Positions 1 to 40,261 of a stretch of DNA of 40,261 nucleotides are shown one piece after another; the stretch's first letter is position 1; each line of letters opens with the position of its first letter. Source of the stretch: Schwartzia sp. (in: firmicutes). GTDB taxonomy: Bacteria > Bacillota > Negativicutes > Selenomonadales > Selenomonadaceae. A program made the position numbers and the translations under genes. The notes beneath the pieces were generated by a model. That model was not told the DNA's origin. It ran no database searches and worked only from the letters and a program-made list of their open reading frames with translations. The stretch spans positions 1 through 40,261 of the forward strand of contig JAFVAI010000017.1 in assembly GCA_017480545.1 (NCBI GenBank), read 5' to 3'.

Positions 1-826
<826 letters not shown>

Positions 827-837
827 TTACTTTGGAT

Positions 838-846
838 ATTATACCA
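838..846 (-). promoter_or_regulatory. Extended -10 promoter element upstream of eno
   Basis: On the minus strand the bases read TGGTATAAT, a perfect -10 hexamer with the extended TGn motif, 66 bases before the eno start codon. No good -35 box is visible at 17 bases, which suits an extended -10 promoter. Assignment to eno is by position and strand. Confidence 0.5.
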
Positions 847-918
847 TGTATCGCGGCGGATAGCGAAAGAAAATTTCTGTTTCGCCCCATTCGCCCATTT
901 ATTTTTGGCGATGGAAAA

Positions 919-1245
919 TCATGCTCCGTATTCCCCGGCTTTTTCCGCCGCCAGCGGCATTTCCGCCTCGCTTTTCTCACGGGCAACAAGGAAATTGACC
1001 GCGCCTGTGATGACCTTCACCCGCGCCAAGTCAGTGCCGCCCACGAATTTCGTATAATCGTAGCCGTGAAACAGGTCACGGCAGACCGACAACTTTTCGA
1101 GAAATTTCGGATAGGCGACTTTGGCGATGTCCGTATCGCCGTAATTTTTCCGGTCGCGGACGGTGTAGTCGTTCATCGCTTGCTTCAGCGCGGAGGCGAT
1201 GCCCACATAGTCCACCAAATCGATCGTCTTTTCGTTCTCCAGCAC
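919..1245 (-). pseudogene. Internal fragment of a type I restriction endonuclease subunit R (HsdR remnant)
   Basis: The 108-residue reading frame has motifs of the C-terminal half of EcoR124-type HsdR, notably VCRDLFHGYDYTKFVGGTDLARVK and a following AVNFLVAREK, split here only for description. Intact HsdR proteins are about 1000 residues with helicase and nuclease domains, and none of those is present, so this is a decayed internal piece. It differs in family from the intact hsdR at 20574. It lies in frame directly after the truncated toxin frame that stops at 1249-1251, so the two were joined by a deletion or recombination. No ribosome binding site supports independent translation. Confidence 0.6.
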
Positions 1246-1248
1246 CGC

Positions 1249-1481
1249 CTACATCTGTCCCAGTTCGCGCTTGTGATACATCAGCAACCAATCGGACTCA
1301 ATATGACATTCTCGAAAATCCTTCAATTCGCCGCTCAGTGAATGATCGTGATATTTCTCCGGCATAGGATTTCCGCTTTGCAACAATTCCAATACATGAA
1401 CCAACTTATTTATATTTTTGCCGCGCTTCTTGGCACGACGAACGTCTTTTTCATACGGTTCGTATAAACGATCTTGTACAC
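1249..1481 (-). pseudogene. YafQ-family (RelE/ParE superfamily) toxin, frameshifted and 3'-truncated
   Basis: A GTG at 1479-1481 follows a strong GGAGG and opens VYKIVYTNRMKK, the standard YafQ N terminus. The frame then breaks in the A-run after the MKK codons. In the neighbouring frame the protein continues KDVRRAKKRGKNINKL, then GNPMPEKYHDHSLSGEL and FRECHIESDWLLMY, which are YafQ signatures (YafQ is a ribosome-dependent mRNase). The frame stops at TAG 1249-1251 before the usual C-terminal TGSHSDLF-like end that carries the catalytic histidine, so both a one-base shift and a missing 3' end inactivate it. The antitoxin tail ends one base upstream, as in dinJ-yafQ operons. Confidence 0.75.
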
Positions 1482-1482
1482 T

Positions 1483-1538
1483 TCAATCCTCCAACATAGA
1501 AGCCACGGCCTCATTTGCAGAGTCGAACGGACCGTATA
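1483..1538 (-). pseudogene. 3' remnant of a RelB/DinJ-type antitoxin gene
   Basis: On the minus strand the codons just before the toxin start read PFDSANEAVASMLED followed by TGA, with a single base between this stop and the toxin GTG. That spacing and the acidic/hydrophobic tail match the end of RelB/DinJ antitoxins, which are encoded immediately upstream of YafQ toxins. The frame is cut at about 1538 by the end of the MITE-like element, and no antitoxin N terminus (ribbon-helix-helix) is recognised on its far side. The fragment is short, so the family call depends mostly on context. Confidence 0.5.
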
Positions 1539-1747
1539 GGAAACGCCGAATAAGTCAAGTCGTGACCCTGCCGAGGGATTTTTAGCTTTGCATAAGCGAC
1601 CGCTAAGCGCTAAAGCGCTAAGCGTCTGCTTATCGTCAGGCAAGGAAGATGGCGTGAAGGCGTAGCATCGCTACGTCGAACGGCATCTGACGCGGCATGA
1701 CGGAAAAAGACCCGGCAGGGGCGCGGCGGGACTTGTTCGGTGTTTCC
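1539..1747. mobile_element. MITE-like 209-bp non-autonomous element with terminal inverted repeats
   Basis: The segment begins GGAAACGCCGAATAAGTC and ends with the inverse GACTTGTTCGGTGTTTCC, giving 18-bp terminal inverted repeats with two mismatches. A second matching block (CCTGCCGAGG against CCGGCAGG) lies further in. The interior holds a TTAGCGCTTTAGCGC palindrome and a small GCGTAGC/GCTACGTC hairpin. No transposase frame fits. The flanks read TATA on the left and TTA on the right, compatible with a TA target, but no clear longer target duplication is visible. It interrupts the antitoxin-toxin remnant. Confidence 0.55.
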
Positions 1748-1975
1748 TTAGGCAATGTCGCCGCGTCGGTGATTCCCGCTTTATTGGGCATCATGTTTTC
1801 CGTGGATATATAGTTTGATATATCGAGGCTTGCAACGTCAATCTTTTGCTTTGCAAAATCGCATATTCTCCGTTGGGCGCGAGGATATCATCCGTCTTTT
1901 TTCAAATTATATCATATTTCTATCATGCGGATATGCAAAGATTTTATGAAGCCATGAGAAAACATGGGCAAGCTG
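1748..1975. other. AT-rich intergenic stretch without a recognised gene
   Basis: Between the MITE-like element and the DUF2905 promoter no frame with a plausible start, ribosome binding site and protein pattern was seen on either strand. A short minus-strand frame starts MMPNKAGITDAATLPKE and runs into the element; it resembles no antitoxin N terminus known to me. The stretch is probably decayed accessory DNA. Confidence 0.4.
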
Positions 1976-1984
1976 TGCTATAAT
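1976..1984 (+). promoter_or_regulatory. Extended -10 promoter (TGCTATAAT) for the DUF2905 gene
   Basis: TGCTATAAT is a perfect extended -10 located 36 bases before the start codon of the DUF2905 gene. No clear -35 box accompanies it. The same nonamer recurs at 14850 in front of the GGDEF gene. Confidence 0.55.
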
Positions 1985-2019
1985 TTAACCATACGGTTTT
2001 GCAAACAGGAGGCGAGCGA

Positions 2020-2241
2020 ATGGACGCACAGCAAGTCGGGCGCGGGCTGATGATTTTCGGCGCGCTGCTTTTGGCGGTGGGCGCGGCTCTGTATTTCGGC
2101 GGGCGGGTGTTGCCGCTCGGCCATTTGCCGGGGGATTTCCATTTCGGCGGCGAGCACTGGTCCGTGCATTTCCCGCTGGCGACCTGCGCGATTGTCAGCA
2201 TCGTGCTGTCGCTTTTGCTGCATCTGTTTTTCCGTCGATAA
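2020..2241 (+). CDS. DUF2905 family small membrane protein
   Basis: The 73-residue protein has two hydrophobic segments, about residues 8-27 and 50-70, linked by GHLPGDFHFGGEHWSVHFP, the typical centre of DUF2905 proteins. These are widespread small integral membrane proteins of unknown function. The ATG at 2020 is chosen because AGGAGG lies 8 bases upstream; an in-frame ATG 21 bases earlier has no such site. A promoter precedes it. A 39-bp palindrome follows the stop codon, so the gene is probably a single transcription unit ahead of the RND operon. Confidence 0.8.
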   Translation: MDAQQVGRGLMIFGALLLAVGAALYFGGRVLPLGHLPGDFHFGGEHWSVHFPLATCAIVSIVLSLLLHLFFRR

Positions 2242-2253
2242 TATGCAGTCGTG

Positions 2254-2292
2254 AAAATTTTTGAAGTAAGAAATTCTTACCTCAAAAATTTT
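2254..2292. promoter_or_regulatory. 39-bp AT-rich palindrome, copy 1 (operator or terminator)
   Basis: The sequence is an almost perfect palindrome centred on 2273 with core GTAAGAAATTCTTAC and 19-base arms that have a single mismatched pair. It lies 12 bases after the DUF2905 stop and 56 bases before the RND adaptor gene. The central 31 bases recur unchanged at 35717-35747 in front of an M48 protease gene. The shape fits a binding site for a dimeric regulator; it could also be a weak AT-rich bidirectional terminator. Confidence 0.5.
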
Positions 2293-2348
2293 GGGGTTGG
2301 GATTTTCCGCATTGGGACTGCGGTATAGATGTTGAAAGGAAGTTTTTC

Positions 2349-3434
2349 ATGAAACGAGCGATAAAGGTGGGGGCGGCGTTGCTTCTCTCGGCTGTCCTGT
2401 TGTCCGGCTGCGGCAAGGAGGCGGCGCCGGAGGCGAAAGCGCCGCTGGTGCGGGCGCAGACGGTGGCGGCGGGGAGCGCGGCGCAGTCGGCGGAGTACTC
2501 GGGCAGCGTACGCGGGCGATATGAGAAAAATATGGCGTTCCAGGTCGGCGGGCAGATTGTCGCGCGGGACGTGCAGCTCGGCGACCGGGTGTCGGCGGGC
2601 GCGGTAATGATGCGCATCGACCCAAAGGACGTGGCGCAGAAGACAAACGCGGCGGACGCGCAGGCGGAGGCGGCAAGCGCGCAGCTCGCGTTGGCGGAGA
2701 CGAACCTCGCGCGCTACCGAGCGCTTTACGCGGAAGCGGCGATTGCGGCGGCGGTGCTCGACCAGTACCAGACGGCATACGACGCGGCTCTTGCGGCCTA
2801 TCAGGCGGCGGCGGCGCAAAGGACGGAGGCGCACAACGCCCTTTCTTATACGGAGCTCGTCGCCGACGCGGACGGCGTGGTGTCCGGCATCTCGGCGGAA
2901 ATCGGGCAGGTGGTCGCCGCCGGGCAGACGGTGCTGACCTTCGTGGAGTCCGGCGAGATGGAAGTGGAGATCCATGTGCCGGAAAACCGGCTGCCGAATA
3001 TTTCCGTCGGCAAGCATGTGGAAGTTTCCTTCTGGGCGATGGAGGGCGCGAAAGCGCGGGGCGTAATCCGCGAAATCGCGCCGATGGCGGACAGCGCGAC
3101 GAGAACTTACAAAGTGCGCGTCTCTGTCCCGAACCCGCCCGCGGGCATGGCGCTGGGCATGACGGCCAGCGTGAACGTGACGGGCGAAAAGGCGGTCAGC
3201 GCGGCGACGGCGACGCTGCCGCTTTCGGCGATTTACCAAACCGGGGAAAAGCCCTGTGTTTGGCTTGTTGTGGACGGGAAAGTTTCGCTTCGTGAAGTAT
3301 CCGTCGAGTCCTTCGGTGCCAACGATGCCATCGTCCGTGGGCTCTCCGCGGGCGACGTGGTGGTGACGGCGGGCGTCCACAAGCTCCATGAGGGCGAGGA
3401 CGTGCGCCTCGGGGCGGAGGCGGAAAAGCCATGA
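2349..3434 (+). CDS. RND efflux periplasmic adaptor (membrane fusion) lipoprotein
   Basis: The 361-residue protein opens with a lipoprotein signal peptide ending LLSGC, with the lipidated cysteine at residue 21. It continues with the HlyD/AcrA plan: a first barrel-sandwich half (AFQVGGQIVARDVQLGDRV), an alpha-helical hairpin rich in Ala and Glu (about residues 95-165), the second lipoyl half (VVSGISAEIGQVVAAGQTVLT written here as the region 175-200) and a beta-barrel and membrane-proximal domain. Such adaptors link an inner-membrane RND pump to an outer-membrane channel. It overlaps the pump gene by four bases (ATGA), so the two are translationally coupled. No outer-membrane TolC-type gene is in the window. 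Confidence 0.92.
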   Translation: MKRAIKVGAALLLSAVLLSGCGKEAAPEAKAPLVRAQTVAAGSAAQSAEYSGSVRGRYEKNMAFQVGGQIVARDVQLGDRVSAGAVMMRIDPKDVAQKTNAADAQAEAASAQLALAETNLARYRALYAEAAIAAAVLDQYQTAYDAALAAYQAAAAQRTEAHNALSYTELVADADGVVSGISAEIGQVVAAGQTVLTFVESGEMEVEIHVPENRLPNISVGKHVEVSFWAMEGAKARGVIREIAPMADSATRTYKVRVSVPNPPAGMALGMTASVNVTGEKAVSAATATLPLSAIYQTGEKPCVWLVVDGKVSLREVSVESFGANDAIVRGLSAGDVVVTAGVHKLHEGEDVRLGAEAEKP

Positions 3435-6400
3435 ACCGCATTACGGAAATTGCGCTGAAAAATCGGGATCTTGTCTGGTATTTTGTGGTTGTCGCCTTTG
3501 TCGCGGGCATTTTTTCGTATTACCGGCTGGGGCGCATGGAGGACCCGGATTTCACCATCCGCATGATGGTCGTGTCGGCGGCGTGGCCCGGCGCGACAGC
3601 GGAGGAAGTGGAGCAGCAGGTCACGGACAAGTTGGAAAGCAAGTTCCGCGACATCCCCGGCGTGGACTACATCAAAAGCTCTTCGCGGGCGGGGCAATGC
3701 GTCATTTATGTCAATCTGCGGGACGACGTGCCGAAGGAAACGATTCGCCCGACATGGCGCGACCTTCGGAATTTCGGCGCGGACGTGAAGGCGGATTTGC
3801 CCGCCGGCGTTTACGGCCCGTATTACAACGACCGTTTCGACGACGTGTACGGCTCGATTTACGCGATTACCGGGGACGGCTACACCTATGAGGAAATGCG
3901 GCAGGCGGCGGAGAAGCTGCGCCGCCGCGCCACCCATGTGGAAAGCGTGCAAAAGGTCACGCTGCTCGGCGTGCAGACGGAAAAAGTCTACGTCGAAGTG
4001 GAAACCGCGAAGCTCTCGGAGCTGGGCATTTCCCCGCAGGTGATTTCCGCCGCGCTGGAAGCGCAGAACGCGAAGACGCCCGCGGGCATGATGGAAACGG
4101 AATCGGACAATATTTTCCTGCGGGTCACGGGCCAGTTCGACGACGTGGAGGCCATCCGTGAGACGCCCATCGCGGCGGGCGGGCGCGTGCTGCGCCTCGG
4201 CGATATCGCCAAGGTGGAGCGCCGCCCCGTGGATCCGCCGGGGACGCAGATGTTTTTCAACGGCGAGCCGGCGGTGGGCGTCGCCATCTCGATGCAGCCG
4301 GGCGGCGACATCCTGAAGCTCGGCGCGAACCTGACGAATCTTGTCGCCGAGATGCAGCAGGAGCTTCCCGTGGGGCTGGAAGTCCATCGCGTGTCCGACC
4401 AGCCCGCCGTGGTGAAGGACTCCATCGACGAATTCGTCGGCTCCCTTCGCGAGGCGGTCATCATCGTGCTGATTGCCAGCTTCATGAGCCTCGGCCTGCG
4501 GGCGGGCACGGTGGTCGCCCTCTGCATCCCGCTGGTTCTGGCGGGGACGTTTTGCTTCATGTATATGCTGGGCATCGACCTCCATAAAGTTTCCCTCGGC
4601 GCGCTGATTATTTCGCTGGGGCTTTTAGTGGACGACGCGATCATCGCCATCGAAATGATGAGCGTGAAGCTGGAGCAGGGCTGGGACCGCGTGAAAGCGG
4701 CGTGCTACGCCTGCGAGTCCTCGGCGAAGCCGATGCTGACCGGTACGCTGATTACCTGCGCGGGCTTCATTCCCGTCGCCTTTTCCAAAGGCATGGCGTC
4801 GGAGTTCTGCGAGGCGCTCTTCCCGGTCATCGGCATCGCGCTCCTCCTGTCGTGGGTCATCGCCGTGACGGTGACGCCGCTCCTGGGCTACCACTTGATC
4901 CGCGCCAAGGAGGGCGGCGGGAAATCGCCGGAGGAAATGTACCAAGGGAAATTCTACCAGATTTTCCGCAAGGTCCTGACTTGGTTCTTGCGCCATCGCG
5001 CGGTGTCGCTCCTGGCGACGGCGGGGATTTTCGCCGGGGCGGTTTGGCTGCTTGGCTTCGTGCGGCAAGAATTTTTCCCGCCGTCCCTGCGCCCGGAGGT
5101 CATCGTGGAGATGCGCCTGCCCGAGGGCTCGTCGAAGAAAGCGACAGCCGCCGAGGCCGCGCGGCTGGCCGCGATACTGGACGAGCAAAAGGAAGATTTG
5201 GACAACTATTCCTATTACGTCGGCGAGGGCGCGCCGCGCTTCGTGCTGACGACAGAACCGGTGCTTCCGGCGGACAATTACGCCCAGTTCGTCGTCGTCG
5301 CGAAGGATGTGAAGAGCCGGCTGGCGATAGAAAAAACCGTCCGCGCCGCGCTGGAAGAAAAATTCCCGAACGTCCGGGGCAACATCAAGTTCATCCAAAC
5401 CGGGCCGCCTGCCGATTATCCGGTCATGATGCGCGTTTCCGGCTATGAAAAAGAAACCGTCCGGGAAATCGCGAACCAACTGGTGGACCTCATGCGGGAG
5501 GATCCGAACTATACCGACATTCATTTTAATTGGAACGAAAAATCGAAAGCGGTTCGCCTGACCCTCGACCAGGACAAGCTGAAAAGCCTCGGCGCGTCCA
5601 GCCAGTCGGTGGCGCAGACCCTTTACACCGAGCTGACGGGCGCGCGGATCGCCCAGTATTATCGCGGCGACCGCACGATTGACATCGAGCTTCGCCTCGC
5701 GGAAAAGGACCGCAGGGACCTTTCGGCCCTCGGGGATTTGCCCGTGGTTCTGCCCACGGGAACGGTGCCGCTGTCGCAGGTGGCGGAAATTTCCTTCACG
5801 GCGGAGGACGGGCTGATTTGGCGGCGCGACCTGATGCCGACCATCACCGTGCAGTCGAACATCCAAGAGGGGACGGCGAACGATGCCGCGAAAAAGCTCT
5901 ATGACCGGGCGGCGGAGCTGCGGAAAAATCTGCCGTTCGGCTATTCGATTACTCCGGGCGCCTCCGTGGAGGACAGCGCGAAGTCGATGAAGTATCTGCT
6001 CGCGCCCGTTCCGGCCGTGGTGTTCATCATCATGACGCTTCTGATGTTCCAGCTCCGAAGCGGGCGGCGCGTCGCCGTGACGCTCTTGACCGCGCCTTTG
6101 GGCCTCATCGGCGTCGTCATCGGGATGCTCGTTTTCGACCAAGCGATGGGTTTCGTCGCCGACCTCGGTGTGCTGGCGCTCGTCGGCATGATTATCCGAA
6201 ACTCGGTCATCCTGATTGAGCAAATCAGGGACCATATCGCCGAGGGCGAGACGCTCTGGGACGCCATCATCGACTCCGCCGTGCTGCGCTTCCGCCCCAT
6301 CATGCTGACGGCGGGCACCGACATCCTCGGCATGATTCCGTTGATGACGAGCCCGTTCTGGGCGCCGATGGCGGTGGCCATCGCGGCGGGCCTCATCATC

Positions 6401-6469
6401 GCCACCTTTTTGACGCTTCTCGTGCTCCCGGTCATGTATGCGGCAGTGTACCGGGCGAAGGAAGCATAA
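3431..6469 (+). CDS. RND (AcrB/HAE1-type) efflux pump, inner-membrane subunit
   Basis: At 1012 residues this is a full-length RND transporter. It has a first transmembrane helix, two large periplasmic loops (about residues 30-325 and 550-855) and two six-helix bundles. The proton-relay aspartates are seen in GLLVDDAIIAIE (Asp401 and Asp402) on TM4, and the conserved GMIIRNSVILIEQI lies on TM10. The pump exports hydrophobic or amphiphilic substrates driven by the proton gradient; the substrate cannot be told from sequence. It is the second gene of the operon with the adaptor lipoprotein and is followed by a strong terminator. Confidence 0.95.
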   Translation: MNRITEIALKNRDLVWYFVVVAFVAGIFSYYRLGRMEDPDFTIRMMVVSAAWPGATAEEVEQQVTDKLESKFRDIPGVDYIKSSSRAGQCVIYVNLRDDVPKETIRPTWRDLRNFGADVKADLPAGVYGPYYNDRFDDVYGSIYAITGDGYTYEEMRQAAEKLRRRATHVESVQKVTLLGVQTEKVYVEVETAKLSELGISPQVISAALEAQNAKTPAGMMETESDNIFLRVTGQFDDVEAIRETPIAAGGRVLRLGDIAKVERRPVDPPGTQMFFNGEPAVGVAISMQPGGDILKLGANLTNLVAEMQQELPVGLEVHRVSDQPAVVKDSIDEFVGSLREAVIIVLIASFMSLGLRAGTVVALCIPLVLAGTFCFMYMLGIDLHKVSLGALIISLGLLVDDAIIAIEMMSVKLEQGWDRVKAACYACESSAKPMLTGTLITCAGFIPVAFSKGMASEFCEALFPVIGIALLLSWVIAVTVTPLLGYHLIRAKEGGGKSPEEMYQGKFYQIFRKVLTWFLRHRAVSLLATAGIFAGAVWLLGFVRQEFFPPSLRPEVIVEMRLPEGSSKKATAAEAARLAAILDEQKEDLDNYSYYVGEGAPRFVLTTEPVLPADNYAQFVVVAKDVKSRLAIEKTVRAALEEKFPNVRGNIKFIQTGPPADYPVMMRVSGYEKETVREIANQLVDLMREDPNYTDIHFNWNEKSKAVRLTLDQDKLKSLGASSQSVAQTLYTELTGARIAQYYRGDRTIDIELRLAEKDRRDLSALGDLPVVLPTGTVPLSQVAEISFTAEDGLIWRRDLMPTITVQSNIQEGTANDAAKKLYDRAAELRKNLPFGYSITPGASVEDSAKSMKYLLAPVPAVVFIIMTLLMFQLRSGRRVAVTLLTAPLGLIGVVIGMLVFDQAMGFVADLGVLALVGMIIRNSVILIEQIRDHIAEGETLWDAIIDSAVLRFRPIMLTAGTDILGMIPLMTSPFWAPMAVAIAAGLIIATFLTLLVLPVMYAAVYRAKEA

Positions 6470-6481
6470 CGACAAGAAACG

Positions 6482-6532
6482 AAAAAAGGGGATGCCCATG
6501 AAGAAAAAATCTTCATGGGCATCCCTTTTTTC
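6482..6532. terminator. Strong bidirectional rho-independent terminator
   Basis: A 15-bp perfect stem, GGGATGCCCATGAAG with its complement, is flanked by an A-run on the left and a T-run on the right. It can end the RND operon on the plus strand and the mmsB operon arriving on the minus strand. Confidence 0.9.
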
Positions 6533-6570
6533 TTATCGCTAATAAATTTTGACGTATTCGTTGTGTTTCC

Positions 6571-7749
6571 TTAGCGTTGCGATTGATAGTGGATGTCGAA
6601 GGCGACGGCGAGCAGCAGAACCAGGCCTTTGATCCACTGTTGCCAGTCAATGCCGATGCCCAAGATGGACATGCCGTTGTTCAGAACGCCCATGACCAGG
6701 CCGCCCACAATGGCGCCGACAATCGTACCCACACCGCCGGAGGCGGAGGCACCGCCGATATAGCAAGCAGCGATGGCGTCCAGCTCAAACATCATGCCGG
6801 CGGTAGGCGCGGCGCAGTTTAGGCGCGCCGAAAAAACCAAACCGGCGATGGCGGACAGTAGCCCCATATTCACAAATACCAGGAAGCGTACCCATTGGGT
6901 CTTGACGCCGGATAATTGGGCGGCGCGTTCGTTGCCGCCCAAAGCGTAAATGTGACGGCCGATGACAGTCTTGTTGCAGAGGAACGAATAAATGGCAATC
7001 AAGGCGCCCAACAAAATGAGAGTAATGGGAATCCCCTTGAATTGATCCAACCAGAAGGCCGTAAACAAGCAAATTGCGGCAATGGCCGCGCATTTTGCCG
7101 CAAGCATACGCTTGGAGCCCGCGGGAAGATTGTATTTCATGCGCTTGCGATAGGAATTTGCCTGCATATAAACGCACAGGGCCGCAACCAATCCTCCCGC
7201 AATCATGTCGATGCCGGGAATACCTCCAAGGCCGGGAATATCCTGCAAAAAACGCTGGGCAATAAATTGATAGCTTTCCGGAAACGGGGCCAGCGTGTTG
7301 CCGTTCAAGATGACCATGGTCATCCCGCGAAAGATCAGCATCCCGCCCAAGGTGACGATAAAAGAGGGGACATGGACAAAGGCAATCCAAAATCCCTGCC
7401 ACGCACCTGCCATGAGCCCCGCAGCCAAGCAAGCGGCAACGGTGACGGGAACGCTCATATTCATAGATACCATCATGGTGCCGGCAATGGCGCCGATGAC
7501 CGCGACCACCGAACCTACGGAAAGGTCAATATCGCCGGTCAAAATGCAGGGCAGCATGCCGATGGCCAGAATGAGGATATAGCTGTTTTGCATGACCAAT
7601 TTGGAGATATTCATGGGGGCAAGGAGAACGCCGTCGGTCAGAATTTCAAACAGTATGGCAATCAAGATCAGGGCGATAAACATGGCGTAATTACGCACAA
7701 AAGCAAGGACGCTGCCTTTGGTTTTGCCGATGGCTGTACTGGATTTCAT
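6571..7749 (-). CDS. mmsB: Multiple-monosaccharide ABC transporter permease (MmsB/GguB type)
   Basis: The 392-residue protein is hydrophobic throughout and carries the BPD_transp_2 pattern of sugar permeases, for example NKTVIGRHIYALGGNERAA and GGASASGGVGTIVGAIVGG. Its length, with an extra hydrophobic insert between about residues 195 and 270, matches the MmsB/GguB group rather than the ~330-residue RbsC type. It would form the membrane channel for uptake of pentoses or hexoses. The ATG at 7749 is preceded by GAGGAGGAG; a longer frame upstream lacks support. It lies 13 bases after mmsA as the last gene of the operon. Confidence 0.9.
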   Translation of the reverse strand: MKSSTAIGKTKGSVLAFVRNYAMFIALILIAILFEILTDGVLLAPMNISKLVMQNSYILILAIGMLPCILTGDIDLSVGSVVAVIGAIAGTMMVSMNMSVPVTVAACLAAGLMAGAWQGFWIAFVHVPSFIVTLGGMLIFRGMTMVILNGNTLAPFPESYQFIAQRFLQDIPGLGGIPGIDMIAGGLVAALCVYMQANSYRKRMKYNLPAGSKRMLAAKCAAIAAICLFTAFWLDQFKGIPITLILLGALIAIYSFLCNKTVIGRHIYALGGNERAAQLSGVKTQWVRFLVFVNMGLLSAIAGLVFSARLNCAAPTAGMMFELDAIAACYIGGASASGGVGTIVGAIVGGLVMGVLNNGMSILGIGIDWQQWIKGLVLLLAVAFDIHYQSQR

Positions 7750-7762
7750 AGTCGTCTCCTCC

Positions 7763-9316
7763 TCACGATGGTTTGGCCGAATTCGCTTGCATAATGCAGC
7801 GCATGATGCCTTCTTGGGAGGCTTCGTCAACGGGAAGTTCTCCTGCAAAACGTCCTTCGTGCATGACGTAGATGCGATCGCTTAGCCCCAAGATCTCGGG
7901 CATTTCCGAAGAAATTACGATAATGCTTTTCCCCTGCTTGGCCAATTCGTTGATGATGCAATAAATTTCATATTTCGCCCCGGCATCAATGCCGCGGGTC
8001 GGCTCATCCAGAATCAGCACGTCGGGATTGGCGCAAATCCAGCGCGCCAACATAACTTTTTGCTGATTGCCGCCGGAAAGATTGCGGGTCTTTTGGAAAA
8101 TCCCCGGCGCTTTGATATGAAGTTTTTGCATATATTCTTCGGCCGCGTTGGCTTCGGCTTCCTCGTTTATGAGGCCGCCGGGGGAAGAAAATTTTTTCAG
8201 CGTGGGCAGGGTGATGTTTTCGCGGATATTTTCCATAAGAATCAGGCCTTTGCCTTTGCGGTCCTCCGTAACGTAGGCGATGCCGTTTTCAATCGCGTCG
8301 GCTACGCTTTCGATCTTGATTTCTTTGCCGTCTTTGCGGATGGTGCCGCTGATACCACGGCCGCAGGACTTTCCGAATATGCTCATGGCAAGCGCTGTCC
8401 GCCCCGCCCCCATAAGCCCTGCAAAGCCCACTACCTCCCCGCGGCGCACATGGAAGCTGACGTGATCCACGACCAGCCTGTCGGGGATATCGGGCGAACC
8501 GACACACCAATCTTTGACCTCCAAGCATATATCCCCAATGGGGCGATTCGGGCGCGGCGGATAACGATCCGTTATTTCACGCCCGACCATGCTTTTTATG
8601 ATGCGATCCTCGGCAAAATCGTCCTTGCCCTTGGCCCAAGATGCAATGGACTTGCCGTCGCGAATGACCGTCAATTTGTCGGCGATACGGGTGATTTCGT
8701 TGAGCTTGTGGGAAATGATGATGGCCGTCATGCCTGATTTTTCGCGCAAGTCCAAGAGCAAATCCAGAAGTTTTTCGCTGTCCTCATCGTTCAGCGAGGC
8801 GGTGGGTTCATCCAAAATGAGCAGTTTGGCATCCTTGGACAGTGCTTTGGCAATTTCGATAAGTTGCTGCTTGCCCATGCCCAATTTGTTGACGGGCACA
8901 TCCGGATCTTCGTGCAAGCCCACCCGCTCCATGATCTGCACAGCTTCCATGCGGGTTCTTTCCCAATCCATGATGCCATTGGTTTGACGTTCATTGCCAA
9001 GGAAAATATTTTCCATAACCGAAAGGCAAGGAATAAGAGCCAATTCCTGGTGAATGATGACAATGCCCTCTTTTTCGCTGTCGCGAATATCGGAGAACCG
9101 GCACTCCTTGCCCTTGTACATGATTTTTCCCTCGTATGTACCGTAAGGATAAACACCGGACAGAATGTTCATCAAAGTCGATTTTCCCGCGCCGTTTTCG
9201 CCGCACAGGGCATGGATGGATTTTTCTTCCACCCGGATATTCACCCCGTCCAAGGCTCGCACGCCGCCGGGGAACACTTTTGCAATATTTTTCGTTTCGA
9301 GCAAACAGGGCGCCAT
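7763..9316 (-). CDS. mmsA: Multiple-monosaccharide ABC transporter ATP-binding protein (two ATPase domains)
   Basis: The 517-residue protein has two fused ABC domains, as in RbsA/MglA/XylG. The first has Walker [10 protein letters not shown], the family-typical YPYGTYEG segment and Walker [12 protein letters not shown]. The second has a degenerate Walker A region (GLMGAGRTA), signature LSGGNQQK and [15 protein letters not shown]. The YPYGTYEG insertion points to the GguA/MmsA group. It powers sugar import with the neighbouring permease and binding protein. GAGGAGGG lies six bases before the ATG. It is separated from chvE by 96 bases holding an imperfectly looped hairpin, which may lower its expression relative to the binding protein. 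Confidence 0.93.
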
Positions 9317-9359
9317 GAAAAGCCCTCCTCAACGCGCCGATTGACAAGTTGACAAGTAT

Positions 9360-9395
9360 GACAATCGGAGGAGATTTTCATCCCCTCCGATTGTC
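9360..9395. other. Intergenic hairpin between chvE and mmsA
   Basis: GACAATCGGAGG pairs with CCTCCGATTGTC across a 12-base interior. In the direction of the operon (minus strand) it has no following T-run, so it looks like an mRNA-stabilising structure protecting the abundant binding-protein message rather than a full terminator. Confidence 0.55.
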
Positions 9396-9412
9396 GTTTT
9401 TGCGTCCAAAAG

Positions 9413-10516
9413 TTATTGTTTGGCAAGTTCCGCCTCGTTGTAATATCCGGAATCAATGAGCAATTCCTTATAGTTGGACTTGTCCACGAATTTTGGCGGC
9501 AGGAGATAGGACGGCACGACTTTCTTGCCGTTGTCATAGCTCTTGGTGTCGTTTACTTCCGGCTCTTTGCCGGCCGCCATGGCGTCGATCATCTTCACAA
9601 CCTGTCCGGCCAAAGCACGGGTGTCTTTGAACACCGACATGGATTGCTCGCCGCTGATAATGGCTTTGATGTTGGGCAGATTGGCATCCTGTCCGGTGAC
9701 AAGGGGCATGGGTTTGCCGGCGGTGCCGTATCCGGCGGATTTAAGCGCAGACTGGACGCCCAAAGAAGTGGAATCGTTGGAGCAAAGGACGACGTCAACA
9801 TGGGCTTCGGTGTAATGGGTGGTAAGAATATTGTCCATACGCTCCTGAGCCTTGGCTTCGTCCCAGTTGAGGGTGGCGCACTGTTCCCGGGTGGCCTGGC
9901 CGGAACGGACGACCAGCTGGCCGTTGTCAAGGTAAGGCTTCAATATATCCATGGCGCCGCCAAAGTAGAAGATGACGTTGTTGTCATCCAAGGGGCCGGT
10001 GGTGATTTCAAAATTATATGGGCCTTTGCCTTCTTTTAGGCCAAGTTTTTCTTCAATGTATTGGCCCTGAATTTTGCCTACGCCGTAGTTGTCAAAGGTC
10101 GCATAGCAATTCACCGCGTCGGTGTTCATGATGAGGCGGTCATAGGAGATGACGGAAACGCCGGCGCTTTTTGCTTCCTCCAAAACCGCGGAGAGCGATC
10201 CGCCGTCAATGGCGGCCACCACAACAACCTTAGAGCCCTTGGTGATCATGTTTTCGATTTGGGATACCTGCATTTCCACTTTGTTTTCGGCAAACTGCAA
10301 GTCAACCTCATATCCCTTGTCCTTCAATTTCTTTTCCAAATTGGCGCCGTCTTGGTTCCAGCGTTGCAAAGACTTGGTGGGCATGGAAACGCCGACTTTC
10401 ATTCCCTTGCCGCTGCCCGCACCGGCGCCGTCTCCGGCAGCTTGCTTGCCGCCGCATCCGGCCAATATCATGGCCATCATGCAGCAAAGGCACAAGGCCA
10501 AAAACTTTTTCGTCAT
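9413..10516 (-). CDS. chvE: Multiple-monosaccharide ABC transporter substrate-binding lipoprotein (ChvE type)
   Basis: The 367-residue protein begins with a lipoprotein signal ending ILAGC (Cys at about residue 21). The mature part has the periplasmic-binding type I fold: VGVSMPTKSLQRWNQDGANL at the start, VVVAAIDGGSL, then ISYDRLIMNTDAVNCYATFDN and PLVTGQDANLPNIKAI, all typical of ChvE. It captures monosaccharides outside the membrane and delivers them to MmsAB. It is the first gene of the operon, with GGGAGGT before the ATG. A palindromic repeat lies upstream, so the promoter should be between about 10520 and 10626; I could not settle on one. Confidence 0.92.
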   Translation of the reverse strand: MTKKFLALCLCCMMAMILAGCGGKQAAGDGAGAGSGKGMKVGVSMPTKSLQRWNQDGANLEKKLKDKGYEVDLQFAENKVEMQVSQIENMITKGSKVVVVAAIDGGSLSAVLEEAKSAGVSVISYDRLIMNTDAVNCYATFDNYGVGKIQGQYIEEKLGLKEGKGPYNFEITTGPLDDNNVIFYFGGAMDILKPYLDNGQLVVRSGQATREQCATLNWDEAKAQERMDNILTTHYTEAHVDVVLCSNDSTSLGVQSALKSAGYGTAGKPMPLVTGQDANLPNIKAIISGEQSMSVFKDTRALAGQVVKMIDAMAAGKEPEVNDTKSYDNGKKVVPSYLLPPKFVDKSNYKELLIDSGYYNEAELAKQ

Positions 10517-10626
10517 AGCAGAAACCTCCCAAATTTTTACCCTAAAAATATAGAGCTCTCTTCACGAGCTTCGGGAACAGACCCAAAACCAAAAAACGAG
10601 CAGTTCCCACAGATCCGCAAGACACT

Positions 10627-10834
10627 CTATATACTTTCTGGTTAAAACTTACTAATCTTGCCTTCCCCTTTGAGGGGAAGGTGTCAGCCGAAGGCTGACG
10701 GATGAGGTGTGAAACGCAACGATGAACGAAAGCGAAACGTTTCGTTTCCACCTCACCCGTCGCCCTACGGGCGCCACCCTCCCCTCAAGGGGAGGGCAAG
10801 ATGGGTTAGCAAGAATCAACCAGAAACTATATAG
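10627..10834. repeat. Interspersed palindromic intergenic element, copy A (208 bp)
   Basis: The core from 10657 to 10802 starts CTTGCCTTCCCC, has GTGTCAGCCGAAGGCTGAC and GATGAGGTG on one arm, and CACCTCACCCGTCGCC and GGGGAGGGCAAG on the other, so it folds into one long imperfect hairpin. Outside the core, CTATATACTTTCTGGTT at 10627-10643 is inverted at 10818-10834 with one mismatch. Two relatives lie at 18752 and 33754. It occupies most of the 419-base gap between chvE and the MATE fusion gene; no coding capacity beyond chance frames is seen in the rest of that gap (10517-10626 and 10835-10935). Confidence 0.7.
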
Positions 10835-10935
10835 CATCGTTTTTTTATTATGTCAACGGATTTTGCGCATTCACGAACCAAAGAACCGGGCAAAGGCGCA
10901 GAAATGCGCGCCCAATGCCGCGCGTTTCCGCATGT

Positions 10936-12735
10936 TCAAGCGGCGCCCACAGGCTTTGCCCGAAACCTGACAATCAGATTGTTCAGCTCCATGGCCGTGT
11001 TGTATTCCATGGAATCCGCGATTCGTTGGATGAGCGCCGGTCCGTATATTTCTTCCGTATCCTCATTGTAAATATCCGTGATGGACAGCGGATTGAGCAG
11101 TTTCCCGTCGCAGCGGATCCTCACAATAATCTGATCTTCCTCGATCCGCACGAAGAGATCCGTATTTTTGGTGTCCCCCGCGCGGCTTTGGATGTTCAGG
11201 AGGAGTTCCTCTATGCTCAGCGCGACGAAATTCGCGGTTCTGTCGTCATAGCCCCGTTCCGTCAGGAATTCGCTCGCCGCCTTGCTGTACACGACAATAT
11301 CCCCTGTTTCCGTTGGGGAAACATTCAGGCAGGTGTCCTGCCCCTCAAAAAATGCCGGGGGAAGGAGCATCAGGTCGTCCCGAAAGCTCCCTGTGCTGCC
11401 ATTCTTTTCCAGGGAATAGAGAAGCACGCTGAGCACGGCGAGGGCGCTCCCCACGGGGATGGAAAACCAGATGCCGACGCTGCCGAACAAGGCGCCGAGC
11501 ACAAGGGCGGACAGCGCCGGGAACAGGAACTCGCCAAAGATATTGTAAAAGGTGGAAATCCCCTTTTTGTATATGGCTCTCGTATAGAAGGAATAGTAGA
11601 ATTTCAGGAATTCGATGAAGAAGAAGATGCCGTAAATGCGCAGGATCAGGACAGCTTCCTCTGCATGATTCCCAAGCCCGTACACGGAAAGGATCGGCTC
11701 GGCAAACAGGGCGACCGCTCCTCCTATGCCCGCCCCCAAAAGAAGAGAAAGATTTAGCCCTGTCCGTACCGTCTGGCGCAGGGCGCGGACATTCTTCTCC
11801 GAATACATCACGCCGGAGAGAAGCAGACTGGCAGAGCCGAGGCCAAGGCAGACGCAGATCATGATATTCCGGAAATTGTTGAACGCGGAATAGGAAATCA
11901 AACTGTCCGAAGAGGCCATCATCATGACCGTATGGACGAACAGCATGAAATACAGCCACTTCATGACGCGCCCGAGAAGGGACGAGGCGCTCCTGTCATA
12001 AAACACCCCAAGCCAATAAAGGAGCTTTTCCGGCTTCACAAGGCGAAGCCGGTGCGCGGGAGACGCAAAATGCAGGAGCAGCACGCCCAAAGCGCAGTAG
12101 TTGCCGAAAGCCGTGGCCAGACCGATGCCGAACATATCCCATTGCAGGAAGAACACATTCCCAAGGTCACAGAGCACATTGACAACAATCATCACTACCG
12201 CGGAACAGAGAATCCTCTTTTTGCTTCCGTCCAGCAGCATGATCGCGGACAGAAAGGCAACCAGATAATCCGCGGGAAACCCAAAGGAAAGGCCGCGAAT
12301 GTACTCCGTCGTGACCTCGTGAAGTTCGGGCGCGCTTGGGGCGGCACCGAAAAACGACGCCGCCGGCCCGGAGAGGCACAGCCCAATGGCAGTGAGAATT
12401 ACGGAGAAAACCAGTGCCAAGTAAATGCTTGCCGAAAAGATGACGTTCGCCCGCTTTTGCTCCCCCGCACTCATCGCAGCGGCGCATTCCAGATAGGCGC
12501 CGACGGCAAAGACGCTTCCAAGCGTCACGTTCATAAACACCAGATTATAGGTGATGCCACAGCCGCCCATGGCGACGTCGCCGTAAAAACGGCTGACAAT
12601 CAGCGCGTCGAGAAGCGTTGCCGTGTTCATGAGGAGCTGATTGAGAAACATGGCCAGCAGGATGCCCTTCATCGCGTTTTTGATGATTATGTCCGGCTCA
12701 TGGGAGGTGTTTTTGAATACAAACGCTTTCTCCAC
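10936..12735 (-). CDS. MATE-like transporter fused to a C-terminal HATPase (anti-sigma/GHKL-type) domain
   Basis: The 599-residue protein has two parts. Residues 1 to about 455 form a MATE/MOP-superfamily transporter with about 12 hydrophobic helices, including LNQLLMNTATLLDALIVSRF and GSASLLLSGVMYSEKNV. Residues from about 469 form an ATPase domain of the RsbW/HATPase_c_2 kind: SIEELLLNI as N-box near residue 507, RIRCDGK with a candidate nucleotide-contacting Asp near 543, and YGPALIQRIAD near 564. The GTG at 12735 overlaps the TAG of the upstream gene by one base and has AGAAGG before it; an ATG 21 bases upstream is possible but has a weaker site. The role is unknown. It is the last gene in an operon with an ABC permease and binding protein. 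Confidence 0.8.
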   Translation of the reverse strand: MEKAFVFKNTSHEPDIIIKNAMKGILLAMFLNQLLMNTATLLDALIVSRFYGDVAMGGCGITYNLVFMNVTLGSVFAVGAYLECAAAMSAGEQKRANVIFSASIYLALVFSVILTAIGLCLSGPAASFFGAAPSAPELHEVTTEYIRGLSFGFPADYLVAFLSAIMLLDGSKKRILCSAVVMIVVNVLCDLGNVFFLQWDMFGIGLATAFGNYCALGVLLLHFASPAHRLRLVKPEKLLYWLGVFYDRSASSLLGRVMKWLYFMLFVHTVMMMASSDSLISYSAFNNFRNIMICVCLGLGSASLLLSGVMYSEKNVRALRQTVRTGLNLSLLLGAGIGGAVALFAEPILSVYGLGNHAEEAVLILRIYGIFFFIEFLKFYYSFYTRAIYKKGISTFYNIFGEFLFPALSALVLGALFGSVGIWFSIPVGSALAVLSVLLYSLEKNGSTGSFRDDLMLLPPAFFEGQDTCLNVSPTETGDIVVYSKAASEFLTERGYDDRTANFVALSIEELLLNIQSRAGDTKNTDLFVRIEEDQIIVRIRCDGKLLNPLSITDIYNEDTEEIYGPALIQRIADSMEYNTAMELNNLIVRFRAKPVGAA

Positions 12736-13724
12736 TATCTTACCTTCTCGGCCCATGTATTATCCACCAGCAGGGAGAAGTCAACGCGGGAAGCCAGTTC
12801 CCCCGCTTCCTCCATGACCGTCTGGAGGCGGTCGAAATCTTCCTTTTCCATCACCAGCGTGTCCTTCCATGCGTCGATCTCCTGGTACCGCCGGATGACA
12901 CTGGTCAGTGTTTCCAATTTGCTGTCCGCAAATTGGGGCCGGATGACCGAAGCCACTTCGGCAGCGTCGTGCGACGCAACCCATTTCATCCCTTTGCCCA
13001 CCGCGGCGGCGAATTTTTCGACGGTTGCCCCGTTGGACGAAAGATATTCCTGCCTCGCGAAAAAGGCCGTATAGGGGATTTCGCCGCTCATTTTGCCCAA
13101 CGAAGCCAGAACGACGCCGTTCCCTGCCGCCTCGATTTCCGTGGCTGTCGGCTCAAAAAGCGTCACATAGTCTCCGCTGCCGCCGGCGAAAGCGCCTGCC
13201 ATCATATTGAACTGGACGGAGGTGTCGATCTCCACATCCTTGCCGGGCGTGACGCCGTTTTTGCGCAGGACATATTCAAGGGTCATTTCGGGGACTCCGC
13301 CCTTCCGACCGCCGATGATTTTCTTGCCCCGGAGATTCTGCCACTGAAAATCCTCGGTTGTCCTCCCAATCAGGAACGAACCGTCCCGCTTGGTCATCTG
13401 CCCGAACACTTTGGGATAGTTTTTCTCCCCCTGCAAATAGGTGTAGATACACGCTTCCGGTCCCGCGAAGCCGACGTCCGCCTGCCCGGACAGCACAGCG
13501 GTCATGACCTTGTCCGCGCCGCCGGCGTTCGTCAGTTCCACCGAAAGCCCGGCTTCCTTGAAGTAACCAAGCTCAATCGCCGCATACAAAGGAGCGTAAA
13601 AGACCGAGTGGGGCACCTCCGCAAGGCGCACTTTCCCGGCGTCCGGCTGCTTGCCGCCGCAGCCTGCGAGCATCAAGGAAAGCGCCAAGACCACCGCCAT
13701 GATTTGCCATAAGTTTTTCTTCAT
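12735..13724 (-). CDS. ABC transporter substrate-binding lipoprotein, NMT1/SsuA/TauA-like
   Basis: The 329-residue protein has a lipoprotein signal ending LMLAGC. The mature part shows the NMT1-like start AEVPHSVFYAPLYAAIELG and GQADVGFAGPEACIY, typical of binding proteins for nitrate, sulfonates, taurine or thiamine precursors. The ligand cannot be inferred. AAAGGA stands 11 bases before the ATG. It follows the permease gene by 57 bases, and its stop codon overlaps the start of the MATE-HATPase gene (TAGTG), so the two are translationally coupled. No complete partner ATPase is in the operon. Confidence 0.88.
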   Translation of the reverse strand: MKKNLWQIMAVVLALSLMLAGCGGKQPDAGKVRLAEVPHSVFYAPLYAAIELGYFKEAGLSVELTNAGGADKVMTAVLSGQADVGFAGPEACIYTYLQGEKNYPKVFGQMTKRDGSFLIGRTTEDFQWQNLRGKKIIGGRKGGVPEMTLEYVLRKNGVTPGKDVEIDTSVQFNMMAGAFAGGSGDYVTLFEPTATEIEAAGNGVVLASLGKMSGEIPYTAFFARQEYLSSNGATVEKFAAAVGKGMKWVASHDAAEVASVIRPQFADSKLETLTSVIRRYQEIDAWKDTLVMEKEDFDRLQTVMEEAGELASRVDFSLLVDNTWAEKVR

Positions 13725-13781
13725 CTTATTATTCGTCCTTTCTCCCGGTCTGCAAAATCCAAAACCTGAAACCGCTTGCCT

Positions 13782-14606
13782 CTACTCTTTTCTCATCCCA
13801 TAGTGCTCGCGGACAAACCGCTCCAGCAGGATGACGCCCCCCTGCATCGCCAGCGCGAAAACGGCAAGGATAAGCACCGACGCCATCACGAGATCCATCT
13901 TGAATACTTGGGAACCATATACGATGAGATAGCCGAGCCCCGCCTTCGATACGAGAAATTCTCCCGTAATGGCGCCGACCCAAGACAGACCGATATTGAC
14001 CTTCATGGCGTTCACGATCGTTATGAAATTGGAGGGCAGGACCAGCTTCGTGAAAATCTGCATCCTTCCGGCTCCCATCGATCGGAGCAGACGAATCTTT
14101 CCCTTGTCTGTTTGCAGGAAACCGTTCCAAACGGTCAAAATCGTCACGATGAGAGAGATTGCCAAGGTCATGGCGACAATCGCCCCGGTTCCGGCTCCCA
14201 TGCATACGATAAAAATGGGGCCCAGCGCCGTTTTGGGAAGCGCGTTGAGAACGATCAGATACGGCTCCGATACATCGGACAGAAAGGGATTCCACCAAAG
14301 CGCGGCGGCAATCCATATCCCGAAAAACGTGCCAAGGAAAAAGCCTGCCGCCGTCTCAATCACCGAGGTCGCAACATGGCGCAGAAGCTCCCCGTTATTT
14401 GACATCATCCACAAAATCTCCAAGATCCTGCTTGGACTGCTGAAGATAAAGGGATTCAAGATTTCCTGCCGGGTCAGTATCTCCCAGAGCGCAAAGAAAA
14501 GCAGGAGCGTGAGAAGACGCATGGCATAAACCCAATGCTTCCGCCGCTCCAGCTTTTGCAAATACGCGCTGCGGCTTTGGGATTGTTCAGGTGCCGACAT
14601 TTGCAT
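13782..14606 (-). CDS. ABC transporter permease, SsuC/TauC-like
   Basis: The 274-residue protein has six hydrophobic segments and the BPD_transp_1 pattern, with the ATPase-contacting EAA-type loop around AGRMQIFTKLVLPSNF. The end, SKAGLGYLIVYGSQVF, is typical of the NitT/TauT group. It pairs with the binding protein downstream. GGAGGG precedes the ATG at 14606. The start lies inside the last 20 bases of a short upstream frame that may be the remains of the ATPase gene, the usual operon order in this family. Confidence 0.88.
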   Translation of the reverse strand: MQMSAPEQSQSRSAYLQKLERRKHWVYAMRLLTLLLFFALWEILTRQEILNPFIFSSPSRILEILWMMSNNGELLRHVATSVIETAAGFFLGTFFGIWIAAALWWNPFLSDVSEPYLIVLNALPKTALGPIFIVCMGAGTGAIVAMTLAISLIVTILTVWNGFLQTDKGKIRLLRSMGAGRMQIFTKLVLPSNFITIVNAMKVNIGLSWVGAITGEFLVSKAGLGYLIVYGSQVFKMDLVMASVLILAVFALAMQGGVILLERFVREHYGMRKE

Positions 14607-14787
14607 CCAATTCCCTCCAGATTCGTTTTATGGTGGCATGATATTCCACCTGTTCCGGGCGATCCAAGGGAGAAATCTCCCGGAACATACAAAATATCTT
14701 TTTCCTCACAGAAAACTCGGATGGCACGATTGGCGCGGCAATATCGGGAAGCGCCGCCATCGCCGCGCCTAACGGAAACAAAAACAT
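14587..14787 (-). pseudogene. Possible C-terminal stub of the missing ABC ATPase gene
   Basis: The 66-residue frame ends FREISPLDRPEQVEYHATIKRIWREL and then a few residues, which resembles the tails of SsuB/TauB ATPases (a basic, proline-containing strand, then a helix ending in IW-EL). It overlaps the permease start by 20 bases, as ATPase genes in such operons commonly do. None of the nucleotide-binding motifs is present, and upstream lies a terminator hairpin and then an opposite-strand gene. If correct, the ATPase gene was lost by deletion. The similarity is by eye and weak. Confidence 0.35.
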
Positions 14788-14830
14788 CCCGGAAACCGTT
14801 CAAAGTTTCCGGGATGTTTTTTCGTTTCCG
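14773..14830. terminator. Long bidirectional terminator-like hairpin
   Basis: ACATCCCGGAAAC at 14784-14796 pairs with its complement at 14805-14817, flanked by A- and T-runs, and an outer CGGAAAC/GTTTCCG pair extends the stem. It sits at the 5' edge of the truncated ATPase frame and 20 bases before the GGDEF promoter. Nothing obvious transcribes into it from either side today, so it may be a scar of the lost gene's original neighbour. Confidence 0.65.
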
Positions 14831-14849
14831 TGAATCAGCGCGGAAAATA

Positions 14850-14858
14850 TGCTATAAT
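14850..14858 (+). promoter_or_regulatory. Extended -10 promoter (TGCTATAAT) for the GGDEF gene
   Basis: TGCTATAAT lies 33 bases before the start codon, with no strong -35 box. AAAGGAG follows at 14876-14882 as the ribosome binding site. Confidence 0.6.
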
Positions 14859-14891
14859 ATAATTTACACCTATACAAAGGAGTCCCTTCTC

Positions 14892-16127
14892 ATGTCCCAG
14901 AAAAAAACGCTGCTGATGATTTTGCCCCCCTCGCCGATTGCGGAGGAATTTCGCGGATTGCTGGCCGCGGAGTATGAAATCCTCCTCACCGACGACGAGG
15001 AAGACGGTTTGCGGATTTTGAACCGGATGCGGGGGAAAATTTCCGCCGTGCTGCTCGACCTTGATATAGCGCGGGACAACGGGCGCTCTTTTTTTCAGGC
15101 AGTCAACCAAAACGCGCTCTATGCGGCGATCCCAGTCATCGGGATTGTGCCGCGTATACCGACGGCGGAGGATCTCACCTGTCTCGACATGGGCGCCGCC
15201 GATTTGATTACGCCGCCCTGCGAGGGGAAACTCCTTTTGAAGCGGCTGTCCAATGTGATTCGCGCCAAGGACTCGGCGACGTTTTACGAGATCGAGCGGA
15301 TGCTCCAAGTGCTGCCGTCCAATATTTATTTGAAGGACGCGGAGGGGAAATACATTTTCGCCACCCACTATTGGCACCATCTGGATACGCAGGGCGACCC
15401 CAATTGGACGATTCGCGGCAAGACCGACCCGGAGATACGGAAGGACACGGAAAACGCCATCAAGGCCATGGAAAGCGACAAGAAAATCCTCGCCACAGGC
15501 AAAGGCACGCAGTATGTCATCGAAGTCAACGCCGACGGCCAGCAGGAATTTTTGGAGCTGATCAAGGAGCCGGTGCGGGACGACGACGGGAAAATCACGG
15601 GCATTGTCGGGCTTATCAACAACGTGACCGAGCAGCAGCTTTTGAAGCTGGATCTGGAAAAACGCTCGAAGACCGACGAACTGACCGGGCTTTTCAACCG
15701 CCATTATTACCAAGAGTATATCTTGACGATCCATGAAGAGAAAAATTTCCCGATTTGCTTGATCTCGGCGGACTGCAACGGGCTGAAAACCATCAACGAC
15801 ACTTACGGCCACTTGATGGGCGACGAATACATCCGCATGACGGCGCTGTTGTTCCGCATGGCGCTGCCGGAGAGAGCGGTGGTCTTCCGCATGGGCGGCG
15901 ACGAATTTTTCATCGTGCTGCCGAAGACCGGCGAAAAAGAAGCCCGGCGGCTCATTGACGAAATGAAGGCAAAGGAAGCCCTGTTCCAAATCCGTGACCA
16001 GCATCTGAGCGTCGCCTTCGGCCTCTCCACGCTGAAATCGGCGTCCGACGATGTAAACGCCTGCATCGACGCGGCGGATCAGGATATGTACAGAAACAAA
16101 AAAAAAGAAAAACAGGCCCGCAAATAA
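14892..16127 (+). CDS. Pseudo-receiver / PAS / GGDEF protein (probable diguanylate cyclase)
   Basis: The 411-residue soluble protein has three parts. Residues 1-125 have a receiver fold, but the N-terminal acidic pair is replaced by LPPSP and the switch lysine segment reads TPPCEGK; only the LLDLD aspartate near residue 57 remains, so phosphotransfer is doubtful. Residues 135-255 form a PAS domain (LPSNIYLKDAEGKYIFATH). Residues 256-411 are a GGDEF domain with intact MGGDEF at 334-339, DELTGLFNRHYY and DCNGLKTINDTYGH, so cyclic di-GMP synthesis is expected. The RxxD inhibitory site five residues before GGDEF is absent. AGGAG lies 9 bases before the ATG at 14892; the longer upstream frame has no support. 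Confidence 0.88.
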   Translation: MSQKKTLLMILPPSPIAEEFRGLLAAEYEILLTDDEEDGLRILNRMRGKISAVLLDLDIARDNGRSFFQAVNQNALYAAIPVIGIVPRIPTAEDLTCLDMGAADLITPPCEGKLLLKRLSNVIRAKDSATFYEIERMLQVLPSNIYLKDAEGKYIFATHYWHHLDTQGDPNWTIRGKTDPEIRKDTENAIKAMESDKKILATGKGTQYVIEVNADGQQEFLELIKEPVRDDDGKITGIVGLINNVTEQQLLKLDLEKRSKTDELTGLFNRHYYQEYILTIHEEKNFPICLISADCNGLKTINDTYGHLMGDEYIRMTALLFRMALPERAVVFRMGGDEFFIVLPKTGEKEARRLIDEMKAKEALFQIRDQHLSVAFGLSTLKSASDDVNACIDAADQDMYRNKKKEKQARK

Positions 16128-16145
16128 CGCGAGCCTGTTTTTTAT
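16111..16145 (+). terminator. Terminator of the GGDEF gene
   Basis: AACAGGC and a CGC block pair with GCG and GCCTGTT across a short loop and are followed by six T. The stem overlaps the last codons and stop of the gene. The DUF6033-like gene converges from the other side at 16153. Confidence 0.75.
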
Positions 16146-16152
16146 TGCCATT

Positions 16153-16818
16153 CTATGCCATCGCGTCGAATTTCGGAATGAAATTCCCGCCGCTGCCGCG
16201 GCACGCCATCTGCTCCATGAGGCTGCGCGTGATTTCCCCGATGTCGCGCCCCGACGCTCGATAGAGCGTTTCCGTCTGCTCCCGGGCCTCATCCCGCGCC
16301 CGCTCTTCGGCGCGTTTTTTCGCGCGCCGCTCGGCGAGTTTCTCTTCCTCGGTCTTTTCCTTCTTTCCGCTCCTTGCGGATTTTTCCCACGCGCTTTTTG
16401 CCTTTGGGTCGTTGGTACAGCCGGAGATGACGGTCATGTTGCCGTTGGCGTCAATCGTGCAGTTGTAATGCGTCATGACGGGATTTCCCGGCAGCGCCCG
16501 CGTTCTCTGCGCGCCGATGGGAACATAGGCGCCGATGGAGTCCAGCGACTTTTCCAATGCCTCGCGCTTTTCGGGATCGCCCGCGCATTTTCGCAGATAC
16601 GCCGGGGATACATTCACTGTCGTCGGCACATTGGCGATTTTCGTCGTGCGTCCGAAATAGGAATATTTGTCCCGAAGCGCGCCGATATATTCGTCAACGT
16701 CCGTCGCTCTTGTGTCCGCAGATTTCGCGGCACTTTTGTCTTTTGCCATCGCGGCGGCTTTGTTTCGCGTGGTTCCTGTCATTTGCGCCGATGCGCGGTT
16801 CACAATTTCCATGCCCAT
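16153..16818 (-). CDS. DUF6033-like protein, single domain (unknown function)
   Basis: The 221-residue protein has no signal peptide or membrane segment. A domain at about residues 40-140 reads YIGALRDKYSYFGRTT, VNVSPAYLRKCAGDPEKREA, then a loop and CTIDANGNMTVISGC. The same plan (a KF/KY strand, S-P-x-L-x-K/C, DPEKR, a strand pair with DGxM) occurs twice in the upstream neighbour, so the three are homologous. I recognise it as resembling Firmicutes DUF6033 proteins. The C-terminal third is highly charged (EKLAERRAKKRAEERARDE) and predicts a coiled coil. AGGAG 8 bases before the ATG at 16818 overlaps the stop of the upstream gene, so the pair is co-translated. Confidence 0.6.
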   Translation of the reverse strand: MGMEIVNRASAQMTGTTRNKAAAMAKDKSAAKSADTRATDVDEYIGALRDKYSYFGRTTKIANVPTTVNVSPAYLRKCAGDPEKREALEKSLDSIGAYVPIGAQRTRALPGNPVMTHYNCTIDANGNMTVISGCTNDPKAKSAWEKSARSGKKEKTEEEKLAERRAKKRAEERARDEAREQTETLYRASGRDIGEITRSLMEQMACRGSGGNFIPKFDAMA

Positions 16819-16829
16819 GATGTCGTCTC

Positions 16830-18050
16830 CTAAATCAGCATATTGACGGCGAAGGCGGCTTTCGCGGCGGGATCGTTTTCCTTGTCGCTGGTGTCGCCCA
16901 GCTCGCCTTTGCGCTGCTCGGCGCGGGCGATCATGTCCTTGACCTTCTGTACCTCGGCTTCGTCGCACATATTCTGCTTGCAGCCCGCTTCGCACTGTTC
17001 GAGGTCGACTTGGAGCAGCCGCATGACCGTTTCAAGGTCGCCCTGCGTCTGCGCCGCCGCAATCTGGCGGGCGCGTTTTTCGCCGTTGAATGCAACGCGA
17101 CCGCTTGACGAGGTCATTGTCATTTCGCCGTCCTCGTCAATCTTGACCGTCATGCCTTGGAAATACAATTCGCCTTTGCGGCTCTCGTAGGCGTCGTCGG
17201 CGGCAAGCAGATTATCTAGCAGCTTCGCCCGTTTTTCCTCGTCGCCGAGACACGCCTTCAAATGCTTCGATGAGATGGACGTCATGCCCTCACGGACGAC
17301 GGCGAACTGATTTTGCAGATATTTCATCAGGTCGTTCGTGCTGGAAAATTCCTGTACCTTGACCGCGTCCGTTTTTCCCGCGAGATAGGCTTTCGCCAGC
17401 GCGGGATTGCCTTGGTTCGGCAGGCTCACGATTTTCTCGGCGTTCGCCTTCAGGATGCGCGCCGCTTCTTCTTGCTGCCGCTTCAGCGTTTCCGTCAGGC
17501 TTTCGGGCTTTTCCGCTTCCCCGATTTTCCCGTGCTTCGCCTTTTTGTCGAGCTTTTTCTTTTTGTCCTTCATCTCGTCCAAGAGCGACTGCCACCATGC
17601 CTTTTTGTTCGTGCGCTTGGCGCGCCCCGACGCTTCGGGCTTCCTTGTACCGTCTGTGTGCTCCGAGATGCCCCACGCGCTTAGGCCGCCATCCTTATGG
17701 ATAATCCACCCGTGCGCTTTGAGTTTGCCGCCGGGGCGCGTCATCGGCATTTCGGCGGTGCATTGCTGCACATCGTACAAAAGCGCCTCGTACTCCTCGC
17801 GCTTCGCCGGGTCTTTCTCCATTTCTTTCAAAATGTTCGGCGCGATGGATACATTGCCCACGCCGCTGCCCGAAAAAGGCTGCGTGCCGACGGTGAATTT
17901 CAGCTCCGGGAATTTTTCCGCAAGGTCGGCAAGAACGCCGTTCGCGCCTTTGCTCTTCCCCTTCTCCTTTTCCACGCTTTCCGCCGCCGACTTCTGCGCG
18001 AAAGCCAGCGCCGCTTCCGTTACATAACTGTTTCCTACCTTGACCGGCAT
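16830..18050 (-). CDS. DUF6033-like protein with two copies of the domain (unknown function)
   Basis: The 406-residue protein carries the DUF6033-like domain twice. The first copy (about residues 40-130) contains LAEKFPELKFTVG, VSIAPNILKEMEKDPAKREE and GWIIHKDGGLSAW. The second (about residues 235-330) contains LMKYLQNQFAVVREGMTSI, KHLKACLGDEEKRAK and VKIDEDGEMTMTSS. A Lys/Glu-rich coiled coil lies between them (residues 150-215), and a Cys-containing tail (CEAGCKQNMC) near residue 365. No signal peptide is seen. AAGGAGGAG lies six bases before the ATG at 18050; a 28-codon upstream extension has no support. It is the first gene of a two-gene operon and is divergent from the thioredoxin-fold gene. 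Confidence 0.6.
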   Translation of the reverse strand: MPVKVGNSYVTEAALAFAQKSAAESVEKEKGKSKGANGVLADLAEKFPELKFTVGTQPFSGSGVGNVSIAPNILKEMEKDPAKREEYEALLYDVQQCTAEMPMTRPGGKLKAHGWIIHKDGGLSAWGISEHTDGTRKPEASGRAKRTNKKAWWQSLLDEMKDKKKKLDKKAKHGKIGEAEKPESLTETLKRQQEEAARILKANAEKIVSLPNQGNPALAKAYLAGKTDAVKVQEFSSTNDLMKYLQNQFAVVREGMTSISSKHLKACLGDEEKRAKLLDNLLAADDAYESRKGELYFQGMTVKIDEDGEMTMTSSSGRVAFNGEKRARQIAAAQTQGDLETVMRLLQVDLEQCEAGCKQNMCDEAEVQKVKDMIARAEQRKGELGDTSDKENDPAAKAAFAVNMLI

Positions 18051-18133
18051 TTCGATCTCCTCCTTGATAAAAACTTTTCCTTTCGTTGAAACGCTTCCGC
18101 TGCCCTCCTTCCGTTTCCTTTTTTCTCCCTTCA

Positions 18134-18142
18134 TGCTATGAT
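18134..18142 (+). promoter_or_regulatory. Extended -10 promoter (TGCTATGAT)
   Basis: TGCTATGAT lies 18 bases before the start codon chosen for the thioredoxin-fold gene, giving a very short leader that still contains the GGGGGG ribosome binding site. The same nonamer occurs at 35892. Confidence 0.5.
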
Positions 18143-18160
18143 GACATGGGGGGATTTTTT

Positions 18161-18751
18161 ATGCTGACGATGCACCAAAAGAAGCTGTTGCTGCTGCCCG
18201 TTCTAACGCTTTTGCTGCTCGTCCTCGACGCCGCGCTCTTGGGGCGGGACGGCGCGATCCATGTGCAGGGCGCGGGCGAGCCGTTTCCGCCCTTTTCCAC
18301 GATGGCGCTGGACGGGCAAACCGTGACCGACGGGATTTTCGCCGGAAAAACGACGGCGGTCTGCGTTTGGACGGTACGGGACGCGAAAACAAGCCACGCC
18401 GCGCCGGAAAAGATTGCCGCGATAGCGAAAGATTTGCCGGAAAACGCGCAATTCGTCGGCGTCGTCGGCGACCTGAAAGCCGAGGACGGCGCGGAAAAAC
18501 GCGCGGCGACGAAAGAAATCGCGGCGGGCTTTTCGTTTCCGCAACTGCTCGCAAACGACGATTTTGCGCCGTTTCTCACGCGGCTCCGCAGCGTGCCGAC
18601 GGTCGTTTTTGTCGACAGCGCGGGGCGGCTCGTCGGCCAGCCGGTGGTCGGCGACGAGCCGGAATTGGTGAAAAAGGAGTTGTCCCGTTTGCTGGAAAAG
18701 GACGCCCCGCGCAGTCTTGCGTTGAAGAAGATACAAAACACACTGTTTTGA
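18161..18751 (+). CDS. Membrane-anchored thioredoxin-fold (TlpA/AhpC-like) protein without catalytic cysteines
   Basis: The 196-residue protein starts with one hydrophobic anchor (KLLLLPVLTLLLLVLDAALL). It continues with the TlpA/redoxin plan: FPPFSTMALDGQTVTD, then a strand TTAVCVWTVRDAKTSHAAPE where active members have the WCxxC motif, then FVGVVGD, and LRSVPTVVFVDSAGRLVG with the conserved cis-proline after Val. The CxxC pair is absent, one lone Cys lying before the helix, so disulfide chemistry is unlikely. A binding or scaffolding role on the outer face of the membrane is possible. ATG 18161 is preceded by GGGGGG; an ATG at 18146 would add five residues. Confidence 0.65.
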   Translation: MLTMHQKKLLLLPVLTLLLLVLDAALLGRDGAIHVQGAGEPFPPFSTMALDGQTVTDGIFAGKTTAVCVWTVRDAKTSHAAPEKIAAIAKDLPENAQFVGVVGDLKAEDGAEKRAATKEIAAGFSFPQLLANDDFAPFLTRLRSVPTVVFVDSAGRLVGQPVVGDEPELVKKELSRLLEKDAPRSLALKKIQNTLF

Positions 18752-18916
18752 CTTGCCCTCCCCTCGGGGGCGAAACAGTCCAGTGGACTGTTTCGGGGAC
18801 CGCCACAGGCGGAGGGTGAGGTTTTGCGACGTTGCGCTCATATCAGCCGCAACGCTTCAAACACCTCATCCGTCAGCCCTGCGGGCTGCCACCTTCCCCT
18901 CCAGGGGAAGGCAGGA
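18752..18916. repeat. Interspersed palindromic intergenic element, copy B (165 bp)
   Basis: It begins CTTGCCCTCCCCTCGGGGG right after the stop of one gene and ends GGGGAAGGCAGGAT right before the stop of the convergent kinase gene. It includes GGAGGGTGAGGTTTTGC and CACCTCATCCGTCAGCCC as the two arms. An extra small palindrome, AACAGTCCAGTGGACTGTT, is inserted in the left arm. Its placement exactly between convergent genes suggests it serves as a terminator here. Confidence 0.7.
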
Positions 18917-20362
18917 TTACATCTTCTCGTAAAGCATGACCGTCAGCAAGAATTTCCGGCGCCCGTTTTCCTCCGCGACCTGTATATCCATTTCCCCTTT
19001 GTACTTCTGCGCGCACCGCCGGATATTCGCGAGGCCCATGCCGTGCATCGCCGCGTCCGGCTTGCTCGTGACGGGCAGTTCTCCCGCCTCGTCCCAAACC
19101 AGTTTCCCTTCAAAATCGTTTGCCGCCTCGATGAAAAACAGGCGGCCTTTTTCATAGGAGCGAACCGAGATTTCCCGCGCCGCCGCTTCGGCCGCGTTCG
19201 CCAGCGCGTTGCTCAAAATTACGCTGACGTCGTAAATGTCGAGCCGCCCGTCCCGCGGCCAGTGGAAATCGGTGGCGAAGGCGACGCCCTTTTTCTCCGC
19301 CTCGCGCCGCGCCTGATGGACGATTACGTCGGTAATCGGGTGGCCCGTGTCGTCGGCGAAATCCAGTCGCGCCACCGCGTCCGTCATCTGCCCGAGGTAC
19401 GCGCTCATTTGCGCGTCGCCCTGCGGCGCGATTCGCCGCGCGTAAGCGGCGAGGCTCGCGATATGGTTGCGGAGATCGTGGCGCAGCCCTTTCAGTTCGG
19501 CGTAAACATTTTGCAGATCCTCGACCTCGCGATGAACGCCCGCGACGCTTTGCTCCAACAGCAACCGCTTCTGCTCCTCGTCCTTCGCCTGCACCAAGCC
19601 GCGGAACAGCGCCACCGACGAAACCACCAGACCGAGCAGAAGCAGACTCGCCAACGGCAGTAGCAGAAGCGTCTGCGGCACACGGTCGTAAATGAGCATC
19701 AGCGCGGAATTGTCCGCCGACAGTGCGAGCATCCGCACCGTCAGATCTAGAACGAGCACCGCCGCGCAGGGGAACAGCAAAAAGAGGCTGTCATGGACGC
19801 GGAGCGTGTAATCCTTCGGCGGGAAATATCCGGCAATCCCGCGCAGGTACAGCGCGAGAAGCCCAAGCTGCACGACGCGGCACCCCCCGACAATCAAAAG
19901 CACCGCCGCGTCATTCGTCGCCTGCATCACGGCAAGAATCGTCTCTGCCGCGACGCCCAACGCAACGGCCGCGTTCACCGCCCAGGCCCAAGCCGGGCCC
20001 CACAAACCAAACGCCGCGTGCGCCAGTGGGCTGACCGCGAACCGCAAAATATCCCAGCCGGAAACGAAGCTCGCGGCGACGAACATTTGCCGCGCCCGAT
20101 CCTTCACAAAAAACGCGCGTTGCAGGAACAGCAAAAGCGTAGCCTGCGGCACAATGGCGAAGAACCGCAAAGCGGGCTTCCAGTCCGCCGTCAGCGAGGA
20201 AACGGCAACCTGCGCGACGGCGTACACCGCCGCCCACCGGAGCATCGCCCACCGGCGGCTCTCAAAATCCGCCCGCAAAAATCGCCCGGCGTACCAAAAA
20301 GAAAGCGCCCCCGCCAAAAGCTGCACGAAAAACTCCAGCGCGCCCATCGCAACATCGGACAT
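18917..20362 (-). CDS. AgrC-like sensor histidine kinase (GHKL ATPase)
   Basis: The 481-residue protein has an N-terminal membrane domain with about six to seven helices (residues 1-235), a coiled linker, and a catalytic half. The H-box reads LRHDLRNHI, the N-box LSNALANAAEAAA, and the G-box HGMGLANIRR, the pattern of AgrC/natural-competence-type kinases that pair with LytTR regulators. The likely partner is the LytTR regulator at 28466 on the same strand, 8 kb away beyond the RM island. The ATG at 20362 is chosen because GGAGGGG precedes it by six bases; the first in-frame ATG at 20383 has no site. The signal is unknown. Confidence 0.87.
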   Translation of the reverse strand: MSDVAMGALEFFVQLLAGALSFWYAGRFLRADFESRRWAMLRWAAVYAVAQVAVSSLTADWKPALRFFAIVPQATLLLFLQRAFFVKDRARQMFVAASFVSGWDILRFAVSPLAHAAFGLWGPAWAWAVNAAVALGVAAETILAVMQATNDAAVLLIVGGCRVVQLGLLALYLRGIAGYFPPKDYTLRVHDSLFLLFPCAAVLVLDLTVRMLALSADNSALMLIYDRVPQTLLLLPLASLLLLGLVVSSVALFRGLVQAKDEEQKRLLLEQSVAGVHREVEDLQNVYAELKGLRHDLRNHIASLAAYARRIAPQGDAQMSAYLGQMTDAVARLDFADDTGHPITDVIVHQARREAEKKGVAFATDFHWPRDGRLDIYDVSVILSNALANAAEAAAREISVRSYEKGRLFFIEAANDFEGKLVWDEAGELPVTSKPDAAMHGMGLANIRRCAQKYKGEMDIQVAEENGRRKFLLTVMLYEKM

Positions 20363-20402
20363 CAAAATCCCCTCCGCGCTCATCTTACTATATCACAGAA
20401 AG

Positions 20403-20453
20403 AATGGCAAAAACCGCGAAACGCCGCGAACGACGGCGTTTCCGGCGCGAAAT
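20403..20453. repeat. Leader segment upstream of the kinase, homologous to the regulator leader
   Basis: These 51 bases match 29267-29317 at 40 positions without a gap, sharing AATGGCAAAAACCG at one end and CGGCGCGAAAT at the other. The regulator copy contains an intact terminator stem; this copy has a weaker AAACGCCG/CGGCGTTT stem. Between each segment and its gene the string ATCCCCTCCGCGC (the reverse of the ribosome binding site) is also shared, with a different spacing. Confidence 0.6.
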
Positions 20454-20573
20454 GCAAAACGGAAAGAGGATTTTCGCACACGAGGGCGTATATATAAAAG
20501 AATAGACAATCAACGAAAACCAATTTCATGAACTATTGGACAAGGAATACTGCTCGGGACGAGGTGAAACCAA

Positions 20574-23321
20574 ATGACGCCGGAAGAAAAAGCCAGACAA
20601 ATCATCGACAAAAAATTGGAACAATCGGGCTGGACACTCCAAGACATGAACGCGCTGAATCCCGCCGCGCTTGGCATTGCCGTGCGGGAATTTCCGACCA
20701 GTACCGGGCCGATCGATTACGCGCTTTTCGTGGACGGCGTTCCCGTCGGCGTGGTCGAGGCGAAGAAAGACGCGGCGGGAGAAAATATCACGACGGTGGA
20801 AAAGCAATCCCATCGGTACGCGAACAGCGCGCTGAAATACGTCAGTATCGACTATACAATCCGTTTTGCCTATGAAGCTACGGGGGAACTGACGCGCTTC
20901 ACCGATTACAAGGACGAGAAATACCGTTCGCGTCCTGTCTTTTCCTTCCACCGACCGGAAACGCTTCGCGCGCTCCTCGCCGCGCCAGACACTCTGCGGA
21001 ACTATATGAAGCATTTTCCTCCGCTCGATACGGCCGGTTTTCGCGCGTGCCAGATCAACGCGATCCAAAATCTTGACGCCTCCTTCGCGGCAAGCCGACC
21101 GAAAGCCCTCGTCCAAATGGCTACGGGCGCGGGCAAAACCTTCACCGCGATTACCGCCGCCTATCGTCTGCTGAAATACGGAAAAATGCGCCGTATTCTC
21201 TTCCTCGTCGATACGCGCTCCCTCGGCAAGCAAGCGGAGGAAGAATTTCGGAAATATATGCCAAGCGATGAAAACCGCTTTTTCCCGGAGCTTTACGGCG
21301 TCTGTCGCTTGAAAAAGCCGACAATCCCCGGCGACGTGCAAATATGCATCAGCACCATTCAGCGCATGTACTCCATTCTGCGCGGCGAGCCGCTGGACGA
21401 TTCGGCGGAAGACATTTCGCTTTTCGAGCAAACCGGCGCGGACAAGCAGCCCGTGAAGGAAGTCGTCTACAATCCCCAATACCCGCCGGAGTTTTTTGAC
21501 TGCATCATCGTGGACGAGTGCCACCGCTCCATTTACAACGTATGGAAGCAAGTGCTCGAATACTTCGACGCGTTCCTCATCGGCCTGACTGCGACGCCGG
21601 ACAAGCGCACCTTTGCCTTTTTCAACCAAAACGTCGTCAGCGAATATTCGCGGGAACAGGCAATCATCGACGGCGTGAACGTCGGCGAGGACATCTTCCT
21701 CATTGAGACGGAAATCTCGAAGCACGGCGCGCATATCCTGAAGCAAGTCATCGAATACCGGGAGCGCACAACGCGCGCCAAGCGTTGGAAAGAAATGGAC
21801 GACGACCTCGTCTATACCTCCGCGAAACTCGACCGGGACGTCGTCAATCCGAGCCAGATACGCACCGTGATTCGCACTTTCAAGGAGGCCCTGTTCACCA
21901 AACTTTTCCCGCACCGGAAAGAAGTGCCGAAAACGCTTGTTTTTGCCAAAACCGACAGCCACGCCGACGATATTATCCAAACGATTCGCGAGGAGTTCGG
22001 CGAGGGCAACGAATTTTGCCAAAAAGTCACCTACCGGGCGGACAACGCGGAATCCATTCTGTCCGCGTTTCGCAACGACTATTATCCGCGCATGGCCGTA
22101 ACTGTGGACATGATCGCCACCGGCACCGATGTAAAGCCCATCGAGTGCTTGATTTTTATGCGCGACGTGCGAAGCAAGAGTTATTTCGAGCAGATGAAAG
22201 GGCGCGGCACGCGAATCCTCGGGAAAGAAGATCTGCGAAAAGTTTCCCCCTCCGCGACGGAAAACAAAGACCACTTCGTCATCGTGGACGCTGTCGGCGT
22301 CACGAAATCGAAAAAGACCGACACGCGCCCACTGGAGCGTAAGCCCTCTGTCAGCCTGCATCAGCTTTTGATGAGCGTCACCCTCGGCGCGAAAGACGAA
22401 AACACGCTGACCTCCCTCGCCAACCGCATCATCCGGCTCAATCAGCAAATGACGCCCAAAGAGCAAAAAACGCTGACCGAAAAAGCGGGGCGTTCCGCCG
22501 TGCAAATGGCGCAAAACCTCTTGGACGCTTTTGACATGGACAGAATCTCCGAAGCGGCGGGCGTCGATCTCTCGGACGAGCACGAACCGACGCCCGAAGA
22601 AGCCGCCCGCATCGACGAAGCGCAAAAAACAATGGTACAGGAAGCCGTAGCGCCTTTCCGCCGCCCGGAAGTGCGTGACTATATCGAAGACGTGCGGCGG
22701 CTCCATGAGCAGGCCATCGACTCCGTCAATATCGACGAAGTCCTTTTCTCCGGCTACGACGCAAACAAGCAGGAAACCGCCGAGCGTGTGCTTTCCTCCT
22801 TCCGCGCTTTCATCGAGGAAAACAAGGACGAAATCATCGCCCTTCGCATCATCTACAACAAGCGGTACAAAGATCGCCCAATGGTCATCGAGAACCTCAA
22901 AAAACTTTACGAAAAGCTGACGGCGCAGGGCATCACCGTCGAGCGGCTTTTGGATTGCTATGCCGCCACACACGCGGATAAAGTAAAACGTGGCATAATG
23001 GGACAGTTGACCGACCTTATTTCCATCATTCGTTTTGAAATGGGGTACAGCAAAATCTTGAAACCATTCTCTGCGAGGGTAAACTGCAATTTTATGAAAT
23101 GGACGCTCCGTCGCAACGCGGGCCACGTCCACTTCACCGAGGAACAAATGGAATGGCTGCGGCTCATCAAAGACCATATCGCCGCATCCCTGAGCATCAC
23201 GACGCAAGATCTCGACCTAAGCCCCTTCGACCACAAAGGCGGGCTGGGGCGTTTCTATGAGGTATTCGGCGACGAGTACGAAAAGATTTTGCATGAGTTG
23301 AATGTGGAACTGGTGGCGTAA
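20574..23321 (+). CDS. hsdR: Type I restriction endonuclease subunit R (EcoEI/EcoR-type HsdR)
   Basis: The 915-residue protein has the nuclease domain first, with the PD-(D/E)xK residues Asp48, Glu62 and Lys64 in IDYALFVDGVPVGVVEAKK. A superfamily 2 helicase motor follows: Walker A ATGAGKT (Lys188), VDECHRS as the DEAD-type box (Asp314), LTATPDK and DMIATGTDVKPIECL. The subunit translocates DNA and cuts it when the target is unmodified. GAGGTG precedes the ATG. It is the first gene of the RM island, followed 12 bases later by a DUF6978 gene that looks inserted. Its GC content is like the surrounding genome. No break is seen. Confidence 0.95.
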   Translation: MTPEEKARQIIDKKLEQSGWTLQDMNALNPAALGIAVREFPTSTGPIDYALFVDGVPVGVVEAKKDAAGENITTVEKQSHRYANSALKYVSIDYTIRFAYEATGELTRFTDYKDEKYRSRPVFSFHRPETLRALLAAPDTLRNYMKHFPPLDTAGFRACQINAIQNLDASFAASRPKALVQMATGAGKTFTAITAAYRLLKYGKMRRILFLVDTRSLGKQAEEEFRKYMPSDENRFFPELYGVCRLKKPTIPGDVQICISTIQRMYSILRGEPLDDSAEDISLFEQTGADKQPVKEVVYNPQYPPEFFDCIIVDECHRSIYNVWKQVLEYFDAFLIGLTATPDKRTFAFFNQNVVSEYSREQAIIDGVNVGEDIFLIETEISKHGAHILKQVIEYRERTTRAKRWKEMDDDLVYTSAKLDRDVVNPSQIRTVIRTFKEALFTKLFPHRKEVPKTLVFAKTDSHADDIIQTIREEFGEGNEFCQKVTYRADNAESILSAFRNDYYPRMAVTVDMIATGTDVKPIECLIFMRDVRSKSYFEQMKGRGTRILGKEDLRKVSPSATENKDHFVIVDAVGVTKSKKTDTRPLERKPSVSLHQLLMSVTLGAKDENTLTSLANRIIRLNQQMTPKEQKTLTEKAGRSAVQMAQNLLDAFDMDRISEAAGVDLSDEHEPTPEEAARIDEAQKTMVQEAVAPFRRPEVRDYIEDVRRLHEQAIDSVNIDEVLFSGYDANKQETAERVLSSFRAFIEENKDEIIALRIIYNKRYKDRPMVIENLKKLYEKLTAQGITVERLLDCYAATHADKVKRGIMGQLTDLISIIRFEMGYSKILKPFSARVNCNFMKWTLRRNAGHVHFTEEQMEWLRLIKDHIAASLSITTQDLDLSPFDHKGGLGRFYEVFGDEYEKILHELNVELVA

Positions 23322-23325
23322 AGGA
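23302..23325 (+). repeat. 24-bp direct repeat, left copy (3' end of hsdR)
   Basis: ATGTGGAACTGGTGGCGTAAAGGA covers the last codons (VELVA), the stop and the start of the next ribosome binding site; it is given here as 20 bases or fewer per piece: ATGTGGAACTGG then TGGCGTAAAGGA overlapping. The right copy at 24610-24633 differs by one base. The two bracket the DUF6978-DUF1828 pair. Confidence 0.8.
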
Positions 23326-23333
23326 GTGATAAA

Positions 23334-23807
23334 ATGGATATTTCTGCGGAACGCTTGGAAGAACTGATTACAGCAAAAAAGCAAATAACGGCTCCCCCTA
23401 AAAAAGGAATGACGATAGAAAGGCAATGCAAGCGAAACCAATTTGACGCCTATGCCCCAGAACTGGACGAATCTTTCCATGTGTTCATGCGCCAAAATTG
23501 CATATTGCCGGATGATTTTTCTGTTGGATTGATGTGGAACAGAAAGGATGGTGAGCCGATTATCCTTTTCCGCTGCAATGGGCCTCACGGCGGAAATGAA
23601 AATGTCCCGCATAAATTTTGTACACACATCCACCGTCTCAATTTAGAGAAAGCGGTTGAAGATATTTTCAAAGAAAATGATACAACGGAAACGAAGGAAT
23701 ATTCCACGTTTGAAGATGCTATCTTTTTCTTTCTTACGCATTGCGGCTTTGATACCGCTGAAATGCAATCCTATTTTCCTTTTCTCTATAACATCAGTTT
23801 GTTTTGA
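23334..23807 (+). CDS. DUF6978-like protein (unknown function; candidate accessory defence gene)
   Basis: The 157-residue protein has no signal peptide or membrane segment. The central part fits the DUF6978 plan, in which a strand-rich domain carries IILFRCNGPHGGNE and a histidine-rich PHKFCTHIHRLN. The order Arg-Cys-Asn-Gly-Pro-His ... His-x-His is suggestive of a metal or phosphate site, but that is only inference. AAGGAG precedes the ATG. It is clearly more AT-rich than hsdR, so it was probably acquired separately. It precedes a DUF1828 gene by 27 bases, and both sit between a 24-bp direct repeat inside the RM operon. No activity is known to me. Confidence 0.6.
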   Translation: MDISAERLEELITAKKQITAPPKKGMTIERQCKRNQFDAYAPELDESFHVFMRQNCILPDDFSVGLMWNRKDGEPIILFRCNGPHGGNENVPHKFCTHIHRLNLEKAVEDIFKENDTTETKEYSTFEDAIFFFLTHCGFDTAEMQSYFPFLYNISLF

Positions 23808-23834
23808 TTATGATACTTAGAGGAAGTGTTCGAT

Positions 23835-24593
23835 ATGTTGAAGCAAGACTTGAAAGATATTTTGCAAAAATCGTTTCATGATAAATTTGACCTTGTGGAA
23901 CGAAAAGAAAACCTTTATCAGCTTATCGTTCCGCTTTACCATGAAGACGGGGATATGATGGATATATTTATCCGTGTATCGGGAGACTCGCTTTTTGTCT
24001 GTGATTGTGGCATGACACTCATGCGCCTTTCATATACATTTGAAGTGGATTCCGAGCATAAAGAGAAAATTTTGTTCGAGATTCTTAATCAAAACGATGT
24101 TAAATATGAAGACGGAAATATTTTCATTCCTACGACTGCGGATATGTTGTTCAGAAATATTATGCAACTCTCGCAAGTGATTTCAAAAGTTTCAGCTATG
24201 AAAATGCTCCGCAAGAATAATGTAGTGAGTGTATTTTATGAAAACGTCCATAATTATATCTATTCGTCTCTTTCACAATACGCCCCGAAAGAAAATTATC
24301 TTCCCATCGAGGGCCACAATGAATATTTTGCCGATTATTACTTGGAAGTAAATAAAAAGCCGGCATTCCTATTTACTTTCAATAATGAAAACAAAGCATT
24401 GATCTCTACGGTTTCAGTCATGGAGTTTCAAAAAAATAATTTATCCTTTACTGGTGTGGCAATTTCTGACAATTTAGCAAACTTTACGAAAAATAATCAA
24501 AAACGAATCATTAGCGCGATGGACAAAGTTTTCTATGATTATGATGATTTTACATCAAATTCGATAGATTATTTCAAGCGGCTAGCCAGCTAG
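23835..24593 (+). CDS. DUF1828/DUF1829-like protein (unknown function; candidate accessory defence gene)
   Basis: The 252-residue protein has an N-terminal DUF1828-like domain (YQLIVPLYHEDGDMMDIFI, then LFVCDCGMTLMRLS) and a C-terminal half like DUF1829 (KKPAFLFTFNNENKALISTV, VAISDNLANFTKNNQKR). It is soluble. ATG 23835 follows AGAGGA by about 10 bases; a GTG nine bases earlier is too close to that site. In 60 bases counted at 24121-24180 the GC is 38 %, against 60 % at 21121-21180 in hsdR. It forms a two-gene unit with the DUF6978 gene, so a joint function is likely, possibly anti-phage or toxin-antitoxin-like. Confidence 0.65.
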   Translation: MLKQDLKDILQKSFHDKFDLVERKENLYQLIVPLYHEDGDMMDIFIRVSGDSLFVCDCGMTLMRLSYTFEVDSEHKEKILFEILNQNDVKYEDGNIFIPTTADMLFRNIMQLSQVISKVSAMKMLRKNNVVSVFYENVHNYIYSSLSQYAPKENYLPIEGHNEYFADYYLEVNKKPAFLFTFNNENKALISTVSVMEFQKNNLSFTGVAISDNLANFTKNNQKRIISAMDKVFYDYDDFTSNSIDYFKRLAS

Positions 24594-24609
24594 GACAGCG
24601 GAAAGATAG

Positions 24610-24633
24610 ATGTGGAATTGGTGGCGTAAAGGA
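24610..24633 (+). repeat. 24-bp direct repeat, right copy (duplicated hsdR 3' end)
   Basis: It repeats 23302-23325 with a single C-to-T change and still encodes VELVA and a stop codon. The AAAGGA at its end now serves as the ribosome binding site of hsdS. It is the scar expected if the cassette came in by homologous exchange or duplication at the hsdR end. Confidence 0.8.
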
Positions 24634-24639
24634 AAAGTT

Positions 24640-25782
24640 ATGAAGCTTTTAATATTAAACGACTGTTGCACCATCACTGCTGGGCAATCTCCTGAATCAA
24701 GATATTACAACTACGAGGGAAATGGACTTCCGTTCTTTCAAGGAAAAGCAGATTTTGGAGATCTTTATCCAACCATCCGAGTATATTGCACACAACCAAT
24801 AAGAATTGCCGAAAAAGACGATATACTTTTATCGGTGCGCGCTCCTGTCGGAGCAACCAATCTATCGCCTTGTAAAGTCTGCATAGGACGAGGATTAACC
24901 GCAATACGTCCAAACGAAAAACTAACTACCAAATATCTTCTCTATTTTTTTCGTTTTTTTGAAGTGCAGTTACAACAAATGGGAACAGGCACTACGTTCA
25001 AGGCAATTACACAAAAGATTGTCAAAAGTATTGAGGTTCCTGTTCCTTCCCTTTCCGAGCAGGAGCGTATCGTCGCCCATATCGAGGAGCTTTTCTCCGA
25101 GCTTGACGCGGGCGTGGAAACGCTGAAAAAGGCGAAAACACAGCTTGACGTGTACCGTCAGGCTGTGCTGAAAGAGGCGTTTGAAGGAAATTTTGATACA
25201 GGCACCATACAAACGATATGCCAAAAGATTGTGGATTGTCCACATTCAACTCCTAAATGGACAAAATATGGAAAAATTTGTTTGCGAACCACTAATTTCA
25301 AACGTGGGTATTTGGATTTAACGGAGAAAAACTTTGTTTCACAACAAACATTTGACGAAAGAAACAAACGACTCATTCCATTACCGGGCGATATATTATA
25401 TAGCCGTGAAGGTGCTATTCTTGGTATTGCTTGCATCATCCCAGATAATTTATCTGTTTGTTTGGGACAAAGGATGATGTTATTAAGAACGAATGAACGC
25501 ATGAACAATCAATTTTTAATGTACTATCTTAATTCCCCATATTTGACGAATTATGTAGCATCTATCACAGGTGGATCTGCTTCCCCACATATAAACGTAA
25601 AAGACATTAAAGACTTTTATGTACCGATTCCGGATATAAATCTACAAAACATAATCGTTGCCTATATAGCATCGAAAATGACCGTCTGCGACAGCATCGA
25701 GCAAACCATCGACGCCGCACTGGAACAGGCGAAAGCCCTGCGGCATAGTATCTTGAAGGAAGCCTTTGAAGGGAAGCTATAA
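24640..25782 (+). CDS. hsdS: Type I restriction-modification specificity subunit S
   Basis: The 380-residue protein has two target-recognition domains (about residues 5-140 and 190-335) and two conserved helical spacers. The central spacer reads SLSEQERIVAHIEELFSELD and ends VLKEAFEG; the C-terminal one ends SILKEAFEGKL. It chooses the bipartite DNA target for HsdM and HsdR. ATG 24640 is preceded by AAAGGA; the longer frame from 24610 starts within the duplicated hsdR tail and is rejected. Base use changes within the gene: both recognition domains are AT-rich, whereas the spacers (about 25050-25190 and 25680-25780) are GC-rich like hsdR, which suggests exchange of recognition domains. Confidence 0.93.
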   Translation: MKLLILNDCCTITAGQSPESRYYNYEGNGLPFFQGKADFGDLYPTIRVYCTQPIRIAEKDDILLSVRAPVGATNLSPCKVCIGRGLTAIRPNEKLTTKYLLYFFRFFEVQLQQMGTGTTFKAITQKIVKSIEVPVPSLSEQERIVAHIEELFSELDAGVETLKKAKTQLDVYRQAVLKEAFEGNFDTGTIQTICQKIVDCPHSTPKWTKYGKICLRTTNFKRGYLDLTEKNFVSQQTFDERNKRLIPLPGDILYSREGAILGIACIIPDNLSVCLGQRMMLLRTNERMNNQFLMYYLNSPYLTNYVASITGGSASPHINVKDIKDFYVPIPDINLQNIIVAYIASKMTVCDSIEQTIDAALEQAKALRHSILKEAFEGKL

Positions 25783-25784
25783 AC

Positions 25785-26801
25785 ATGGACAAGTCTATGC
25801 AAATGTTGCTGTATCATATCGACAACGAAGATATATCTGTGCAGGTCATAGTAAAAGACGATACGGTATGGATAACGCAAAAAGCATTAGCCGAATTATT
25901 CCAAGTGGACAAATCGGGCATCAGCCGACATTTGAAGAATATTTTCGACGAGGGAGAACTGGACGAAAAAGTGGTTGTTGCAAAATTTGCAACAACCACA
26001 AAACACGGTGCAATACAAGGCCAAACGCAAACCCGAGAAAGCAAATTCTATAACTTGGATGCCATTATTTCGGTGGGGTATCGTGTAAATTCAAAGCGTG
26101 CGACACATTTTCGCATTTGGGCAACCGAAATCTTAAAGGAGTATATAAAAAAGGGATTTGTGTTGGATGATGACCGATTAAAGCAAGGCCGCGCATTGTT
26201 TGGAAAAGATTACTTCAAAGAACTTTTGGAGCGTGTGCGCTCTATCCGTGCGAGTGAACGGAGGATATGGCAGCAAATTACTGACATTTTTTCGGAATGC
26301 AGCATTGATTACGACAAAAACGCAGAGATAACGAGACAATTTTTTGCCACCGTGCAAAACAAATTCCATTATGCGATTGTCGGACAAACTGCGGCAGAAA
26401 TCATACACAGCCATGCCGACCACACAAAAGAACACATGGGATTAACTGCATGGAAAGATTCGCCCAACGGACGTATATTGCAGTCAGATGTGACAATAGC
26501 CAAAAATTATTTAAGCGAAAAACAAATTCGGCAACTGGAACGTGCCGTAAGTGGATATTTTGATTATATTGAGGATTTGATTGAACGGGAAAATACGTTT
26601 ACTATGGAAGAGTTTGCTGCCAGCGTAAATGCTTTTTTGCAATTTCGGCGTTATGAACTCTTAAAAGATAATGGGAAAATACGGAAAAGTGATGCAGACA
26701 AAAAGGCCATCGAAGAATACAAAATCTATAATGCCACACAACCCATTGATTCTGATTTTGACAAATCTATACGGGAACTGCAACAGCGACAGCAAGTTTG
26801 A
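25785..26801 (+). CDS. rhuM: RhuM family protein (unknown function, common in RM loci)
   Basis: The 338-residue protein is a typical RhuM: ISVQVIVKDDTVWITQKALA, LFQVDKSGISRHLKNIFDEG, ESKFYNLDAIISVGYRVNS and THFRIWATEILKEYI. The N-terminal part resembles phage KilA/Bro-type DNA-binding domains, and the middle has a second domain around GQTAAEIIHSHADH. It is soluble. The name comes from Salmonella SPI-3 and its function is not established, though it is frequently found inside type I RM operons. It starts two bases after the hsdS stop and is AT-rich like the cassette genes. Confidence 0.85.
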   Translation: MDKSMQMLLYHIDNEDISVQVIVKDDTVWITQKALAELFQVDKSGISRHLKNIFDEGELDEKVVVAKFATTTKHGAIQGQTQTRESKFYNLDAIISVGYRVNSKRATHFRIWATEILKEYIKKGFVLDDDRLKQGRALFGKDYFKELLERVRSIRASERRIWQQITDIFSECSIDYDKNAEITRQFFATVQNKFHYAIVGQTAAEIIHSHADHTKEHMGLTAWKDSPNGRILQSDVTIAKNYLSEKQIRQLERAVSGYFDYIEDLIERENTFTMEEFAASVNAFLQFRRYELLKDNGKIRKSDADKKAIEEYKIYNATQPIDSDFDKSIRELQQRQQV

Positions 26802-26878
26802 TACTACTCTCTGTTTATGAGGTAGAATGTTCTCTGATTTATGAAAAAATGGATATTCTTTGAAGGGAGACTCGTCCA

Positions 26879-28363
26879 ATGACCGAAGCATCGTCCTCCA
26901 TTATTTCCAAAGTTTGGGGCATGTGCAATCCTCTGCGCGACGACGGCCTTTCCTATGGCGACTACTTGGAGCAGCTCACTTATCTGATTTTCCTAAAAAT
27001 GGCCGACGAATACGCGAAGCCGCCGTACAAGAAGAAAACGGGAATCCCGAAGGGGTATGGCTGGGCGGATATGAATACGCTGACGGGGGCCGACTTGGAA
27101 GGACAGTATAAGAAAACGCTGGAAAAGCTCGGCGAGCAGAGCGGCGTCCTCGGACGCATTTTTCAAGGGGCTATCAACAAAATCAGCAACGCCGCGATTC
27201 TTTACCGCATCGTGCAGATGATTGACAATGAAAAATGGGCGTCCATGTCCACGGACGTAAAAGGCGAGATTTACGAGGGGCTTTTGCAGAAGAACGCGGA
27301 GGACGTGAAATCCGGCGCTGGGCAGTATTTCACGCCGCGCCCGCTGGTTCGCGCGATGGTCGCCTGCCTACGCCCGGAGCCGATGAAGACCATCGCCGAT
27401 CCCTGTGCGGGAAGCGGCGGATTTTTTCTCGCGGCACAGGATTTTCTATCCAATCCGAAAAACTATACGCTTGACCGGGAGCAGAAGGAATTTCTCAAAA
27501 AAGCGGCCTTTCGAGGCAGCGAGCTTGTGCCTTTGACCTTCAAGCTGTGCCTGATGAATCTTTATCTGCACAACATCGGGGACATTTACGGCGAAATTCC
27601 CGTCACACGCGGCGATTCGTTGCTTGCCGATCCGGGCTGGCGCGTGGACTATGTGATGACGAATCCGCCCTTCGGCAAGAAGTCGTCGCTGACGTTTACG
27701 AATGAGGTGGGCGAGCAGGAGGAAGAAGACCTCGTCTACAACCGGCAGGATTTTTGGACGACAACGAGCAACAAGCAGCTCAATTTCGTGCAGCATATCA
27801 ATACGATCCTCAAAGCCGACGGAAAAGCGGCGGTGGTCGTGCCGGACAACGTGCTCTTTGAGGGCGGCGCGGGCGAAACCGTCCGAAAGAAGCTGCTCCA
27901 AACGACGGACCTCCATACGATTCTGCGCTTGCCGACGGGCATTTTTTACAAACCGGGCGTCAAGGCGAATGTGATTTTCTTCGACAAGCGCCCCGCCGGT
28001 GCCGAGACGCAGACGAAAGACGTGTGGATTTACGATTTCCGCACGAATATCCATTTCACGCTGAAACAAAACCCGATGACGGACGCCGATCTTTCTGACT
28101 TCGTTTCCTGCTACAACCCGAAAAACCGTCACAAACGCACGGAAACATGGAGCGAGGAAAATCCGGAAGGACGTTGGAGAAAATTCTCCGTGAACGAAAT
28201 CCTCGCGCGGGACAAGACGAGCCTCGATATTTTTTGGATCAAGGACAAGTCCCTCGCCGACCTCGACAATCTCCCGCCGTCGGATGTGTTGGCGGACGAA
28301 ATTGTTGAAAATCTGCAAAGCGCGCTGGAGAGCTTCGCAAGCCTGAAAGCGCGGTTGAAATGA
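26879..28363 (+). CDS. hsdM: Type I restriction-modification N6-adenine methyltransferase subunit M
   Basis: The 494-residue protein has an N-terminal helical domain (LEQLTYLIFLKMADEY) and the methyltransferase core, with the S-adenosylmethionine motif DPCAGSGGFF at residue 174 and the catalytic NPPFG at residue 262. It methylates adenines in the target set by HsdS, protecting host DNA. The C-terminal region contacts HsdS. AAGGGAG precedes the ATG. It is last in the island, so the order is hsdR, two DUF genes, hsdS, rhuM, hsdM. Its GC content is high again. A strong terminator follows. Confidence 0.95.
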   Translation: MTEASSSIISKVWGMCNPLRDDGLSYGDYLEQLTYLIFLKMADEYAKPPYKKKTGIPKGYGWADMNTLTGADLEGQYKKTLEKLGEQSGVLGRIFQGAINKISNAAILYRIVQMIDNEKWASMSTDVKGEIYEGLLQKNAEDVKSGAGQYFTPRPLVRAMVACLRPEPMKTIADPCAGSGGFFLAAQDFLSNPKNYTLDREQKEFLKKAAFRGSELVPLTFKLCLMNLYLHNIGDIYGEIPVTRGDSLLADPGWRVDYVMTNPPFGKKSSLTFTNEVGEQEEEDLVYNRQDFWTTTSNKQLNFVQHINTILKADGKAAVVVPDNVLFEGGAGETVRKKLLQTTDLHTILRLPTGIFYKPGVKANVIFFDKRPAGAETQTKDVWIYDFRTNIHFTLKQNPMTDADLSDFVSCYNPKNRHKRTETWSEENPEGRWRKFSVNEILARDKTSLDIFWIKDKSLADLDNLPPSDVLADEIVENLQSALESFASLKARLK

Positions 28364-28415
28364 GTTTCAGGATGAGATGCTGATGGATGCGAATTGAAAG
28401 CAAACCGCACTAAAA

Positions 28416-28466
28416 TCAAAACGAGCTGTGAATGAGCGGGAAGCCGATTCATTCACAGCTCGTTTT
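28416..28466. terminator. Bidirectional terminator between hsdM and the LytTR regulator
   Basis: AAACGAGCTGTGAATGA at 28418 pairs perfectly with its complement ending at 28465, with A residues before and T residues after. It ends the RM island on the plus strand and the regulator gene on the minus strand. Confidence 0.88.
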
Positions 28467-29215
28467 CATATATGCACAATGCCGCCGTCTTTTGCGTATT
28501 GCAGATACCGCTTGACGAACTCCGCGTATTTCTTTTCCGCCAGCAGCAGCTTTTCCCCGTTTTCAAGGCGGATGGTGCGTGGGCCGTAGTCCTTGATCTG
28601 CGCGAGGTTGACGAGATAGCAGCGATGGCAGCGGTAAAAGCCCGCGCCCAGCGCGTCTTCCATCGTTTCCATTGAGCGCCGGATCTCATGGGCGCCGCCC
28701 GTCATGTGAATCGCGACTTTCTTGTTCCGGCTTTCCAGATAGAGGATATCCCGCAGCGCGACTTTTCGCATGAGGCCGTCCAGCCGGAGCAGGATGTGGC
28801 GGCCCTCCCTGCGGCGTACGGCCTCGGCCTCCGTCCACGCGGCGGCGAGAACCTCGGCGAACTTTTTCCCGTCCACCGGCTTCACCAAATATTGGAACGC
28901 GTGGACGTCGAAGGCTTCCTCCATATAGTCTCGATAGCCGGTCACAAAAACGATGACGCCGGAGGCCCCGCCCCGCTCCCGCGCCCGAAGCTCCCGCGCG
29001 GCCTCCAGCCCGTCCGCGCCCTGGATGTCGAGAAAGAAAATCGCGAAGTCTTCTTCCGACCGCAAAAGCTCATCCCCGGACGCAAAGGCGCCAATCCTCG
29101 CCTCCGGCTTTTCCGTCTCGATCATGCGCACCAGTTCGCCGCGCAAATCCTCGCTTGGCTCGCAAACCGCGACGGCAAGCCCCGCCCGTGCATCCGAAAT
29201 CACCCGTTCGCCCAC
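28466..29215 (-). CDS. LytTR-family response regulator (AgrA/LytR type)
   Basis: The 249-residue protein has a receiver domain (residues 12-135) with the acidic Glu-Asp region after VAVCEP, the phosphorylation site in FFLDIQGADG, and VTGYRDYMEEAFDVHAFQYL with KP (the conserved lysine). A LytTR DNA-binding domain follows (residues 148-245: ILYLESRNKKVAIHM, FYRCHRCYLVNLAQI). The AgrC-type kinase at 18917 on the same strand is the best partner candidate. The start is a GTG with GGAGGGGG nine bases upstream; an ATG nearby is out of frame. Upstream lies a TATAAT box on the minus strand at 29252-29257. Confidence 0.9.
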   Translation of the reverse strand: MGERVISDARAGLAVAVCEPSEDLRGELVRMIETEKPEARIGAFASGDELLRSEEDFAIFFLDIQGADGLEAARELRARERGGASGVIVFVTGYRDYMEEAFDVHAFQYLVKPVDGKKFAEVLAAAWTEAEAVRRREGRHILLRLDGLMRKVALRDILYLESRNKKVAIHMTGGAHEIRRSMETMEDALGAGFYRCHRCYLVNLAQIKDYGPRTIRLENGEKLLLAEKKYAEFVKRYLQYAKDGGIVHI

Positions 29216-29266
29216 GACATCCCCCTCCGCGCAAACTCTCCCTTTTTTCCCATTATACTATAAAAA

Positions 29267-29317
29267 AATGGCAAAAACCGCCGTTCGGTGTGAACGGCGG
29301 TTTTTTCGGCGCGAAAT
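29267..29317. repeat. Leader segment upstream of the regulator, homologous to the kinase leader
   Basis: It is the second copy of the 51-base segment also found at 20403-20453 (40 identical bases, no gap). It contains the terminator of the MatC-like gene. Confidence 0.6.
29273..29306. terminator. Terminator of the MatC/SLC13-like gene
   Basis: CCGCCGTTC pairs with GAACGGCGG across a five-base loop, with five A on one side and six T on the other. It lies 14 bases after the stop of the minus-strand transporter gene and could act in both directions. Confidence 0.85.
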
Positions 29318-29319
29318 CT

Positions 29320-30570
29320 TCACAGCATCCAGTGGAACAGCCCCAGCCACGAAAGGAAGGACAGAAACAAGACGCCGCAAGCGGAGACCGCGAAGAGGCG
29401 AATGAACAAGCGGTGCTGCTCCGGCACGGAAGCTTTCGCCGCCGAGGAGTACGCCGCCAGCGCGAGGCCGCCGCCCGTGGAGAGCGGGCTGATGCCGCCG
29501 CAATGGGAAATCATGGAAATCGTGGTCGCCATTTCCAGCTCGCCAAAGCCGCCGCCGAGATTCGCGGTCAGCGTGGGGATGGTCGGAATCAGTGTCGGCA
29601 TCACGACGCCGGAGGTGGAGCTGCACCACGACATGCACCCGGCGGTGACGCCCATGATCGCTGTCGCCGTGGACGGCGTCATGATGGAGGCCAGCGCGTC
29701 GGACAAGAGCTCGATGCCGCCGAGCTTGATGATCAAGTTCATCAGCACACTGACGCCGCCGATCAAAATGAGCGTTCCCCAAGGCACGTTTTTCAGCGCC
29801 TCGGCCTCGTCGGCGACTTTGAGGAAAGAAAGGACCGCGGCCACGGCAAAGCTGGTCAGCCCCACGTTGAAATGGAAAAACATGACAAGCACGACCATGA
29901 CGGCGATGCCCGCCAACGTCGTTTTCTGTTTCGCCGTGAAAGCCGGAAGATCGAACAGATGGATCACATGGTCGGAGTGGAGGCGCCAGCCGCCCAACGC
30001 CACATAGACCACCGCCGCGTAAACCGTCATGGAAAGCACACCGTTCGTCAAAAACGGCCCTTCGACACCGGAAAGTCCGATCTGCTCGCAGAGATTCTTG
30101 CCGATGATGCCCGTGGCGGCCAGCGGGGAAACGCCGCCGCCCGACGAGCCGAGCACCACCAGCGCCGCCAGCATGACCGGGGAGATTTTCATTTCAGCGG
30201 CCAGCGTCATCGAAAAGACCATCATAATGGCAATCGTCGGCACCGTGCCGGGCCCCAGGGCCGAAAGCACCGTCGAGAAAAGGTAAATGACGACAGGGAC
30301 AAGCGGGGTATGCCGCCCGGTCAACGCGACCACCTTCTCCGCCAGCAGCGCCAACGAGCCGTTGAGCTGCGCGATGCTGAAAAGGTATGTGACGCCAAGC
30401 AGGATCAGGAACAGCGAGGAATTAAACCCCGCGACGACCGCCTTGTCGGGAATGCCCGCCATGCGTCCGAGCACCAACGCGAAAGCAATCGACAAAAGCC
30501 CTGTGTTCATGTGACGCAAAAAACCGAGCGCAATCGCGACAAGGAGCAGACCGAGAGAAAACATTTCCAT
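29320..30570 (-). CDS. MatC/SLC13-like carboxylate permease
   Basis: The 416-residue protein has about 11-12 hydrophobic segments. The beginning, LLLVAIALGFLRHMNTGLLS, and the loops GPGTVPTIAIM, VLGSSGGGVSPLAATG and SHCGGISPLSTGG match the ion-transporter superfamily, closest in plan to MatC dicarboxylate/malonate carriers, with two inverted-repeat halves containing substrate-binding loops. Substrate is inferred to be a small carboxylate, not shown. The ATG at 30570 has AAAGGAG about 11 bases upstream. It is a single-gene unit with its own promoter and terminator. Confidence 0.75.
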   Translation of the reverse strand: MEMFSLGLLLVAIALGFLRHMNTGLLSIAFALVLGRMAGIPDKAVVAGFNSSLFLILLGVTYLFSIAQLNGSLALLAEKVVALTGRHTPLVPVVIYLFSTVLSALGPGTVPTIAIMMVFSMTLAAEMKISPVMLAALVVLGSSGGGVSPLAATGIIGKNLCEQIGLSGVEGPFLTNGVLSMTVYAAVVYVALGGWRLHSDHVIHLFDLPAFTAKQKTTLAGIAVMVVLVMFFHFNVGLTSFAVAAVLSFLKVADEAEALKNVPWGTLILIGGVSVLMNLIIKLGGIELLSDALASIMTPSTATAIMGVTAGCMSWCSSTSGVVMPTLIPTIPTLTANLGGGFGELEMATTISMISHCGGISPLSTGGGLALAAYSSAAKASVPEQHRLFIRLFAVSACGVLFLSFLSWLGLFHWML

Positions 30571-30612
30571 AAAAGAGGACTCCTTTGGTATTTGGTTTGC
30601 TTACGAGGATTA

Positions 30613-30641
30613 AGTATAATCCTTTTGTCCTATAAAGTAAA
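30613..30641 (-). promoter_or_regulatory. Promoter of the MatC/SLC13-like gene
   Basis: On the minus strand TTTACT and TATACT are separated by 17 bases, a good sigma-70-type promoter, 43 bases before the start codon. Confidence 0.55.
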
Positions 30642-30663
30642 TATCCGGAAACAACTTCCCGGC

Positions 30664-30706
30664 AAAAAAACCGCCGCCCGTTGTTTCATTCGTCACGGGA
30701 AGCGGT
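30664..30706 (-). terminator. Terminator of the TrpXYZ-like ABC operon
   Basis: On the minus strand ACCGCTTCCCGT pairs with ACGGGCGGCGGT (two internal mismatches) and is followed by seven T. It lies 15 bases after the ATPase stop codon. Confidence 0.75.
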
Positions 30707-30721
30707 CTTCATTGTTCCGTA

Positions 30722-31516
30722 TCATGACAGCAGCAAACTGTCGCTTGTCATTTCGCTGCCCGCCGCCTGCTCGAACATTTTCAGCAAGTCGGGGACGGTC
30801 AGCCGCTTTTTTTCTTCTCCGCCCACGTCGATCAGGATGCGGCCCTCGTACATCATGATGAGGCGGTTGCCCAGCGCCAGCGCGTCGCGCATATTGTGCG
30901 TAATCATCAGCGTCGTGAGCTTCCGTTCCTCGACGATGGTCTTTGTGATGTGGAGCACCTGCGCCGCCGTTTTCGGGTCGAGGGCCGCCGTGTGCTCGTC
31001 GAGGAGCAGCAGCTTCGGCGAGGCCAAGGTCGCCATCAGCAGCGTCAGGGCCTGCCGCTGCCCGCCGGAGAGCAAGCCCACCTTCGACTCCAAACGCTCT
31101 TCCAGGCCAAGGCCGAGAGAGAGAAGCAGTTCGCGGTATTCCTGCCGCTTTTCCTCCGACGAGCTCCAGGAGAGCGTCGGCCTGCGCCCGCGCCGCTCGG
31201 CGATGGCGAGATTTTCCTCGATCATCATGCCCGCCGCCGTGCCCATCATCGGATCCTGAAAGACGCGTCCGATGTACCGGGCGCGCCGGTACTCGGGCCA
31301 GCGCGTGATGTCCTCGCCGTCGATGAAGATTTTTCCCCGGTCGACGAAGAACGTGCCGGCGATGGAATTCATCAGCGTGGATTTGCCCGCGCCGTTGCCG
31401 CCGATGACCGTCACAAAATCGCCGGGGGCAAGATGCAACGAAAGCCCCGTCAGCGCCACTTTCTCGGTAATCGTGCCGGGATTGAAGGTTTTCGCGATGT
31501 TCTCGATGCGAAGCAA
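30722..31516 (-). CDS. ABC transporter ATPase of a TrpXYZ-like system
   Basis: The 264-residue protein has Walker A GGNGAGKST, the Q-loop region VFQDPMMG, signature LSGGQRQ, Walker B LLLLDEHTAAL and the switch MITHNMRDAL. The tail binds no obvious extra domain. With the TTG at 31516 directly following the TGA of the permease gene, and an AAGGGCGG just ahead, the two are coupled. It energises uptake by the neighbouring permease and binding protein, and the group's best-known members are tryptophan/tyrosine importers of streptococci; the ligand here is unproven. Confidence 0.9.
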   Translation of the reverse strand: MLRIENIAKTFNPGTITEKVALTGLSLHLAPGDFVTVIGGNGAGKSTLMNSIAGTFFVDRGKIFIDGEDITRWPEYRRARYIGRVFQDPMMGTAAGMMIEENLAIAERRGRRPTLSWSSSEEKRQEYRELLLSLGLGLEERLESKVGLLSGGQRQALTLLMATLASPKLLLLDEHTAALDPKTAAQVLHITKTIVEERKLTTLMITHNMRDALALGNRLIMMYEGRILIDVGGEEKKRLTVPDLLKMFEQAAGSEMTSDSLLLS

Positions 31517-32401
31517 TCAATCCACCGCCCTTCTGCGCCGTTCCTTGACTTTGCCCTGGAGCAACGGGAGCGCCAACGCGGCGGCCACGAGGATCGCCGT
31601 GAATAGCTTCAGGTCGTTGGGCGGCATACCCATTTGCAGCACGACGGCGATGACGATGCGGTAAACGACGGAGCCCAGCACCACCGAAATCAGGCAACGC
31701 CAGAAGCTCGGCGTACCGAACAGCACCTCTCCGATAATGACCGACGCGAGGCCGATGACAATCGTGCCGACGCCCATGCCCACATCCGCGAAGCCGTTGG
31801 ACTGCGCGACCAGCGCGCCGGAGACGGCGACGAGGCCATTGGACAGGAGCAGTCCCAGAATGATCGTCACGTCCGTATTGACGCCGTTGGCGCGGATCAT
31901 ATTCGGGTTGAAGCCCGTGGCGCGGATCGCCGCGCCGATTTCCGTGCCGAAGAACCAGTAGCAGAACGCGCCGACCAAGAGCACCACCACGAGGCCAACG
32001 GCAAACACCACCGTCTGCTTTTCCTCCGAAACCCAACCGAACTGCGTGAACAGTGTATCGACGCCGAGAAGCGGCAGGTTCGCCTTGCCCATCACGCGAA
32101 GGTTCACCGAGTAAAGCGCAATCATGGTCAAAATGCCGGAAAGCAACGCCGGAATCTTGAACTTTGTCGTCAAAAGCCCGGTGACGACGCCCGAAAGCAT
32201 GCCCGCGAGGCACGCGGCAAAAATCGCGGGAACCGGCGGCCAGCCCGCGACGAGAAGCGCCGCCGCCACCGCCGCGCCCAACGGGAAGCTCCCCTCGACG
32301 GTCAGATCCGCCACGTCCAGCACACGAAAGGTCAGATAAACGCCGATGGCCAGCACCGACCAAAGAAGCCCCTGCGATATGGTTGGAATGATTAAATCCA
32401 A
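31517..32401 (-). CDS. ABC transporter permease of a TrpXYZ-like system
   Basis: The 294-residue protein has eight or so hydrophobic helices and the BPD_transp_2 features FRVLDVADLTVEGSFPLG and IRATGFNPNMIRANGVN, typical of permeases that pair with PBP1-type binding proteins of the TrpX group. The start codon is TTG at 32401, with GAGGGAG nine bases upstream; there is no ATG option. A 185-base gap with an inverted repeat separates it from the binding-protein gene. Confidence 0.9.
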   Translation of the reverse strand: MDLIIPTISQGLLWSVLAIGVYLTFRVLDVADLTVEGSFPLGAAVAAALLVAGWPPVPAIFAACLAGMLSGVVTGLLTTKFKIPALLSGILTMIALYSVNLRVMGKANLPLLGVDTLFTQFGWVSEEKQTVVFAVGLVVVLLVGAFCYWFFGTEIGAAIRATGFNPNMIRANGVNTDVTIILGLLLSNGLVAVSGALVAQSNGFADVGMGVGTIVIGLASVIIGEVLFGTPSFWRCLISVVLGSVVYRIVIAVVLQMGMPPNDLKLFTAILVAAALALPLLQGKVKERRRRAVD

Positions 32402-32440
32402 ATTGTTTCTACTCCCTCAAATGTACTGCGATACCAAAGC

Positions 32441-32504
32441 GCGAAGAGTGGAGAGCGAAGATATCCGGAGGATTGCCACTCCATCCACGCTCCACTCTCC
32501 ACGC
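32441..32504. other. Imperfect inverted repeat between binding-protein and permease genes
   Basis: AGAGTGGAG on the left is inverted as CTCCACTCT on the right, with GCG/CGC at the outer ends. There is no T-run in the operon direction, so it probably stabilises the binding-protein message or attenuates the following genes rather than ending the transcript. Confidence 0.4.
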
Positions 32505-32586
32505 TTCCCCTTGATGCGGGTTCCGGTACCTTCGACCCCAAATGATTAAAACTTTCAGGGATTGTTTGACCAATCCCCAAGATGAA

Positions 32587-33594
32587 TTACTGAATGATCT
32601 CCGCCGACTTCATCAGGTCGTCCGGGATCTTGACGCCCAGCGCGTCGGCATTCTTCTTGTTGATGCTCGCCTTCAGGTCCTTCGCGGTCTGGATCGGCAT
32701 CTCGGCGGGTTTGTGCTTGCCGTCGAGGATGTCCGCGCCCATGTCGCCCGTTTGCAGGCCCAGCTTGTAGTAATCGATGCCGTAGGTCGCGAGGCCGCCG
32801 GCCTTGACCATGTTCTCCTCGCCGCAGATGACCGGCTTCTTCGCCGGGTCGGTGACGGAGAGCAGCGTCGGCATCGCGCTGGCAATCACATTGTCCGTCG
32901 GCGCATAGAACACATCCACCTTCGTATTGAGGCTCTGCGCCGCCTGCTGGATATCATTGACCGTGGAGATTGTCGCCGTCTCCACCTTCAGGCCCTTCGC
33001 CTCGGCATAGGCCTTCATCGCCTTGACCTGCACCTCGGAATTGACCTCGCTGGAACAATAGACAACGCCCACCGTCTTCGCGTCCGGGCAGAGCTTCATC
33101 AGAAGATCGACCTGCTCCTTGACCGGGTTCATGTCGCTGGTGCCGGTCACATTGCCGCCCGGGCTCGCGTTCGACTTCACGAGCTTCGCGCTCTCATAGT
33201 CGGTAATCGCCGTGCCGACGACGGGGATATCCTTGGTGGCGTTGGCCACCGTCTGCGCCGCCGGGGTCGCGATGGCGCAAATCAGGTTCGACTTGTTCGA
33301 GATGAATCGCTGGGAAATGTTCGCGAGGTTCGACTGGTCGGCCTGCGCGTTCTGGCGGTCGATTTCGATGTTCTTGCCTTCCTCGTAGCCGCGCTTTTTC
33401 AGCCCGTCCACGAAGCCCTTGTTCGCCGCGTCGAGAGCGTTGTGCTCGACAAGCTGCACGATGCCGATCTTGTACATCTTCTTGCCGTCCTCCGCCTTCT
33501 TCTCGCCGCCGCCTCCGCAGCCCGCGATCAGTCCCGCCGCCAGCACCGCCGTCACGCCCATGACGAGGCGCTTCCATTTCTTGCCCTTCATCAT
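32587..33594 (-). CDS. TrpX-like ABC transporter substrate-binding lipoprotein
   Basis: The 335-residue protein has a lipoprotein signal ending LIAGC. The mature part is a PBP1-fold ABC_sub_bind protein: KIGIVQLVEHNALDAANKGF, VVGTAITDYESAKLV, NVTGTSDMNPVKEQVDLL and YAPTDNVIASAMPTLL, close to streptococcal TrpX. It likely binds an aromatic amino acid or similar small molecule. GGAGGGG lies six bases before the first of two tandem ATG codons (33594); a longer frame starting at 33645 has no site. It is the first gene of a three-gene operon. Confidence 0.9.
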   Translation of the reverse strand: MMKGKKWKRLVMGVTAVLAAGLIAGCGGGGEKKAEDGKKMYKIGIVQLVEHNALDAANKGFVDGLKKRGYEEGKNIEIDRQNAQADQSNLANISQRFISNKSNLICAIATPAAQTVANATKDIPVVGTAITDYESAKLVKSNASPGGNVTGTSDMNPVKEQVDLLMKLCPDAKTVGVVYCSSEVNSEVQVKAMKAYAEAKGLKVETATISTVNDIQQAAQSLNTKVDVFYAPTDNVIASAMPTLLSVTDPAKKPVICGEENMVKAGGLATYGIDYYKLGLQTGDMGADILDGKHKPAEMPIQTAKDLKASINKKNADALGVKIPDDLMKSAEIIQ

Positions 33595-33650
33595 ACTCTG
33601 CCCCTCCATACATTCATTTCTTTGCCGCGCTCTTCGCGCAAGCAACTTTT

Positions 33651-33656
33651 ATTATA
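33651..33656 (-). promoter_or_regulatory. -10 box of the TrpXYZ-like operon
   Basis: On the minus strand the bases read TATAAT, 57 bases before the start codon, inside a markedly AT-rich stretch. No convincing -35 box is seen. Confidence 0.4.
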
Positions 33657-33703
33657 CATAACAATATAAAAAAAATCCACCGCTTTCTTTAACCTTCCTT
33701 TCA

Positions 33704-33733
33704 TTGACAATCTCCGGACGCAGGGCTTACAAT
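33704..33733 (+). promoter_or_regulatory. Promoter upstream of the first M48 protease gene
   Basis: TTGACA and TACAAT are separated by 18 bases. Transcription from here would run through the palindromic repeat C before reaching the M48 gene, so the repeat would lie in the 5' leader. Confidence 0.5.
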
Positions 33734-33753
33734 CTGGACAGAAACTATAATTC

Positions 33754-33891
33754 CTTGCCCTCCCCGCTGGGGAGGGGGGACCGCCGCAGGCGGTGGGTGA
33801 GGTTTTCACAACGTAACGCTTCAGGCGTTACGTTACAAAACCTCATCCGTCGCGCTTCGCGCGCCACCTTCCCAAAAGGGGAAGGCAAGAT
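33754..33891. repeat. Interspersed palindromic intergenic element, copy C (138 bp)
   Basis: It starts CTTGCCCTCCCCGCTGGGG and ends GGGGAAGGCAAGAT, with GGTGGGTGAGGTTTT and AAAACCTCATCCGTCGC as the arms and a central AACGCTTCAGGCGTT hairpin. It shares arm sequences with the copies at 10627 and 18752. Confidence 0.7.
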
Positions 33892-33936
33892 AAGCAAAAT
33901 TCAATGAAGACATATGTACCGACAGGAGGTTTTTGC

Positions 33937-35145
33937 ATGAAAGCGAAACGGATGTTGAAAAAGCTTCGCATGGGCGTATTGGCGGCGGGCGTTTCCGCGG
34001 CGCTGCTCGTTCCCGCGCCGCCCACCGCCGAGGCGAATATTCTCGTGGACGTCATCACCGGCGCCATCGGCGCGGGCACCGCGTACAATACCTATCTGGG
34101 GAAGCTGCTCTCGATGGGCAACGACCCCGTCACGCAGAAAAAACTCCTCGACCAGGACGTCGCCAAGCGCGGCGAAGACACTTCGGAAGAAACCCGCGCC
34201 CTCGTCGACGGCGTGATGAACCAGCTCATCACGCGCGGCGAATACGCGATGGCGGCGGACTCCCTGCCCTTCCGATGGCGCGTCAACGCCGACGACTCCT
34301 TCAACGCGTCCTGCACCGCCGCCGACTATGTCAGCATCAACCGCGGCCTCATCACGGCGCTGCACGGCGACCGGGACGAACTGGCGGGCGTTCTCGCCCA
34401 CGAGATGATCCACGGCCTCCATCAGCATATCCCCTACGACGTGGCCAAACAGGCCGCGATCCAGACCGGGGCCTCGGCGATCTCCGGCGGCGCGCTGACC
34501 ACCTACCTGACGAATATCCTGACCAATTACAACGCGGCGAAAAACATCACCGCACCTTCGGAAAAGGATGCCGACGAATCCGGCTTCCGGCTGATGGCCA
34601 GCGCGGGCTTCAACCCCGGCGGCTTCGCCGCGATGATCCACAAAATGCCGGACAGCCACGCCGAATCCGTCCTCAACCCCGACGACCACCCCGAGACCTC
34701 GAACCGCCTGAAGCGCGGCCTGAAATGGCTGAACGAGTACAGTCTCGGCCACGTCGAAGCGAAAGAAGATGTCGTTTTCATCGACAATGCGCCGTTCCTG
34801 ACGCTGGCGGCCGCCGAGGAATACAGCGCGAGGGAGCGCGCCTGCCTCGTGGCGGGGGGCCTCGCCAAGGGCTTCCACGACCACGCGCTGGCCTCCGGTT
34901 GGCGCTTCACGAAGCTGCCGAACGGCGAGGTGGACTTCCTGAACGACGGCGACGCCTACCGCCACTTGAAAGCCGCCGTGCGGGAAGCGAAGCTCGGCGA
35001 GCGCTTGGAGGCGCTGGTAACCGCCGCTTACGCGAAAGACCGCCAATCGGACGTTCGCGAGAACTATCTGGAACAGGAGCAGGAGCGCCGGGAGAAAATC
35101 GAGGCGAAGCGGGAAAGGCGAAGCGCAACACGACGGAAAACGTGA
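33937..35145 (+). CDS. M48 family zinc metalloprotease, frame ends early (paralogue of 35935)
   Basis: The frame gives 402 residues, with a signal peptide (MGVLAAGVSAALLV to the AEA cleavage region) and an M48 domain. The zinc motif HEMIH is at residues 155-159, and the third ligand Glu209 lies in SEKDADESG. AGGAGG precedes the ATG at 33937. At 35114-35116 one A seems missing (GGGAAAGGCG), so the frame runs out into ERRSATRRKT and stops, while the neighbouring frame continues into TPR repeats. The paralogue at 35935 is one continuous M48-TPR protein, so this gene is probably a frameshifted version, though the protease half is intact. Such exported proteases act on envelope proteins. Confidence 0.85.
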   Translation: MKAKRMLKKLRMGVLAAGVSAALLVPAPPTAEANILVDVITGAIGAGTAYNTYLGKLLSMGNDPVTQKKLLDQDVAKRGEDTSEETRALVDGVMNQLITRGEYAMAADSLPFRWRVNADDSFNASCTAADYVSINRGLITALHGDRDELAGVLAHEMIHGLHQHIPYDVAKQAAIQTGASAISGGALTTYLTNILTNYNAAKNITAPSEKDADESGFRLMASAGFNPGGFAAMIHKMPDSHAESVLNPDDHPETSNRLKRGLKWLNEYSLGHVEAKEDVVFIDNAPFLTLAAAEEYSARERACLVAGGLAKGFHDHALASGWRFTKLPNGEVDFLNDGDAYRHLKAAVREAKLGERLEALVTAAYAKDRQSDVRENYLEQEQERREKIEAKRERRSATRRKT

Positions 35146-35600
35146 AAAGCTACACGCAAAAGAGCCTGACTTATAACGCCCTCAGCCTCCCAGACCTCGC
35201 CCTCCACGAAGCCAACCGCCTCCTCGCCTGCGACCCCGACGACGAGGCGAAGGCCTGGGCCCACGCCGAGCGCGGCAGCGCCTACTACCAACTGGACCGA
35301 TACGACGAGGCCCTCGCCGAGCTGAACCTGTCGACAAACCTCGCGCCGGGCCAGGCGCGCACCTACCTCTACCGCGGCTATACCTTCCACGCCCTCGGCG
35401 ACTACGACGCGGCACTGGCGGACAGCCAAAAAGCCGAACAGCTGGCCCCCGGCGTCTTCGCCGCGAACCTTCGGCTGCAGGGCATGAGCTACGACGCGAA
35501 AGGCGAGGACAGCTTGGCGCTGGCGGCCTACAAAGCCTACCTCGAAAAAAATCCCAAAGGCGAAGTGCCGGAAAAATACATGGAGCTGATGGGAGGATAA
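35142..35600 (+). pseudogene. TPR part of the frameshifted M48-TPR gene
   Basis: In the frame one base off the protease, codons before and after 35142 read AKRNTTENVKSY and then three TPR-like repeats: LALHEANRLLACDPDDE, WAHAERGSAYYQLDRYDEAL and YLYRGYTFHALGDYDAALAD. The run ends at TAA 35598-35600. A GTG at 35142 overlaps the stop TGA of the protease frame (GTGA) but has no ribosome binding site, so separate translation is doubtful. TPR repeats usually mediate protein contact, as in BepA-type proteases. Confidence 0.65.
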
Positions 35601-35614
35601 AAACGTACGCAAGG

Positions 35615-35652
35615 AAACGCCGCAGGACTTTTCCCGCCTGCGGCGTTTTTTT
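35615..35652 (+). terminator. Terminator of the first M48-TPR gene
   Basis: AAACGCCGCAGG pairs with CCTGCGGCGTTT across a ten-base loop and is followed by further T residues. It lies 14 bases after the TPR stop codon. Confidence 0.9.
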
Positions 35653-35707
35653 GTGTCAAAAATTGGCCGAAGAAAAAAGGGGTTATGTTTCCGGGCTTCG
35701 CAACGGT

Positions 35708-35750
35708 TGCAAAAAATTGAAGTAAGAAATTCTTACCTCAAAAATTTGCA
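35708..35750. promoter_or_regulatory. AT-rich palindrome, copy 2 (operator or terminator)
   Basis: The core GTAAGAAATTCTTAC and the flanking TTGA...CTCAA are identical to those at 2254-2292 and lie in the same orientation; the outer arms differ by a few bases. It stands 142 bases before the -10 box of the second M48 gene. Confidence 0.5.
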
Positions 35751-35891
35751 GTTTCCTTTTCCTCGCGGCAGCGCGCCGGGGCGATGGCCGCTTGCCGGAG
35801 TGCCGGCCCCATGATCGCGCGCTTTCCCGAACCGGAAAAGCGGACAGGCAAGGCGTTTTCAGCTTTCCTCCATGCGGTTTGGGCGCGTTTG

Positions 35892-35900
35892 TGCTATGAT
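35892..35900 (+). promoter_or_regulatory. Extended -10 promoter (TGCTATGAT) of the second M48-TPR gene
   Basis: TGCTATGAT lies 34 bases before the start codon, without a clear -35 box. Confidence 0.5.
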
Positions 35901-35934
35901 AAAACATCATTGGAACGGACGGAGGGATTTCTCC

Positions 35935-37842
35935 ATGAATCTGCTGCGTTTTTGGAAACGTCGGCTGGTCGCGGCGGGACTGGCGGCGGTTGCTTTGGCT
36001 GCGCCCGTTTTGCCCGCCGCGCCTCTCGCCGTGCGTGCCGAGGCATCGTCGAGCGCCGACGTTTTCACCGCGCTGGCGGGGGTGCTTGGCACGGCGGGCA
36101 TGTACAGCGGCTATCTCGCCGCGATCCTCGACGCGGGCAACAACGCTTACTATCAGGAACAGACGCGGCGCTATGACGCTTATGAAAACGGCGTCGACCG
36201 CAACCCCAAAAATCACCAGATTGTCGACGAGGTGATGGAGGGACTGGTGGAACGCGGGACGTATGTGCTCGACATTCGTTCGCTGCCTTTCCGCTGGAAC
36301 GTAAACAACAGCGCCGAATTCAACGCGGCCTGCTTTCCGACGAATTACATCACGGTGAACAAAGGGCTCGTGGTGGGGCTGAACGGCAACATCGACGAGA
36401 TCGCCGGGGTGCTGGCCCACGAGATGACCCACGGCCTCAAGCTGCACGCGGCGTACAATTACGCGCGGGCGGCGGCGCAGGCCTTCGGCATCAATTTCCT
36501 CGGCATGGTCACGGGCGCGGTGCGCCCCGACGTGGTGGGCGTACTGGCCGATTATTCCGTCGCGAAGAACGTGATCCTGCCCGCCGAGTACGAGGCCGAC
36601 GAGGGCGGCTTTTACCTCGCGGCCAGCGCGGGCTTCAATCCCGGCGGCCCGGCGGCGGCAATGGCGCGCATGGACTACATGACGAAGCACCCGGACACCT
36701 TTGACCGGAGCTACGGCGCCGACCCCTACGACCACCCGGACACGGACAAGCGCGAGGCGAAGCTGGCGGCGATGCTGTCCGCCTACAGCGCGGGCCATGT
36801 GACGGTGAGGAACAGGAAAGAGATTTTGATCGACAGCCGGCCGCTCCTCTCGGCCTCATATTCCACCGAGGCCTACGACGACACGCCGGAGCAGGCGTAC
36901 TTGATCGCGGGCGGGCTGGCACGGGCGTTCCACGAGCTCGCGACGGCGGAAGCCTGGAATTTTCGCCCCGGCGCCAACGGACGCATCGCCTATCTGGACG
37001 ACAACCGCGTGTACGAATATTTGAAGGACGCCGTGGAGAGGAACCACGCCGAAGGGGAATTGGAGCGGCTGGTCCGGGCCGCCTATGCGGGGGAAAGCGC
37101 GACGGGGGCGCGGGCGACGATGCGGGCCGAGGAGCAGAAGCGCCTCGCCTACTGGCGGGAACGCACGGCCAAAAACATCGCCGCCGACAAAAAACTGGTC
37201 GAGCGGCTGTACAAGAACGCGGACGCCTACAACGACATCAACGAGCCGGAGCTTTCCATCGAGGAAGGCGCGCGCACCTTTGGCTGCGACTATGAGGGCG
37301 TGAAGCTGGCGGGCGTTTACGCGGTGCGCGGGCGCGCGAAAGCGCTCCAGGGCGACTTCGCGGGCGCGATGGCGGACTGCGATTACGCGGCGAGCCTCGA
37401 CCCGAACGACGCCTATGTGTACCTGAACCGCGCCGAGGTGCAGCGGGCCCAGGGACTGCCGGAGCCCGCGCTGCAGGATATCAACCGCGCCATCGCGTTG
37501 GACCCGAAGGCCATCGCCGCGCACAAGATGGCGGCCGACGTGGAGGACGAGCTGGGCAACGACTCGGCCGCCCTGACGCATTACGCCGCCTATCACAAGC
37601 TCCTGCCGGAAGCGACGGACATTCCCGACAAATATTACAGGCGCATCGACCCGAAGGGCTGGAAGCGGCTGGAAAAGGAGCGCGAAAAAGCGCGGAAGGA
37701 AGAAGCCAAGGCGCGCGCGGAAAAAAAGGCCGAGGAAGAGAAGAAAAAACAGGCCGAAAGCAAATCCGCGAAGCCAACGGACAAAAAGGCCGAAACCCCG
37801 GAGCGCAAGACGACGGGCGACGCGGCAAAGCCCGCCGCGTGA
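35935..37842 (+). CDS. Exported M48 family metalloprotease with C-terminal TPR repeats
   Basis: The 635-residue protein has a signal peptide (RRLVAAGLAAVALAAPVLP), an M48 domain with HEMTH at residues 162-166 and the third ligand Glu218 in PAEYEADEGG. It continues with a linker and TPR repeats at about residues 420-550 (VYAVRGRAKALQGDFAGAMA, VYLNRAEVQRAQGLPEPAL). The last 75 residues are a Lys/Glu/Ala-rich tail. The plan resembles BepA/YfgC, which works on outer-membrane protein assembly; that role here is inference. GGAGGG precedes the ATG at 35935; the 21-codon upstream extension is rejected because the promoter lies inside it. It is a paralogue of the gene at 33937. Confidence 0.9.
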   Translation: MNLLRFWKRRLVAAGLAAVALAAPVLPAAPLAVRAEASSSADVFTALAGVLGTAGMYSGYLAAILDAGNNAYYQEQTRRYDAYENGVDRNPKNHQIVDEVMEGLVERGTYVLDIRSLPFRWNVNNSAEFNAACFPTNYITVNKGLVVGLNGNIDEIAGVLAHEMTHGLKLHAAYNYARAAAQAFGINFLGMVTGAVRPDVVGVLADYSVAKNVILPAEYEADEGGFYLAASAGFNPGGPAAAMARMDYMTKHPDTFDRSYGADPYDHPDTDKREAKLAAMLSAYSAGHVTVRNRKEILIDSRPLLSASYSTEAYDDTPEQAYLIAGGLARAFHELATAEAWNFRPGANGRIAYLDDNRVYEYLKDAVERNHAEGELERLVRAAYAGESATGARATMRAEEQKRLAYWRERTAKNIAADKKLVERLYKNADAYNDINEPELSIEEGARTFGCDYEGVKLAGVYAVRGRAKALQGDFAGAMADCDYAASLDPNDAYVYLNRAEVQRAQGLPEPALQDINRAIALDPKAIAAHKMAADVEDELGNDSAALTHYAAYHKLLPEATDIPDKYYRRIDPKGWKRLEKEREKARKEEAKARAEKKAEEEKKKQAESKSAKPTDKKAETPERKTTGDAAKPAA

Positions 37843-37877
37843 TGCGCGAAACGCGCTTGCAATTTCCGATGATTATC

Positions 37878-37883
37878 TATAAT
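37878..37883 (+). promoter_or_regulatory. -10 box of the FtsA-like gene
   Basis: A TATAAT hexamer lies 48 bases before the start codon, with TTGCAA 15 bases upstream, a slightly short spacing. No other candidate is seen in the 89-base gap. Confidence 0.4.
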
Positions 37884-37931
37884 ATATTGTAATATGAAAT
37901 TACCCGAGTTTTTGGAAGGGATTGTGATCGT

Positions 37932-40261
37932 ATGGCAACCGAGAAGAACGACGCGCCGAAGAAGACGCGCCGAAAGAAAAAGGCCGAAGAGGAAACGGCG
38001 GCGGTGACGACGGAAGAAGCCGCGCCGAAGGCGCGCACCCCGAAGACGGGGGCCCGCAAGACGACGAAAAAGGCCGCCGCCCCGAAAGCGACCGCGCCGG
38101 AAAAAGAGCGCATTTTCGCGCTGGACATCGGCACCCGCAGCGTCATCGGCATCGTCGCCGAGCAGGAAGCGGACGGCACGATGACGATCCTCGACACCAC
38201 GCGCCGCGAGCACAAAACCCGCGCCATGCTCGACGGGCAGATCCACGACGTGCCGCAGGTCGCCGCCGTCATCCGGGAAGTCAAGGCCGCGCTGGAGGAG
38301 ACCGCAGGCCCCTTGAAGAGCGTCGCCGTCGCCGCCGCGGGCCGCGCGCTTTACACCATGACCGCCGAGACGGAAATGGATTTTTCCGGCGTCATCACCG
38401 TCGACGGCCAGCGTCTTTTGGACTTCTCGGGTGTGCAGGCGGCGCAGGAAAAGCTCGCCTCCTGCTCCGAGATTGACGACCCGACGCATTATTACTGCGT
38501 CGGCTACAGCACCATCAAATACACGCTGGACGGCATCCAGCTCAAATCCCTGATCGGCCAGCGGGGGCAGAAGGCGACGGCCTCGGTCATCGCGACCTTC
38601 CTGCCGCGGCAGGTCATCGACTCGATGGATTCGGCGCTGACCGCCACCGGTCTGGCCCTCCGGGCCGTGACCCTGGAGCCGATCGCCGCAATCAATGTGC
38701 TGATTCCGCCGACCATGCGCCACCTGAACCTCGTGCTCGTGGATATCGGCGCGGGCACCTCCGACGTCGCCATCACGAAAAACGGCAGCGTCATCGCCTA
38801 CGGCATGGTCCCGCAGGCCGGCGACGAAATCACCGAAGCCATCAGCCAGCACTTCCTGCTGGATTTCAACGTCGCCGAGCACATCAAGCGCGACGCCGCC
38901 GAAGGCAAGGAGGTTTCTTTCACCGACATTCTCGGCATGCAGTACACCATGACCGCCGAGGAAGTGCTGTCGCCGATCCTGCCCGCCGTCCAGAAACTCG
39001 CCGAGGCCATCGCCCGGCAAATCATGGCGCTGAACGACGACGAGCCGCAGGCGGTGCTCTTGGTCGGCGGCGGCTCGCTGACGCCGCAGCTCGCGGAGCT
39101 CGTCGCGGAAGCGCTCTCGCTGCCCCTCGCCCGCGTCGCCGTCCGCCACCCGGAATCCGTCGACGGCGTGGCGGCTTTGCCGCCGGAGCTGGCACAGCCC
39201 GATGCGGTGACGCCGCTGGGCATTTTGAAAATCGCGTCGCTGAATATGCTCCATTTCCAGACCGTTTACGTTTCCGGCGTGGAGTACCGCTTGTTCAATT
39301 TCCGCGACCTGACCGTTTCCGACGCGCTGCTCGCCGCGGGCGTCCAGCTCCGGCAGGAGAACGGCCCCGAGATTGGCCTGCACATCACGGTGAACGGCGA
39401 GCCGCGTTTCTTCCCGGGCACGTCCGGCTCCGGCCCCGCCGTCACCATGAACGGCGAGCCCGCCGCCCTCGACACCCCGATCGCCAGCGGGGCGCACATT
39501 GAAATCGCGCGCGGCGAGGAGGGGCAGCTGCCCGTCGTCACCGTGGCGAACGTCATGGAATCGCAGGAGCCGTACACCCTTTACATCAACGGCAACAAAA
39601 AGAAAATCGAGCCCGTGCTCCTGGTCAACGGCGAACCCGCCGAGGACGACCGCCGTCTCGCGGATGGCGACGCCGTCACGCGCCGGGAGACGCTCAGCGT
39701 CGGCGAGGCGCTGAAGCTCGCGGGCTACCCGCCCACGGGCAAGAAAATCAAGTACAAGCTGAACGGCGAGGAAACGCAGTTCTCCTGCATCCCCGAGATT
39801 CTCCTGAACGACGGGCCCACGACGCTCTCCGTGCCCGTCCACGACGCCGACCGCATCGAGTACAATCTGCCGGACGATCCGAAGCTCGGAGAAGTGCTTG
39901 GCCTCTCCGAGCGCGACACGAGCCTCGTGGTCTATTTCAACGGCGCGGAAAAGAAAATCCCCGCCGCGTCCATGACGCTGGCGCTGAACGGCCGCCCCGC
40001 CACCGCCAACACGCTCGTCACCGAAGGGTGCAGCGTCCAGTATGAAATCTCCGAGCGGCGCGCCACCGATGTCAGCGCCGTGCTGGCCGCCGTGGGCTTC
40101 GAGCCTCCGGCCGCGACCAGCGGCATGATCGTCACGATCACGGTCAACGAAAAGCCCGCGACCTTCAGCGATCCCATCATGAACGGCGACCAGGTGGATG
40201 TCGATATCCGGCTGGCCGACGGCGTCGCCGCGAAGCCCGTGCCCCGGCCGGCCCCCGCGCC
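37932..40261 (+). CDS. FtsA-like actin-fold protein with basic N-terminal tail and C-terminal beta-grasp-like repeats; 3' end outside the window
   Basis: The frame is open from the ATG at 37932 to the window edge (776 residues so far). Residues 1-60 form a Lys/Ala/Pro tail. Residues 61-450 have the actin-like ATPase plan of FtsA/PilM: phosphate-1 ALDIGTRSVIG (63-73), phosphate-2 VDIGAGTSDVA (270-280) and the adenosine motif VGGGSLTP (378). From about residue 484 there is a series of short units of the form VNGEP...DTPIASGAHIEI, then LVNGEPAEDD...LADGDAV and ITVNEKPATFSD...MNGDQV, like MoaD/ThiS beta-grasp folds. FtsA tethers FtsZ in division; whether this protein does so is inference. GGAAGGG lies 11 bases before the ATG. 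Confidence 0.85.
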   Translation, partial: MATEKNDAPKKTRRKKKAEEETAAVTTEEAAPKARTPKTGARKTTKKAAAPKATAPEKERIFALDIGTRSVIGIVAEQEADGTMTILDTTRREHKTRAMLDGQIHDVPQVAAVIREVKAALEETAGPLKSVAVAAAGRALYTMTAETEMDFSGVITVDGQRLLDFSGVQAAQEKLASCSEIDDPTHYYCVGYSTIKYTLDGIQLKSLIGQRGQKATASVIATFLPRQVIDSMDSALTATGLALRAVTLEPIAAINVLIPPTMRHLNLVLVDIGAGTSDVAITKNGSVIAYGMVPQAGDEITEAISQHFLLDFNVAEHIKRDAAEGKEVSFTDILGMQYTMTAEEVLSPILPAVQKLAEAIARQIMALNDDEPQAVLLVGGGSLTPQLAELVAEALSLPLARVAVRHPESVDGVAALPPELAQPDAVTPLGILKIASLNMLHFQTVYVSGVEYRLFNFRDLTVSDALLAAGVQLRQENGPEIGLHITVNGEPRFFPGTSGSGPAVTMNGEPAALDTPIASGAHIEIARGEEGQLPVVTVANVMESQEPYTLYINGNKKKIEPVLLVNGEPAEDDRRLADGDAVTRRETLSVGEALKLAGYPPTGKKIKYKLNGEETQFSCIPEILLNDGPTTLSVPVHDADRIEYNLPDDPKLGEVLGLSERDTSLVVYFNGAEKKIPAASMTLALNGRPATANTLVTEGCSVQYEISERRATDVSAVLAAVGFEPPAATSGMIVTITVNEKPATFSDPIMNGDQVDVDIRLADGVAAKPVPRPAPA

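Follow-up and report, generated by a model that had tools for sequence, protein, structure and literature searches.

A repeat-bounded DUF6978–DUF1828 gene pair in a type I restriction operon of Schwartzia sp., a candidate anti-phage module

Accessory genes of restriction operons and two-gene defence candidates

PrrC, the anticodon nuclease of EcoprrI, is encoded within a type IC hsd operon and is proposed to be a backup defence upon restriction failure (PMC3874165, PMC2610378). The two genes considered here, P1 and P2, are likewise accessory genes within a type I operon, lying between hsdR and hsdS. PrrC is, however, a single protein with an ABC ATPase part, whereas P1-P2 comprises two proteins, neither of which gave a Pfam or PADLOC match to the PrrC/RloC family with its ABC ATPase; and unlike PrrC in its type IC operon, the pair occurs with several restriction-modification (R-M) types as well as alone. 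The rlo and mlo genes in Campylobacter jejuni hsd loci (PMC5183652, citing Miller et al. 2005) are, as described, a close known system, and the part of that source available does not mention a repeat-bounded insertion. HipAD (DS-6) is also a two-gene defence system, with a second protein containing DUF3037 and DUF1829 (PMC13092281), but it has a HipA kinase, whereas the partner of P2 is a DUF6978-family protein and no HipA kinase is present here; P2 also differs from the second HipAD protein in giving no DUF1829 match.

Both families of the pair are those of PADLOC PDC-M24 (DUF6978 + DUF1828), a computational phage-defence candidate. P2 matched the PDC-M24B model PDLC04539 (E = 1.8e-18); the PDC-M24A models missed P1 at E ≤ 1, and 15 of the 21 aligned members of the P1 family matched PDC-M24A (PDLC04538, best E = 1e-78). 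The two genes are adjacent on the same strand (Table 1). Judging by these matches, P1-P2 appears to correspond to PDC-M24, and as such is suspected of an anti-phage role; a literature search found no paper on a DUF6978–DUF1828 pair.

The reading favoured here, with a probability of roughly 0.6, is that P1-P2 is a two-gene anti-phage module, bounded by repeats and moving horizontally, which becomes part of defence operons already in place. The steps supported by sequence comparison are insertion, near-obligate pairing, spread across phyla, recurrent repeats, and recurrent landing within or next to R-M operons, in front of a cas operon and within prophage lysogeny modules.

The operon and its direct repeat

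The window, a 40,261-nucleotide stretch of Schwartzia sp. DNA, carries an operon in the order hsdR-P1-P2-hsdS-rhuM-hsdM, as read from the ORF list and a Pfam search (Table 1). HsdR keeps the nuclease D..EAK and helicase motifs in a motif check, and the type I restriction operon is apparently intact. The two genes between the repeat copies are indeed AT-rich, as had been claimed, with G+C contents of 0.41 (P1) and 0.35 (P2) vs 0.55 for hsdR and 0.54 for hsdM. An alternative start, GTG at 23826, is possible for P2 upstream of the TTG.

Table 1. Coordinates and features of the restriction operon in the window.
Feature	Position	Strand	Description
hsdR	20574..23321	+	915 aa, type I restriction subunit (EcoAI/EcoEI-like); EcoEI_R_C E = 3.5e-38, ResIII E = 1e-38
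Left repeat copy	23302..23325	+	ATGTGGAACTGGTGGCGTAAAGGA; hsdR codons VELVA, stop, AAAGGA
P1	23334..23807	+	157 aa, DUF6978-family protein; phrog_27326 E = 8.5e-13
P2	23838..24593	+	251 aa from TTG start; DUF1828 protein, PADLOC PDC-M24B
Right repeat copy	24610..24633	+	ATGTGGAATTGGTGGCGTAAAGGA; AAAGGA ahead of hsdS ATG 24640 (or ATG 24610)
hsdS	24640..25782	+	Two target-recognition domains; Methylase_S E = 1.7e-32
rhuM	25785..26801	+	Second accessory gene between hsdS and hsdM; Virulence_RhuM E = 2.9e-103
hsdM	26879..28363	+	N6-adenine methyltransferase, NPPF motif present; N6_Mtase E = 1.4e-66

The earlier note had described a 24-base repeat with one change, around the hsdR stop and again before hsdS, and this was found to be exact: the copies are identical at 23 of 24 positions, the sole mismatch (CTG/TTG) being synonymous in the hsdR frame. 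The source genome is a draft (115 contigs, 82% completeness), which leaves some room for a chance match or an assembly artefact. This explanation is nevertheless barely credible, given that the copies lie at two functional junctions while the runner-up match in the whole window, on both strands, reached 18/24, that the same geometry is seen in unrelated genomes, and that so short a repeat does not normally break assemblies.

The AAAGGA of the left copy is also positioned as a ribosome binding site for P1. That the right copy supplies the ribosome binding site of hsdS, as had been suggested, agrees with its AAAGGA lying 6 nt before ATG 24640, but ATG 24610, within the repeat, is also a possible start. 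In the favoured reading, the direct repeat would keep both genes beside the inserted module working, as hsdR is completed within the left copy and hsdS regains its translation start region from the right one. No end-to-end inverted repeat was found at the insert, and P1 and P2 are its only genes, with no transposase, recombinase or integrase in the ORF list or Pfam results.

A relative with a single-copy empty site was looked for and found. In a sister species of the same genus (G010), hsdR runs directly into hsdS with one copy of the repeat and no P1-P2; its hsdR is 85% and its HsdM 92% identical to those of the window, and rhuM is also found there. Three more distant genomes (G012, G121, G097) carry hsdR-hsdS-hsdM without the pair. 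Nor is the pair fixed at this site throughout the family: of 150 related genomes, 7 carry a relative of the window P2. With the linkage of the pair to defence loci described below, neither outcome that the earlier note had named as refuting was observed.

The right repeat copy has the same base as the single copy in G010, and may therefore represent the original junction or an allele from a donor instead of a fresh duplication. The repeat might then not be an insertion scar but a remnant of allele exchange at hsdS: a newly acquired hsdS would have brought a donor hsdR tail in behind the resident pair. This would agree with the shared base, with the recognition regions of hsdS differing around a central stretch (25043–25164) that is 95% identical to G010, and with another locus (L151) at which all three differences between the flanking repeat copies are synonymous in the hsdR frame. 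However, pairs outside hsd operons have flanking repeats as well, at the end of an isocitrate/isopropylmalate dehydrogenase gene and in the region upstream of cas3, and allele exchange is considered a possible, though not the probable, origin of the repeat. The proposal that the repeat is the scar of an insertion is strengthened because flanking repeats recur at independent loci, and is qualified by the uncertain origin of the right copy.

Neighbours and flanking repeats of the pair in other genomes

The collection scan used a profile from a closer subset of the 24 P2 proteins, the profile of all 24 being too divergent. Of the 24 loci of the Negativicutes set plus one phage, 20 have P1 directly upstream of P2; elsewhere the same order holds for 65/80 loci from many phyla by a strict test (about 71/80 counting overlapping ORF calls). 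The two genes often overlap by 4 nt. The pair is spread over many phyla of bacteria and also occurs in several phages. Searches of viral contigs and of plasmids with the window P2 returned no relative, and nine plasmids were matched when a distant DUF1828 homologue was used.

When pairs were tabulated across genomes, R-M genes made up 13 of 93 adjacent same-strand genes vs 7 of 412 distant genes (>4 kb) of the same loci (OR 9.4, p = 3e-6). Gene orders include M-P1P2-S (L045), R-M-S-P1P2 (L162), methylase-P1P2-ResIII (L138), and the end of R followed by toxin/antitoxin-like genes, P1P2, S and M (L151); at L132 the pair lies upstream of type I-E cas genes. Several pairs are within prophage lysogeny modules: in phages Lj965, 37 and Javan637 the pair has the repressor on one side and the integrase on the other, in the satellite Javan357 it lies near the integrase, and in Pseudomonas phage 5399 it is downstream of cI. 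The idea that a position inside a restriction operon signals a defence or regulatory function thus gains from the linkage to R-M and cas loci, but this remains function by association. Most pair loci are not next to R-M genes, and partnership with R-M is therefore not obligatory.

Two other roles bear on these contexts. P1-P2 could be an R-M accessory with no action of its own, regulating how the restriction enzyme is expressed or assembled or what its specificity is, as its location within type I and type III-like operons and next to further DNA methylases might suggest; this is improbable, as many copies are alone or on phages with no R-M gene nearby, and the hsd systems of G010 and G012 do without the pair. 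Somewhat less unlikely, but still doubtful, is a stabilisation module in the style of toxin-antitoxin systems, in which a toxin and its neutraliser would retain prophages, satellites and restriction loci, with phage protection as a side effect. The tight, often overlapping two-gene unit, its frequency on prophages, the XRE-type regulators among its neighbours and the chaperone-like domain of P2 would all fit; restriction operons, on the other hand, are already self-stabilising, and a shared defence role accounts better for the R-M enrichment and for the pair ahead of the cas operon.

Flanking direct repeats were found at 12 of 78 pair loci vs 4 of 159 control gene pairs (p = 4.5e-4), although some of the 12 (L079, L094, L111) are repeats of an ordinary dispersed or IS-like kind; close-range flanking repeats were found at 5/90 vs 1/354 (p = 0.0016). 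Several of the repeats are made of the 3′ end of the upstream gene, be it hsdR (window, L151), hsdM (L045) or Iso_dh (L108). The possibility that type I operons generally carry repeats of the hsdR tail was rejected: among 80 hsdR genes of the class none was above controls (best 15 vs control maximum 17), and the repeats are therefore a feature of the pair loci rather than of hsdR.

With lengths of 24, 25, 34, 41 and 53 bp, the repeats have no fixed length, unlike the target duplication of a transposon, and no shared ends were seen when five insert junctions were compared by eye. Of the hallmarks of a transposon or insertion sequence, a transposase or recombinase of its own is missing from the window insert, and neither conserved ends nor a target duplication of fixed length was seen at the junctions compared. 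Integrase-type elements with att sites at gene 3′ ends share with the pair inserts the flanking repeats of gene 3′ ends, but such an element carries an integrase, whereas the window insert has none.

Predicted proteins and a possible role

The earlier note had recognised DUF6978-like and DUF1828/1829-like patterns in the pair, and this holds except for DUF1829. P2 is a DUF1828 protein (PF08861; E = 1.3e-14, 54.7 bits vs a curated cut-off of 22); DUF1829 is often found downstream of DUF1828, but Pfam returned no match to it in the window P2. The window P1 had no Pfam match at E ≤ 1 except a non-significant Pgp3_N, and 19 of the 21 members of its aligned family match DUF6978 (PF22398, best E = 1e-41). 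K16, R80, H98 and H100 of P1 are conserved family-wide, and this K/R/HxH set appears enzyme-like.

Structure models, for which one alignment row from a phage record was left out, reached pLDDT of 94.9 and 92.9. P1 gave nothing useful against solved structures by sequence or by fold (best Z 5.8), and in its model is without a clear known fold. P2 had no sequence match in the PDB; in its model, the N domain resembles a secretion-chaperone domain and the C domain resembles a degenerate nuclease fold. The C domain matched PspGI and Can2 at Z 9.9, which is a middling match given that receiver domains reached 8.4. Whilst 93% of the 80 sequences compared share D166 of P2, a conserved ExK or DxK is not found after it, and the (D/E)xK of PD-(D/E)XK nucleases is thus missing. 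With middling fold matches for P2 and no useful match for P1, the assignment of roles is therefore weak.

Within the favoured reading of a mobile anti-phage module, P1 may be an enzyme-like effector acting through K16/R80/H98/H100, and P2 may bind or control P1 through its chaperone-like N domain and may use its C domain, with the degenerate nuclease-like fold, to detect nucleic acid or some product of the phage. By analogy we infer an abortive, PrrC-like action: the pair would be a second line that probably shuts down the infected cell once restriction is evaded or blocked, as PrrC would for EcoprrI. A guard of the PrrC type is kept inactive by its R-M enzyme until anti-restriction factors free it. 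More tentatively, and rather unlikely as a whole, the pair could be a recombinase-free cassette that recombines at short host gene ends or leaders and is preferentially kept in defence operons (several R-M types, CRISPR-Cas), where it would act as a guard, killing or arresting the cell once the operon that hosts it has been defeated; P1 would then be a toxin enzyme with a fold not described before.

The R-M adjacency, together with the cas and prophage contexts, and the recurrent flanking repeats go beyond the earlier note, and present the pair as widespread, with an odds ratio of about nine for lying next to R-M genes relative to the background genes at these loci. Should it prove to be a guard added to restriction operons, it would be another counterpart of PrrC, unrelated to it and serving several R-M types, and the recurrent repeats would offer a handle on how small recombinase-free defence modules enter operons without breaking them.

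Insertion of a gene pair into a type I restriction operon

The 24-bp direct repeat that the earlier note had described around P1 and P2 (157 and 251 aa) was confirmed at those positions; elsewhere in the 40-kb window nothing matches it better than 18/24. The repeat flanks the pair within a type I operon of the order hsdR-P1-P2-hsdS-rhuM-hsdM, with the searched catalytic motifs retained in the R and M proteins. The G+C content of P1 (0.41) and P2 (0.35) is below that of hsdR (0.55) and hsdM (0.54), but hsdS and rhuM are likewise AT-rich (about 0.41), and the low G+C content of the insert is therefore no proof by itself.

A relative in which hsdR runs into hsdS with a single repeat copy, as the earlier note had proposed to look for, was found in G010, a genome of the same genus, which has the same operon without the pair (HsdR 85%, RhuM 92% and HsdM 92% identical). 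Its hsdR ends in ATGTGGAATTGGTGGCGTAA, with hsdS starting one base further. At the mismatched base the G010 copy agrees with the right copy of the window and not the left, suggesting that the right copy is the original junction or that of a donor, and that the left copy may have arrived later. A 122-bp stretch of the window hsdS is also 95% identical to G010 amid differing recognition parts, which would be the mark of recognition-domain exchange. The order hsdR-hsdS-hsdM without the pair was also found in G012, G121 and G097, and relatives of the window P2 occur in 7/150 related genomes, with DUF1828 matches in 28/380 genomes of the class. In a related operon (L047, genome G142), two RhuM-type genes and no P1-P2 lie between hsdR and hsdS, indicating that this junction accepts varied cargo.

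The entire operon separates a response regulator of the LytTR type from its histidine kinase. In G010 (L185) and G003 (L182) about 140 nt with no other gene lie between regulator and kinase, and in L183 (G004) and L184 (G008) the gap holds a lone gene with about 56% DNA identity to the window rhuM, so that the gap resembles a site at which defence-type genes land.

Coordinates and arrangement of the features in the window and at compared loci
Locus	Feature or gene order	Repeat	Position	Strand
Window	Regulator/kinase gene flanking hsd operon		18917-20383	-
Window	hsd operon		20384-28465	
Window	Left repeat copy	hsdR tail	23302-23325	
Window	P1		23334-23807	+
Window	P2		23838-24593	+
Window	Right repeat copy, before hsdS	hsdR tail	24610-24633	
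Window	hsdS		24640-25782	
Window	Regulator/kinase gene flanking hsd operon		28466-29215	-
L045 and relative L044	hsdM-P1-P2-hsdS	hsdM tail		
L151	hsdR end-intervening genes-P1-P2-hsdS-hsdM	hsdR tail	7274-9935 (stretch with the three hsdR tails)	
L162, L133	R-M-S-P1-P2			
L138, L141 (identical layout)	methylase-P1-P2-ResIII			
L140, L112	Methylase immediately after P2			
L132	Pair and cas operon	Region ahead of cas3	9727-18365	
L108	Pair locus	Isocitrate/isopropylmalate dehydrogenase end		
L047	Operon with two RhuM-type genes		4306-13164	
L171	HNH gene and P2		7815-9759	
L268 (Javan357)	P1-like ORF		2517-2981	

Pairing, phage copies and flanking repeats

P2, in which the earlier note had seen a DUF1828/1829-like pattern, matches DUF1828 and PADLOC PDC-M24B. 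Of the aligned relatives of P1, noted as DUF6978-like, 19/21 match DUF6978 and up to 15/21 match PDC-M24A, but the window P1 itself matched neither in the profile search. Among 24 DUF1828 loci (from the class search plus one phage), 20 have P1 upstream in the same orientation, and two more are convergent. At 80 P2 loci in many phyla, obtained by a collection scan, pairing was strict in 65, or about 71 including six with overextended, overlapping ORFs, and the commonest spacing was a 4-nt overlap. A small number of P2 genes are unpaired or have a different partner; in L171 an overlapping HNH endonuclease gene precedes P2 in place of P1, possibly as an alternative effector, and in L087 an Abi_2 gene adjoins P2, with a SIR2-type gene on the opposite side.

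In the temperate phages Lj965, 37 and Javan637 the pair sits between repressor and integrase (the upstream partner in Javan637 falling below the P1 profile cut-off), and in Lj965 a single gene separates it from one annotated as superinfection exclusion. It lies downstream of cI, with one small gene in between, in Pseudomonas phage 5399, and adjoins the integrase in the satellite Javan357, where the public record lacks an annotation for the P1-like ORF that precedes the DUF1828-type gene.

Clear direct repeats were found at the close flanks of 5/90 pair loci (window, 24 bp; L104, 25; L045, 34; L151, 41; L132, 53) versus 1/354 other two-gene blocks at the same loci (p = 0.0016), with randomly paired flanks scoring 12 or less. 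With 1.2-kb flanks the counts were 12/78 and 4/159 control blocks (p = 4.5e-4), the 12 including dispersed or IS-like repeats (L079, L094, L111). Repeats of gene ends and leaders are the telling cases. L151, where only the C-terminal part of hsdR was found, has the hsdR tail in three places (at the gene itself, ahead of P1 and ahead of hsdS); these copies part two cargo blocks like a cassette array, the first block holding toxin/antitoxin-like genes as judged from translations. No such repeats were seen when the tails of 80 ordinary hsdR genes from the class were examined. All three positions at which the second and third L151 copies differ, and the sole difference between the window copies, are synonymous in the hsdR frame, which suggests that the copies derive from working alleles; the pattern is a hint that does not hold throughout, since changes in L045 and L108 are mostly non-synonymous.

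The insertion of a mobile pair is well supported. A transposon with a fixed target duplication does not fit, because the five repeat-bounded inserts compared have neither common ends nor a recombinase and their repeats vary in length. Entry would proceed through recombination at a short shared stretch, the right copy being retained because the downstream gene requires its start region, and this could account for all gene-end cases within operons.

Defence neighbours and predicted function

The neighbours of the pair show an association with defence loci. R-M genes, called by local profiles and a methylase motif, make up 13/93 same-strand neighbours within 300 bp of the pair versus 7/412 genes of those loci that lie more than 4 kb away (odds ratio 9.4, p = 3e-6), these counts being approximate and the loci phylogenetically not independent. 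The Pfam tally of 95 close neighbours agrees, with N6_N4_Mtase commonest (6) and Methylase_S (4), N6_Mtase (3) and ResIII (3) near the top. RE_BanI was also matched in two neighbours, which to judge by size are probably the genes of 331 aa that precede P1 in L128 and L140; a direct scan of these genes (E <= 0.001) gave no match, and a type II case is therefore not claimed. In L132 the pair is immediately ahead of a type I-E operon (cas3-cse1-...-cas7-cas5-...-cas1), in which a Bro-N gene directly precedes cas1.

The P1 model is confident (pLDDT 92.9, pTM 0.88), and K16, R80, H98 and H100 are nearly or fully invariant in an alignment of 63 sequences. Structural comparison recognised no known fold (best Z 5.8), although this does not establish that the fold is new. 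P2 is modelled as two domains (pLDDT 94.9, pTM 0.63). With Z up to 9.9, the N domain resembles type III secretion chaperones; the C domain resembles the PD-(D/E)XK enzymes PspGI and Can2 (Z 9.9), with receiver domains reaching 8.4 as a warning. The conserved D166 matches the first catalytic acid of this fold in topology, but no (D/E)xK follows it, so that an active nuclease is less likely than an inactive or altered form of the fold. Based on these features and the conserved P1 residues, we prefer a reading in which P1 is the effector and P2 the partner and sensor, reversed roles being possible.

A literature search for DUF1828, DUF6978 and PDC-M24 found no paper on the pair, only DUF1829 in HipAD. 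The nearest label is PDC-M24, a computational phage-defence candidate that is itself a prediction. In Campylobacter jejuni, the accessory rlo genes likewise lie between hsdR and hsdS (PMC5183652), and PrrC in EcoprrI is the worked example of a guard within a type I operon (PMC3874165, PMC2610378); P1-P2 have no match to such a family, and the pair is not PrrC. A guard-type abortive mechanism is a lead. The link of the pair to defence loci is well supported, and an anti-phage function is predicted as likely, at about three in four.
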